Of a stretch of 49,650 nucleotides of DNA, positions 1-49,650 are shown piece after piece; within the stretch, counting starts at the first letter, position 1, and every line of letters starts with the position of its first letter. A model generated the notes under the pieces. That model did not search any database and had not been told where the DNA came from. It saw nothing but the letters and a program-made list of their open reading frames with translations. The stretch lies in contig JAFXDG010000083.1 in assembly GCA_017521285.1 (NCBI GenBank), positions 1 to 49,650 of the forward strand. Direction: 5' to 3'. Position numbers and translations under genes: made by a program. This DNA is from Bacteroidaceae bacterium (GTDB lineage: Bacteria; Bacteroidota; Bacteroidia; Bacteroidales; Bacteroidaceae).

Positions 1-35
1 GATGTGGGTAAGCCCTCTTTTATGCAGAACTGACG

Positions 36-134
36 GTCTCTGTCATCCTGAGCGAAGTCGAAGGATCTACAAGCAAAACATTTTATAATACTCTGACTGA
101 TAGACCCTTCGACTACGCTCAGGGTGACAGAGAC
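36..134. repeat. R1: ~100-bp palindromic interspersed repeat, copy 1
   Basis: Two arms of about 31 bases (36-66 and 103-134) are near-perfect inverted complements built on gtctctgtcatcctgag and its complement ctcagggtgacagagac, separated by an AT-rich centre. A second copy with the same arms and a similar centre (a shared aaacatttta stretch) lies at 42538-42637. Similar ctgtcatcctgagcgaagtcgaag palindromes are common dispersed repeats in several bacterial phyla. It could be a REP/MITE-like element or a bidirectional transcription stop. No coding capacity is seen. Confidence 0.8.
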
Positions 135-195
135 AGCATGAACCATGAAGTCAAAATAATCGTAAGAATTTTAGCGGACACCAATAATAAATTTT

Positions 196-235
196 AAATA
201 TAAATCCGTGTAATCCGCGTAATCCGCGCCTAAAT
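196..235. repeat. R2-family repeat, partial copy
   Basis: The stretch holds aatccgcgtaatccgcgcc followed by a T-rich run and gacacacc. The same order (ccgcgtcatccgcgtct, A/T run, gacacac) closes the larger copy at 38570-38680, so this looks like one arm of the R2 palindrome. The rest of 235-427 holds no gene that I can see. Confidence 0.5.
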
Positions 236-426
236 TTATTTTTGACACACCTTCTGAAGAAGTATAAGAGAGATGTGCTGGCTCTTTTTATCTGATTCTT
301 CAAACTACACCTGTGTGATAACTCCCGCAAATCATGTGCTCACTTGAATATAATGCTCTAAAAATATGTTGTAAAACATGAAATGAGGGAAAAGACTCTC
401 TTTGTAATGATTTCTTGCTTCGTTTT

Positions 427-458
427 TTTGGCCTCTTCAATAAAATGTGTTAATATTG
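427..458 (+). promoter_or_regulatory. Promoter for the giant pectinesterase gene
   Basis: A TTTG box at 427-430 is followed after 20 bases by TAATATTG at 451-458, one mismatch from the Bacteroides -7 consensus TAnnTTTG. Transcription would start near 466 and give a leader of about 160 bases. The leader contains a GC-rich hairpin (cgcctccta near 533 against the complementary ggaggtggcg near 572) just before the AT-rich ribosome-binding zone. Confidence 0.5.
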
Positions 459-627
459 CACGCTAAAATTCCCTTGTCGGTTCAATTCGTGGGGGAGCGT
501 GCGCCTTGTGTTCGTGTGCGTTCACAATATTTCGCCTCCTATACCTTATTATATTAATAGGGAGGTGGCGGGAGTTTGTTTTTGAAAAACTATTTTTTAA
601 TTACATAACTAAATTATTAACTTTTTT

Positions 628-3600
628 ATGAACACTAAAAAATTATTTAAGTTCGTCCTTGTGTGGGTGGCTTTGTTGGGAGTGCTCCCTGCGACCGCTG
701 CGTTCAAGGATGTGAAGATTGACTTGAACAGTCTTCTGACGAGTGAAGAAATGGTGGGAGGCACAGCAGTGTCCTACGGCATTGTGGTCGGCGATGATGG
801 CTCTCTGACCCGTGTACCCGATTATGATGCTACGGCTAATGCGGTAGTAAGCGGAACTTATCACAGCGACCATGGCTGGACAGGTTCAAAGATGGTGATA
901 GCCGTCGAAGGTGCTGTAAAAGTAGGTGTGGGTAACTGCACGTACAGTGGAGTGAACAAGGCGAAGTTTACCGCCGAAAATGGAACAGTCGTAAACATTC
1001 AGACTGTTCAGACCTGTTACAAGAATGACCAAACGGCCAGCTATGGTTACTATGTGGGCGATGCCACTACATTGACCATCACGGGTTCTGATTACAACCG
1101 CTACTTCTCTGTTGAGGCGGCTGTTGTAGATTTTATGGTGACTTATTACAACGAGGCTTACACTACGGCCGATGCCACTTATACTGAGTTCGTAAAGACA
1201 CCGTATGCAAAGGGTGAGACCATTGGTCTTCCGGCCACTTTGCCCACAGCTCCCAGTGGAAAGAAGTTCTCTCATTGGGCTACAGCCGAGGGTACAGAGG
1301 TAAAGGCTGGCGATGTCGCAGCCAACCTCAGTGTATATCCTGTGTGGGTTGATGCCGCTTTGTTCATCAGTGCTGCTGAGATTGTGGTGAAACCCGGTGA
1401 CCTTTATGGCATTACTGACTGTGTGACCAAGGGTGACAATCAGTTGATTGACAGTTCTCACGAAGGTTCTTATGTCCTTTTCGACGTAATGCCAACGGAG
1501 ACAGGTACCTATTCGTTCACTTCTATGATTGGAACCACAAACAGCAACATGGGTGTGACTTTGGGATATGTTGATGCCAATGGAGAATTTGTTGTTTCCG
1601 AAAAGAAGACCATTACCAACAGTGGTGATTGGAACAAGGGTGACAACTATACATGGACATTTGACCTTTACGAGGGAACCATCTATACCTTCAAGATTCT
1701 TTGCCACACCGACCAGTTCTACTGCGTGAACGTGTTTGAGATGGCTGTGAAGAAAACGGGCGATTTGACTCCCCAAGGTTTCAAAGACTTTGCCATCGAC
1801 CTGACCGGCCAGTGGTTGCTTACCGATGCAGAATTTACGGGCAAGACAAATGTTGAATTCGGAGTGGTAGTAGGCGAGGGCGGTGCCATGTCTCGTGTGG
1901 TTGCCGACAATGAATTGGCAACTTTCGTCATCAGTGGCAAGTATCACAACGACCACGGATGGGCACCTGTCACTATCAAGGTTCCCGTGAATGGCAGTGT
2001 GAAGGTAGGCTTCGGCCAGTGTACATACGGTGGTGCTACGGCTACTATCACTGATGCAGCCGGTAACGTACAGGAAGTGGCTGTTGACAAGACCGGTTGC
2101 TACAGCCGTACCAAGAGCGAAGACCAGATTACTTACGCAACTTATGTAGGCGGAGCCACTACGCTCACCATCAAGAATACTACTTATTCTCCCTACATCT
2201 CAGTTGTTGCAACTGAAGATGCACCTGTCGTATCATCCAATTGGAGAGACATCAAGATTGACTTCACCAATGGCCAGATGATTACAGCTGAGGAGACAAA
2301 CGTTACCACCATTGGCGTTGCCATTGCTGAAGACGGTACTGCCACCCGTGTGGCTTCCGACGATGCTGCTGCCAATATCGTAGTCAGTGGTAAGTTCCAC
2401 AGCAACGAGCACGGATTGGGTAACTTCTCTGCAACCGTGAAGGTGGAAGGTCCCGTGAAGATTGGTATGGGAACCTGTGCTTGGGGTGGCGACGTGACCA
2501 TCAAGAACGAGGCTGGTGAAGTGGTTGGTACATTCAATACCAACAATGGTACTTGCTATCATGGCAATAAGGCCGAAAACATTGTTTACGGTTACTACAA
2601 TGGCGAGGCTGCTACGCTGACCATCTCTGGTGGTGCTTACACTCCGTATTTCTCTGTTGAGAAGATGGACGAAGTCCTCACAGAGGCAACTGTTACGTAT
2701 TCACTCGGTGATGTTATTGCCGAAGGTGTAGCCCCTGCAGCCGTGAAGGTGATTGTCGGCAAGGACAAGGTGACCGTACCCGCTAACTTCACACTCTATG
2801 CTGAGGGTAAGACATTGACCGGTTGGACAGATGGTACCACTACATACGCCGTTGGTCAGGAGATTGCTCCTACGGCCGACATGACTCTGACTCCAGTATT
2901 CACCGCAAACGAAGTGACTTTGGGCGACCGCACTAAGGAAGTGACCGTTAAGTGGTCATTCCGTCGCGACGAGGGTGCTCCCACTGTGGCTTGGGAAGGT
3001 AAGACTGGTCTCATTTGGGTGGCTCAGGCTGTTGTCGAAGGTCAGACAATTGATGTGAAGATGGATGTCTCTACAGCTCCTGGTAAGATGGCTAATGGAA
3101 ACTGGAATGACTGGTGTCAGTTGAATGGTGGAACTACTTTCACTATTCCTTCATGCAAAGGTGCCGTAGTGTCTATTGAAGCATACAGTGCTCCTACTAC
3201 CACTACTATTGATGGACAGACTGACTATACAGCCAATGGTAACACTATCAGCTACACTGTAGCCAATACTGCAAATTCTATCGACATCGTTATTGGTGAC
3301 GGTTCTTACTACCGTTATATTCAGGCTGTTCTTCCCTTCGTAGAGAAGAGTTATGCTGGTACCGTATTCGAGAATGCTGAAGCAAGTGCTGTTTGGGCCT
3401 TTACAAGCAATGCAACTGATCCTGCAATCACTTCTCCGAAGGGTGCATTCACGATGAATTCTGTTTCTACTGGTTCGTTCACTGTGGGTACAGGTTCTGC
3501 CAAGGATGTGAACTATGTGACCGTAATGCCTGCCGATGCTACCGATCCTACTGTTATCTGGAGCATCAAGCCGGCCAAGGGATTGACATTCACTCCAACT

Positions 3601-6555
3601 AAGGTGAGCGCCAAGGTTCAGCGCTTCGGCACCGATGGTGGTACACTTGATGTGATTGCCCGCACAGGTGATGGTCAGGAAGTGACATTGGAAACAGGTT
3701 TGATACCTTTGCGTAATAATAAGACTATTGCTGCAGGTGATGACAAGCACGCAGGTAACGAGAAACTTTGTGAAGAGTTCACTCTTGACGTACCCGTGTC
3801 ATTGGCTTCTACCGAAGCCTTCTCACTTGTTGTGAAGGTTAGCAATTTGGGTAGCAACAAGACTGTAGGTTTCAGCGACGTTCAGATTCACGGTACTATC
3901 AATGGTACAGTGGCTGACGTAGCCAAGTATGTATTGTCAGCTACCGGTAATATGGCCGAGGCTGGTGCTGTCTCTGTATATCCTGTAAGCGACAAGTATG
4001 ATGAAGGTACAGAACTTACTATGACTGCAGTTGAAAACTTCGGTTACAACTTTGTGAACTGGACAAATGCTGCCGGTGAAGAGGTTTCTGCTGAAAGCAA
4101 ATTCACTTGGACAGTGCTTGCCGACGAAACTCTGACAGCCAACTTCGTGAAGGTGAATACTTACGAACTGGCCATGACTATCGATGGTGATGCTAACGAT
4201 TACATGATTTCATACAATCCGCTTCCCACTATTGTTGATGGCAAGCAGATGTACGAAGAGGGTACTGTGGTCAGTATTGCTGCTGCTTCTAACCCCATCT
4301 TGACATTCAGCAATTGGAACAATGGTGAGACTAATCCTTCACTCTCTGTAACGATGGATGCCGACAAGGCTTATGTAGCTACTTATGCTGCTGCTGACTA
4401 CATCGTTGGTTGGGACTTCATCAAGCGTGGTGGTAGCGGTCGTCCGGCCGACTTTGCTTCTACGGTTGACAATGAAACTTCTGTCCTTTACATGACCAAT
4501 GCAGAAGGTGATGTACAGGGCTGGCTCGACAAGTCTAAGGAAGCTGCTGGTGGTTATGAATCATTTGAAGGTGCTGCTGTCAACTGGAAGAAGTTGGGTG
4601 TTTACTGGTACGAATTCAAGATGAACGCCAGCGAGTTCACCAACATTCGCGTGGATGCCGAGTTGATGTACAACTACAATGCTTACACGACTGTCATTGT
4701 AGAGTACTCTACTGACGGTACAACTTGGGCCGAAGCCGGTCGTGTGACTATGGTTGGTGCCAAGAGCGAGAATCCTGTGAGCGTAACATTGGGCGAAGAT
4801 GCCAACAATCAGGCCACAGTTTACGTCCGCTTCCGTCCCGATACAACTGGTGCCGTTGACGGTTCTTCTGCTCCCGACAACGATGGTACAACTATCAGCA
4901 ACATCTTCGTTTACGGTGATGTGAAGTTGGTTGACGATGGTCAGGATCCTACACTCCTTTCTTCTATTCCTGCTGAAGGTGCTACAGGTGCATCGGCTAC
5001 AGGTAAGATTGTCCTCAACTTCCACGAGAAGGTAGCTTTGCAGAATGCGAAAGCAACAATTGGTGACAAGGAAGTGGAAGGTGTTGTGTCTGGTAAGACT
5101 GTGACATTCTCTTACATGGGCTTGGATTACAATACTGAATACACCTTCACGTTGGCTGCCAACTCTGTTTATGATTTGACAGGCAATGCTTGCAAGAACG
5201 ATATCGTCATCAAGTTCACAACTATCGCTCCTCCGACCGTGGTTCCTGGTCAGTATGATGCCGTTGTAACCAATGCCGACGAGTTCTTGGCTGCCTTGAA
5301 GAAGGCTGATGGCTCTAACCGTTTCCGTATCTTCTTACACGATGGTACATACGATCTTGGTACAGCTTGCTTGACCAGTGTACCGGGTAATGTTTCACTC
5401 ATTGGAGAGAGTATGGAGAATACCATTATCGTAAACGATCCTCAAGCAGAAGGTATCGGTGTTACTGCAACTCTCTGCACTGGTGGTGAGAACATCTATA
5501 TGCAGGATTTGACTCTGAAGAGTGTTGACTACGATCGTGGCGCTGCCAACTCTATGGGACGCTGTGTAGCCCTGCAGGAGAATGCCAGCAAGGCTGTTTA
5601 TAAGAATGTACGTCTGCTCTCAAATCAGGATACCTACTACACCCGCGCAACCAAGCGTACTTATTGGGAAGGTGGTATGATTACGGGTACAGTTGACTAC
5701 CTCTGCGGTGGTGGCGACGTATTCTTCAATGGTGTGACACTCTACAACAATGCCCGCTCAAACGGTGACTGCATCACAGCTCCTGCCACTTCAAGCAATT
5801 GGGGATATGTGTTCAGCAACTGTACTATCGATGGCGATGCCGGTCAGGATGGCAACTACTCACTTGGTCGTCCCTGGCAAGGAAGCCCGCGTGCGGTTTA
5901 TATCAACACTACGATGAAGATTATTCCTTCTGCTGCCGGTTGGTCAGACATGGGTGCTGTGCCCGCTCTCTTCGCTGAGTACAACAGCCACACTGAAAGT
6001 GGTGCTCCTGTAGATTGCAGCACTCGTAAGACAAGCTTCAAGTCTAACGATGTGATGGTTCCCGTGACATACAACCCCGTTCTGACAGCCGAAGAGGCTG
6101 CCAAGTTCACTGTAGAGAATGTCCTCTCTGGCGATGATGGATGGCAGCCCCAGTTGCTCACCGAGCAGGCTTTGATTCCGAACGTGACTGTTGAGAACGG
6201 TATCCTCACTTGGAATGCTTCTGACTATGTGTTCTGCTACGCCATCTGCAAGAATGATAAGATTGTTGCTTTCACCAACGACAATACTTGGACTATTCCT
6301 GCCGATGCTACCGACGAAGATTACTTCAGTGTGCGTGCAGCCAACAACATGGGTGGTCTTTGCCCTGCATCTGTGGCTGTCAACAAGAACGGTGCTACCG
6401 GCATCATTGGTATCGTAGCCGAAGGTGAAGTGCTCAGCACTGAAATCTTCAACGCCAACGGCGTGCAGCAGAACAAGTTGCAGCCGGGTCTCAACATCGT
6501 TCGCACAACATACGCCAACGGTGTCGTAACTGTCGAGAAGAAGATGGTGAAGTAA
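628..6555 (+). CDS. Secreted multidomain pectinesterase (CE8-like), 1975 aa
   Basis: Residues 1-25 form a signal peptide ending in ATAA. Three related modules of about 140 residues start near 26 (FKDVKIDL), 385 (FKDFAIDL) and 539 (WRDIKIDF). InlB-B/Listeria-Bacteroides-type repeats lie near 170-238, 690-760 and 1104-1172, and an SbsA/Big_5-like Ig domain near 1440-1535. The pectin methylesterase beta-helix occupies about 1540-1800 with Q1667-D1668, D1690 and R1748-P-W1750 in the expected catalytic places. The first oxyanion glutamine (GQAVAL in classical enzymes) is R1645 here (GRCVAL). The last 40 residues resemble the short C-terminal sorting/anchor modules of Bacteroidales secreted proteins. 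It should remove methyl esters from pectin outside the cell. A stand-alone classical pectinesterase lies at 32377. Start: only good ATG after the leader. Confidence 0.85.
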   Translation: MNTKKLFKFVLVWVALLGVLPATAAFKDVKIDLNSLLTSEEMVGGTAVSYGIVVGDDGSLTRVPDYDATANAVVSGTYHSDHGWTGSKMVIAVEGAVKVGVGNCTYSGVNKAKFTAENGTVVNIQTVQTCYKNDQTASYGYYVGDATTLTITGSDYNRYFSVEAAVVDFMVTYYNEAYTTADATYTEFVKTPYAKGETIGLPATLPTAPSGKKFSHWATAEGTEVKAGDVAANLSVYPVWVDAALFISAAEIVVKPGDLYGITDCVTKGDNQLIDSSHEGSYVLFDVMPTETGTYSFTSMIGTTNSNMGVTLGYVDANGEFVVSEKKTITNSGDWNKGDNYTWTFDLYEGTIYTFKILCHTDQFYCVNVFEMAVKKTGDLTPQGFKDFAIDLTGQWLLTDAEFTGKTNVEFGVVVGEGGAMSRVVADNELATFVISGKYHNDHGWAPVTIKVPVNGSVKVGFGQCTYGGATATITDAAGNVQEVAVDKTGCYSRTKSEDQITYATYVGGATTLTIKNTTYSPYISVVATEDAPVVSSNWRDIKIDFTNGQMITAEETNVTTIGVAIAEDGTATRVASDDAAANIVVSGKFHSNEHGLGNFSATVKVEGPVKIGMGTCAWGGDVTIKNEAGEVVGTFNTNNGTCYHGNKAENIVYGYYNGEAATLTISGGAYTPYFSVEKMDEVLTEATVTYSLGDVIAEGVAPAAVKVIVGKDKVTVPANFTLYAEGKTLTGWTDGTTTYAVGQEIAPTADMTLTPVFTANEVTLGDRTKEVTVKWSFRRDEGAPTVAWEGKTGLIWVAQAVVEGQTIDVKMDVSTAPGKMANGNWNDWCQLNGGTTFTIPSCKGAVVSIEAYSAPTTTTIDGQTDYTANGNTISYTVANTANSIDIVIGDGSYYRYIQAVLPFVEKSYAGTVFENAEASAVWAFTSNATDPAITSPKGAFTMNSVSTGSFTVGTGSAKDVNYVTVMPADATDPTVIWSIKPAKGLTFTPTKVSAKVQRFGTDGGTLDVIARTGDGQEVTLETGLIPLRNNKTIAAGDDKHAGNEKLCEEFTLDVPVSLASTEAFSLVVKVSNLGSNKTVGFSDVQIHGTINGTVADVAKYVLSATGNMAEAGAVSVYPVSDKYDEGTELTMTAVENFGYNFVNWTNAAGEEVSAESKFTWTVLADETLTANFVKVNTYELAMTIDGDANDYMISYNPLPTIVDGKQMYEEGTVVSIAAASNPILTFSNWNNGETNPSLSVTMDADKAYVATYAAADYIVGWDFIKRGGSGRPADFASTVDNETSVLYMTNAEGDVQGWLDKSKEAAGGYESFEGAAVNWKKLGVYWYEFKMNASEFTNIRVDAELMYNYNAYTTVIVEYSTDGTTWAEAGRVTMVGAKSENPVSVTLGEDANNQATVYVRFRPDTTGAVDGSSAPDNDGTTISNIFVYGDVKLVDDGQDPTLLSSIPAEGATGASATGKIVLNFHEKVALQNAKATIGDKEVEGVVSGKTVTFSYMGLDYNTEYTFTLAANSVYDLTGNACKNDIVIKFTTIAPPTVVPGQYDAVVTNADEFLAALKKADGSNRFRIFLHDGTYDLGTACLTSVPGNVSLIGESMENTIIVNDPQAEGIGVTATLCTGGENIYMQDLTLKSVDYDRGAANSMGRCVALQENASKAVYKNVRLLSNQDTYYTRATKRTYWEGGMITGTVDYLCGGGDVFFNGVTLYNNARSNGDCITAPATSSNWGYVFSNCTIDGDAGQDGNYSLGRPWQGSPRAVYINTTMKIIPSAAGWSDMGAVPALFAEYNSHTESGAPVDCSTRKTSFKSNDVMVPVTYNPVLTAEEAAKFTVENVLSGDDGWQPQLLTEQALIPNVTVENGILTWNASDYVFCYAICKNDKIVAFTNDNTWTIPADATDEDYFSVRAANNMGGLCPASVAVNKNGATGIIGIVAEGEVLSTEIFNANGVQQNKLQPGLNIVRTTYANGVVTVEKKMVK

Positions 6556-6580
6556 CCTGTCATAAATGATTCTATCCGTG

Positions 6581-6618
6581 AGGGGGATGCGTCTTGTTGA
6601 TGCATCCCCCTTACTCTT
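6581..6618 (+). terminator. Intrinsic terminator after the pectinesterase
   Basis: A 10-bp stem (agggggatgc at 6581-6590 with gcatcccccт-equivalent pairing at 6602-6611) encloses an 11-base loop and is followed by a T-rich tail. It begins 25 bases after the stop codon. Confidence 0.7.
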
Positions 6619-6663
6619 TATGCTATCCTTGTATCTCAAAATGGTGATAGGGTAACAATGAAG

Positions 6664-6918
6664 ATTTCAACGTCTCAACGCCGAACGAATAAACGCCCCT
6701 CTACCTTTGACCTTCGCCCTTCGACTTTTGAAATCATCGTCTCAACGCATCAACGCATCAACCCTTCAACGAATATTCGCTTCAACGTCTCAACGCCGAA
6801 CGAATAAACGCCCCTCTACCTTTGACCTTTGACCTTCGCCCTTTGACTTTTGAAATCATCGTCTCAACGCATCAACCCTTCAACGAATATTCCCTTCAAC
6901 GTCTCGACGCCGAACGAA
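6664..6918. repeat. R3 word repeats with a ~115-bp tandem duplication
   Basis: This gene-free gap consists almost wholly of the words tcaacgtctcaacgc, cgaacgaataaacgcc, cctttgacctt and atcaacccttcaacg. A unit of roughly 115 bases (from cttcaacgtctcaacgcc to caacgaatattcgc) is repeated twice in tandem with small changes. The same words return in most large gaps of the window. There is no dyad symmetry and no plausible gene; the few open frames through it are by-products of the repeat. Confidence 0.8.
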
Positions 6919-7449
6919 TCACATGGCTAACAAGTTCTTGGACTTCAATCTATGTCCAGAATAGGTCAATGCCAAAGTTATCAGCTCTTCAATGGGAATA
7001 CCAGCCTTTAATATGGAGTAAATGTCATAGTAATCTCTAAAATTACTACGACGCAGCATCACTTCCATTTTCATGGCTCCTATGGACTTGATATCCGCCA
7101 AACGCAGGTTGTTGCAATAAGAGATGGGAACTTTTACCGGAGAGTATTTAGGACTCGCATAAAAAGAGAGTTTGACATCAGAAACACGAAATTCCACATG
7201 GTCAATATCCAGAATGTCCTTTTGTTGGATTTCTCCAATAGAAGACAATTCCTTTTCAATGGCCGGCCAATCTACCTCCATGCGTTCATCCTTCTTAGTG
7301 CGCCACTTCATGAAATCAAGGTCTTCACTTTGGCGGGTTGCAATTTGGAGGGATAAAGCTGTGCCTCCAACCAACAAATAAGGTTTGATGCTCTCCATCT
7401 GAGCCACACGCTCAAATATCAATCCAGTATGTGGAGCCAATCCTTTCAT
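6919..7449 (-). CDS. AbiEii/AbiGii-type nucleotidyltransferase toxin
   Basis: The 176-aa protein carries the nucleotidyltransferase signature of AbiEii-family toxins: LLVGGTALSLQ (GG at 28-29) followed by R39-Q-S-E-D-L-D-F, giving the D43-x-D45 metal pair. In this family the toxin modifies RNA, often tRNA, and is held in check by a co-transcribed antitoxin (type IV or related). It is shorter than typical AbiEii proteins of about 300 residues, so the C-terminal domain is reduced. Its ATG overlaps the upstream stop codon as ATGA (7446-7449), the usual sign of a coupled TA pair. The gene ends directly against the R3 repeat tract. Function is inferred from family; toxicity is untested. Confidence 0.75.
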   Translation of the reverse strand: MKGLAPHTGLIFERVAQMESIKPYLLVGGTALSLQIATRQSEDLDFMKWRTKKDERMEVDWPAIEKELSSIGEIQQKDILDIDHVEFRVSDVKLSFYASPKYSPVKVPISYCNNLRLADIKSIGAMKMEVMLRRSNFRDYYDIYSILKAGIPIEELITLALTYSGHRLKSKNLLAM

Positions 7450-7787
7450 TGTATCATTCTATTATAGTGGCGGGTAGCCATAGATTTGATGTACGCATCA
7501 GGGCGCTTGGCATTAAAATAGTACCAGGCAAAGAAACGGTTCAACGTATAAAGGTACTCTTCTTGGGGAACCAAATGTTCCAGCCATACCTGCTTGATTT
7601 GTTTGAAAGGATAAAGTTTGAAAAGAAGATCAATTTCGGGCAAATCGAGGTGCAACAAAGTCTTTTCAATCAACATATCGTCAGAGATACGGTGGATTGA
7701 ATCTTCGTTGTACGACCAGAAACAATGCTCTTGTTTCAACTGTTCCAACAATACCGACTTTATGGAATCATGCTCCGCCATCTTCAT
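7446..7787 (-). CDS. Probable antitoxin partner of the AbiEii-like toxin
   Basis: The 113-aa protein has no motif I recognise with certainty. It is acidic to neutral, helical in appearance, and lies first in a two-gene unit with a 4-base ATGA overlap with the nucleotidyltransferase gene. Such small helical proteins commonly precede AbiEii-type toxins in Bacteroidales. A -7 box sits only 13 bases upstream, so the leader is very short. The start could be M1 (7787) or M3 (7781); M1 gives a nearly leaderless message. Antitoxin function is inferred from position only. Confidence 0.6.
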   Translation of the reverse strand: MKMAEHDSIKSVLLEQLKQEHCFWSYNEDSIHRISDDMLIEKTLLHLDLPEIDLLFKLYPFKQIKQVWLEHLVPQEEYLYTLNRFFAWYYFNAKRPDAYIKSMATRHYNRMIQ

Positions 7788-7800
7788 ACTTACTTTGCCG

Positions 7801-7808
7801 CAAAGATA
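7801..7808 (-). promoter_or_regulatory. -7 box for the AbiEii-type TA operon
   Basis: Read on the minus strand this is TATCTTTG followed by C, an exact match to TAnnTTTG. It ends 13 bases before the antitoxin ATG. No convincing -33 box was identified. Confidence 0.5.
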
Positions 7809-7924
7809 GTTGATATTTATGAAATGGCATGAATAATGAATGAAAAAAGTGATAAATCAGAAATTTTGGACACAGATACACCGATTAAACGAATCATTTC
7901 ACAGAGTATTGCCATCTGTAGTGC

Positions 7925-8375
7925 AAACTCCAACCAATCAACGCCCCTTGAACCTTGAACCACCCCTTCATTACAGTTCTTCCCTCCTTCGGGGGGATTG
8001 AGGGGGGCTGTTGAACCTTGAACTTGGAACTCATCGTCTCAACGCATCAACCCTTCAACGAATATTCGCTTCAACGTCTCAACGCATCAACGCATCAACG
8101 TTTGTCCACAAATTGAAAGTGCAAATAAACAGAAGCTATCTTCTCCAGCACTTATAGCTATCTTGTTTGCCCCGAGGAGCTATCTTGTTTGGCCAACTAA
8201 GCATATCTCGTAATGGCAATGGCTGTTGGCGATGGCTGATGGCTTGGAACCTTGAACTTTGAACCTTCGCCCTTTGACCTTTGACTTTTGACCTTTGACC
8301 TTTGACCTTGAACTCAACGCATCAACCCTTCAACGAATATTCGTCTCACCCCCTCAACGCCGAACGAATCAGAAA
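7925..8375. repeat. R3/R4 word-repeat tract
   Basis: The gap holds blocks of tcaacgcatcaacg and gaaccttgaacttgg (7925-8100), then tggcgatggctgatggc, then repeated cctttgacctttgac, then atcaacccttcaacgaat (8215-8375). The order gatggc words, tttgacc words, tcaacg words is the same as at 41047-41260. No gene is seen. Confidence 0.75.
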
Positions 8376-8483
8376 CTTGCCAGCTATCTCCATTGATACT
8401 GTCAAATCTCCTCCTTTTCTCTTATTTTGTATCCATCTTAAAGAAATATACATCATTTTGATGAAATAAAGTTCTTGTTTTAC

Positions 8484-8565
8484 TTTGTGGCCTCACTATT
8501 TTTATTACTTTTGCAAAAAAATGGCTCACAAAGGGTGTTCTTTTGCTGATTTTTTTCTATATTTG
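8484..8565 (+). promoter_or_regulatory. Two Bacteroidetes-type promoters before the small RNA
   Basis: The first has TTTG at 8484-8487 and TACTTTTG-C at 8506-8514 (18-base spacing). The second is an exact TATATTTG-C at 8558-8566 with no clear -33 box. They would start transcripts near 8521 and 8573. Both point at the structured RNA. Confidence 0.6.
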
Positions 8566-8572
8566 CACCGCT

Positions 8573-8807
8573 ACATGAAGTAGCAGACATAAATTAGGGA
8601 AGCGTTTAGCTTTATTCCGTAGTGGTGAACTTCGACAACTCATCTGAATATATGGAATAAGTTAGAACATTCTCCCTTTGGTTTTGTATATATGTGCTAT
8701 TGCATATACAGCCGAAGGTGTGAGCTGTTTTTTCTTATCAATATATTCAGGCAGTCGAAGGCCTACCACTACCGATAAGAAGTTGATAGGCTCACACTTC
8801 TCTTTTT
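8573..8807 (+). ncRNA. Structured small RNA, 6S RNA-like
   Basis: Three perfect long-range helices nest in order: 8619-8626 with 8765-8772 (gtagtggt/accactac), 8630-8636 with 8754-8760 (cttcgac/gtcgaag) and 8644-8653 with 8741-8750 (ctgaatatat/atatattcag). Inside them is a large open bubble (8654-8679 and 8714-8740) and an apical hairpin 8680-8713 (gg..tgtatat/atataca..cc). A long rod with one large central bubble and a closed tip is the architecture of 6S RNA, which mimics an open promoter and binds RNA polymerase; the length of about 150-235 nt also fits. No coding frame runs through it. Family assignment is inference from the fold I drew by eye, not from sequence match; another Bacteroidales small RNA is possible. 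Confidence 0.6.
8778..8807 (+). terminator. Weak intrinsic terminator of the small RNA
   Basis: agaagt (8778-8783) pairs with acttct (8796-8801) and is followed by ctttttatg. The stem is short and AT-rich, so strength is doubtful. An alternative pairing is gtgtgagc (8718-8725) with gctcacac (8790-8797). Confidence 0.4.
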
Positions 8808-8874
8808 ATGTTCCCGTCAAATAACAAGACAAAGAGAGGACACCGTTGAGCCAAGGTGCAGTATTTTTGAGGAT

Positions 8875-9615
8875 ATGGGAATGGAGAAATTTGCTAACCC
8901 GAAAAAAAATACATCCAGTGAGATTGTTCTGGTTAATTCATTAAGTGCTTTTGTCGCCGAAATAGAAAAGTTAACAAAACAATTTGAAGGACAAAAATTT
9001 GTTTATCGGGGGCATGCAAGTACATCTTACGAATTAAAGCCTTCTATCGGAAGAAATAATTATAACGAGCGGGTAGAGCAAAGTATGTTGAATGAATTTA
9101 AACGGCGTTATTATCCTTATACATCGGAGAGAGTAAATAAGAAATTAGATGTATTGTTTCTTGCTCAACACTATAGATTGCCGACAAGACTGTTGGACTG
9201 GAGCTTTAATCCATTGATTGCCATGTATTTTGCGTGTCAATCAAAATTGGAATATGATGAATCTATTCAAAGTGACAAAGAAATGGATGGAATTGTATAT
9301 GTTAGGAGTATTTTTGGCCCCTCAGAATGCTTACTTTGTGAAGAAAAAGATGTAGATCCGTTTAAAGATTTTGAAAAAAATAAATTTTTGTTACCTGATA
9401 ATTTCGATGTCCGTTTTCGTAATCAGCAAGGCTTGTTTGAAATTTTTGCAAATCCAACCCAATGTAATGATGCAGTAAAATTAAAGATAAAAGTTCTGGC
9501 GGCGAATAAAAAAGAAATACTTCTTTCGTTATCGAATGTAGGTATAACAGAAGATTTTGTGTATCCAGATTTAGAACATTTGGCAAAAAGTATAAAAAAG
9601 CAGTATGGACGATAA
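8875..9615 (+). CDS. FRG-domain protein
   Basis: The 246-aa protein has the FRG hallmark near the N-terminus (F42-V-Y-R45-G46-H) and the second conserved block AQHYRLPTRLLDWSFNPL followed by a small hydrophobic stretch, as in FRG-domain proteins. FRG proteins are of unknown activity but recur in prophages, toxin loci and defence islands. Two starts are possible, 8875 and 8881 (MGMEKF). A TAnnTTTG-like box at 8862-8869 would begin transcription almost at the start codon, so the gene might be leaderless or depend on read-through from the small RNA promoter. Base composition is clearly AT-rich, like the operon that follows, so it probably arrived with the island. Confidence 0.75.
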   Translation: MGMEKFANPKKNTSSEIVLVNSLSAFVAEIEKLTKQFEGQKFVYRGHASTSYELKPSIGRNNYNERVEQSMLNEFKRRYYPYTSERVNKKLDVLFLAQHYRLPTRLLDWSFNPLIAMYFACQSKLEYDESIQSDKEMDGIVYVRSIFGPSECLLCEEKDVDPFKDFEKNKFLLPDNFDVRFRNQQGLFEIFANPTQCNDAVKLKIKVLAANKKEILLSLSNVGITEDFVYPDLEHLAKSIKKQYGR

Positions 9616-9825
9616 ACTTCGCAGTTCGGACGAAGTAAGAAAATAATAAAAGATGTGATTACTTGAAAACGTATTCTGTTATATAATAATGATTATTGCA
9701 GTATAAAACTGTAATTATAGATATAAAAGTATTGGATACAATGGTTTGTTGAATGTTTAATTTTGAAAAACAAGCGCAATCGGCCATCTTATGAGGTGGG
9801 GTGGTTGCGCCCAAAAATATCGATT

Positions 9826-10392
9826 ATGAAGAGTGCTCTGGATAAAAAGTGGATAAACTTTGCACTGCTTGTTTTGTCATTATGCTTTTTTTGTAGTTGT
9901 TCTGCTACAATATATTGGTGTGACAAAACGAGTATAGAAGAAACGGGGGGTATTAATGTGGTAGTATTATTTGGTGGGACTACAAATCGACTTGCTAAAT
10001 TTGTCAGTTCTATATGGATTGTGGGTTTTTTGGCTATATTTCATAAGAGTCGGCTTGATAAAACTTATGAAATAACAGTTGCCGGCAAGACTCACATTAT
10101 TGATGGTATATCTGCATGGCACATGTGGCTTGGAGAAGTCTTAATAGTATGGTTATGTTTGTTTTTTTCTATACAGATATTGGAAGAAAACATAGATATG
10201 GGCGAAATGTCTTTCATGCTTAATATCTTGATATGCAGTTGTTTCGGTTTGTTTTACTGGTTATTACGTTCTTTTTTATTAAACCGTTATGTGAGTCCTA
10301 AAATGCTAAAAATTTTTATACGTGTCATTTGGTGTTTTATGGCTGTAGATTTCGTTATGTTTTGGGTATTATTGTTTTTGAAGATAAATTAA
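9826..10392 (+). CDS. Multi-pass membrane protein of unknown function
   Basis: From the ATG at 9826 the protein has 188 residues and about five hydrophobic segments: one at the N-terminus (FALLVLSLCFF), one near FVSSIWIVGFLAIF, one near EVLIVWLCLFFSIQ, one near LNILICSCFGLFYWLL and one at the C-terminus (CFMAVDFVMFWVLLFL). An upstream TTG at 9763 would add 21 polar residues; I prefer 9826 because a transmembrane segment then starts near the N-terminus. It ends 9 bases before the first zinc-ribbon gene, so it is likely the first gene of the FtsK/WXG-like operon and the only obvious integral membrane part. No family was recognised. Confidence 0.65.
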   Translation: MKSALDKKWINFALLVLSLCFFCSCSATIYWCDKTSIEETGGINVVVLFGGTTNRLAKFVSSIWIVGFLAIFHKSRLDKTYEITVAGKTHIIDGISAWHMWLGEVLIVWLCLFFSIQILEENIDMGEMSFMLNILICSCFGLFYWLLRSFLLNRYVSPKMLKIFIRVIWCFMAVDFVMFWVLLFLKIN

Positions 10393-10401
10393 ATTGTTGT
10401 T

Positions 10402-11367
10402 ATGCTTCATCAATATAAAAAATGTGTAAACTGTGGTGCTGAAATTAGGATCCAAGCTTTATTCTGTACCAATTGTGGTGCAGAGCAATCTGTAAAAGCA
10501 AAGGAACCAGAGGTTGAAGAGGGGCAACAACATGAAGTAGAGCAATCCCAATCTGGAGCTTTACTTGAGACTAAAAAATGTGTAAACTGTGGTGCAGAAA
10601 TTAGGATCCAAGCTTTATTCTGTACCAATTGTGGTGCAGAGCAATCTGTAAAAGCAAAGGAATCTAAGGTTGACGAGGTGCAACAAGATGAAGTTGAACA
10701 ATCCCAATCAGATGTTTCAATTGACCCGAAAACAGAATTTACGCCAATAAATCAGAATGATTCACCCCCAAAAAATACCATAGAACCTTCATCAACAGCA
10801 AAGGAAAGAAAAACTGTAAAAACAAACAAAAAAATAGTAGAGAATATAAGAGATTGGATTAGCATATTCCTTTTGATACTTTTCGTGTGTATAAAGTGTA
10901 GTTTGGAAAAGCAAAAAAGGTCGAATCGTAATGAAGACATTCAACAAGAATATTATAATATGTCAGATTATAATGTGTCAAATAATCGTGTAAGCTATAA
11001 TAAAGGTGTAGAGCAGAGAGAATATTCAAATCCAATGACTCTTGAACGTATATATAATGATTATGTATTTGGTAATAGAGATTTTTCGACCATTGCACAC
11101 AGTGTGTGTACCCCTAGGTTGATACGTCTGTTGAAAGATTCTTATGAATATGAATGTGAAGATGGAGAGTGTTATGCCATGTGGCTTTTCCGTAGTGGGA
11201 ATCCGGATGGTGTCAGTAATGTCTCTAAGGTTACAAACGTAACCAATGAGGGGAATGGTTGGTTCAGAGTGTCTTATCTTGATATGGGAATTGAAGGAGC
11301 TACATACATTCGTTTGATCGTATATGATGGAGTTCAAATGATGGATGAGATTAGAAGGGTTTGCTGA
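10402..11367 (+). CDS. Double zinc-ribbon membrane-anchored protein
   Basis: The 321-aa protein begins with two nearly identical zinc ribbons, each CVNCGAEIRIQALFCTNCG (cysteines at 8, 11, 22, 25 and 60, 63, 74, 77). Low-complexity acidic/Gln linkers, a Ser/Thr/Lys stretch, a single transmembrane helix near 150-170 (WISIFLLILFVCI) and a C-terminal domain of about 110 residues (from NPMTLERIYNDY to the end) follow. The topology suggests cytosolic zinc ribbons and an external or periplasmic C-terminal domain. That domain resembles small lipoprotein-like domains but I cannot name it. The ribbon region is an internal 156-bp duplication. It belongs to the island operon, 40 bases before a second zinc-ribbon gene. 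Confidence 0.7.
   Translation: MLHQYKKCVNCGAEIRIQALFCTNCGAEQSVKAKEPEVEEGQQHEVEQSQSGALLETKKCVNCGAEIRIQALFCTNCGAEQSVKAKESKVDEVQQDEVEQSQSDVSIDPKTEFTPINQNDSPPKNTIEPSSTAKERKTVKTNKKIVENIRDWISIFLLILFVCIKCSLEKQKRSNRNEDIQQEYYNMSDYNVSNNRVSYNKGVEQREYSNPMTLERIYNDYVFGNRDFSTIAHSVCTPRLIRLLKDSYEYECEDGECYAMWLFRSGNPDGVSNVSKVTNVTNEGNGWFRVSYLDMGIEGATYIRLIVYDGVQMMDEIRRVC
10417..10728 (+). repeat. 156-bp in-frame tandem duplication (zinc ribbon plus linker)
   Basis: Bases 10417-10572 and 10573-10728 align with an offset of exactly 156 bases (52 codons). The ribbon part is almost unchanged at DNA level, including the ggatccaagctt stretch, while the linker has begun to diverge. This points to a recent duplication. 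Confidence 0.85.
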
Positions 11368-11407
11368 TTTTTTATATTGTATCATTTTTATTAGTAAGTT
11401 TTGATTT

Positions 11408-12202
11408 ATGTTTTGTGAAAATTGTGGAACTAAACTAAATGAAGGTGAAAAGTTTTGTCCCAATTGTGGCAAAAAAAATGAAATGCCTTTAAGGAAAGAA
11501 GATAAAATAAATGTCGGATGTGATCAAGTTTCAAAGAAGAAAGTCAAATCTAAATATAAAAGTAATTTTCCTGGACAAGATACACGTGCTACACTTCTTG
11601 AAAAACGGACGAATGTAAATGAAGAAAAACATTTGTCTGAAGAAATGGATGAGATGGAAACTTGTAATAATACTGTAGGGCAAATGCAAAGGGCGGTTCG
11701 TTTGGAGTTCGGATTGGGTGTACCTGTCAATATAAAAAAAGCGAAAGAGTTTTATGAAAAAGCAGGATATAAATGTGAAAAAGATTTGCTTGAAGATTGT
11801 TCAGGTGTGAACGGAGTGATTTCTAGTATTTATGATGTTCGTTCCGTCGTGATTTTTGATAGAGATCCTATAGCTGAATATGAAAAAGAAGAATTGGAAA
11901 GAAAGCAAATAAAGATTTCAGAAATGTATAAAATAGAAGAAAAAGGTTTAATTAAGTTTAAGTTTTATATTCAAGGATATGATTTATGTGAATTTGAAAG
12001 GATGGTGAAAGAGTATAATCATGTAGCTTTTTTATATGGCTATGACAATATTTCTTTTGAAAAGGTTTATTTTAAAAAGGGATATTATTCATTGATTGAA
12101 GGGGTTTTTGAAAAGGGACATTACAATATTATGGTAGAAAAACAAATAGAGCGAGTTTTTATAGAGATATGTAATGTATGTGAATCTTTAAAAATAAAAT
12201 GA
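11408..12202 (+). CDS. Zinc-ribbon protein with a Sel1-like segment
   Basis: The 264-aa protein opens with one zinc ribbon (C3-x2-C6, C17-x2-C20; MFCENCGTKLNEGEKFCPNC). A basic linker follows, then a short stretch resembling a Sel1 repeat (GLGVPVNIKKAKEFYEKAGY, about residues 100-120). The remaining 140 residues are charged, with many K and E, and no family was recognised; there is no transmembrane segment. Its last codons overlap the ATPase start (ATGATG at 12199), so the two are translationally coupled. A role as adaptor or regulator of the ATPase is a guess from coupling. Confidence 0.7.
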   Translation: MFCENCGTKLNEGEKFCPNCGKKNEMPLRKEDKINVGCDQVSKKKVKSKYKSNFPGQDTRATLLEKRTNVNEEKHLSEEMDEMETCNNTVGQMQRAVRLEFGLGVPVNIKKAKEFYEKAGYKCEKDLLEDCSGVNGVISSIYDVRSVVIFDRDPIAEYEKEELERKQIKISEMYKIEEKGLIKFKFYIQGYDLCEFERMVKEYNHVAFLYGYDNISFEKVYFKKGYYSLIEGVFEKGHYNIMVEKQIERVFIEICNVCESLKIK

Positions 12203-15111
12203 TGAAGACTTTAGTTTTTGTTAAAGAATTGTTATCCTTTTATAAGGATACGGGTGATGCAGTAAGTTTTGTTAATACCTTTAATAAAATGATAAATCAA
12301 TATCCTCATCTGTTGTATCCATTGTATGGTACTGACATAAGTAGAGAAAAAGCTATATCTGTATTCCAGAATATAAAGGATAATGTAAAAAAATGTTTTA
12401 TTCCTATATTCCCAACATATTCATGTTTTACTGATTTTTTATGTGGTAGTATTATCGAGACACCTATTTTTGATAATCCATATTACGGTTTCGATACACG
12501 TATTAATAAATCTTATCTTGATGATTATTTGGTGAGTTGTTTAATTTCTTTGCAAATAAAAAAGGTTAAGATTACTTTTATAGAATTAGATGGAACATGT
12601 TATGGTGATTATTTTTATAAGAATATCAATTCTGAATTGTATAATACCATAACAACTGAATATGAATTAAAAGATTATATAGACAAATTGAAAAAAAGAA
12701 TAATATTGATGAAACAGCAATATGGAGATTATCGAGAGTATTGTTTGAGTAATAGGCTAATTCCCGTTCCTTATGAAATTTTAGTTTTTCCCGAACCTAC
12801 TGATAAAGAATCAACTTATGCATCATTGCTTTCAATGGAGAGGGAGTGTAATGCTGTAGGTGTTAAATTGATTCGTGTCGTCACAAAAGATTGGACTCCG
12901 ATTGAAAAGGATTATCGTTCACAAGAAGAACTGTTGTTGAATTTGTATGAAAACAAGATAGATTCGTTTTCTTATGAGAAATTGGAACTAAACTCGTGGA
13001 AATGTTATCATAGTGAATTTCGTTATTGTGGATTTCATAATAGAATGAGTAAATTTAATTTACATGATGAATTATATGATATAAGGTTTTCTGATTCCCA
13101 ATCAGAAGATTTTGAAAAATATAATAAAGTGGTTGATATAATAAAAAGAAGAGATGAACAGTTTGCAGGTGTAAAGAAAACAGAGTCCAAAATTCAAATT
13201 CGGAAGATACAGATAAAGAGAAAAATAGGCAAACTTTTATTTAAATGTACACCAATAGGGGAAAATTTGAGATTACGTGATGCATGTATTGAATATATAA
13301 ACAGGGAAGCTGATTGCAAGGAAGAGGCTATTGTGTTAATACAAGATTTAAGAAAACTGGCTATAAATACATACGAAAAAGATTATGAAACCATAACCGT
13401 ACCGATTGGTCAATCAGCAAATGCAGACGTGAATTTTTGCATGGATAATGTCAGTCATGTTCATTCCTTCATTATAGGTCAATCAGGTTCGGGTAAATCT
13501 GTTTTCTTGCATAATATCATTGGTTCTGCCATATTGAAATATGCTCCCGAAGATTTGCAATTGTATTTGCTTGACTTCAAGTTGGGGGGTGTTGAGTTCA
13601 ACAGATATAAAGGTATCAAACATGTGAAATCCCTGTTGGTTGATAATTCAGACCAACAGATTACACTTGAAATCTTGCGGGAGCTTCGTGAACAAATGGT
13701 TGAGCGGGGTAAAATGCTTCGCAACTGTGGAGTGAATAATCTAGTTGAATACAACAGGCAGCATCCCAATGCGGCTATGCCACAGATATTGTTGATAGTG
13801 GATGAATGTCACGAAATGTTTAGGGTGGGGAGTGATGTTCCGAGAGTTGTCAGCAATGAGATTTCGGAAATAGTGATCAAAATAGCCAAAGAAGGCCGTA
13901 GCCAAGGGGTACATTTAATATTGGCTACCCAGACGTTGTCGGGGACAGAAATAAGCAATGAAATCCTGAACAACATTTCTGACCATTACTTGTTGAAATG
14001 TGCTTCTGTAGATTCCGAGCGTATGGTTGAAAGAAGTTCTGACATAACAAAACAACTTTCTACCGGCCAAATTTATTATCACCATGTAGATAGCCAAATG
14101 CAGTTTCAGGCATACTATAATGACAAGGATGCTGTGGAAATGCTGATAAAAATGGCAAAGGAGAAAGCGGAAAAACATCGCAGTAATGATGGATTCTATT
14201 TTAATGGTTCTCAATTATTCAAATTAGATAAGGGGCTGTTGTTACAAGGTAAAAAGCATGCCAAGCATCCAGTTGCGTACATGGGTAAAAGTATCAGTAT
14301 TAATCAAAATGATTTGAGCGTCATTTTGCGGAATGATTATAGTGAAAACATCTTGTTGTTCGGATTGAATGATTTGGAACAAGTGACAAGAACAACCGTG
14401 AATCTGTTCATTTCCCTTATGTTGATGATCAAGTATAAGGGGCTGGATTATCAGTTCAAAGTCTTCAATTGTCTTTCTGATGATGAAAGCCTTTTTGTAG
14501 AGCAACTGGAAATGTTGGAAGAAGAGGGCTATTGTGAAATCATAGAAGGCCGCAAAGACAGAGGAAAGTTCCTGAAAAATCTGGTTGAAGGCATTACCAA
14601 TGAAACAGTAGAAAATACAATTCTCCTGATATTGGGTCAAGAACGTTTCCGTGAATTGAAAATGGATATGAAGATAGATGACATGGCGGAAGTAAATGAA
14701 CCGAAAGTGGATGATGCTTTTGGTTTCGGTGGCTTCAGTAACGGAAGTTCATCGTCGTATACATCTGCAAAGACTTTTAGACAAGCTTTGGAATTGATAT
14801 TGGATAAGGGACCGGAATCAGGTGTGCATACAGTGATGCAGTTGGACAAACCGTCCAATTTTCTTTTCAGTGATTATGTCTCACCGAAGATAGTTCACCA
14901 AAAATTCAAGCATTTGATTATGCTCAAATCAGATGAGGCTGCATCTGCTCAATTGCATTTGAATGATGAAATCAGATTGGAAACTTTGAGTAAAGAACCT
15001 GAGCGTTTGCGTGCTTATTACTATTCGGAGGAGAGTGACACATATACATTGTTTACACCTTACATGGGATTGGGTAAAGAAGAATTGATAAACCTTTTTA
15101 AAACAGAATAA
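12199..15111 (+). CDS. Tandem FtsK/SpoIIIE (EssC/EccC-like) ATPase
   Basis: The 970-aa protein has an N-terminal region of about 400 residues without known motifs or membrane segments, then a full FtsK/SpoIIIE ATPase domain: Walker A GQSGSGKS at 427-434, Walker B LLIVDE with D535-E536, and a sensor-like LATQTLSG block. A second domain (about 690-960) keeps the fold pattern but its P-loop place reads NILLFGLNDLEQ near 717, with no GKS, so it is degenerate. One active plus degenerate ATPase copies are the design of EssC/EccC motors of type VII secretion, which drive export of WXG100 proteins and are controlled by substrate binding to a degenerate domain. The next gene starts 2 bases downstream and encodes a WXG100-like protein. 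No membrane helix is present, so it would need a membrane partner. DNA translocase is the main alternative. Confidence 0.8.
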   Translation: MMKTLVFVKELLSFYKDTGDAVSFVNTFNKMINQYPHLLYPLYGTDISREKAISVFQNIKDNVKKCFIPIFPTYSCFTDFLCGSIIETPIFDNPYYGFDTRINKSYLDDYLVSCLISLQIKKVKITFIELDGTCYGDYFYKNINSELYNTITTEYELKDYIDKLKKRIILMKQQYGDYREYCLSNRLIPVPYEILVFPEPTDKESTYASLLSMERECNAVGVKLIRVVTKDWTPIEKDYRSQEELLLNLYENKIDSFSYEKLELNSWKCYHSEFRYCGFHNRMSKFNLHDELYDIRFSDSQSEDFEKYNKVVDIIKRRDEQFAGVKKTESKIQIRKIQIKRKIGKLLFKCTPIGENLRLRDACIEYINREADCKEEAIVLIQDLRKLAINTYEKDYETITVPIGQSANADVNFCMDNVSHVHSFIIGQSGSGKSVFLHNIIGSAILKYAPEDLQLYLLDFKLGGVEFNRYKGIKHVKSLLVDNSDQQITLEILRELREQMVERGKMLRNCGVNNLVEYNRQHPNAAMPQILLIVDECHEMFRVGSDVPRVVSNEISEIVIKIAKEGRSQGVHLILATQTLSGTEISNEILNNISDHYLLKCASVDSERMVERSSDITKQLSTGQIYYHHVDSQMQFQAYYNDKDAVEMLIKMAKEKAEKHRSNDGFYFNGSQLFKLDKGLLLQGKKHAKHPVAYMGKSISINQNDLSVILRNDYSENILLFGLNDLEQVTRTTVNLFISLMLMIKYKGLDYQFKVFNCLSDDESLFVEQLEMLEEEGYCEIIEGRKDRGKFLKNLVEGITNETVENTILLILGQERFRELKMDMKIDDMAEVNEPKVDDAFGFGGFSNGSSSSYTSAKTFRQALELILDKGPESGVHTVMQLDKPSNFLFSDYVSPKIVHQKFKHLIMLKSDEAASAQLHLNDEIRLETLSKEPERLRAYYYSEESDTYTLFTPYMGLGKEELINLFKTE

Positions 15112-15113
15112 TT

Positions 15114-15395
15114 ATGGCACAGGAAGTAGGAGTAAGAAATATTACAGAATTGAAACAGTTCGGTTGTGACTTGAAACGCTTGAGTGAACAACTTGCAAGT
15201 GCTTTCCATGCAGCGGAAAACAAAATGTATCACGTATGCGACGGTTGGAATGACAATGTAAACATCAAGTTTATGAATGAGTTTCAAAAGAATGTGAAAG
15301 AGATAGACAAGATAGCAGCTAATATGCAAGAGTTTTCTAAATTCAATGGTAAAAGTTGTGATTTGTTGGAAATGTATCAGAATAACAGTTTCTAA
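15114..15395 (+). CDS. WXG100-like small helical protein
   Basis: The 93-aa protein is predicted to be two amphipathic helices joined by a turn at CDGWNDN. From W45 the pattern W-x-D-x-V-x3-F (W45, D47, V49, F53) matches the WXG100 pattern W-x-G-x-A-x3-F except that Asp replaces Gly. Length and the mid-chain position of the Trp are those of WXG100/ESAT-6 proteins, substrates and allosteric partners of EssC/EccC ATPases. There is no signal peptide and no clear YxxxD/E tail. It starts 2 bases after the ATPase stop. Family membership is inferred from pattern and context; a coincidental helical hairpin remains possible. Confidence 0.65.
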   Translation: MAQEVGVRNITELKQFGCDLKRLSEQLASAFHAAENKMYHVCDGWNDNVNIKFMNEFQKNVKEIDKIAANMQEFSKFNGKSCDLLEMYQNNSF

Positions 15396-15406
15396 TCAAT
15401 TAGGTT

Positions 15407-15883
15407 ATGGCTGCAGATGCAAAAGTTCAAAAGGTCGAAGAATTGGCGGCATATTCCAATCATTTGGGTGGATTTATAGAATCTATGTCGAAAAACTTCA
15501 TATCTTTCAACAATGTAATGATGCAGAAATTGGAAGAGCTCCGTAAGAAGTTGAGAAAGGCTGAAGAGATGTGTGCTGAAGCGACAACTGAATGTTCCCA
15601 ATGCGAAAGAGACTTGGCCTATTGTTCTTCGGATAATAATGAAGTAAAACGAAATTTGAAAATAAGGTTGGACTACGCTATCAATAAAAGACTGGATGCC
15701 CAACAGATGAGGTCGCTTGTTTCCTCCCAATACAATGTGGCACAAGGTGTATTACGTTGTATGTTGGATGATACACAAGTCATTCAGAAAAAGTTGCGTG
15801 ATGATATTGCAAAAGGGCGTCAATTGTTAAAGAATGCGTCAATCCAATTAGAACAATATAAAGACAATTCAAAGAATGTATGA
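15407..15883 (+). CDS. Coiled-coil protein, unknown function
   Basis: The 158-aa protein is almost wholly helical with strong heptad character (KLEELRKKLRKAEEMCAEA, later QKKLRDDIAKGRQLLKN). Three or four cysteines cluster at about 58-73 (C-x7-C-x2-C-x6-C), which could bind metal or form cross-links. No signal peptide or transmembrane segment is present. It lies 11 bases after the WXG100-like gene and overlaps the next small gene by ATGA (15880-15883). Its place between two WXG100-like genes suggests an LXG-like partner, chaperone or structural part, but no family was recognised. Confidence 0.65.
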   Translation: MAADAKVQKVEELAAYSNHLGGFIESMSKNFISFNNVMMQKLEELRKKLRKAEEMCAEATTECSQCERDLAYCSSDNNEVKRNLKIRLDYAINKRLDAQQMRSLVSSQYNVAQGVLRCMLDDTQVIQKKLRDDIAKGRQLLKNASIQLEQYKDNSKNV

Positions 15884-16116
15884 ATCCGTTACAGTTGATG
15901 AATAATGATATGGCTACATTGATGCTGAGTTCTAAAAAGGTGTTTGAACATTGGAACGACAAAGTAGCAGAGGGAATGAAGAATGAATGCATTGCAGACA
16001 TTCAACGTTCTTGGAATGAGTATATAGATAAAATTAATACACGAATGAATATCTATATGCGAGCCGAAAGGGAAATAGATGATGCTATAGACCACTATGA
16101 GCGGAATAGAAGGTAG
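15880..16116 (+). CDS. Second small W-N-D helical protein
   Basis: The 78-aa protein is helical and carries W25-N-D-K-V29 followed by N35-E36, matching the first small protein's W45-N-D-N-V49 and N55-E56: W-N-D-x-V-x5-N-E in both. A second tryptophan motif (W44-N-E) lies mid-chain, the usual WXG position. The two proteins are otherwise dissimilar, so they may form a heterodimer, as ESAT-6/CFP-10 do. The ATGA overlap with the upstream gene implies coupled translation. A 77-base gap follows before the next gene. Confidence 0.6.
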   Translation: MNPLQLMNNDMATLMLSSKKVFEHWNDKVAEGMKNECIADIQRSWNEYIDKINTRMNIYMRAEREIDDAIDHYERNRR

Positions 16117-16193
16117 CAAAACAAAAGATATTATCAAAGATGATTTCTAACTAATGATAAATGAACATACAAATAAACACTCATTTATGAGGT

Positions 16194-17066
16194 ATGAAAT
16201 ATTCAGACGTATTTCTTAATTTTGCAGAATTGGGGGCAAAGATGGACACAATACATGCTCTGCATATCTTGTGTGATGCATATATTGATATGTGTGGCAT
16301 TTCATGTGGAAATCGCACGGTTTATTACAGAGCAGGTGAAGGATGGTTGAAAAAGTTAGGAGAGTCTGATCATGAACTTGCTCTTGATGCCCGAAACCGT
16401 CTCTTGGTTTGTATGTTTCCATTTATCAACAGCCGGTACACGAAGGTGTACGATGACTATGATATTTCCCCCATGTCAGATGAGCAATGTAGAGAGATGG
16501 CAGAAGAACTCCTGAAGGAGAATGGTGATAATGAAGAGTTGGCAAAAGCGCTATGTGCTGGTATCGTTTTTTCAGATGAATCAGAAGATGAACTTAGCTT
16601 CTTCAATGCTGAAGAATGGTTTTTAAGTTATGTGAAAGCCCTCAATGGTGATTCTTACAAGATACTTTTGTTCAGGTCTGAGTTGGAAGAACCACAAATA
16701 AAGTTTCATCTGTTCCGTAGTGAAACTCTCATGAAAGATTTTCATTTTGCTATTGATTTTTCGTGTTTCTTGACTGAAGGTGATTTGAAACTGATTTATC
16801 AAAAAGACAAAGAAAAAGAATTGGAAAAGACTGGAGATGCTTGCTCTTGGAATGGATATGAAGAGATTCGTGATCTGTTGTTGGATCATCCTAATGCACC
16901 AGTCAACAAAAGGTATAGATACTTTGAAAATCAACTTCATGAAATGGTTGTCAATCACGACTATTGTGCAAGGCGCATGCATACAATGAGTGTGATGGAG
17001 AAGATTGGCAAACTCGGAGTACCACTACTTCCGAAATATGAGAAAATTTTGAAAGATTGTAGGTGA
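16194..17066 (+). CDS. Unknown island protein, 290 aa
   Basis: I do not recognise a family. The protein is soluble, acidic, with alternating helical and charged stretches, several Trp and Cys residues and no signal peptide or membrane helix. A strongly acidic middle (about 100-135: ELLKENGDNEEL, DESEDELSFF) and a KDKEKELEK charged patch near 205 are visible. It follows the small W-N-D genes and precedes two WG-repeat genes in the same orientation with only 17 bases to the next. It may be a cargo, immunity or regulatory protein of the island; nothing in the sequence decides this. Confidence 0.6.
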   Translation: MKYSDVFLNFAELGAKMDTIHALHILCDAYIDMCGISCGNRTVYYRAGEGWLKKLGESDHELALDARNRLLVCMFPFINSRYTKVYDDYDISPMSDEQCREMAEELLKENGDNEELAKALCAGIVFSDESEDELSFFNAEEWFLSYVKALNGDSYKILLFRSELEEPQIKFHLFRSETLMKDFHFAIDFSCFLTEGDLKLIYQKDKEKELEKTGDACSWNGYEEIRDLLLDHPNAPVNKRYRYFENQLHEMVVNHDYCARRMHTMSVMEKIGKLGVPLLPKYEKILKDCR

Positions 17067-17083
17067 TTATTAATTCATAACAC

Positions 17084-17800
17084 ATGTATCCATTTGACGA
17101 AGAAAACGAACTGAAGCCTTTGACTCGCGAAGCGTTGGAGGACTTCTCAAACAGGTGTGCAAGCTTGAACATATATAAGAAGGACACACCTGAATATGAA
17201 GAGAAATGGACTGAACTTTGGTGTGAAGCCGAAGAGTTTCAACCGATGGAGGGATTTGTCCATATTGCTCAGGAAAACGGGAAGGAAGGGGTCAGGAATG
17301 ATTTCTTCAATAATTGGATTGTTCCACCCGTATTCGATAGAATTGTTGCAGGAACGAATATGAACGATAACTACATAGTGAAGAATGGGGGTAAATATGG
17401 AGTTGTCCGGGCCGATGGTAAAGGTACATGGGTGTGTCCCTGCAAATATGACTGTGTGGAGACGTTGGAAAACCATATTGATGTGATAAAGGTTGGCATA
17501 AATGGGAAATATGGTGTCGTTGAATTGTGTAGCGGTGATTGGGCAAGGGAAAGAGTGGAACCCGTCTATGATGATATTCAAGAAACGGATGGCGGGTATC
17601 TTGTCTTGAAAAAGGATGGTAAATGCGGGTTGTATAAATATGGAACCATATTGCCGGCCGAATATGAACGTATCTTTGTGCCTGTCATTATGGGTTGGAT
17701 TAAAGTGGTGAAGAATAGGGTATGGGGATATGTTGATAGCGACAATGAATTTACCGAGAATATAGAAAAAGCATTTTGGTGTAATATTGCAAACTTATGA
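17084..17800 (+). CDS. WG-repeat protein 1
   Basis: The 238-aa protein has about five WG-type repeats, seen as NGKEGVRND, GGKYGVVRADGKG, NGKYGVVEL, DGKCGLYKYG and NRVWGYVDSDNE, each followed by a PxxYD-like strand turn (CKYDCVE, PVYDDIQ, AEYERIF). WG repeats build beta-sheet scaffolds used for binding. The first 55 residues are helical and acidic. There is no signal peptide, so it is expected in the cytosol unless exported by another route. It overlaps the next WG-repeat gene by 4 bases (ATGA). Confidence 0.75.
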   Translation: MYPFDEENELKPLTREALEDFSNRCASLNIYKKDTPEYEEKWTELWCEAEEFQPMEGFVHIAQENGKEGVRNDFFNNWIVPPVFDRIVAGTNMNDNYIVKNGGKYGVVRADGKGTWVCPCKYDCVETLENHIDVIKVGINGKYGVVELCSGDWARERVEPVYDDIQETDGGYLVLKKDGKCGLYKYGTILPAEYERIFVPVIMGWIKVVKNRVWGYVDSDNEFTENIEKAFWCNIANL

Positions 17801-18651
17801 GGCCGACACCTTTACAAAGGGAAAAAAGATTGCAGGAGCGGTTAATGAATGCATTTGATGGCAAAATTCCTGTAATATTTGAAGAAAACGGAAGGAAAGG
17901 GGTGAAGATGGATAGTGGGGAATTGGTTGTTCCGGCTGTATATGATTCCATTGAATCGGAAAAAGATTATTTCCACTGTTATCGGTATGTTGTTGTGAAG
18001 GATGGTAAATATGGACTCGTCGATATTGGAACTTCCATGATTCTGGACAGGGAATGGCTTGTTTTGTTGGATGTGGAACTGTTGTTTCCTTGGGAAGATG
18101 ATTGGAAAGGCAATGAAGACGTGGTTATTTGCCAGAATGGTACGTATGGAATATGGGACTGGCACGTGAGGTTAGAGCCTGTATATGATTCTATCCGTAA
18201 AATCAGGGACTCTTCCGAATGGCTGGTATGCAAGGAGGGGAAATATGGTGTTGTCGGGATTGATAGCCGTTGTGCCCCGCTTCCTTGTGAATATGATGAA
18301 ATAACCTTGGTATGTTATGAACAAGAAGGGTTCATCAATTCCAGCTTCACACCCTCGGCATATTATTTGTTGAGACAAGGGGATAAGTTCGGTTTGTGGA
18401 CTGCTCACGGTCATAGTATGAAATCTCCCTTGTTCCTGCCTGTTGTATATGATGAAATACTTCCTCCCACAGATGATTGGGGACTCAGGTTGATAAAAGA
18501 TGGTGTCTGTGGGTATTTGGACAAGGAGTGTAATTTCACCCCAAACTTATTCGAAGTTCCGCTTTGGTGGGAAGAATACTATTATTATAGTGAAGCCGCA
18601 AATGACCGTATCTTTCGCTTTCAGATTGAGAAAATGCCAATTTCCCATTGA
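17797..18651 (+). CDS. WG-repeat protein 2
   Basis: The 284-aa protein has about six WG repeats (NGRKGVKMDSGE, DGKYGLVDIG, NGTYGIWDW, EGKYGVVGID, GDKFGLWTAHG, DGVCGYLDKE), each followed by a VYD or EYDE turn. It is a divergent paralogue of the preceding gene, to which it is coupled by an ATGA overlap. No signal peptide is present; the N-terminal 30 residues are polar and basic. Two adjacent WG-repeat proteins at the 3' end of the operon suggest recognition, inhibitor or scaffold functions. That role is inference. Confidence 0.75.
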   Translation: MRPTPLQREKRLQERLMNAFDGKIPVIFEENGRKGVKMDSGELVVPAVYDSIESEKDYFHCYRYVVVKDGKYGLVDIGTSMILDREWLVLLDVELLFPWEDDWKGNEDVVICQNGTYGIWDWHVRLEPVYDSIRKIRDSSEWLVCKEGKYGVVGIDSRCAPLPCEYDEITLVCYEQEGFINSSFTPSAYYLLRQGDKFGLWTAHGHSMKSPLFLPVVYDEILPPTDDWGLRLIKDGVCGYLDKECNFTPNLFEVPLWWEEYYYYSEAANDRIFRFQIEKMPISH

Positions 18652-18905
18652 GCCATCATAAAGATGATATTCGGGAAAGGGGGATGGTGACGAGTGAAGA
18701 GCTACAAGCTACGAGTAACAATTTTCAGAACTTATTGCCACGTTTCTTGTCTATCTTCTCGGCAAGTTGCTATCGTGATACCTCCTTCGCCAACGATGAA
18801 GAGCGACTGGAATGTTTGTTCAAACTGTATGAGAAGATGACGCGGATGACGCAGATAAATTATGACCTTTATTCGCCCTTTCGGCTCATCGAAAACCTCT
18901 TTTGA
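18648..18905 (+). CDS. Doubtful small ORF closing the island operon
   Basis: A frame of 85 codons starts with TTG overlapping the upstream stop (TTGA), or with ATG at 18685. The first half (to about DEERLECLFKLYEK) looks like real helical protein. The 3' part (KMTRMTQINYD onward) is encoded by the R2 palindrome, so the natural C-terminus was probably replaced or the gene was cut by the repeat. It may be a remnant, not a working gene. Confidence 0.35.
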   Translation: MSHHKDDIRERGMVTSEELQATSNNFQNLLPRFLSIFSASCYRDTSFANDEERLECLFKLYEKMTRMTQINYDLYSPFRLIENLF

Positions 18906-18975
18906 TTTTTTCATTAGGGTATGGTCGGGTATAATAATCAAGAAAAATCCGCGTCATCTGCGTCTAAAAAGTTAA
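18840..18975. repeat. R2: palindromic repeat, copy with long centre
   Basis: Left arm gatgacgcggatgacgcaga-taaattatgacc and right arm aatccgcgtcatctgcgtct are inverted complements. Reverse-complemented, the whole element lines up with 38570-38660 (same gacgcagatgacgcggatt start, ttattatacccga, then ataatttatctgcg). This copy carries about 45 extra bases in its centre. It marks the right edge of the AT-rich island. Confidence 0.75.
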
Positions 18976-19085
18976 TTTTGACTCCAATGGATATGTAAAG
19001 CTGCCATTGAGAAGAATACCATTCATCAAACTATTTGTGTGGGTAGATTGTTTGTAAGGGAAGAGACTTCTTATAAGGTTACATT

Positions 19086-20072
19086 ATGAACAATTTATCT
19101 ACCACTTTTGCAGGATTGACGTTGCGCAATCCGTTTATTGTCAGCAGTTCGGGACTGACGGATACAGCCCCTAAATGTTTGATATTGGAAGAGGCTGGTG
19201 CGGGGGCTGTGGTGCTGAAATCCATTTTCGAGGAACAGATTATGCAGGAGCATGACCATTGGTATAATCCCGACAATGCTGAAGGGGATGATTACCTGAG
19301 TACTTACCTGCGTGCCCATTCTCTGTCGGAACATATCGGATTGATAGAGGAGGCCAAGCGTCTTTGCAGTATTCCAATCATTGCCAGCATCAACTGTACC
19401 ACCGCTACGGAATGGGCACAGTATGCGGGTATTGTGGAACAGGCCGGTGCTGATGCGTTGGAATTGAACATTATGGAGGTGCAGACGGAGATGGACTATA
19501 AATATGGGGACTATGAACGGAAGCACATTGAGATATTGGAACAGGTGCGCCGCTATGTACGTCTGCCCATTATTGTCAAATTGGGTATGAACCTGACAAA
19601 TCCGGTGACGTTGGTCAACCAACTGTATGCCAATGGGGCTGCAGCAGTGGTCATGTTCAACCGTCCGTACCGCCCCGACATTGTGATAGAGAGCCTGAAA
19701 TTCCATGCAGGTGAGATGTGGACACGTCCGTCTGACATTGGTGAGGCTCTTCGATGGGTCGGTATCTGTTCAGCACGTATTCCCCATCTGGATTATGCCG
19801 TTTCGGGTGGTGTACACGACGGGTGGGCTGCTGTAAAGGCACTGTTGGCCGGGGCTTCAGCTGTTGAAGTATGTACCACACTTTTCTGGAATGGCTCCAA
19901 ACGTCTTGCGGTGATGCAGGAACAGATGCAACAGTGGATGGAGGAGCATGGATATGATAATATTCCGACATTCAAAGGGCGCATGAACCTGAATGCCGAT
20001 GAGGGAGACCAGTTGTATGGGCGTACTCAGTTCATGAAGTATTTCAGCGGATATAAAGGTAAAGATCAGTAG
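19086..20072 (+). CDS. Dihydroorotate dehydrogenase-like flavoprotein
   Basis: The 328-aa protein is an FMN-type TIM barrel of the dihydroorotate dehydrogenase superfamily: the N-terminal substrate loop (GLTLRNPFIVSSSGLT), a core strand with PIIVKLGMN, and the phosphate-binding AVSGGVHDGWAAVKALLAGA near the C-terminus. The active-site loop that in class 1 enzymes reads N-x-S/T-C-P-N is NIMEVQTEMD here, so the catalytic cysteine is absent. It is therefore probably not the pyrimidine enzyme but the related Bacteroidetes 'dihydroorotate dehydrogenase-like' protein of unknown substrate. It stands alone, converging on the helicase gene. Confidence 0.8.
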   Translation: MNNLSTTFAGLTLRNPFIVSSSGLTDTAPKCLILEEAGAGAVVLKSIFEEQIMQEHDHWYNPDNAEGDDYLSTYLRAHSLSEHIGLIEEAKRLCSIPIIASINCTTATEWAQYAGIVEQAGADALELNIMEVQTEMDYKYGDYERKHIEILEQVRRYVRLPIIVKLGMNLTNPVTLVNQLYANGAAAVVMFNRPYRPDIVIESLKFHAGEMWTRPSDIGEALRWVGICSARIPHLDYAVSGGVHDGWAAVKALLAGASAVEVCTTLFWNGSKRLAVMQEQMQQWMEEHGYDNIPTFKGRMNLNADEGDQLYGRTQFMKYFSGYKGKDQ

Positions 20073-20096
20073 AGTTTGTTCCGTTCGACTGCGGAG

Positions 20097-23000
20097 TTAA
20101 TTCGGCTCCGCTGCGGAGTTTGTCAGGGAAAGAACCGGTATGCTGTCAATCAGTTGGCGATAAATGTCGCTGTGGCGCAGCAGGGGGACATTTCCAGTGA
20201 TGAACAGTTGTTTGCGGGCGCGGGTAAGGGCTACGTTCAGTTTGCGGTCTATCATTTGTCCGTCAGCTTGTGAGGTGACGGAGAGGATGTCCAACTGATA
20301 GCGTTGGCTCACGGTGGTGCTGTAGATGATAATGTCGCGCTGGCTGCCCTGATAGCGTTCTACGGTATCGATTGTGATGGCTTCCGTTTCAGGAATACCG
20401 AGGGCTTCCAGTTCATGGGCAATCATAGCTATCTGGTTGCGGAAGGGTACAATGATTCCTATCCGGCGGGCGGCATCGAAGGGTTGCCCGTTCTTCAGGC
20501 AAAGGCTGTAGATGGCTTTGACCAAACGGGCTGCAATGCTGGCTTCGTACCGGTTGGTCTTATTGGAGTCTTCGGCGGGTGTGGCAGGTGCGTCGATGAA
20601 TCCCAAACGGGTGGTGGCCAATGTGCGTTCGGTCTCATCCTGCTCGTCGTAGATGCTCCAGTCTAAAGGTGCGCATTGGTGCTCCACGGGAACAATGTCT
20701 AATTTCCCGTTGTAGAAATGTTGGTTGACAAAGGTGCTGATGGCCGGATGCATCCGACCCTGCCGGTGCAGCATGGCATGGGTGTTTTCCACTTCTTGGT
20801 TGGCATAGAGACGTTCGAAAAGCGAGTTGCGGCAATCGGTCAGACCGATGGCTTGCAGGGACTTGCTTTCTACTTTTGAATCTTCCGGACGCTGTTGTAC
20901 TACGGCTGGCAGTTGCTTGTGGTCACCGATGAGAATGAATTTGTCGATGGCACACACGTCAGCCCGATGGGCACAGAGAATGCCCAACAATTGTGGCTCC
21001 AGTATTTGTGATGCTTCATCGATGATGGCTACGTCGAAATGTTTCAGGTCGAACAGTTCGGGTTGTCCGCTGATGCTGCTGACAGTGCCTGCCACGATGC
21101 GGATTCCATTTAAGAACTGCCGTATCTCCTTACGGTTGCGACACGATTGTGTTATGTTCTTCACCAAATGGGGGCGGAAGCGTTCTTCACACGAAAGTTC
21201 ATTACCAATGCGCAAATAGGGAGGGGTGGGATGGATGCTTTCCAACATGTCGCATATCTCATCAACCGCACGGTTGGTATAGGAGAGCAGCAGTATCTGG
21301 CACGTGGGATTGGAGTGGAACTCTTCGACCATAGACCGCAGGGCCACTGATGTTTTGCCAGTACCCGGCGGACCTACCAATAGGAAATAGTCCTTGGCCT
21401 GTTTGGCTTGCAGTACAATGTTGTCGATTTGTGGGTTCAGATAATTTCCTTGCAGGGTGATGGACGTGTCGGTCTGTGGTTGGCGCTGCCCCAACAAGAG
21501 GTCCCGTCGATAGGGAGGGGTGGTGAGCAAGGTGTAGAGTCCACGGTACAAATGACCGTAGGAGGCATCCATGAAGTCGTGTTCGATGGCATATCTGCCG
21601 ATGGTATTGAACACAGCAGAGTTCCGCTGCTTGTTTTTCAGGACAATTGTCAACTGTCTGGTATCCAACAGTCCGATGCTTCCACGGATAATTTGCCTGT
21701 TGGTGGCATTGGCCTCTTCGTTCTCCCGCTCGTACAGCATTACAATATCCCCCATACGGAAGTTGGGTAAGAATCCTTCTTCGTGGGGCGGAATGTCCAG
21801 TACCACTTTTTCAATACCTTCACCATAGATGAAATCAGCAATGGTCAAATCTGTCAGGATGTTTCCGCTGGCCTGTTTGGTCAGGGTGTCGCAGTTCCAT
21901 GTGCCGGCAAATCCGTTGTTGCTGTCGCATCGGGTATCGCCCATCTTGGCAAGGAACTGTTCGCGGGTTACAAAAGCCGTGAAGGTGTAGAAGTACTCCA
22001 ACGTCAGTTCGTCAGCCGTGTGGAATGGAGTCAGGAAAGCTTTCAATTGCGGGCATTGATAATTTCTCCACAAAGGTGTGTTGATTTTACGGGTATTCAA
22101 CAAATCAGTGGTAATGGTAGGTATCAAACTGCGCCCGCCATCAATCTTCAGTCTCATTTCGTTACTGACAATGTGGTTACGCAATGCCATCGCCCGTTGT
22201 ATCTGTGCTTTGGCACTCCGTTCGGCAAAGAGCTTGGGATATCGCGAATAGAAGAGATAACAATTCACTGCATCGTGCGGAATGTCCAGGCTGTAAAAAA
22301 GAACTTCCTTATAAAGTGCCATCTGCAAAGCATGGTTTTCGCGAGGATGGAGGTTGAAATCCATGCCTTCGGCTTTGCCCGATTTCAGTTCTATCAAATT
22401 GCGGAAGTCTCCTTGCAGGAAATCCATGCGGCCTTGCAAACCCATACATTCACAGAGGAACGAAGGTTCCAGCAGGGCACCATTCTTGTCTATCTGGCAA
22501 GTGGGTGAATGGAATATGGCCTGCACAGTTTCACGAATGGTGTTGAATTGAATCTCTGCCTGTTGGAAATATTTTTCATCAATCTGGTCACAGGCAGTGT
22601 AGGTTAATGGTGCATCGCGAAAAGTTTTCTGGATGGAGTGCCGATAGGTGGCCGGTTGGTCGGGTTGTTCATTCACACAGTCATCCAAAAACTGGTTGGC
22701 AGCATTTCCTAACAGGATGTAGTGGCTGGTCTCGCGGGGCTTGAACTTGTTGACGAGGTAGTTCAACGGATGGTTGCCATATTCTTGTACACATTCGGCC
22801 AAAGCACTGATGTCTATCAGGTAATCCGGTTCGAGTACAAATTGTTCGGGCATGAGAATGCCATTTTCATCCGTGCTGACACTCAGTAGGTTGAGTTGTG
22901 CTCCTTGAAATAGGACATCGGGTAGTGTGTGAAAATCCTTGTGTGGGGAAAAGTCCGCTTGTAACAATGTGTCGCTTTCCCATTCGTCGCTGTAACCATA

Positions 23001-23435
23001 AACGAATTGTTCGTCCCAATGATCAACCACCATCCGGATGCGTTTGGCCAACGTGTTCCGATGAGGAGTATGGGGTTGTGTACGCCACCCTGTTGGCAAT
23101 ATGGCCGTCAATTGAGGGGGAATCTCCGTTTGATAGAAGTGACTGATGGCTTCGCACAAGGCTTTCAAATCGTAGAGATAATCAGTGTCGCATGGGGGGG
23201 ATTCCCTTCGTATCACTTGACGGGTATTCATTCGGAAACGTTCGATGGCATTGCGCTTCAAACCGGTGTGCCGACAAATGGCATACAGACGGGAGAACAA
23301 GTTGGAAAAGTCCGTCCCGTAGCCGGTCGTAAGTTGTTTGCACACCCGGTCGAGCAGATTGTACAATCGGCTGTATTTTTCGGTCAGTGGTAAGGCTGAC
23401 TGGTGGTATTGCCATATTTCGTCGAACAATTCCAT
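20097..23435 (-). CDS. Dna2-like nuclease-helicase (Cas4-type nuclease plus SF1 helicase)
   Basis: The 1112-aa protein joins a PD-(D/E)XK nuclease (G-R-M-D338, then E349-L-K351 and H-A-L-Q-M-A-L-Y) to a superfamily 1B helicase: Walker A GPPGTGKTS with K694, motif II D806-E807 (IIDEASQI), motif III GDHKQLPAVV, motif V ERYQGSQRDIII and motif VI NVALTRARKQL. This is the layout of Dna2 and related repair enzymes acting on 5' flaps or resected ends. A further 300 residues precede the nuclease, with no recognised domain. The nuclease has no obvious four-cysteine iron-sulphur cluster. The last codons run through a GC-rich palindrome at 20097-20125. It faces the flavoprotein gene tail to tail. Confidence 0.8.
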   Translation of the reverse strand: MELFDEIWQYHQSALPLTEKYSRLYNLLDRVCKQLTTGYGTDFSNLFSRLYAICRHTGLKRNAIERFRMNTRQVIRRESPPCDTDYLYDLKALCEAISHFYQTEIPPQLTAILPTGWRTQPHTPHRNTLAKRIRMVVDHWDEQFVYGYSDEWESDTLLQADFSPHKDFHTLPDVLFQGAQLNLLSVSTDENGILMPEQFVLEPDYLIDISALAECVQEYGNHPLNYLVNKFKPRETSHYILLGNAANQFLDDCVNEQPDQPATYRHSIQKTFRDAPLTYTACDQIDEKYFQQAEIQFNTIRETVQAIFHSPTCQIDKNGALLEPSFLCECMGLQGRMDFLQGDFRNLIELKSGKAEGMDFNLHPRENHALQMALYKEVLFYSLDIPHDAVNCYLFYSRYPKLFAERSAKAQIQRAMALRNHIVSNEMRLKIDGGRSLIPTITTDLLNTRKINTPLWRNYQCPQLKAFLTPFHTADELTLEYFYTFTAFVTREQFLAKMGDTRCDSNNGFAGTWNCDTLTKQASGNILTDLTIADFIYGEGIEKVVLDIPPHEEGFLPNFRMGDIVMLYERENEEANATNRQIIRGSIGLLDTRQLTIVLKNKQRNSAVFNTIGRYAIEHDFMDASYGHLYRGLYTLLTTPPYRRDLLLGQRQPQTDTSITLQGNYLNPQIDNIVLQAKQAKDYFLLVGPPGTGKTSVALRSMVEEFHSNPTCQILLLSYTNRAVDEICDMLESIHPTPPYLRIGNELSCEERFRPHLVKNITQSCRNRKEIRQFLNGIRIVAGTVSSISGQPELFDLKHFDVAIIDEASQILEPQLLGILCAHRADVCAIDKFILIGDHKQLPAVVQQRPEDSKVESKSLQAIGLTDCRNSLFERLYANQEVENTHAMLHRQGRMHPAISTFVNQHFYNGKLDIVPVEHQCAPLDWSIYDEQDETERTLATTRLGFIDAPATPAEDSNKTNRYEASIAARLVKAIYSLCLKNGQPFDAARRIGIIVPFRNQIAMIAHELEALGIPETEAITIDTVERYQGSQRDIIIYSTTVSQRYQLDILSVTSQADGQMIDRKLNVALTRARKQLFITGNVPLLRHSDIYRQLIDSIPVLSLTNSAAEPN

Positions 23436-23623
23436 GATTGTTATTTAGTAGTTAAAGTAGTTAGAGGAGTAAAGGGTGTTATCGAAAGCTGAACTTGCGA
23501 GCCAAATGTTTTGCTATTCATAGTCGAAGCTATTGACTTTAACTCCTAACGAGTGAAACGAGTGATAACTCCTTTAATTCCCTAACTTTTGTGTGCAAAA
23601 GTTGAATCGAGGATTATCATTTG

Positions 23624-25015
23624 TCACTCCTTTATCTTTTCCTTATATATATTGTGGCGTGCCCTGATTTCGCGTACGAAGTTATAGGTCTCCAATCCGC
23701 GGAAATAGCCGTTGCGGCAGACCGAATCGTTATAATATTCGGGTTTACTTTTCAGTAGGACATATTTCTCCACATTGTCTATCCAACGGTATTTGTCGTG
23801 ACCATATTTTTCGGCCAGTGCCATTGCATCAAAGATGTGTCCGATACCAGCGTTGTACGAAGCCAGTACAAAATTGGTACGTTCGTCGGGATCGGGAATG
23901 CTTTTGAAACTTTTTTCCATGAGTTTCAGGTATCGGGTGGCTGCTCTTACACTTTCTTCGGCGTTGTGTTCCTTTCCCTCTGGTACTCCCATAATTCGTG
24001 CTGTGCGGGGCATCAGTTGCATCAATCCCTTGGCACCGGCCCAAGAAACGACTGAGGTGTCAAAGTTGGATTCCTTATAGGCCAGCGAAGCCAACAGTTT
24101 CCAATCCCATCCGATGCTGTCGGCATATTTCTTGAACAAGTCATCGTAGTGGGAAATCTTACCGTCTTTGACGGAGAGGATATAGTAATGCGGCTGTGCC
24201 TTGGACTGTTCGAAATATCGCTTCATGCTGGCCTTGTAAGCTGGTGAACTGACATTCTCACGATACCATTGGTTGGCAGCTTCGGCCAACAGGGGTTGGT
24301 CTTTTCGGACAGCCCAAGCCGAACGTTGATCCAATCCTACTTGCAAGTGGATATCCAATTGTGGATAATAGGTGCGGTTCAATCGGGCTACTTCGTTGTC
24401 GCAAATGGTGTAGGGGATTTCTCCCAATGCCACTTTCGAGATAAGGTCCTCTTCGGTGATGCTGTCACCGCTTATTTCATGGATGATGACACCTCCGCCC
24501 AGTTCCTTGTTCAGATTGCGCAACCGGTTCAGACTCCGCCCTGGTTTTACATACACTTCTTTGCCGATGAGTTGGGTGACATCCGTCAGGGGCTTGGTCT
24601 TTCTGTTGTTGCGCTGTACCAGCACCTGATGATTCACCACTTCCTCTCCACAATACAGTAAGCTGTCGCGCCCTTCCAGTGTGACGGGCAAGTTATATAC
24701 AATCAAGTCACCCATCCCTTGTTTCAGCATACGTTGCAGTTCCTGTGGATTTGCTGCAATCTTAATCTCCAGTTCTACTCCTAATGAACGGGCAAACTGT
24801 TCGGCCAATTCGTATTGGAATCCCATGGGTTCTCCCCTATAGATAAAGTAGGTGGTAGAGCTATAGAGGGTCAGGGCAACCAACCGGTTGCTGTCCTTTA
24901 TCTGTGGAAGATCATGGTGAATGGGGGACGATTGGGTGTCAGTGCTGTTGCCACAACTGTTAATCAGTATGGCGGTGGCCAACAATCCGAATAGAAATGG
25001 AAGAATCTTTCTCAT
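23624..25015 (-). CDS. mltF: Membrane-bound lytic transglycosylase MltF-like lipoprotein
   Basis: The 463-aa protein starts with a lipoprotein signal (LINSC, lipid-bearing C21). Residues about 45-270 form a solute-binding (SBP_bac_3-like) domain (LVALTLYSSTTYFIYRGEPM, then YELAEQFARSLGVEL). Residues about 290-450 form a lytic transglycosylase domain with the catalytic E315 in AYKESNFD and the GAKGLMQLMP and ASYNAGIGH motifs. This is the two-domain design of MltF, which cleaves peptidoglycan glycan strands at the cell envelope. It starts 6 bases after the stop codon of the rhamnogalacturonan lyase gene, so the two may be co-transcribed by chance of spacing. Confidence 0.9.
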   Translation of the reverse strand: MRKILPFLFGLLATAILINSCGNSTDTQSSPIHHDLPQIKDSNRLVALTLYSSTTYFIYRGEPMGFQYELAEQFARSLGVELEIKIAANPQELQRMLKQGMGDLIVYNLPVTLEGRDSLLYCGEEVVNHQVLVQRNNRKTKPLTDVTQLIGKEVYVKPGRSLNRLRNLNKELGGGVIIHEISGDSITEEDLISKVALGEIPYTICDNEVARLNRTYYPQLDIHLQVGLDQRSAWAVRKDQPLLAEAANQWYRENVSSPAYKASMKRYFEQSKAQPHYYILSVKDGKISHYDDLFKKYADSIGWDWKLLASLAYKESNFDTSVVSWAGAKGLMQLMPRTARIMGVPEGKEHNAEESVRAATRYLKLMEKSFKSIPDPDERTNFVLASYNAGIGHIFDAMALAEKYGHDKYRWIDNVEKYVLLKSKPEYYNDSVCRNGYFRGLETYNFVREIRARHNIYKEKIKE

Positions 25016-25021
25016 ACCCTT

Positions 25022-28000
25022 TTATTCATTGTACTTCATTATGCGGGTTACTTTTGTCTCGCCATTGTTGCCCAGACGGATGAAGTAGAGTCCGGCAGGA
25101 TAATGACTCATTTCCAAGGTCTGTACCTGATTGGCTTCAAACTCAGTGTTGGCAATGATGCGGCCGTTGGTATCAATCAATTGCATCTCAACCTGTCCGA
25201 GGCAAGCGTGGGAAGCATCGATGTGGCATTGGGTTGTAACAAGCTGAGGATAAATTTTCACGCCCTTGTCTCCTATGGCATGAAGGCCATCGGTTGCCAC
25301 GGCACGCACGATACCGGATGTGCTCAGGTCTGTGGTATCCCACATAAGCCCTTCGCCAGGAGTTCCCTTGATAATAAAACTGTGCTTGAATGTCTTGGTT
25401 ATGTCAAACAGTTGGAACTCTTCTCCTTCGGATATGGTGCGGTTGTTGACACTGATTTCCAATGTGTCTTTACCGAAGATGGCAGTTCCTCCCAAGTTGA
25501 GTCTGTCATGGCTGCTCCGGCTTATTTTCAATAAAACGGTAGCACCACCTTCGGAAGTAAGGGTACCATTAATAGTCAGCTTTCCGCACAAGTATGTGGT
25601 TTGTCCTGCCATGAGCTTACCTCCTTTTTTCAGTGAAACGTTTTTGAGGAATCCCTTTCCGTACAGGCATCCTCCGTTCATCACGGTAATGCTGTTGGCT
25701 ACTGTTCCGCTGGTATTGTTTGCAATGAGTGCTCCTCCGCGTACAAAGATGGAAGCGGTATTTTCTGCTCCGGTCAGTGTCCAATTACCTGTTCCATATT
25801 TGTTGATGGTGCAGGCCAATGTACCGGCAAATGTGGTGTTCATGTTGTTGTATCCCACGTTGTATGTACCATTCCCCACCCAAGCGGAGGTGCTGGTTGT
25901 TGCCAATGAACCTATGCTGCTGGTGAGGGATTGGGCTGTACCGCTTCCACTCTTGTAGTGTCCCATGCTCACTCCGTCTCCCAGAGTTAGGGATGTTTCT
26001 TTCATATCAGTGGATTTGCATAAGCGGAATTGGTTTCCTGTAACAGTGAGGTTGCCTGTAAAACCGCTCCAATCAGCTGACATATCGGTACGGACATAAG
26101 GGATGGTCAACGTCACATTGCCTTCGCCACTGAAACTTCCATTTATTTGGCAGCGTTGTCCGGCATTCAGAGTAAGTGCTCCATTTTTAGGTATGGTCAC
26201 TTTGTAATTGAAGTTGGGCACAGCCGATGTGCTATTATTGTTAAAGATAGTGATGGTTCCATTTTCAACGGTAAGGTTTGAACCTGTTTTTCCAAATGTA
26301 GCGTTCCAGGCTCCTTGGGCTAATGTGCCTCGTTTCAAAATGGTTCCTCCTGTGTAGGTGTTGCTGCTGTTCAGATTCAATTGTCCGGCACTTGTCTTTA
26401 CCAATGTTCCACTTCCTTGGATGATACCTTTCAACGCAGTGGCACCACTGTTTATTTGGATAGTAGCTGTGTCGTTCAAAGTAAGTCCACGGTTGGTCGA
26501 AGTGTTGCTATTGTTTACAATGATTGTGGCTTTACCTATTTGCCAATTATTGGCTGAAATGGAAGCGGCACCAATGGAGCTTGGACTTCCTGCGTCTGCC
26601 AGTTCCTTGATTGTCACCGTTCCACTATTGATAATGGTAGGGCCGGTATAGTCGCTCTTGGTTGTATTCAGTGTCAACTGTCCTGTTCCGTTCATGGTAA
26701 GCGAACCGTTTCCGCTGAATCCTCCATCACCATTGATGGTATAATTCTTTGTATGATTGTTGAAGGTGGCGCTTTGTATGGGCATCAGTGATTCTACTGT
26801 CACGTTGGTTTGGGTGGCCTCGTCATTGAATTCTACTCCGTCCTGTGCTACAAATTCTGTGGGGGTACTATTCAGCATGAAGTTTTTAGCTTGATAGTCC
26901 CATAGATTATTTTCTGCACCTGTCCATATCACGCCTGTAGTAGCTTCGCGCTGTTTGTTGACTATCAACCAGATGGCATTATCTTTGTTTACTATATTAT
27001 AAGATAGTCCAGTGAGGTTACGTACACTGAAGTATTCCATTTTTCCGCTGAATGTTCCGGTATATTCAATCAGTCTGTATTGACCCGGTTCTAACTCTCC
27101 TTCATTGTATATAGTAAAAATTGTAGGAGCAGTCACAGTCAAGTCTCCCTCTACCTTCAATTGGTCTCTTACGGCTTCGGTTGCAATATCCATTTCCAAG
27201 AACGTGCGTTTGTTGACGGTCAACCCCTTTTTGAAGATGATGGTACCGATGGCAAAGTTTTCAAAGCCATTGTCCACTGCTGCAATGGTTGCTCCAGGGG
27301 CAATACGTCCACCTTCGTAGTTGAGTGCTCCTTCAAAAGTGATATCGTTCACTGTGGCATTTCCAGCCAAAGTGCCACGTGCACGCAGGTCTATGGGACT
27401 GACAATTTCACCATTTATTTCCAATGTTCCTTCTGAGATGACAGTTTTACCTGTATAAGTCACAGGGTTATTGATAATGAGTTTTCCTGTCTGGCTTTTC
27501 CACATTTCCATGCTTCCACTCAGTTTGCCGCTACCGTTCAGAGCAATCACTTGATTCTCTACAGGCATAGCATATACAATGCTTGGGGTCATATCTGTAT
27601 TCAGTGTCAGTTCTTCATCTGTGTAGAGGTCGAGCAATACACTCTTGCCATCAGTGTATGCCTCAGTGGCAGAACGTTCGTAATTGGTGAATGTATCAGT
27701 TGATTTCCAAACCAAGTCAGTTTTCATGCATGGGGGCAACTGTGGACGGGGCATATCGTAACCGAGATAATAGTCGGGGAACGGACTCTGATAGTAACCA
27801 CGTGTTGTACATTGCATACGATAGGCCGGATTTTCCTGTAAGCAATAGAGGCTTATATTGGTGTTGTAATCAGTTGTAAATCCCATAAGACCACTACTTC
27901 CATTACCGCTTTTCTTTTGAAGAATGACTTCATCGCGCCAATCGCCAATGATATCTCCGAAAAAAGCAGGGCGGGTACCATAAGCTGCACCTACGGTCCA

Positions 28001-29641
28001 ATTTGAAATCTTGGCCATTTCAATCAGACGGGTTCCTGTCATCACTTTACGCACATAGGCATTGAATCCATTACCATCGGGTGCATCCAACATTTCGCGA
28101 TCCAATTCACCGTCCCACCAGATTCCTTCACGAGGAAAGGGGCTGGGGCCATTGGGGATGAGCTCTCCTGTACAATCGTATAAGCCTCCCATGGTACTCC
28201 ACATTTCGTACCCTTTATGTGCGGGGTCAATATCCATACATTCACCTCGGCCCACATCGCCTACGGCTGACAGATACCACTTTTTGATGGCTTCTCCCGT
28301 AGCTGCATCGTATAAAATTTGTCCCAGCATGTCGCCTGCATTCTGTTGAATGGCGAATGTTTCCAATCCGGGACGTTCGGGATCAATGTCACTCATACGG
28401 AAACGGTCGCCATGAGAGATACCGGCACTGAATATCATCTGTCCATTGCCATTCACACCGAAGCCTCCATCCAAAATGTCATCACGCCCGTCACGGTCAA
28501 CATCGCCTATGCGGATGTGGTGGAATTCTGCAGGCCAAGGGCGTTTGTCATTACGGCTCCAGGTGAAATGTTCTTTCAATTGTGTGGCTTTTCCGTTTTC
28601 AAATTCATACCCCCAAGCTGAAATGTAGTAGTGGTGTGTACCTCCTTTATCGCGCACCATATATTCCATAGCCACCGAAGGATGGATTCCGTCGAGGTAA
28701 CAGATTCCCATGTGTCCGTTCAATGAATTGTAGTCATCACCCATGTAATTGGCTTTGTTGGTGCGGCTCCAGGTGTCACTTCCGTCACTGGGGTAGGGCA
28801 TTTCAATGCTGGTAACTTCTTCACCAGTCATACCATTTATGATTGTAATGTATTGGGGAGGATTCTTGCTGTTTTGTGTATTATAGTCGATGATGTTGTC
28901 TTTGTCGGTGTCTCCACCCGTTGCATCCATCAAGTATTTGCCCCATGTATTGTTGGCCTTGTCCCAAAAACGAGTGCCATCAGAACTTTTGATAACAACT
29001 TCTGCTTTTCCGTCGCAATCCATGTCATAGGCTATCACCATATCGTTGTGTCCCGCACTGATGTTGACATTAGGTCCCATATCTACGGTCCAAAGATGTT
29101 GGCCTGATCGGGTGTATCCCTCTATTTTATGTGTCTTGCCATTGACAGACAAACGGTCAACTACGAAGTCGTATTCTCCATCTCCATCCAAATCGGCAGG
29201 CCAAATGAATTTGGTGGAATAGTCGGCATGGGGTAGGAAAGTGCTATACGTGATGTCCATGAACACACTGCGCAGAGAATGTCCGCTGAACAGATAAGGT
29301 TCGCTCACGGCCTGTTCCACTTGATTGACAATGGGGGCTACTGCAATTTCTGATCCTGTAGGAACTGTTCCTGTTGTAGTGCTCAGGTTGGTTTTGTTCA
29401 GAGGCTGATTATTGATTTTGGTGTATGACGATTGTCCGATAGGGCGTACATATACATTATAGTTTGCATCTTCCGGCTCTTGTGCCAATTTTCGCCATGA
29501 GATGAATACATTGTTCCCGTTTTTTACGGTCACGACTCCGCGTCCTAAAGGTTGTTGGATACGTTGGGCCAAACAATTGTTGTTGGTGGTGATGAGGCTC
29601 AATAATGCTATTAGTGAAAGTAATAAGTTTTTCTTTTTCAT
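25022..29641 (-). CDS. Rhamnogalacturonan lyase (PL11) with autotransporter-like repeats and sorting domain
   Basis: The 1539-aa protein has a signal peptide (1-25, ending CLA-Q) and a PL11 rhamnogalacturonan endolyase from about 26 to 650: RQ-rich start IQQPLGRGVV, the calcium-binding propeller DLDGDGEYDF, DMDCDGKAEVV, DVDRDGRDDI, and the ending LGYDMPRPQLPP. PL11 cuts the rhamnose-galacturonate backbone of pectin. The other 890 residues hold passenger-type beta-helix repeats (PATR-like, NTYTGGTILKRGTLAQG, near 980-1110 and further) and a C-terminal type IX-like sorting domain (from about 1455: VKIYPQLVTTQC to GLYFIRL). Typical PL11 enzymes are about 600 residues, so the tail is a large addition. 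It would sit on the cell surface. Confidence 0.85.
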   Translation of the reverse strand: MKKKNLLLSLIALLSLITTNNNCLAQRIQQPLGRGVVTVKNGNNVFISWRKLAQEPEDANYNVYVRPIGQSSYTKINNQPLNKTNLSTTTGTVPTGSEIAVAPIVNQVEQAVSEPYLFSGHSLRSVFMDITYSTFLPHADYSTKFIWPADLDGDGEYDFVVDRLSVNGKTHKIEGYTRSGQHLWTVDMGPNVNISAGHNDMVIAYDMDCDGKAEVVIKSSDGTRFWDKANNTWGKYLMDATGGDTDKDNIIDYNTQNSKNPPQYITIINGMTGEEVTSIEMPYPSDGSDTWSRTNKANYMGDDYNSLNGHMGICYLDGIHPSVAMEYMVRDKGGTHHYYISAWGYEFENGKATQLKEHFTWSRNDKRPWPAEFHHIRIGDVDRDGRDDILDGGFGVNGNGQMIFSAGISHGDRFRMSDIDPERPGLETFAIQQNAGDMLGQILYDAATGEAIKKWYLSAVGDVGRGECMDIDPAHKGYEMWSTMGGLYDCTGELIPNGPSPFPREGIWWDGELDREMLDAPDGNGFNAYVRKVMTGTRLIEMAKISNWTVGAAYGTRPAFFGDIIGDWRDEVILQKKSGNGSSGLMGFTTDYNTNISLYCLQENPAYRMQCTTRGYYQSPFPDYYLGYDMPRPQLPPCMKTDLVWKSTDTFTNYERSATEAYTDGKSVLLDLYTDEELTLNTDMTPSIVYAMPVENQVIALNGSGKLSGSMEMWKSQTGKLIINNPVTYTGKTVISEGTLEINGEIVSPIDLRARGTLAGNATVNDITFEGALNYEGGRIAPGATIAAVDNGFENFAIGTIIFKKGLTVNKRTFLEMDIATEAVRDQLKVEGDLTVTAPTIFTIYNEGELEPGQYRLIEYTGTFSGKMEYFSVRNLTGLSYNIVNKDNAIWLIVNKQREATTGVIWTGAENNLWDYQAKNFMLNSTPTEFVAQDGVEFNDEATQTNVTVESLMPIQSATFNNHTKNYTINGDGGFSGNGSLTMNGTGQLTLNTTKSDYTGPTIINSGTVTIKELADAGSPSSIGAASISANNWQIGKATIIVNNSNTSTNRGLTLNDTATIQINSGATALKGIIQGSGTLVKTSAGQLNLNSSNTYTGGTILKRGTLAQGAWNATFGKTGSNLTVENGTITIFNNNSTSAVPNFNYKVTIPKNGALTLNAGQRCQINGSFSGEGNVTLTIPYVRTDMSADWSGFTGNLTVTGNQFRLCKSTDMKETSLTLGDGVSMGHYKSGSGTAQSLTSSIGSLATTSTSAWVGNGTYNVGYNNMNTTFAGTLACTINKYGTGNWTLTGAENTASIFVRGGALIANNTSGTVANSITVMNGGCLYGKGFLKNVSLKKGGKLMAGQTTYLCGKLTINGTLTSEGGATVLLKISRSSHDRLNLGGTAIFGKDTLEISVNNRTISEGEEFQLFDITKTFKHSFIIKGTPGEGLMWDTTDLSTSGIVRAVATDGLHAIGDKGVKIYPQLVTTQCHIDASHACLGQVEMQLIDTNGRIIANTEFEANQVQTLEMSHYPAGLYFIRLGNNGETKVTRIMKYNE

Positions 29642-29726
29642 AATGTCTGGTTATTAGTTGTAATTATTGGTTTCAGAAAGAATCTAATTGTTGTTTTACA
29701 TGTTTGGTAGGGATTGTTGTCGGTAA

Positions 29727-30662
29727 CTAATATCCTTGTCGGTATTTTTCTTCATTCTTGTCTTCTAACATGCTGAGATACGAAGCATAACGGCTTTCGC
29801 TGATAAGGTGTTCTTCCACAGCTTGCCGTACGGCACATCCCGGTTCATGAGTGTGGGTACAGTTGCCATATTTACAGTTGGATGAGTAATGGAATATTTC
29901 TTTAAAATAGTGTCCCACCTCTTCTTCTTCCATATCAAATGTTCCAAACCCTTTGATTCCTGGTGTGTCGATGATGTATCCGTCATCTTCGGGAGTTGGA
30001 AACATTTCAGAAAAAGTGGTAGTGTGCATACCTTTGTTGTGCGCGTTGGATATTTCACCTGTCTTTACGTTCAAGTGAGGCATCAGCGCGTTGATAAGGG
30101 TACTTTTCCCTACACCTGAATTTCCGGAAAATAGAGTGATTTTTCCCTGCAAAGCTAAGCGTATTTTTTCAATACCTTCCCCCGTAAGGGCCGATACTTT
30201 GTAACAGGGATATCCGATGGTAGTGTAGAGGTTCATCAAAGCATCCAGATAGCGTTGGTCATCCTCTTCGTAACAATCGATTTTATTAAAAATTAATTTT
30301 ACGGGGATGCGGTAGGCTTCCGCAGAGGCTAAAAAACGATCAATGAAGGTAGTGGATGTTTCGGGATAATTTACTGTTACAACCAGCAGGCATTGATCCA
30401 AGTTTGCTGCCAGGATATGCGATTGCTTGCTCAAGTTACTGGCCTTGCGGATGATATAGTTCTTACGGCCTTCAATTTCGCTGATAAAGGCCGTACCCTC
30501 TTGGTTGAGAATGATTTGTACACGGTCTCCCACAGCTACCGGATTGGTGCTGCGTATTCCTTTCAGTCGGAAGTTCCCCTTGATTTTGCATTCTATCAGT
30601 TGGTTGTCGTCGGTTCGCACCGTGTACCAACTTCCTGTATTTTTGATGACGAGTCCGTGCAT
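29727..30662 (-). CDS. rsgA: Ribosome biogenesis GTPase RsgA
   Basis: The 311-aa protein has the N-terminal OB fold, then the circularly permuted GTPase motifs G4 (FNKID), G1 (GNSGVGKST) and G3 (DTPGIKG) in that order, and a C-terminal zinc-binding motif C-x5-C-x-H-x5-C ([13 protein letters not shown]). RsgA matures the 30S ribosomal subunit. It is 108 bases downstream of frr, with a palindromic AT repeat between. The start ATG gives the usual family N-terminus. Confidence 0.95.
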
Positions 30663-30665
30663 TTT

Positions 30666-30763
30666 GAATTATGAATTATGAATTATGAACTATAAATAAT
30701 GAAATGGCAAAGCATATAAGGATATGCACCGAAATCATAATTTATAATTCATAATTCATAATT
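30666..30763. repeat. AT-rich palindrome between frr and rsgA
   Basis: The left part is tandem gaattatgaattatg words; the right part is their inverted complement (cataatttataattcataattc). A small inner hairpin gcatat/atatgc lies at 30711-30727. It could end or modulate transcription between frr and rsgA. Confidence 0.7.
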
Positions 30764-30770
30764 AAAGATA

Positions 30771-31331
30771 TTATACTGTCATTATTTCCTTCTCCTTGTC
30801 GGCAAGCATTTCGTCCACTTTCTTGATGAACTTGTCGTGGAGTTTCTGTACTTTGGCTTCTGCATCCTTTTCAGCATCTTCTGCCAATCCGTCCTTGACA
30901 CCTTTCTTCAGTGCATCGATGCTGTCGCGACGGGCATTGCGGATACTGATTTTTGCGGTTTCAGCCTCTTTGCCACACTGCTTGGCCAATTGTTTACGAC
31001 GTTCTTCGGTGAGGGGAGGAATACCCAAGCGGATAATTTCACCATTATTGTCGGGGGTAATACCCAAGTCGCTATCGATAATGGCTTTTTCAATCACGCG
31101 GAACATACTCTTGTCCCAAGGCTTGATGGCAATGGTGCGTGCATCAGGAGTGCTGATAGCGGCAACATTGTTCAAGGGTACCATGCTTCCGTATGAATCT
31201 ACACGGATGCCGTCCAAAATACGTACATTGGCTTTACCGGCACGAATGTGTGCCAATGATTCGTCCAGATACATGATGGCCATGTCCATCTTCTCTTCAG
31301 CCTCGTTGAGGCATACATTTACGTCTATCAT
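30771..31331 (-). CDS. frr: Ribosome recycling factor
   Basis: The 186-aa protein shows the RRF pattern along its length: the three-helix start ([23 protein letters not shown]), [19 protein letters not shown] in the first domain and the C-terminal helical tail ([18 protein letters not shown]). RRF splits post-termination ribosomes together with EF-G. Length is normal (about 185). It follows pyrH, the usual pyrH-frr pairing in bacteria, with a 78-base gap that holds a hairpin. Confidence 0.95.
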
Positions 31332-31372
31332 ACTATTATCTTTTTTGATTGTATATCTGATTTGTTTTTTGT

Positions 31373-31402
31373 CAGGTTGGAAAAAAAGTTTTTCCTTACC
31401 TG
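31373..31402 (-). promoter_or_regulatory. Hairpin between pyrH and frr
   Basis: caggt (31373-31377) pairs with acctg (31398-31402) and ggaaaaa with tttttcc inside. It lies just after the pyrH stop codon and has no long T tail, so it may slow polymerase or protect the upstream message. Confidence 0.35.
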
Positions 31403-31409
31403 GAAAAAA

Positions 31410-32120
31410 TTAGTTGTGCACTAATGTCCCAATCTCTTCGCCTTCCATTACCTTCTTCAGGTTGCCCACGATGTCCATGTTGAACACGTAGATGGGCAGG
31501 TTGTTCTCCTTGCACATGCAAGTGGCGGTCAGGTCCATTACACGCAGATTGCGTGCCAACACTTCGTCGTAAGTGATGTCGGTAAACTTGGTGGCCGTAG
31601 GGTCTTTCTCGGGGTCGGCAGTATAGATGCCATCTACGCGCGTTCCTTTTAACATTACCTCGGCTTCAATTTCGATACCTCGGAGTGATGAACCAGTGTC
31701 GGTTGTGAAGAACGGATTACCCGTACCTGCTGACATGATGACAACTTCACCTTGCTCCATGGCTTCGATGGCTTTCCATTTGCTATAGAATTCTCCGATG
31801 GGCTCCATGCGTACAGCAGTCAGTACACGGGCTTTCACGCCAATGGCTCCAAGAGCCGAACTTAATCCCAAGCTGTTGATGACGGTGGCCAACATTCCCA
31901 TCTGGTCTCCTTTCACGCGGTCGAAACCCTTGTTGGCTCCGCTCAATCCACGGAAGATGTTGCCTCCACCGATGACAATGCCAATCTGCACGCCCATGTC
32001 GTGAATTTCCTTGATTTGCTGGGCATATTCTCCCAAACGTTTCTCGTCGATTCCGTATTTCTGTTCTCCCATCAAGCTTTCTCCGCTCAATTTCAGGAGG
32101 ATTCTTTTGAATTTTGCCAT
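31410..32120 (-). CDS. pyrH: Uridylate kinase (UMP kinase)
   Basis: The 236-aa protein has the amino acid kinase fold of PyrH: KRILLKLSGESLMG at the start, GIVIGGGNIFRG, and VMDLTATCMCKENNLPIYVFNM near the end. It phosphorylates UMP to UDP for RNA and sugar nucleotide synthesis. I chose the ATG at 32120 (MAKFKR) over an upstream ATG at 32174, because the added 18 residues have no counterpart in the family and the -7 box lies between the two. Confidence 0.95.
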   Translation of the reverse strand: MAKFKRILLKLSGESLMGEQKYGIDEKRLGEYAQQIKEIHDMGVQIGIVIGGGNIFRGLSGANKGFDRVKGDQMGMLATVINSLGLSSALGAIGVKARVLTAVRMEPIGEFYSKWKAIEAMEQGEVVIMSAGTGNPFFTTDTGSSLRGIEIEAEVMLKGTRVDGIYTADPEKDPTATKFTDITYDEVLARNLRVMDLTATCMCKENNLPIYVFNMDIVGNLKKVMEGEEIGTLVHN

Positions 32121-32141
32121 AATGATAAAAACTTTTGGTCG

Positions 32142-32171
32142 CAAATTTAGGTAATTATTTTGATTTGGCAA
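32142..32171 (-). promoter_or_regulatory. pyrH promoter
   Basis: On the minus strand a TTG at 32171-32169 is followed after 19 bases by TAAATTTG-C (32149-32142), an exact -7 consensus. Transcription would start near 32134 and cover the chosen pyrH start. Confidence 0.6.
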
Positions 32172-32293
32172 CATTCGGACGTATAAAATGTATGATTCAT
32201 GTCCACTAAATTTGCAAATTATGTCATCGCGTTATTAAAGAGCAGGAGAAAAATGCAAATTGGCCATAACTTCTTGCTCCATACATCAACGAA

Positions 32294-32356
32294 CCTTAAC
32301 CGCCACTTAAGCCAACCTTAACCCAGGGCTAAGGCAGGCTTAAGTGGCGGATAAGG
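32294..32356 (-). terminator. Strong hairpin after the second pectinesterase
   Basis: The 14-base arms ccgccacttaagcc (32300-32313) and ggcttaagtggcgg (32337-32350) pair perfectly, extended by cctta/taagg outside. It starts 21 bases beyond the pectinesterase stop. There is no clear T run, so it may be a bidirectional block or RNA-stabilising stem. Confidence 0.55.
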
Positions 32357-32376
32357 TCTGTTAACAATTGCATCCA

Positions 32377-33354
32377 TCAAAGCGCCAATGCATCGTCCCA
32401 TCGGTTCATCACCTCTTCGATGGTCACTTGCTTGGCTTCTTTGTCTGTCAGTTGGTGGCTCCACTCAACACGTTTGTCAGTGTTGGCACCTGGCCCATAA
32501 TTCTTGTACTCGGCATAGGTTGTGGTTGTTACATCCTCTTTGTTGCTCCATGCTTGCCATCCGGCCGGCACAATGTGTTTGCCCAGTTCGCATTGCATGA
32601 ACAAGGTGTAAGCATATGGTCTCCACGGACGTCCTAAATATACTTTTGTAACCCCTTCATCTGCAGTTAGTTTGCATTGGTTGAACACATATCCCCACTT
32701 GACACCTTTCGGAGTAGATGCGGCCGTAATGTAGCTGTTCGACTTGCTATGGATGTGGCACTTCTCAAACCAAGCGGTAGAGGGGCCGAAAATGAAGTCG
32801 GTAGTTCCCTCGATGTAGCATCCGTTGAACACGATGCGTGTGTTACCCACGCCCGTATAAACTGTGTCCTGATGTCCTAACAGACGGCAATTCACCAGTT
32901 TCAGTCGGTCTCCTTCGGTGTGTAGGGCCACCGCTTGTCCACGTCGTGGCGCATTGTTTTCTATCGTCAGGTTCTTGATGGTGATGTCGCTGCCTTCCAC
33001 CTTCAGTGTATAGGTGCGGAAGGTGCCAATCTTTAGTGTTGTGTTCGGATATACCATATTGGCATGGTCGTTGTGAGTCAGGATGGTTGTCTCCGCATCT
33101 TCGCCACACAGTTCAATGTTGGTTTTCCATGAATGGATAACTACCTTCTCGCAATACACACCTTTCTTAATATAGATTACTTTGTGGTAATCCATAAAGG
33201 CACGGCATACCTCAACCGCTTCACTGATGGTTTGGAAATCTCCACTTCCATCTTGTGCCACCACGATAGTATCAGGGTTGTCATAACTCTTAGCTGCTTG
33301 TGTGACACAGATTCCCATCCATGCCAACACCAGTACTGATATTAGTTTTTTCAT
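32377..33354 (-). CDS. Secreted pectin methylesterase (CE8)
   Basis: The 325-aa protein has a signal peptide (MKKLISVLVLAWMGICVTQA) and one pectinesterase beta-helix with all five active-site places intact: Q140 (GQAVAL), Q162-D163 (HQDTVYT), D186 (TTDFIFG) and R242/W244 (LGRPW). It demethylates homogalacturonan, making it accessible to lyases and hydrolases. It is a compact, classical form in contrast to the giant enzyme at 628-6555. It is isolated between pyrH and tyrA and not in a visible pectin operon. Localisation is periplasm or outside. Confidence 0.92.
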   Translation of the reverse strand: MKKLISVLVLAWMGICVTQAAKSYDNPDTIVVAQDGSGDFQTISEAVEVCRAFMDYHKVIYIKKGVYCEKVVIHSWKTNIELCGEDAETTILTHNDHANMVYPNTTLKIGTFRTYTLKVEGSDITIKNLTIENNAPRRGQAVALHTEGDRLKLVNCRLLGHQDTVYTGVGNTRIVFNGCYIEGTTDFIFGPSTAWFEKCHIHSKSNSYITAASTPKGVKWGYVFNQCKLTADEGVTKVYLGRPWRPYAYTLFMQCELGKHIVPAGWQAWSNKEDVTTTTYAEYKNYGPGANTDKRVEWSHQLTDKEAKQVTIEEVMNRWDDALAL

Positions 33355-33364
33355 GATTGATTAG

Positions 33365-34138
33365 TTATTTGATTTTTTCTCGGATTTTTGTCAGATAAGT
33401 TTTCATACCCTCCGCATCTTTGTTCGAAATGATTTCCAGCAATTCCTTCAACTCCCGGCGTATTCCTTCCACTTGTCCGGGTGTACGTGGATTGAACAGG
33501 ATTTCTTGCAACAGATAGTCATCTTCGCTCAACAAGCCGCGTGCAATGTCCATGTGGCGTTTGAAGGTGGTACCCGGTGCATCTTGGTGCTTCATCACGG
33601 CCGTGAACACAAAGGTCGATACAAACGGGATGGAGAGCGAGTAGGCTACCGTCTCGTCATGTTCGTCGAAGGTGTATTCAAAGATGTTCAACTTCAGTGA
33701 ACTGTACAGGTCTTTGAAGAAGATACGTCCCATGTAGTCACCTTCCGATATGATGATGGCATTCTCCCGACTCAAGTTGTCCAGATTGGCAAAGGTGGGG
33801 CCAAACATCGGGTGGGTCGATACATAGCGGAATCCGCTCTGTTCGTAAAACTCCTTCAATCCCGTCTTCACCGAAGCTATATCGCTCAATATACATTCCT
33901 TTGGCAACACTGGCATCACCTGACGGAAAGCCTCTTGGGTATATTTCACCGTGACCGCATTGATGACCAGTTCAGGTTTGAACTCCTCTATCTCCTCCAA
34001 CGAAGTGAATCGTAGCGTATGATATACAAAACGTAACTTCTGTGCATCTACATCATACACTGCTGTTTCGTGCTGGAAACTGAGTACATCCGTCAGGAAG
34101 GACCCCATCTTTCCTGCTCCTAAAATCAGTATTTTCAT
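33365..34138 (-). CDS. tyrA: Prephenate dehydrogenase
   Basis: The 257-aa protein starts with a Rossmann fold (LILGAGKMGSFL), followed by LSDIASVKTGLKEF and the STHPMFGPTFA motif containing the catalytic-type histidine of prephenate dehydrogenases. It oxidises prephenate to 4-hydroxyphenylpyruvate in tyrosine synthesis. It is the last gene of the minus-strand operon pheA, aminotransferase, DAHP synthase/chorismate mutase, tyrA, 30 bases after its neighbour. It has no ACT domain, so control probably lies upstream at the attenuator. Confidence 0.9.
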   Translation of the reverse strand: MKILILGAGKMGSFLTDVLSFQHETAVYDVDAQKLRFVYHTLRFTSLEEIEEFKPELVINAVTVKYTQEAFRQVMPVLPKECILSDIASVKTGLKEFYEQSGFRYVSTHPMFGPTFANLDNLSRENAIIISEGDYMGRIFFKDLYSSLKLNIFEYTFDEHDETVAYSLSIPFVSTFVFTAVMKHQDAPGTTFKRHMDIARGLLSEDDYLLQEILFNPRTPGQVEGIRRELKELLEIISNKDAEGMKTYLTKIREKIK

Positions 34139-34168
34139 TGTTCTTTCTTTTTAATCACTCGTAGCTCG

Positions 34169-35236
34169 TCACTTATTGATTATTTCCATCTGTTGGCGCA
34201 CACTCTCTTCATGGATGGCTTCAAACACTTTTTTGATGAAATCTGCATCCATGCCACACAATGCGCCTTGTGCACCACGCTTGTCCAGAATTTCGTTGTA
34301 TCGTCCGGTTTGCAGAATCTGCATACTGTGCTCTTTCTTGTATGTTCCAATCTCACGGGCTACACGCATACGCTTGGCCAACACTTCGATGAGGTTGTTG
34401 TCACATTCGTCAATCTGTGAGCGCAATTCGTGCAAGTTCTCCGTTGTCTGTTTTTCCTTACGGATAACCAACAGGTTCAGGATGTAGTCCAACACTGCTG
34501 GAGTCACCTGTTGTGACGCATCGCTCCATGCTTTGTCAGGGTTACAGTGACTTTCTACAATCAATCCGTCAAAGCCCAAGTCCATCGCTTGTTGGCACAA
34601 GGGGGCTATCAGTTCGCGCTTACCACCGATGTGACTTGGATCACACATAATGGGAAGGGTAGGGATGCGTCGGCGCAACTCAATAGGGATGTGCCATTGT
34701 GGCAAGTTGCGATAAATCTTTTTGTCGTACGAAGAGAATCCGCGATGGATGGCACCCAATCGGGTGATACCGGCCTGATTCAGGCGCTCCATGGCACCAA
34801 TCCATAACTCCAAGTCAGGGTTTACGGGATTCTTTACCAATACAGGTACATCTATTCCTTTCAATGAGTCTGCAAGTTCCTGTACGGCAAAGGGGTTAGC
34901 CGAAGTACGTGCACCTACCCACAACAGGTCGATGCCTGCTTCCAAGGCTGCCTCCACATGTTTGGCGGTAGCCACTTCAGTAGCTACGTACATACCTGTC
35001 TCCTTTTTCACCTGTTGCATCCATTGCAATCCTTCAGCACCAATACCCTCAAAACCACCCGGTTTGGTACGTGGCTTCCAGATGCCTGCACGGAAAATCT
35101 TTATGCCTTTGTTTGCTAGCTCTTGGGCTGTACACATCACTTGTTCTTCCGTCTCTGCACTACAAGGCCCCGCAATAATCATCGGTTTTGTCGGGTCAAC
35201 ACCTTGCAGAGTAATAGGTTTTAATTCTAATTCCAT
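34169..35236 (-). CDS. Fused DAHP synthase / chorismate mutase
   Basis: The 355-aa protein combines an N-terminal type I (KDSA-like) 3-deoxy-7-phosphoheptulonate synthase (MIIAGPCSAE, GIKIFRAGIWKPRTKP, ICDPSHIGGKRE) with a C-terminal type II chorismate mutase of about 90 residues (ELRSQIDECDNNLIEVLAKR). It performs the first committed step of the shikimate pathway and the branch step to prephenate. In related fusions the mutase domain also senses the end product. I chose the start at 35236 (MELELKP) over 35263, which would lie inside the preceding gene. Confidence 0.92.
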   Translation of the reverse strand: MELELKPITLQGVDPTKPMIIAGPCSAETEEQVMCTAQELANKGIKIFRAGIWKPRTKPGGFEGIGAEGLQWMQQVKKETGMYVATEVATAKHVEAALEAGIDLLWVGARTSANPFAVQELADSLKGIDVPVLVKNPVNPDLELWIGAMERLNQAGITRLGAIHRGFSSYDKKIYRNLPQWHIPIELRRRIPTLPIMCDPSHIGGKRELIAPLCQQAMDLGFDGLIVESHCNPDKAWSDASQQVTPAVLDYILNLLVIRKEKQTTENLHELRSQIDECDNNLIEVLAKRMRVAREIGTYKKEHSMQILQTGRYNEILDKRGAQGALCGMDADFIKKVFEAIHEESVRQQMEIINK

Positions 35237-35256
35237 AATATATAGGGATTTAATTT

Positions 35257-36450
35257 TTAACATTTAGCTTTTAACTCTTTAATTCTCCTCAACGCTTCCG
35301 CCAATTTTTCTTTCTTGGCACAGAGGGATATGCGGATATATCGTGCTCCGTTTGACCCAAATATGAATCCGGGAGTGATAAACACTCGTGCTTCGTGCAA
35401 TACCCGTTCGGTCAGTTCCTCCACATCGTTGTAATGGTCAGGAATACGTCCCCACAGGAACATGCCCACTTGGTTCGGGTCGTAGGTGCATCCCAGTGTC
35501 TTCATTATCTCCTCTGCCAAATCACGTCGTTCACGATATACGGTATAGTTGGCTTCGTGGTGCCATTCTTCGCTATTGTGATATGCCTCAGCAGCTGCTA
35601 ATTGCATAGGGCGGAAGGTGCCCGAGTCGATGTTGCTCTTTATTTTCAGTATCCATTGTACAAATTGCGCATTGCTGGCCAACATTCCCACACGCCATCC
35701 TGGCATGTTATGGCTTTTGCTCATCGAATTGAATTCGATACAACACTCCTTGGCACCAGATACTTGCAGGATGCTCAACGTTTTTTTGTTCAGTATGAAA
35801 CTGTAGGGATTGTCGTTCACGATGACAATGTTTTTCCGTCGGGCAAACTCCACCAACCGTTCATATAGCTCGCGTGTGGCATTGGCTCCTGTTGGCATGT
35901 TAGGATAATTGGTCCACATCAGTTTCACCCGGCTCAAATCCATCTGCTCCAATGCCTCAAAGTCGGGTTGCCATCCTTTTTCTTCCAATAGATTATAGGT
36001 CACAATGTCACTACCTAAAATTTTGTTCAGCGAAGTATAGGTGGGATACCCGGGATTGGGCACCAACACCTGATCGCCAGGATTCACAAAAGCCAATGTG
36101 ACGTGCAGAATGCCTTCTTTTGAACCAATCAAAGGTTGTATTTCTGTGGCAGGGTTCAATTCCACACCATACCATTTTTGGTAAAAGTCACTCATGGCTT
36201 GGCGCAGTTCCGGTATGCCTACGGTTGGTTGGTAACCATGTACATCTGCCCGTTGTGCCTGTTCGCACAACACTTTGATGGCAGCCTCTGAAGGGGGCAT
36301 GTCAGGACTTCCTATACCCAGACTGATGACATCCTTTCCTTCGGCATTCATTTGGGCAACTTCTTTCAGTTTGCGGCTGAAGTAGTATTCGCTTACACTC
36401 TGCAGACGTTCTGCTGGTTGTATGTTATATGCTTGATTTTCCTTCTTCAT
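35257..36450 (-). CDS. Aromatic/aspartate-type PLP aminotransferase
   Basis: The 397-aa fold type I aminotransferase shows ISLGIGSPDMPPS at the N-terminus, TNYPNMPTGA, VNDNPYSF and the PLP-lysine motif EFNSMSKSHNMPGWRVG, near the LL-diaminopimelate/aspartate aminotransferase branch. In this operon it most likely converts prephenate or phenylpyruvate and hydroxyphenylpyruvate to the amino acid or arogenate level. Its start overlaps pheA by 26 bases, so translation is coupled. Confidence 0.9.
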   Translation of the reverse strand: MKKENQAYNIQPAERLQSVSEYYFSRKLKEVAQMNAEGKDVISLGIGSPDMPPSEAAIKVLCEQAQRADVHGYQPTVGIPELRQAMSDFYQKWYGVELNPATEIQPLIGSKEGILHVTLAFVNPGDQVLVPNPGYPTYTSLNKILGSDIVTYNLLEEKGWQPDFEALEQMDLSRVKLMWTNYPNMPTGANATRELYERLVEFARRKNIVIVNDNPYSFILNKKTLSILQVSGAKECCIEFNSMSKSHNMPGWRVGMLASNAQFVQWILKIKSNIDSGTFRPMQLAAAEAYHNSEEWHHEANYTVYRERRDLAEEIMKTLGCTYDPNQVGMFLWGRIPDHYNDVEELTERVLHEARVFITPGFIFGSNGARYIRISLCAKKEKLAEALRRIKELKAKC

Positions 36451-37267
36451 ATTCTCCTAATACTTTAAGTTCTTTGGTTAAAGGTGAAACTGCATCAATC
36501 GATTGGCGGAAACGGAGGTAGTCATTAAAGATGACATCCACGTAGAACAGATACTCCCATTCACGTCCGATGATGGGCAACGATTGTATTTTGGTGAGAT
36601 TGATTTTGTAGAATGAGAAAATGCTCAATACTTGTGACAGACTTCCCTCGTTATGGGGAAGCGAGAACACGATGTTTGCTTTGTTCATCTTTTGGCGTTC
36701 ACGCAATTCGTCAGCCTTCCATGGGTCTGCCACCACTAAGAAGCGTGTGAAATTATGTTTGTTGGTTTCAATCCCCTCTTCCAACACCTTCATTCCATAT
36801 AACTCAGCCGCATATTTCGAACAGATGGCTGCATGTCCGCGCATGTTCCCGTTCTTTATCTTTTCAGCACTTTTGGCTGTATCTTCAGCCTCTACAATCT
36901 TCAAGTTCGGATGGTTCTTCAGAAACTGTTGGCATTGGGCCAATGCTACGGGGTGCGAATTCACTTCGGTCAGTGTGTCCCAATCGTCTTCAGGCAGACA
37001 CACACAACTGTGTTTGATGCGTAGCTTGTGCTCACCCACGATGGTTGTCCCGCTGTCGCGTAGCAGTTCATAGTTGTGAAGCAGGCTTCCGGCAATGGTA
37101 TTCTCTATGGCGAGCATACCGATGGTGTTGCTGTCTTCTTTCATGTGGTCGAAGATATCTTCGAAGGTGTCGCAGCATACTAATTCTATCTCTTCATCAG
37201 GGAAGAATTGATGGGCTGCAATATCGTGAAACGACCCCGGTACTCCTTGTATGGCTATCTTTTTCAT
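36425..37267 (-). CDS. pheA: Prephenate dehydratase
   Basis: The 280-aa protein has a periplasmic-binding-like dehydratase domain (IAIQGVPGSFHDIAA, MLAIENTIAGSL, the key NFTRFLVV) and a C-terminal ACT domain (LPHNEGSLSQVLSIFSFYKINL). It turns prephenate into phenylpyruvate. In the ACT domain the Phe-binding ESRP motif is IQSLP here, so feedback by phenylalanine may differ. It is the first gene of the aromatic operon and is preceded by a Phe/Tyr leader peptide and terminator. Confidence 0.93.
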   Translation of the reverse strand: MKKIAIQGVPGSFHDIAAHQFFPDEEIELVCCDTFEDIFDHMKEDSNTIGMLAIENTIAGSLLHNYELLRDSGTTIVGEHKLRIKHSCVCLPEDDWDTLTEVNSHPVALAQCQQFLKNHPNLKIVEAEDTAKSAEKIKNGNMRGHAAICSKYAAELYGMKVLEEGIETNKHNFTRFLVVADPWKADELRERQKMNKANIVFSLPHNEGSLSQVLSIFSFYKINLTKIQSLPIIGREWEYLFYVDVIFNDYLRFRQSIDAVSPLTKELKVLGEYEEGKSSI

Positions 37268-37280
37268 CTCTTTGTTTTCT

Positions 37281-37318
37281 AATAAAAATCCCGCAATTCC
37301 TATATGGAAGAGCGGGAT
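37281..37318 (-). terminator. Attenuator terminator in the pheA leader
   Basis: On the minus strand ATCCCGC (37318-37312) pairs with GCGGGAT (37294-37288), with TTCC/GGAA inside and an ATATA loop, followed by TTTTATT. It ends 14 bases before the pheA start. Its 5' arm can instead pair with the end of the leader-peptide gene, see the findings. Confidence 0.85.
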
Positions 37319-37343
37319 GTTATATCAAATAATCTTGTTATAT

Positions 37344-37439
37344 TCATTTATAAGGTACACATACAACCTCCCGCTTCACTTCATTGCTAAAGTAAAAGTA
37401 ATAAAAGAAGTCATAAAAGAATGTATGCAATGCTTTCAT
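37344..37439 (-). CDS. Phe/Tyr-rich leader peptide of the pheA operon
   Basis: The minus-strand frame from the ATG at 37439 codes for 31 residues and stops at TGA (37346-37344). Residues 7-17 read FFYDFFYYFYF: six Phe, four Tyr and one Asp in eleven codons. This is the mark of an amino-acid-sensing leader: ribosomes slow here when charged Phe- or Tyr-tRNA is scarce. The following codons 22-24 (AAG CGG GAG) hold AGCGGGA, the complement of the 5' arm of the downstream terminator. A -7 box lies 29 bases upstream. No Shine-Dalgarno is evident, common in this phylum. A two-codon ATG-AAA-TAA precedes it. Confidence 0.88.
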   Translation of the reverse strand: MKALHTFFYDFFYYFYFSNEVKREVVCVPYK

Positions 37440-37467
37440 TATTTCATTGTTTTGTTTTAAACCGCTG

Positions 37468-37497
37468 CAAAAATACAACTAAATTTTGAAATACAAT
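37468..37497 (-). promoter_or_regulatory. Promoter of the pheA attenuator operon
   Basis: On the minus strand an ATTG box (37497-37494) is followed after 18 bases by TATTTTTG-C (37475-37467), an exact -7 consensus. Transcription would start near 37460, about 20 bases before the leader peptide. Confidence 0.7.
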
Positions 37498-37560
37498 AGA
37501 AAAATGATATTTTTTGTGCTATAATTTGTGATTCTTGATTCATAACTCGAAAAAAACTCC

Positions 37561-37568
37561 TATCTTTG
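37561..37568 (+). promoter_or_regulatory. -7 box for the 37676 gene
   Basis: TATCTTTG is an exact TAnnTTTG match. It points away from the pheA promoter and would give a leader of about 100 bases. The -33 box is weak. Confidence 0.5.
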
Positions 37569-37675
37569 TCCCCGAAGTTAATGTGCCGATGTGTTAATAT
37601 GGATATGTTTTGATTGCTATGCATTGTTCATCATTCGTCTCATTGCCCCATTTATAAATTAAAAATTAAGTAACT

Positions 37676-37942
37676 ATGAAAAGAAGACTGTTAAAGAAAC
37701 AAGTGAATTATATTGCCGGTGAGCTTTTTGCCGAGTGTGTGGTACTTACTCAGGTGGTACCGGGCATTGATGAAAAGAAGGTGGATGATCTGATGACCCG
37801 CATTCTCTATATGCAGGATGATTTCATCAGCCGCATCAGCCATACCCAACCGGGTAATGTCAAAGGGTTCTACAAGGCATTCAAAGCTGATTTTCAAGCT
37901 CAGGTGGATGCTATTATTGACGAGATAGGCAACCTGCATTGA
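37676..37942 (+). CDS. Small helical protein, unknown
   Basis: An 88-aa helical protein without a signal peptide or recognised family. It starts basic (MKRRLLKKQ) and has conserved-looking stretches (KKVDDLMTRILYMQDDF, then FKADFQAQVDAIIDEIG). Its stop codon overlaps the acyltransferase start by one base (TGATG), so the pair is co-translated. A role linked to lipid or envelope synthesis is only suggested by that link. Confidence 0.75.
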   Translation: MKRRLLKKQVNYIAGELFAECVVLTQVVPGIDEKKVDDLMTRILYMQDDFISRISHTQPGNVKGFYKAFKADFQAQVDAIIDEIGNLH

Positions 37943-38502
37943 TGGGTATGAAACAGGCAATCTGTCGCTTTATATATTATAAGGTGTTGGGATGGAAAAC
38001 TCGGGTGACAATTCCCGATTATCCCAAGTATGTCATTTGTTGTGGACCCCATACAAGCAATTGGGATCTCTTCTTCGGTAAACTCTTCTATGCTGCCATT
38101 GGTCGTAAGACCCAGTTTATGATGAAGAAGGAGTGGTTCTTTTGGCCCTTGGGACCCATGTTTCGTGCCATAGGTGGTATTCCTGTCAACCGGGGGAAGC
38201 GTAATTCGTTGGTTGACCAGATGGTGGAAGCCTGCAATCAGAGTGAAATCTTTCATTTGGCTATTACACCCGAGGGCACCCGTAAGGCCAATCCGAATTG
38301 GAAAAAGGGCTTTTATCACATTGCCCTCAAGGCTGGTGTCCCCATTGTGGTTATTGGTATAGACTATAGCAGGAAACTTATTATTTGCGAAAAGGAACTG
38401 TTCCCTTCTGGAGATATCGAGAAGGATATGCGTGAAATAAAACTCTATATGAAAGATTTCAAGGGGCTTCATCCCGAGAATTTCACAGTCGGGAACGTTT
38501 GA
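37942..38502 (+). CDS. 1-acyl-glycerol-3-phosphate acyltransferase family protein
   Basis: The 186-aa protein carries the PlsC-family motifs: H-T-S-N-W-D (H-x4-D catalytic pair) and the phosphate-binding ITPEGTRKANPNWKKG. The GGIPVNRG block matches the third motif. These enzymes add fatty acids to lysophosphatidate or related glycolipids at the inner membrane; a short length and no transmembrane helix are typical of the lipid-A/ornithine-lipid-like subfamily. I chose ATG at 37942, overlapping the previous stop, over the alternative TTG at 37939 and ATG at 37948. Confidence 0.88.
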   Translation: MGMKQAICRFIYYKVLGWKTRVTIPDYPKYVICCGPHTSNWDLFFGKLFYAAIGRKTQFMMKKEWFFWPLGPMFRAIGGIPVNRGKRNSLVDQMVEACNQSEIFHLAITPEGTRKANPNWKKGFYHIALKAGVPIVVIGIDYSRKLIICEKELFPSGDIEKDMREIKLYMKDFKGLHPENFTVGNV

Positions 38503-38511
38503 AGTAGGGAA

Positions 38512-38545
38512 CCCAATTTGTTGTACCCTATTGGGGACTCTTTCT
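38512..38545 (+). terminator. Possible terminator after the acyltransferase
   Basis: cccaat (38512-38517) pairs with attggg (38530-38535), followed by actctttctc. The stem is short; a taggg/cccta pairing competes. Confidence 0.3.
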
Positions 38546-38569
38546 CATGAGGGGGTGTCATAATTTACT

Positions 38570-38660
38570 TTTTAGACGCAGATGACGCGGATTTTCTTGG
38601 TTATTATACCCGATAGGTTATAATTTATCTGCGTTATCCGCGTCATCCGCGTCTAAAAAA
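38570..38660. repeat. R2: palindromic repeat, compact copy
   Basis: The arms gacgcagatgacgcggatt and tccgcgtcatccgcgtct are inverted complements around ttattatacccgataggttataa. The element is the reverse complement of the copy at 18840-18975 with a shorter centre. The tail (A/T run then gacacac) matches 235-250. The remaining 38660-38870 holds no gene that I can see. Confidence 0.75.
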
Positions 38661-38875
38661 TAAAAAGAAGGCATTTTGACACACACCCATCTGAGTACGT
38701 GTGCTTGATATCTGTTGATGTTTGCGTTCACAGATTCTTCACTGCGTTAGAATGACAAAGATAGCATAAGTTAATCTGTATTTTGGCGCTCTTCTTCGTC
38801 TGTTCATTGGATAAGTCCTTTATCTCTTTTATGTATTTTTTCGTCCAAATGTTTTCTTATAATGCAAATTCTTCT

Positions 38876-39012
38876 TACCTTTGCGCTGTAAAATCTCTAC
38901 CGTTTGTAATGACGAATGCCAAAACGTATGCCTGAAAAGGATGAATGAATGGTTCGGAAACGGTAAGAATGATTAGTGAAGAGAAATATGCTTTTTTCAG
39001 ATATATTCTCTT
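38876..39012 (+). promoter_or_regulatory. Promoter and structured leader of the NusG-like gene
   Basis: TACCTTTG-C at 38876-38884 is an exact -7 box. The leader of nearly 190 bases contains two hairpins: taccgttt/aaacggta (38898-38905 with 38958-38965, perfect) and agagaa/ttctct (38980-38985 with 39006-39011), the latter followed by TTTTG and so possibly a terminator-like attenuator. Confidence 0.5.
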
Positions 39013-39079
39013 TTGTGGGATGGAATCGTTTATTAGTCAGTGTTTTATGTAAATATTGACGAGGCAGAGGAACACTCCG

Positions 39080-40174
39080 ATGGTAAAATCTTCTCCTATA
39101 CAGAACGTTGCAGATACGGTTGTAGAACAGCGTGTTTCCAATTGGAAAAACAGTCATATTGTCCGTTGGTATGTGCTCACACTTCCTGGCTCTCATCGGG
39201 GACGTGCTGCTGAATTGCAGGCAGAAGTTGATCGTCGGGCTGCTGAAGGTGAACCCGTATTTGAGTTTTTTGCCCCCACATATACCAAGATTCGTACGGT
39301 CCGTGGCCACGAAAAGAATGTCAGGCGTCCGTTGCTTTTCAATTATGTCTTTATCCATGCATCCGAAGCTGAAATCAAACGGATGAAGAAACGGCTGCCG
39401 GCCTATAACTTCTTGCCTCGGGTGCGGTGTGAAGGTAGTGAGTGGTTTCCTTATCTGACTGATGTTGCCATGCAGAATTTCCGTTGGGTGGCTCGTGCCT
39501 ATGAAGATCGTTTGCCGGCTTATGTTCCTGATGTCACCCGACTTGTCAAAGGCGATCGTATCCGCATACTTGAAGGTGATTTCGCCGGTGTGGAGGCTAC
39601 ATTGGTTAGCAATGTTGGCAGCAGCGACAAAGAGATTGTGGTGCGTGTCGATGATTGGCTGTGGGTTCCTTTATTGCATGTGTCTCCGGGACAGTACGAA
39701 GTGATAGCCCTCAGCAACAGTGGCAAGCATGAATATTTCCATTTCGATAACGAGAAATTCCGTCAAGGTCTTCATCTGGCCATGAAGCACCATCTTTTGG
39801 GTGATGGCCTTACTGATGCCGACCGCAAGTTGGTTACCGAAGCTCTTCTTTCATTTCGTAATGTGCAGGTCCACACCGATGTCATGCGGTGCAAGCATTA
39901 TGCTTATCTGTTGATTATACATACGTTGTTGGGAAACGATGCCGAACGCGCTGAATTGATACATCTCATCCGTTCGTTTCTTCCGATTGTCAAGGCTGAG
40001 CAGTCCCGTGCCTTGTTGTATGTCACTCTTTATGGTTGCACCAACGACCATCTTGACTACATGGAAGCCCATGCCCTTGTTTCCCCTTGGATGTCAGAAT
40101 CCGACCCCAAGAAGAGCAAGCGTCAGCTTATCGGACAACTTCGTGATTACGATTGTTGGTTGGGGCATGCTTGA
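39080..40174 (+). CDS. NusG-family transcription antiterminator (UpxY-like) with long C-terminal extension
   Basis: The 364-aa protein (from ATG 39080, preceded by a purine-rich gaggaa; a TTG at 39056 is less likely) has an N-terminal NGN domain (VRWYVLTLPGSHRGRAAEL, then RPLLFNYVFIHAS) and a KOW-like stretch (VKGDRIRILEGDFAGVEATL). NusG paralogues of this type, such as UpxY, tune elongation of polysaccharide operons. Typical UpxY proteins are about 170-200 residues; here about 160 helical residues follow, from FDNEKFRQGLHLAMKHH to the end, and I do not recognise them. It precedes sugar genes but there is no classical capsule operon in the window. Confidence 0.8.
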   Translation: MVKSSPIQNVADTVVEQRVSNWKNSHIVRWYVLTLPGSHRGRAAELQAEVDRRAAEGEPVFEFFAPTYTKIRTVRGHEKNVRRPLLFNYVFIHASEAEIKRMKKRLPAYNFLPRVRCEGSEWFPYLTDVAMQNFRWVARAYEDRLPAYVPDVTRLVKGDRIRILEGDFAGVEATLVSNVGSSDKEIVVRVDDWLWVPLLHVSPGQYEVIALSNSGKHEYFHFDNEKFRQGLHLAMKHHLLGDGLTDADRKLVTEALLSFRNVQVHTDVMRCKHYAYLLIIHTLLGNDAERAELIHLIRSFLPIVKAEQSRALLYVTLYGCTNDHLDYMEAHALVSPWMSESDPKKSKRQLIGQLRDYDCWLGHA

Positions 40175-40235
40175 GAGCGATGATCGCTATGGCTTTTTAA
40201 AGTAAATTCTAATTCTAATTTTAATTTTATATAAA

Positions 40236-41045
40236 ATGCGAGTAATTATTTTGGATGACTACGCCCTCGTATCACGTTGGGCAGCCAATTATGTTGCAGA
40301 GAAAATTAATCAGAAGAACCCTACTGCCGCCAATCCATTTGTATTGGGGTGTCCCACCGGTTCTTCTCCGTTGGGCATGTACAGGGAACTTATCCGCCTC
40401 AATCAGGAGGGTAAAGTCTCTTTCAAACATGTCATCACTTTCAATATGGATGAGTATGTCGGCCTGCCCGAAGACCATCCCGAAAGTTACCATTCTTTCA
40501 TGTGGAACAACTTTTTCAATCACATAGACATTGATCCTGAAAATGTGCATATCCTTAATGGTAATGCACCCGATCTTTTGGCTGAGTGTGCCAAGTACGA
40601 ACGTCAGATTGAAGCAGCTGGTGGCATCGATCTGTTTTTGGGCGGTATTGGTCCCGACGGGCATATTGCTTTTAACGAACCGGGTTCATCCCTTTCGTCA
40701 AAGACTCGCATCAAGACTCTTACTACTGACACAATTATTGCCAACAGTCGTTTCTTTGATAACGACATTACTCAGGTTCCCAAGCAGGCGCTCACTGTCG
40801 GTGTCGGCACTGTGATGGCTGCTAAGGAAGTATTGATTATCTGCAACGGCCATGTCAAGGCTCGTGCCCTCAAACATGCCATCGAAGAGAGTATCAACCA
40901 CATGTGGACAGTCAGTGCTCTTCAGACCCATCCTCATGGAATCATCGTGTGCGATGAACCTGCCTGTGCTGAAATCAAGGTCGGCACCTATCGCTATTTC
41001 AAGGACAAGGAACGACTCGAAGGACTGGTAGAACAATATCTTTGA
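40236..41045 (+). CDS. nagB: Glucosamine-6-phosphate deaminase
   Basis: The 269-aa protein matches NagB throughout: [17 protein letters not shown], the active-site FNMDEYVGL with its catalytic Asp, [12 protein letters not shown] and [19 protein letters not shown] with the catalytic His. It converts glucosamine-6-phosphate to fructose-6-phosphate and ammonia, for use of amino sugars or recycling of cell wall. Length is normal. It follows the NusG-like gene by 61 bases. Confidence 0.95.
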
Positions 41046-41046
41046 T

Positions 41047-41260
41047 AGCGGCTATGGTTGAAGGCGATGGCTGATGGCGATGGCTGATGGCGATGGCGAT
41101 GGCTGATGGCGATGGCTAATGGCGATGGCTGATGGCTTAGACCTTAGACCTTTGACCTTAGACCTTTGACCTTTGACCTTTGACCTGGAACTCACCACCC
41201 CATCTCAACCCCTCAACGCCTCAACCCCTCAACGAATCAACGAATCAACGAATCAACCAA
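41047..41260. repeat. R3/R4 word-repeat tract
   Basis: The gap is made of gatggctgatggcgatggc words (41060-41130), then ttagacctttgacc words (41135-41185), then tcaacccctcaacg and gaatcaacgaatcaacg words (41200-41258). The same three-part order is seen at 8215-8375. The tract runs to within a few bases of the next start codon, so it forms the 5' leader of the kinase gene. Confidence 0.8.
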
Positions 41261-41261
41261 C

Positions 41262-42449
41262 ATGACTCAAACATTCCAAACCCTTTTCGGTGCAACTCCG
41301 GAATACCATATATTTTCGCCCTATCGGGTATGTCCATTGGGAGCACATGTCGATCATCAGCATGGCCTGGTCACAGGTTTTGCTTTCGATATGGGAGTCG
41401 ATTTGCTGTTCACTCCCACCGATGATGGACAAGTTCATCTGAGAAGCCTTACCTTCGAAGGCGAAGTTGATTTCAACATTCAAGAGCCTACCCGCATGAA
41501 AGAGGGCAACTGGGGCGATTATGCTCGTGGTGCCAAGTTTGCTTTGAAAAAGCGTTTCCAGCTTACTCGTGGTGTGCAGGGACTTATCAAGGGCAGCCTC
41601 CCCATCGGAGGTCTCTCTTCCAGTGCAGCTGTGCTCATTGCATACGTTATGGCCTTTGCCAAAGCCAACAGTATTACCCTGACCCCAATGGAGGTCATCA
41701 AGATTGCCAGTCAGGCCGAGCGTGAATACATCGGGCTTACCAATGGCATTCTGGACCAGGCCTGTATCGCTCTCAGTGAGAAAGATGCCCTGCTTTTCCT
41801 CGATACTGACACCGAGCAGTATCGCATTATCCGTCGGAATCCCCGTATGCCCGAGTTTGAATTGGCTATCATTTTCAGTGGACTCACCCGCAGTTTGGTC
41901 AATAGCGACTACAACCTGCGTGTGGCCGAGTGTAAGACCGCCGCTTGGAACATGATGGCTTATACCGGTATGCCGCTCAAGAGTCTCGACAAGACCTACT
42001 TGCGTGATATTCCTAAGGAGACCTACGATCTGACAAAGGATAAGATGCCTCCCCGGTTTGCTCGCCGTGCCGAACATTTCTATAGCGAGTACAAACGTGT
42101 GCGTAAGGGCGTTACCGCTTGGGAAACAGGTAATCTTGCTCTCTTTGGTCAGCTTAGTTTCGAGAGTTGCCAGAGTAGTATCAAGAACTACGAATGCGGC
42201 AGCGAAGAATTGATTGCCATCTACAACATCATGCGTCAGACCGATGGTATCTACGGTGGCCGTTTCAGTGGTGCCGGTTTCAAGGGAGCCTGCATCGCTT
42301 TGGTCGATCCTACGAAGAAAGAAGAGATTCGCCAACGCATCACCGAAGAATACCTCCGTATGTTCCCCGAATATACCGATACCTTTGAAATCCATTTCTG
42401 CAAGACGGATAATGGAGCGAGGTTTGTTGAGGGGTCGTTGATACGTTGA
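41262..42449 (+). CDS. GHMP kinase, galactokinase/galacturonokinase-like
   Basis: The 395-aa sugar kinase has the GHMP ATP-binding motif LPIGGLSSSAAV and a GHMP C-terminal motif GGRFSGAGFKGACIALV. Its N-terminal sugar signature reads SPYRVCPLGAHVDHQHG, not the PGRVNLIGEHTDYN of true galactokinases. The CPLGAHxDHQ form is, from memory, that of plant galacturonokinases and their bacterial relatives. With pectin enzymes and a UDP-glucuronate epimerase in the window, phosphorylation of galacturonate (to the 1-phosphate) is plausible, but galactose or another hexose cannot be excluded. Confidence 0.8.
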   Translation: MTQTFQTLFGATPEYHIFSPYRVCPLGAHVDHQHGLVTGFAFDMGVDLLFTPTDDGQVHLRSLTFEGEVDFNIQEPTRMKEGNWGDYARGAKFALKKRFQLTRGVQGLIKGSLPIGGLSSSAAVLIAYVMAFAKANSITLTPMEVIKIASQAEREYIGLTNGILDQACIALSEKDALLFLDTDTEQYRIIRRNPRMPEFELAIIFSGLTRSLVNSDYNLRVAECKTAAWNMMAYTGMPLKSLDKTYLRDIPKETYDLTKDKMPPRFARRAEHFYSEYKRVRKGVTAWETGNLALFGQLSFESCQSSIKNYECGSEELIAIYNIMRQTDGIYGGRFSGAGFKGACIALVDPTKKEEIRQRITEEYLRMFPEYTDTFEIHFCKTDNGARFVEGSLIR

Positions 42450-42537
42450 TTGCTGCTGTCGCAGCCGTTTATACGTTTATTGGTTCAATCTTGAATTTAA
42501 ACTTTTCAAGTTTCGCAAATAGAGAAATTGCATGATG

Positions 42538-42637
42538 TCTCTGTCATTCTGAGCGTAGTCGAAGAATCTGGCAGGCGAAACATTTTAATAATAGTCTTGT
42601 GGATAGATCCTTCGACTACGCTCAGGATGACAGAGAC
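42538..42637. repeat. R1: ~100-bp palindromic repeat, copy 2
   Basis: Arms gtctctgtcattctgagcg (from 42538) and cgctcaggatgacagagac (to 42637) mirror each other around an AT-rich centre containing aaacatttta. It matches copy 1 at 36-134 in arms, spacing and part of the centre. It lies between the kinase and epimerase genes. Confidence 0.85.
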
Positions 42638-42710
42638 AGTATGAGAAAGAACCAAAAAGTGAATACAATAAATTGGACACCCTACCTTAAACTTTAAACT
42701 TCAAACTCAA

Positions 42711-43754
42711 ATGCCCTGTATCCTTATCACCGGCGCCGCCGGATTCATCGGCTCCAACTTGGTTAAAGCCGTGTACAAACGCTACGACAATCCCGTTGTC
42801 GTAGGTATCGATAATATGAACGACTACTACGACGTGCGTCTCAAGGAAGAGCGCCTCGCTGAGTTGTCACAGTATCCCAACTTCACCTTTGTGAAAGGCA
42901 ATATCGCAGACAAAGCTCTGATTGATGCCCTCTTTGCCGAGCATAAGCCTCAGATTGTTGTCAATCTGGCAGCCCAGGCCGGTGTGCGCTATAGCATCAC
43001 CAACCCGGGTGCCTATATCGAGTCCAACCTCATTGGTTTCTACAACATCTTGGAAGCCTGTCGCCATTCCTACGAGCAGTACGAGGGTGGGGTGGAGCAT
43101 CTTGTCTATGCCTCTTCATCCAGTGTCTATGGCAGTAACAAGAAGGTGCCCTACAGCACCGATGATAAGGTCGATAATCCCGTCAGTCTCTATGCCGCCA
43201 CCAAGAAGAGCAACGAACTGATGGCCCATGCCTACAGCAAACTGTATAACATCCCCAGCACCGGTCTCCGCTTCTTCACTGTGTATGGTCCCTGCGGCCG
43301 TCCCGACATGGCCTATTTCGGCTTCACCAACAAGTTGGTCAAGGGCGAGAAAATACAGATATTCAACTACGGCCATTGCAAACGCGACTTCACCTATGTT
43401 GACGATATTGTCGAAGGTGTTATCCGTGTCATGCAGAAAGCCCCCGAAAAGCAAGTCGGTGAGGACGGCCTCCCCATCCCCCCGTATGCTGTATATAATA
43501 TAGGTAATAACAGCCCCGAGAACCTCTTGGATTTCGTCACAATCCTGCAAGAGGAGCTTGTCCGTGCCGGTGTCCTTCCCGAAGACTACGATTTCGATGC
43601 CCACAAGGAACTCGTCCCCATGCAACCCGGTGATGTCCCTGTCACCTATGCCGACACCACAGCCCTTGAGCACGACTTCGGCTTCAAGCCCAGTACCAGT
43701 TTGAGAGACGGTCTCCGTGCTTTTGCAGAGTGGTATGCTAAGTTTTATGGTTGA
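42711..43754 (+). CDS. UDP-glucuronate 4-epimerase
   Basis: The 347-aa short-chain dehydrogenase has the NAD motif GAAGFIGS, the IDNMNDYYDVRLKEERL stretch typical of UDP-glucuronate epimerases, a conserved SSSVYG and the catalytic YAATKKSN (Y-x3-K). It interconverts UDP-glucuronate and UDP-galacturonate for uronic-acid polysaccharides. The substrate is inferred from the family motifs. It follows the galacturonokinase-like gene on the same strand. Confidence 0.88.
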   Translation: MPCILITGAAGFIGSNLVKAVYKRYDNPVVVGIDNMNDYYDVRLKEERLAELSQYPNFTFVKGNIADKALIDALFAEHKPQIVVNLAAQAGVRYSITNPGAYIESNLIGFYNILEACRHSYEQYEGGVEHLVYASSSSVYGSNKKVPYSTDDKVDNPVSLYAATKKSNELMAHAYSKLYNIPSTGLRFFTVYGPCGRPDMAYFGFTNKLVKGEKIQIFNYGHCKRDFTYVDDIVEGVIRVMQKAPEKQVGEDGLPIPPYAVYNIGNNSPENLLDFVTILQEELVRAGVLPEDYDFDAHKELVPMQPGDVPVTYADTTALEHDFGFKPSTSLRDGLRAFAEWYAKFYG

Positions 43755-43975
43755 CGATGGCTGTTGGCTATGGCTGTTGGCTATGGCTAATGGCTATTTG
43801 CTATCGCCATCGCCATTTGCCATCGCTAAAATCGCTATAGCTAAAAATCGCTATCGCCATCGCCATTTGCCATCGCTAAAATCGCTATAGCTAAAAATCG
43901 CTATCGCCATCGCCATTTGCCATCGCCAAAAATCGCCATAGCTAAAAAAACACCATCGCCAAAAAATAAATAATT
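43755..43975. repeat. R4 tandem repeats on gccatcgc
   Basis: gatggctgttggctat words (43757-43795) are followed by 2.6 copies of a 50-base unit starting at 43800, 43850 and 43900 (gctatcgccatcgccatttg, ccatcgctaaaatcgct, atagctaaaaatc). The last copy has drifted. The tract runs up to the four-helix-bundle ATG. It has no spacers and is not a CRISPR array. Confidence 0.85.
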
Positions 43976-44335
43976 ATGCGTGATTTTAGGAAATATGAGG
44001 TATGGTTGGATGGTGTAAATTTGTCAACAGAAATATATCGTCTTACAGAGTCTTTTCCTAAGCAAGAAACCTATGCATTGGCTAATCAATTGCAGCGAGC
44101 TGTAGTTTCTATACCATCTAATATTGCCGAAGGGGCTTCTCGGGAGTCAGAATCTGATTTTGCTCGTTTCTTGGAGATTGCTTTAGGTTCAACTTACGAA
44201 GTGGAAACTCAAATACGGATTGCTTATAATCTTGCATATATCACTCAATTACAATTGGAGAATCTCTTACAAAAATTGCAAAGTATAGAAAAAAGGTTAA
44301 CAAGTTTAATAAATAGGTTGAGAAAACGCCATTAG
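43976..44335 (+). CDS. Four-helix-bundle (S23-type) protein
   Basis: The 119-aa protein fits the S23/four-helix-bundle family: FRKYEVWLDGVNLSTEIYRL, QLQRAVVSIPSNIAEGASR (the SIPSNIAEG core) and a helical C-terminus. Members are found inside 23S rRNA intervening sequences and as free genes; the function is unknown. The gene is flanked on both sides by R4 repeats, and its last codons (RLRKRH) belong to a stretch that is duplicated at 44406-44470. Confidence 0.85.
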   Translation: MRDFRKYEVWLDGVNLSTEIYRLTESFPKQETYALANQLQRAVVSIPSNIAEGASRESESDFARFLEIALGSTYEVETQIRIAYNLAYITQLQLENLLQKLQSIEKRLTSLINRLRKRH

Positions 44336-44512
44336 CCATCGCCATCAGCTATTGCTAAAAAAGTCATCAGCCATAGCCATTAGCCATTGCTGGAAAACGC
44401 CATCAGCCATCGCTAAAATGTAAACAGGTTGAAAAAACGCCATTAGCCATCGCCATCAGCTATCGCTAAAAAAAGCGCCATCAGCCATAGCCATTAGCCA
44501 TAGCCATAATTT
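44316..44512. repeat. R4 repeat tract with a copy of the preceding gene's 3' end
   Basis: aataggttgagaaaacgcc followed by attagccatcgccatcagc occurs at the end of the four-helix gene and again, little changed, near 44407 (aacaggttgaaaaaacgcc). Words ccatcagccatagcc fill the rest up to the nucleotidyltransferase start. Confidence 0.8.
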
Positions 44513-45292
44513 ATGAAATCCATAATCATCGCCGCCGGTTACGCCACCCGATTGGGTGAGCTGACCAAGAATTTTCCCAAACCATTGCTGAAGATTGGTG
44601 ACAACACCATTCTCGGCCGTATGTTGGACGACATCGATACCATCCCTGAGGTGGACGAACATATCATTGTTACGAACCATAAGTTTGCTCCCATCTTCGA
44701 GGCATGGGCCAAGGAACAGCACTATACCAAGCCCTTGACTATCATTGATGATGGAACCGAGACCAACGACACCCGCCTCGGTGCCGTCTGCGACCTGCTG
44801 TTGGCCATTGAACATATAGATAAGGTGCAAGATTCAATGTCTCAACGTCTCAACGTCTCAACGTCTCAACCAAGTCATGACCTCCTCGTCCTTGCCGCCG
44901 ACAACCTCCTCTTCTTCTCTTTCCAGGAATTTGTCGATTTTGCCAAGCAGAAGGGAACCAGTTGCATCATGTGTCACGAGCAACCTTCGATAGAGAAACT
45001 CCAGCGCACCGGTGTCATTGTGATGGACGAGAATAACCGTGTCCTCAATATGGAGGAGAAACCCCAGCAGCCCAAGAGCCACTGGGCCGTTCCACCTTTT
45101 TATATATATAGGAAGGAAGACCTCGACCTCGTGCGCCATAGTGTTGAGAACGGATGTGGCAAAGATGCCCCTGGCAATTTGGCCCATTATATGGTAGAGA
45201 AGACCACTATGCATGCTTGGCCCATGTCCGCCGGTCGTTTCGACATCGGCAGTCTCGATACCTACTACGAAGCCTGCGAGAAGTTCGGATAG
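44513..45292 (+). CDS. Sugar-phosphate nucleotidyltransferase with a repeat-derived insert
   Basis: The 259-aa protein starts with the nucleotidyltransferase signature IIIAAGYATRLGELTKNFPKP and has LAADN as the metal-binding DN and the later MEEKPQQPKS, as in sugar-1-phosphate thymidylyl/uridylyltransferases. It would make an NDP-sugar. Residues about 108-120 (SMSQRLNVSTSQP) are encoded by a tcaacgtc word repeat at 44834-44872 and split the domain before the LLVLAADN strand, probably as a surface loop. It lacks the C-terminal beta-helix of longer enzymes. It may act with the kinase and epimerase just upstream. Confidence 0.82.
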   Translation: MKSIIIAAGYATRLGELTKNFPKPLLKIGDNTILGRMLDDIDTIPEVDEHIIVTNHKFAPIFEAWAKEQHYTKPLTIIDDGTETNDTRLGAVCDLLLAIEHIDKVQDSMSQRLNVSTSQPSHDLLVLAADNLLFFSFQEFVDFAKQKGTSCIMCHEQPSIEKLQRTGVIVMDENNRVLNMEEKPQQPKSHWAVPPFYIYRKEDLDLVRHSVENGCGKDAPGNLAHYMVEKTTMHAWPMSAGRFDIGSLDTYYEACEKFG

Positions 45293-45299
45293 CCCCGAA

Positions 45300-45470
45300 G
45301 GTTGGATGTTGCTGCGCAACCGTTGATGCGTTGATACGTTTATTCGTTTATTCGTTGAATTTTCAACCTCTCAACCTCTCAACGCCTCAACGTCTCAACG
45401 CCTCAACGAAACTCAACGTCTCAACGAAATACACCATCGTTCAACCTTGAACTTTGGACCTTCCTAAATT
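45300..45470. repeat. R3 word-repeat tract
   Basis: gttgatgcgttgatacg words (45322-45355) face tcaacctctcaacgcc words (45362-45430), so the tract can fold back on itself. tttggaccttcc words close it. The rest to 45583 holds the antitoxin promoter. Confidence 0.75.
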
Positions 45471-45521
45471 TTGTTTGAACGCCTCTTTTAAAGTCAAGAA
45501 AAGATTAAAAAGTCGTAATAA

Positions 45522-45553
45522 CTTGTTTATGTGGCAAGAAAAATATACTTTTG
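45522..45553 (+). promoter_or_regulatory. Promoter of the PIN-type TA operon
   Basis: CTTG at 45522-45525, 20 bases, then TACTTTTG-C at 45546-45554, an exact -7 match. The antitoxin ATG is 30 bases further on. Confidence 0.65.
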
Positions 45554-45583
45554 CAATATTAATCATTAAAAAGAATATTCGTT

Positions 45584-45826
45584 ATGACACAGATTATCGT
45601 TTCAATAGATAATTATTCGACAATAGACAAAATTGTGAATGCTATCAAGATGTTGAAAGGCGTATCTGATGTCCGTATCTGGAATCAAGATTTTAGTGTG
45701 CAAACCAAACAAATTGAACGGAAGTATTCAGACCGTATCAACAGATTGCGTAGTTTGTCAGGAAAGGGTATATCTCAAGCAGATATTGATAACGACGAGC
45801 GGTTAGCTTATCTTTTGCAAAAATGA
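45584..45826 (+). CDS. Antitoxin of a VapBC-like pair
   Basis: The 80-aa protein is first in a two-gene unit and overlaps the PIN toxin start by ATGA (45823-45826). Its N-terminus (TQIIVSIDNYSTIDKI) forms a beta-strand and helix of a likely dimerisation/DNA-binding module; the C-terminal half is charged and would wrap the toxin. It is a Bacteroidales-type antitoxin judged by context, not by a specific motif. Confidence 0.7.
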   Translation: MTQIIVSIDNYSTIDKIVNAIKMLKGVSDVRIWNQDFSVQTKQIERKYSDRINRLRSLSGKGISQADIDNDERLAYLLQK

Positions 45827-46238
45827 AAAAAGTCTTTCTTGATACAAATATTCTGTTGGACTTTGTCACAAACGTGAAGGTGTAGAAGATGCTTCTGCTA
45901 TTTTGCAGTTGGGTGAGGAGGGAAAAGTTTGGTTGACAACTTCGTTCCTGACAATGGCAAATGTGGCTTATGTTGCTCGTAAGGGACGAACTCAAGCTGA
46001 ATTGTATGAATTAATGAAAGGACTTTCCGAAATGATTGAAGTTTTGGCAATGGATGAAATTCAGTTTCAAGAGGCTTTATCTATTGTATCTACAGATTTT
46101 GAAGATGTTCTTCAATACGTATGCTCCAAGACCTTTGAGTGTGATGTAATAATCACACGTAATAAAAAAGATTTCATCAGTTTCAGTGTAATTGATATAT
46201 TGTCACCGAGAGAATTCTTGACTTCATTTCCATCGTAG
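45823..46238 (+). pseudogene. PIN-domain toxin, frameshifted
   Basis: The frame opens with KKVFLDTNILLDFVT, the PIN N-terminus with its first acidic residues, then stops at TAG after about 19 codons. The same protein continues in another frame from KREGVEDASAILQLGE to the conserved CDVIITRNKKDF. Restoring one A in the AAA run at 45870-45872 joins both halves to a normal PIN protein of about 138 residues. The family is RNA endonuclease. It is either inactivated, phase-variable, or a sequencing error; the intact antitoxin argues that loss is recent. Confidence 0.8.
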
Positions 46239-46257
46239 CTAAGTCTCTTAGTCATAG

Positions 46258-46568
46258 TGTCTTGTAATTGGTAAATTGACCTTTGACTTTCGACCTTCGA
46301 CTTTTGATCTTTCACCCCTCAACGCATCAACGTCTCAACGTTTCAACGAAATACGCCATCGCCATCGCTAACAGCCATCGCTTACATTGTAATTGGTAAA
46401 TCGTCCTTCGTCCTTCGACCTTTGACCTTTGACCTCTCACCCCTCAACGTCTCAACGAAATACGCCATCGCCATCGCTAACAGCCATCGCCTACATTGTA
46501 AAAGGTAAATCGTCCTTCGACCTTCGACCTTCGACTTTTGACCTTTGACCTCTCACCCCCTCAACGCC
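46258..46568. repeat. Composite R3/R4 tandem repeat, ~125-bp unit
   Basis: A unit of about 125 bases is repeated 2.6 times. Each copy has ttgtaattggtaaat, then cgtccttcgacctttgacc words, then cacccctcaacgtctcaacg, then cgccatcgccatcgctaacagcc. Here all the repeat words of the window occur in one unit, which links them to a common origin. No gene is present. Confidence 0.85.
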
Positions 46569-46976
46569 TCAACGAAACTCCGCTACCTTAAACCCCGGAC
46601 AATGCGGTTTCTTATAGTCAAGTTCGCAATGTCCTAATACGAGTGCTTTCGGATAGCGTCGTTGCAGGTCGGCCAACAGCTTTTGCAGAGCCTTCTTCTG
46701 AGCTTCGGTACGCGTGTCGGCTGGTGTCTTTCCATCAGCATCCAGTCCGCCAATGTAGCACACTCCGATAGAGTATTTGTTATGGTTCACACAGTGTGCC
46801 CCCACCATCTCCTCCGGCTGTCCCACTTCTATAGTGCCGTCCGTAGGAATCACATAATGGTAGCCACAACATTTCCAACCCCGTGAGCGATGGTCACGGT
46901 CAATGTCTGCCATTCGCAAGGCACTGCCCGCCTTGTTGGCCGATCAGTGCACAATGATTAGCGTGATGCTTCTCAT
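46569..46976 (-). pseudogene. N-acetylmuramoyl-L-alanine amidase, broken by one TGA
   Basis: Read from the ATG at 46976 the minus-strand frame gives RSITLIIVHC-like start (MRSITLIIVH) followed by TGA at 46946-46944, and then continues in the same frame through SANKAGSALRMADIDRDHRSRGW to YHYVIPTDG and LGHCELDYKKPHCPGF. This is an amidase_2 enzyme whose expected IIVHCSA has TGC changed to TGA. Zinc ligands H in VH and H/C in the later motifs are otherwise kept. A restart at TTG 46919 would lose the first zinc ligand. Such amidases follow HU-like and smalltalk genes in Bacteroidales. Confidence 0.8.
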
Positions 46977-47074
46977 AAACTGTTGACAAGTGCGCCTCCG
47001 GCCGCACCAGTTAGAAGCATTTCAATAATTCGGATAATGTAGAGCGCAACGCTCTTCCAGTCAATCTGTTTCAT
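46973..47074 (-). CDS. Smalltalk-like small hydrophobic protein
   Basis: A 33-aa frame starts at 47074 (MKQIDWKSVALYIIRIIEML, then LTGAAGGALVNSL) and ends overlapping the amidase ATG by ATGA. Short proteins of this type, a basic start, W-K, one hydrophobic helix and a small-residue tail, occur between an HU-like gene and a cell-wall amidase in Bacteroides; they are annotated as smalltalk proteins with unknown function. Coupled translation and conserved order support a real gene. Confidence 0.7.
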   Translation of the reverse strand: MKQIDWKSVALYIIRIIEMLLTGAAGGALVNSL

Positions 47075-47239
47075 ACCTTTAGTCTTTAAATAAATAATTA
47101 ATAATAGTTTCATAAGCTTACGTTTATACTTTAATCATTGACAGCCATAGCCTTCGTTCAATGTCTCAACGATAGCTTTGCGGCTTCAACGAAACTCAAC
47201 GCTGCATCTCAACGAAAGTGTGCCCGAAGGCACACTCCC

Positions 47240-47806
47240 TTACAGCGGATTGCTTCCTGTTCCACTGTCAGAACCTCCGGTGTTATCCGAGTTGCCTTCG
47301 TCAGTGGAGCCATTGTCACCAGCAGAAGAGTTATTGCCTTTGATGGCAGCCAAGTCAACGATTGTTTCACCAGCTTTCTCTGCTTTCAGCGTAGCAACCT
47401 GGGCAGCACGGCTGGCAACCTGTTTGAACTCAGCCCGGCTTATCAGGTTTTCGAAATCTTCACCCGGATCGAACAAGATGTTCACCGCCTTGATGTTCTT
47501 CGATGTGAATTGTGCCAGCGTTTCAGCAGGTTCGCAGGTAATCGATATGCCAAAGGTTCCCAACTCGCCGAACTGGACCTTGCAACCGTTCAGCAACTGC
47601 TCCACCAGACAGGTGCAAGTGTCGCTCACAACACCCTTCACCGTACCACGGGTAAACACTCCGTTGTGATCGGCAATGTGTTTCACAAACTCTTCAAAGG
47701 TCAGCACCTTTGTCACTTGATTTTTGGCATAAGCCTTTTCGGTAGCATTTTCCTCCAGATGGCTTTTCCACATGAAAGTTGAATAACTGATCATTTGATT
47801 GCCCAT
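47240..47806 (-). CDS. HU-like DNA-binding protein (HU-HIG type)
   Basis: The 188-aa protein resembles the HU/HIG-domain proteins of Bacteroidales: a basic, beta-rich N-terminal half (FTRGTVKGVVSDTCTCLVEQ, GCKVQFGELGTFGISITCEP), a middle helical segment and an acidic low-complexity tail of G, S, N and D (from about 158). It is first in the HU-smalltalk-amidase cassette. The 401-base gap upstream contains a promoter at 48099-48129, giving a leader of about 290 bases. Confidence 0.8.
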   Translation of the reverse strand: MGNQMISYSTFMWKSHLEENATEKAYAKNQVTKVLTFEEFVKHIADHNGVFTRGTVKGVVSDTCTCLVEQLLNGCKVQFGELGTFGISITCEPAETLAQFTSKNIKAVNILFDPGEDFENLISRAEFKQVASRAAQVATLKAEKAGETIVDLAAIKGNNSSAGDNGSTDEGNSDNTGGSDSGTGSNPL

Positions 47807-47904
47807 TGTCGGTATGGGACTTGGTATTTACACAAGCGTCAGTTGCCTGTGCCCGACCGAAGTTAATAAATAAGATAATTAATATAAGGTACGCGTACAT
47901 TTAT

Positions 47905-48050
47905 TTCAATGTCTGCAGGACCCCTTAACGCAGCACAGCTGCTTTCAACCGGCCATCGGTCTATCAACCGTTGCCCCGCAACCTTCAACCGTCCTTTGGA
48001 CTCTTCAATGTCCGCAGGACACCTCAACGCAACTCCGTTGCTCCGTTGTA
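47905..48050. repeat. Degenerate R3-type words with ctgcaggacc motifs
   Basis: Words caatgtctgcaggacc, ttcaaccggcc and tcaatgtccgcaggacacc recur in a tract without conserved reading frame; open frames on both strands are by-products. The gap 47807-48207 otherwise holds only the promoter below. Confidence 0.6.
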
Positions 48051-48098
48051 TCATCATTTCAAAGAACTTTCAGAACCATTTCTCATGTGATTCTGATG

Positions 48099-48129
48099 CA
48101 AAGTTACATCGTCAGGACACAGAAAGCAA
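48099..48129 (-). promoter_or_regulatory. Promoter facing the HU-like cassette
   Basis: On the minus strand TTG (48129-48127), 20 bases, then TAACTTTG-C (48106-48098), an exact -7 match. The message would begin near 48090. Confidence 0.6.
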
Positions 48130-48207
48130 GGAAGAAACCTCTGCCAGATTTTCTTCTTTCTTTCACCTTGAATAACAGTTGTTTATACAGATAAAAAGGA
48201 AGTTGTT

Positions 48208-48732
48208 ATGGATATCAGAATAGAAGGTAATCCGGGTACGGGCAACACCTTTCAGGAGATACATATCGGCCATGTGGAGACCTATGCCCCTGCAGCCACC
48301 ACAGTGATCAACAATCATTATAGTGACCGCAAGCCACCCCATACTCCGGCTGATACCGTCAGTCAGGATACTGATAAGATTCAGTGTCGCGGAGAGATTA
48401 TGCAATATGTCTGCAACCTCAAGGAAAAGGATTATGTGGCTCCGGCGTGGAAGAACCGTTACGAAACCCTCTGGCGTTCCATTCTCGACATTCCCGAAGT
48501 TGCAGCTGCCATTTATAAGGTTGGCAAACAGAAGGACACCACTTTCAATCGGAATCTGGTAGCCAATATTATATATATAATGTGTAAGTCAGGCGTTATC
48601 TCCGAGCAGAATGCCACCAGACTCACCGAAGCCTTGGAAGGTAACAAGGAACATTCCGTTCGTGCCCAGTTGGGCAAGTTGCCCGACGATGCTGGAATTG
48701 CCAGAAAAATCAAGCAACAGCTTGAACTGTAA
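48208..48732 (+). CDS. Unknown protein with shared N-terminal motif (partner 1)
   Basis: The 174-aa protein has an N-terminus of about 38 residues (MDIRIEGNPGTGNTFQEIHI, then GHVETYAPAATTVINNHY) that is repeated in the next gene. The remaining 130 residues are helical (ending KIKQQLEL), have no recognised family and no signal peptide. The spacing to the next gene is 8 bases, so the two are co-transcribed. A role as an adaptor-type partner of the second protein is inferred from the shared motif. Confidence 0.7.
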   Translation: MDIRIEGNPGTGNTFQEIHIGHVETYAPAATTVINNHYSDRKPPHTPADTVSQDTDKIQCRGEIMQYVCNLKEKDYVAPAWKNRYETLWRSILDIPEVAAAIYKVGKQKDTTFNRNLVANIIYIMCKSGVISEQNATRLTEALEGNKEHSVRAQLGKLPDDAGIARKIKQQLEL

Positions 48733-48740
48733 ATAGCCTT

Positions 48741-49460
48741 ATGGACAACCATTCAGAGGGTAATCATGGTCATCACAACACCTATCACGAGACCAAGATG
48801 GACAATGTGGGGACCTTTTGTCCCGCAGCCACTCATGTGGTGAACCATAACAATTATAACCTTCCACTGCCCCCCAAGGATATCAATGCTCTTTGCGCGA
48901 ATAGTGAAGAGCCGTCGGGTCAGGCGGCCGAGGTCATACTACTGAGAAAGGACTTTAATTTCGACGAGATCCATCGTAAGATTGCAGCGTCCGAGGAGGT
49001 CCTGATTTTCGGATTGGGATGCACGGTCACCATCAATCTCATGTACGACAAGTACATCAATCTCCAGTCGATAGACCAGCATATCAGTTTCCTCTTTATG
49101 GATTCTGAGGGATGTGCCGTAAAGATTGCCGCATACAGGGAAGGAAACCCCGTTAAAGACGTAAGAAAACAATACCGCAAGAATTGGAGCAAGATCCAGG
49201 CACTGGCAGAAAAATTTCCCGGGAAGATACATTTCAAGAAGATAGACTATCTCCCTCCCTATAATTTGTTCATCTTCAATCCCGGGCAGGACAATGCCGA
49301 ACTCTATGTTCACATAGCCGGTTGGAAGTCCGCCTCCACCGATGGCCGTCCTTTGATAGTGCTTCACAAGCAATACCACTCATATTGGTTTCAGTACTTC
49401 CTGTCGGAATTCAAGCGAATGTGGAATCTCCCGTGTTGTGTTATGAACAAAATGCCATAG
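48741..49460 (+). CDS. Unknown protein with shared N-terminal motif (partner 2)
   Basis: The 239-aa protein starts with EGNHGHHNTYHETKMDNVGT, then CPAATHVVNHNNY, the same pattern as its neighbour: EGN-x-G-x2-NT, a V-x-T, P-AAT-x-V and N-x-Y. After a linker (about 40-75) a domain follows with EEVLIFGLGCTVTINLMYDK and a C-terminal IFNPGQDNAELYVHI and RPLIVLHKQYHSYWFQYF. The alternation resembles phospholipase D-like or DUF5919-type sensor/effector folds, but no catalytic HKD motif is clear. It may be the effector of a two-protein system. Confidence 0.7.
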   Translation: MDNHSEGNHGHHNTYHETKMDNVGTFCPAATHVVNHNNYNLPLPPKDINALCANSEEPSGQAAEVILLRKDFNFDEIHRKIAASEEVLIFGLGCTVTINLMYDKYINLQSIDQHISFLFMDSEGCAVKIAAYREGNPVKDVRKQYRKNWSKIQALAEKFPGKIHFKKIDYLPPYNLFIFNPGQDNAELYVHIAGWKSASTDGRPLIVLHKQYHSYWFQYFLSEFKRMWNLPCCVMNKMP

Positions 49461-49531
49461 TAGCGTAGCTGTCTTATACTGATATAGGTAGACACATTTA
49501 CAAACAATAAATAAATAAATGTGTAATATCT

Positions 49532-49650
49532 ATGAGTACGAAACATCATCGTTACAGTGAAGAAGAACGTTTGTCGATTCTTCGTGACTATTATTCTTCT
49601 GGCATGAGTATGTATGCTTGTGCAAAAAAGTATCAATTGAGCACCGATAC
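49532..49650 (+). CDS. Transposase, 5' end only
   Basis: From ATG 49532 the frame reads STKHHRYSEEERLSILRDYY and SSGMSMYACAKKYQLST, a helix-turn-helix of the kind found at the N-terminus of IS-family transposases. The frame is open at the window edge. An acacattt/aaatgtgt inverted pair lies just upstream (49493-49522), possibly part of the element's left end. Confidence 0.65.
   Translation, partial: MSTKHHRYSEEERLSILRDYYSSGMSMYACAKKYQLSTD

Follow-up and report, generated by a model that had tools for sequence, protein, structure and literature searches.

The contig of a gut-type Bacteroidaceae bacterium analysed here (the window, 49,650 nucleotides) carries a ten-gene operon whose core, an FtsK/EccC-like ATPase followed by a WXG100-like protein (s1), a helical hairpin protein (cc) and a second small protein (s2), recurs in other Bacteroidales. 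We consider this core to be probably a mobile, membrane-less type VII-like module of diderms, akin to the 'mobile versions of T7SS' and handling effectors of the cc type. Type VII secretion is a machinery described from Bacillota and Actinomycetota. A module recurring in Bacteroidales offers a way to ask whether the EccC–WXG100 pair can work without a membrane complex, intracellularly or across two membranes. It brings WXG100 relatives together with a helical set of three proteins and, in the same slot of some loci, toxin and immunity-type genes; its W-x-D signature and s1–cc–s2 order provide a search handle for such modules.

The operon and its core proteins

The ten genes are located on the + strand, with successive spacings of 9, 40, −4, 2, 11, −4, 77, 17 and −4 bases, as expected from the single-strand operon with overlaps of 4 bases or gaps under 80 bases described in the first-pass annotation. 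The operon is genuine, and its core consists of the ATPase, s1, cc and s2. The genes are:

9826..10392, + strand: mem, multi-pass membrane protein of 188 aa with four hydrophobic segments (hydropathy scan)
10402..11367, + strand: zr1, two zinc ribbons (PF13248, 3.3e-14) and one hydrophobic segment at residues 145–163
11408..12202, + strand: zr2, zinc ribbon (PF13240, 3.8e-7) with a weak Sel1 match (PF08238, 3.5e-4, below cut-off)
12199..15111, + strand: FtsK/EccC-like ATPase of 970 aa (FtsK_SpoIIIE, PF01580, 2.7e-29), central domain with Walker A and B
15114..15395, + strand: s1, WXG100-like hairpin protein with W45-x-D47 (profile A1 against EsxA)
15407..15883, + strand: cc, two-helix hairpin (AlphaFold; family profile A3), in the slot of C-terminal enzyme or toxin fusions in some relatives
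15880..16116, + strand: s2, second small protein, with W25-x-D27
16194..17066, + strand: accessory protein of 290 aa, of unknown family (no Pfam, PADLOC or NCBIfam match)
17084..17800, + strand: WG-repeat protein 1, accessory (PF14903, 8.6e-11)
17797..18651, + strand: WG-repeat protein 2, accessory (PF14903, 2e-4, below cut-off)

The gene mem, which may start at TTG 9763 instead of ATG 9826, fits the multi-pass membrane protein announced earlier, and its product has no match in a Pfam scan. The C-terminal domain of zr1 is of unknown kind. The zinc-ribbon and WG-repeat proteins previously reported are present (by Pfam, with WG-repeat protein 2 below cut-off) but do not belong to the part conserved between loci. 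As far as proteins were scanned or read, those with WG repeats occur in the window and in locus L003 only; L003 has no ORF at the position equivalent to 16194..17066.

In the window ATPase, Walker A lies at residue 427 and Walker B at 530. Each of the 11 ATPases compared has a single, centrally located Walker A. Of the tandem FtsK/EssC-like ATPase first proposed, the FtsK/EccC-like character stands (Pfam and profiles), but just one FtsK domain has a Walker A. The flanking thirds match the central-domain profile weakly (best 2.6e-6 in L055 and 3.2e-4 in L038; 3 in the window). The window protein matches the EccCa model at 2.8e-31, below the curated cut-off. HMM–HMM comparison, suggested earlier as a check, relates the ATPase profile to EccC/EssC (4nh0, 2.5e-46), YukB (2.6e-32) and FtsK (1.5e-26); the lead of 4nh0 over FtsK arises because three domains are summed (best single domain 96.7 bits, FtsK total 96). 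In a tree where EccC is represented by four segments from two proteins, with EssC of Bacillota and L138 left out, the module ATPases form a group separate from FtsK and EccC (support 98/96). Twelve loci were entered for the FtsK set of this tree and 11 gave rows (L015 gave none). The viral-contig locus L053 falls within the module group, and the third-domain row of L055 is a long-branch fragment. The EssC model TIGR03928 was rejected as a discriminator: the housekeeping FtsK of this genome scores slightly above the module ATPase, and the model also matches in eight of 14 control genomes. AlphaFold modelling of the ATPase from four sequences gave a pLDDT of 39.5.

Two hydrophobic helices are expected at the N-terminus of EccC/EssC. 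In a hydropathy scan of 14 module ATPases, residues 1–119 were free of hydrophobic segments in every case, and five of the proteins had one internal segment.

The small proteins adjoining the ATPase had been called WXG100-like. Taken alone, s1 matches WXG100 models weakly (PF25547, 0.011; ESAT6_2, 0.008; both below cut-off); its family profile A1 matches EsxA with an E-value of about 1e-6 over profile positions 9–90 of 93, and other Esx chains as well. By this profile evidence s1 is a WXG100 relative, and the earlier description is borne out. All 19 s1 proteins have W-x-D in place of W-x-G, and the motif is present in nine of nine s2 proteins; the s2 and s1 profiles match each other (E = 1.6e-6 over 32 columns). 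The published C-terminal WXG100 pattern HxxxD/ExxhxxxH occurs in one of 12 s1 sequences, against a shuffle average of 2.0, and in five of nine s2 sequences (shuffles 2.3, p = 0.05).

The coiled-coil protein of the first-pass annotation corresponds to cc, modelled by AlphaFold from two sequences as a hairpin of helices 2–71 and 78–156 (pLDDT 89.5). The window cc has no toxin domain; at 154–171 aa, it and nine others leave no room for one. In locus L138, cc carries a C-terminal HNH match and stands beside a SUKH-1 match below the Pfam cut-off; in L137 it carries a C-terminal GNAT match, also below the Pfam cut-off, with no recognised immunity gene. A Helicobacter plasmid encodes a coiled coil joined to a WHH nuclease and then an annotated SMI1/KNR4 gene. 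SUKH immunity genes accompany polymorphic toxins, those of T7SS included (PMC3482391). Profile A3 aligns with residues 2–160 of the L137 protein (E = 1.1e-5) and 4–132 of the L138 protein (0.0096), so that cc is collinear with the N-termini of both; direct BLASTP of cc against the fusions gives an E-value of 0.84. Since s1 proteins and a viral-contig ORF, L065 (0.0018), rank between the two fusions in A3 scores, the link between cc and the fusions is a coiled-coil match. Generic coiled coils are among the PDB matches listed for A3 (60 of 217). We do not claim an LXG fold for cc, because its structure matches are generic helical ones, none at an E-value of 0.001 or better.

Distribution and mobility

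The core is present in 16 loci, window included. Fifteen belong to Bacteroidales according to their genome or record; the other, L055, is an IMG/VR contig nearly identical to L043, from which we infer a Bacteroidales host. It is rare, being found in 12 of 399 genomes of the family. In each of the 16 loci, all of which have flanks, an s1 protein comes after the ATPase: immediately in 13, with one intervening ORF in L042, L137 and L177. The protein cc is present in 15 loci (in L043 and L055 assigned by position only) and s2 in 14 (in L138 assigned from its motif and position alone). Two of the loci, L037 and L177, stop near a contig end; the L138 ATPase was identified by eye and is an end fragment. 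The gene order ATPase, hairpin, cc, hairpin recurs in other loci, which is more than chance would give. This recurrence had been proposed as a check, and ATPase homologues routinely lacking the small proteins, which would have spoken against the first reading, were not found.

A phylum-wide s1 search gave matches in six of 395 genomes, of which two were retained; the four others (E = 8.8e-4 to 0.007) were rejected, being located within open frames of 338–1196 aa. There are 175 phage records with a match; among the 20 listed, identity stays below 60% and coverage of the query never reaches 80%. Of the viral loci, 80 were kept and six read, and among these six L055 alone carries the module in its Bacteroidales form; the L035 ATPase gave no match in viral contigs. 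Plasmid matches comprise one record at 1e-20 and 633 at 1e-6, of which 60 were listed and three loci read.

The operon lies within an insertion:

6556..19083, no strand: inserted island of 12.5 kb; the matching site is empty in G597 (L154), G541 (L156) and G555 (L155)

The site is empty in three of six same-genus loci examined. In these three the left flank (628–6555) is conserved: identity is 80% over 1372 aa, 50% over 1503 aa and 42% over 439 aa. Its matches lie 141, 84 and 120 bases away from those of 19086–20072. The DNA match to L154 skips from 6555 to 19084. The island is largely low in GC (30–41% between 8 and 19 kb). The two ends of the island, compared over 600 bases each, have no 12-mer in common, and the island coordinates are approximate. 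Integrase, resolvase or VapE genes adjoin the modules in L039, L003 and L038. The empty sites and the patchy distribution indicate that the module is mobile.

Comparison with known systems

None of EsaA, EssA, EssB or EccB/D/E was recognised among the operon proteins scanned (Pfam and NCBIfam; WG-repeat protein 1 by Pfam only), as first noted, and no YukD was recognised in the same set. The Gram-positive systems T7SSa–T7SSj likewise have an EccC/EssC-family ATPase and a WXG100 protein as core. Their ATPases are bound to the membrane and, in T7SSc–j, have four predicted NTPase domains; most of these systems include the ubiquitin-like TsxB; neither these ATPase features nor a TsxB were found here (PMC11217815).

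A literature search found no publication on the gene order of the module. The set is not undescribed in kind, contrary to the first impression: the 'mobile versions of T7SS' (PMC3482391) and the CoCoNuT loci (PMC11090510) are comparable. Zhang et al. (2012; Table 1, footnote 6) describe solo WXG proteins with a distinct YueA-like three-domain ATPase of which the middle domain alone is active, and place the mobile versions in Bacteroidetes and other diderms (PMC3482391). Those modules share with the operon the occurrence in Bacteroidetes, a WXG-type small protein, mobility and an ATPase apparently active in its middle domain only (here judged from Walker A). The footnote itself does not mention a cc partner, a W-x-D signature or a toxin, which the operon or its relatives have (PMC3482391).

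In Type III-A CoCoNuTs, the EssC-like/WXG100 extension similarly comprises an ATPase whose central domain alone is active and which lacks transmembrane domains, two WXG100-like proteins and a coiled-coil nuclease fusion. However, that set forms one part of a Type IV restriction-type system that includes vWA genes, whereas the module here is stand-alone; the CoCoNuT ATPase has an N-terminal coiled coil, unlike ours, and one CoCoNuT hairpin has WxG and the other no motif, in contrast to W-x-D in both kinds here. For stand-alone WXG100/FtsK operons the same paper cites Anantharaman 2012 (PMC11090510). The 'WXG100 secretion system' cluster of H. pylori (HP0062, HP0066) is also similar by its listed gene content, with a hairpin carrying WRD (HP0062), an FtsK/SpoIIIE gene and an HNH/ENDO VII nuclease listed in the same gene cluster group; it differs in phylum and in having a DnaK homologue (PMC3397514, PMC4978471).

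Possible functions of the module

The model that we propose has as its observed base the gene order, the family relations, the single Walker A, the W-x-D signature, the insertion and the fusions in relatives. An ATPase of the FtsK/EccC type, possibly hexameric and with only its central domain active, would recognize a helical assembly of s1, s2 and cc and thread or remodel it. The protein cc would be an effector carrier, with a toxin-like C-terminal domain in some relatives, where an immunity-type gene may follow. As the window carrier has no payload domain, its cargo would be a separate protein (16194–17066 being a candidate) or would have been lost. Membrane docking, if any, might take place via locus-specific partners, here mem and zr1; no common membrane channel was found among the loci, the neighbouring membrane proteins being variable or not seen. 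Because the same slot has toxin and immunity genes in a few relatives, the module is probably a weapon or defence system. More speculatively, it might deploy exchangeable cc-fused toxins with cognate immunity, as a Gram-negative counterpart of the LXG/T7SSb route across two membranes.

The membrane-less type VII-like reading spans export and intracellular use, and the alternatives overlap with it. The main one, possible though hardly the first choice, is an intracellular defence or stress machine, in which the ATPase and the hairpins hold a cc effector inside the cell or release it there, for example upon phage infection, with no export. The ATPase start without a membrane helix, the lack of a common channel and the missing C-terminal pattern of s1 are consistent with it, as are the comparable set within CoCoNuT loci (PMC11090510) and the genes nearby: AbiEii and FRG (PADLOC PDC-S15) in the same insertion as the operon, Abi_2 beside L003, and Prok-JAB, ThiF/E1 and NACHT beside L176. 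However, WXG100 relatives elsewhere are export substrates or partners (PMC11217815), and the association of SUKH genes with polymorphic toxins, T7SS ones included, also argues against it (PMC3482391).

Full contact-dependent type VII-like secretion through both membranes, for which mem and zr1 would supply the missing channel, appears unlikely. The hydrophobic segments of these two proteins and the toxin and immunity-type genes of relatives would suit it, but the operon has no recognised outer-membrane part, the L003 protein in the place of mem (203 aa) has no hydrophobic segment, and zr1 of L003 is just below the segment threshold (1.49 versus 1.6). DNA translocation by an FtsK/HerA-type pump with accessory small proteins is very improbable: despite the FtsK/SpoIIIE domain, the profile matches to FtsK chains and the mobile neighbours, the few neighbours scanned include neither a relaxase nor a conjugation gene, the ATPases are separate from housekeeping FtsK in the tree, and s1 groups by profile with WXG100 proteins.

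The operon and the insertion that carries it

Ten genes at window positions 9826–18651 all run in the same direction, with intergenic gaps of −4 to 77 bases. The Pfam scan found no match for genes 1, 7 and 8, and weak matches below the cut-off for genes 5 and 6. The order is as follows:

gene 1: mem, a membrane protein
genes 2 and 3: zr1 and zr2, zinc ribbons (Pfam)
gene 4: FtsK/SpoIIIE ATPase (Pfam)
gene 5: s1, a WXG100-like hairpin with W-x-D
gene 6: cc, a two-helix hairpin
gene 7: s2, a second small W-x-D protein
gene 8: a 290 aa protein
genes 9 and 10: WG-repeat proteins (Pfam)

Judging from sequence comparison, the operon is part of an insertion. The GC content of 2 kb windows is 30–41% between 8 and 19 kb, compared with 40–52% elsewhere in the window. 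Relatives of the window genes at 628–6555 (80% over 1372 aa, 50% over 1503 aa, 42% over 439 aa) and 19086–20072 (81–83% identity) are adjacent in three genomes of the same genus (G597, G541 and G555), separated by 141, 84 and 120 bases, respectively; the pair was not seen in the other three of the six same-genus loci examined. The DNA alignment with locus L154 passes from window position 6555 to 19084 in one jump. Two further finds lie within the insertion: an AbiEii gene (PF08843, 1.1e-13), which with an adjoining gene at 7446–7787 spans 6919–7787, and an FRG-domain gene at 8875–9615 (9e-27; PADLOC candidate PDC-S15). Near the contig end, two adjoining proteins with similar N-termini (48208–49460) are assigned to no family.

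Small proteins and ATPase

The s1 profile matches Staphylococcus aureus EsxA in the PDB (2vrz, 9.9e-7, positions 9–90), as well as SAG1039, gbs1074, EsxB and Helicobacter HP0062 (0.009); its nominal best match is a designed repeat protein, with no single piece significant. The Trp and the Asp two residues later are invariant in s1 (19/19 proteins), and W-x-D is present in all nine s2 proteins. The best PDB match of s2 is an EsxA, at only 0.021, and profile–profile comparison of s2 with s1 gives 1.6e-6 across 32 columns. WXG100 proteins are described, in the available text of PMC3935865, as bearing a C-terminal HxxxD/ExxhxxxH pattern. It occurs in one of 12 s1 proteins versus 2.0 in shuffles, so s1 does not show it; for s2 the result is borderline (5/9 versus 2.3, p 0.05).

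The ATPase profile matches EccC/EssC chains (4nh0, 2.5e-46; EccC5, 2.4e-39; YukB, 2.6e-32) above FtsK (1.5e-26); the advantage of 4nh0 is the sum of three domains, the best single one scoring 96.7 bits, close to FtsK at 96, and TIGR03928 scores the source genome's own FtsK equally high. A tree built from 33 domain segments places the module ATPases together with those of a Helicobacter plasmid and of locus L053, and separates this set from 11 FtsK and 4 EccC segments with support 98/96. Each of 11 ATPases has one Walker A. A hydropathy scan of 14 ATPases found no hydrophobic segment in residues 1–119; a single internal segment exceeds the threshold in five, and these are taken to be buried strands. 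On the IMG/VR contig L053 (5946–9686), the related ATPase has an N-terminal stretch that looks zinc-ribbon-like by eye, and adjoins coiled-coil-like and, by eye, vWA-like proteins.

Gene order and occurrence of the core

The core (ATPase, s1, cc and s2) was compared in 16 loci with flanks: the window, L003, L035–L043, L055 (an IMG/VR contig whose host assignment is inferred), L137, L138, L176 and L177. An s1 protein lies downstream of the ATPase in all 16, immediately next to it in 13. The single intervening ORF encodes a zinc ribbon and Sel1 in L042, a 504 aa protein in L177 (7530–9044; no match in the Pfam scan, and absent from the close relative L035), and 291 aa in L137, by eye a split-off part of the ATPase. 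In L138 the ATPase was identified by eye, as an end fragment. A cc protein is present in 15 loci, counted by position in L043 and L055 because the cc profile lists neither, and a second hairpin precedes cc in L043, L055, L138 and L176. Fourteen loci have s2; in L138 it follows an immunity-type gene and is assigned by motif and position. Neither cc nor s2 was seen in L037 before its contig ends, and the L177 contig stops just past cc. The flanking genes differ between loci (zinc ribbon, Sel1 or TPR, GYF_2 and Lcl_C proteins, by Pfam).

L176 (1–12503 of G1164:C38) has two W-x-D hairpins, cc and s2, and after them genes for Prok-JAB (1.4e-10), ThiF/E1 (2.1e-22), TonB_C (2.8e-11) and NACHT (3.7e-14); here a ubiquitin-like enzyme pair adjoins the type VII-like module. 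The L055 module (12582–14666) adjoins genes that are, by eye, prohead-protease-like and capsid-like, and may therefore sit beside a prophage.

The window cc is predicted to be a two-helix hairpin (model from two sequences, pLDDT 89.5). In the same slot, the L138 protein (309 aa) ends in an HNH domain (3.3e-5) and is followed by a gene with a SUKH-1 match below the cut-off (2.6e-4); the L137 protein (470 aa) has a GNAT match slightly below it (7.9e-4). Most of the cc profile aligns with their N-termini (L137 residues 2–160, E 1.1e-5; L138 residues 4–132, E 0.0096). Because direct BLASTP of the L137 protein found nothing and coiled coils are prone to spurious matches, gene order is the stronger argument for this link. 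On the Helicobacter sp. plasmid, a W-x-D hairpin (PF06013, 4.6e-5, below the cut-off) precedes a WHH nuclease protein (domain 1.1e-11) whose coiled-coil part is not among the matches listed for the cc profile; next come a gene annotated as SMI1/KNR4, a protein of 77 aa and the ATPase.

The ATPase search of 301 family genomes gave nine at E < 1e-50, including the source genome. At 1e-10 some match occurs in 286; the weaker listed matches, mostly in open frames of about 800–900 aa, are read as housekeeping FtsK. One s1 profile (A7) was positive in 12 of 399 family genomes (4/207 of high quality), and another (A1) in 4/393 genomes of the order and, once four weak matches were set aside, 2/395 of the phylum. 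These s1 counts each include the source genome, and the three samples overlap. For two carriers from the order-level search, their own families were searched as well, and the positives (1/2 and 1/6 genomes) are only the carriers themselves.

Possible role and known relatives

We think it fairly probable that the module handles effectors. The hairpins and cc would assemble into a helical bundle recognised by the FtsK-type motor, and the payload would be the variable C-terminus of cc; the window cc stops without one. Export of this payload from the cell would fit the kinship of s1 with WXG100, the toxin and immunity-type genes that relatives carry, and the presence of mem and zr1 in the operon; against it stand the membrane-less ATPase, the lack of a channel common to the loci, the missing canonical C-terminal pattern, and the defence-like neighbours (AbiEii, FRG and Abi_2 and, next to the L176 module, Prok-JAB, ThiF and NACHT). 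Between export and action inside the cell we take no side.

Zhang et al. 2012 (PMC3482391) report 'mobile versions of T7SS' from diderms, among them Bacteroidetes, in which a solo WXG protein accompanies a distinct ATPase of three domains, the middle one alone being active. According to passages of PMC3397514 and PMC4978471, H. pylori HP0062 bears WRD, and an FtsK/SpoIIIE gene is found close to it; HP0062 and HP0066 count there as WxG and FtsK paralogues, and the label 'WXG100 secretion system' is given to a gene cluster group. The available text of Garrett et al. 2024 (PMC11217815) covers Gram-positive systems and nowhere contains 'Bacteroid'. A like set appears in the available part of the CoCoNuT paper (PMC11090510), but there it is embedded in another system. 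As far as our searches show, four observations are new within the literature searched: the s1–cc–s2 order in Bacteroidales, the W-x-D signature throughout this module, the Bacteroidales locus that pairs a cc–nuclease protein with a SUKH-type gene, and the evidence from empty sites.
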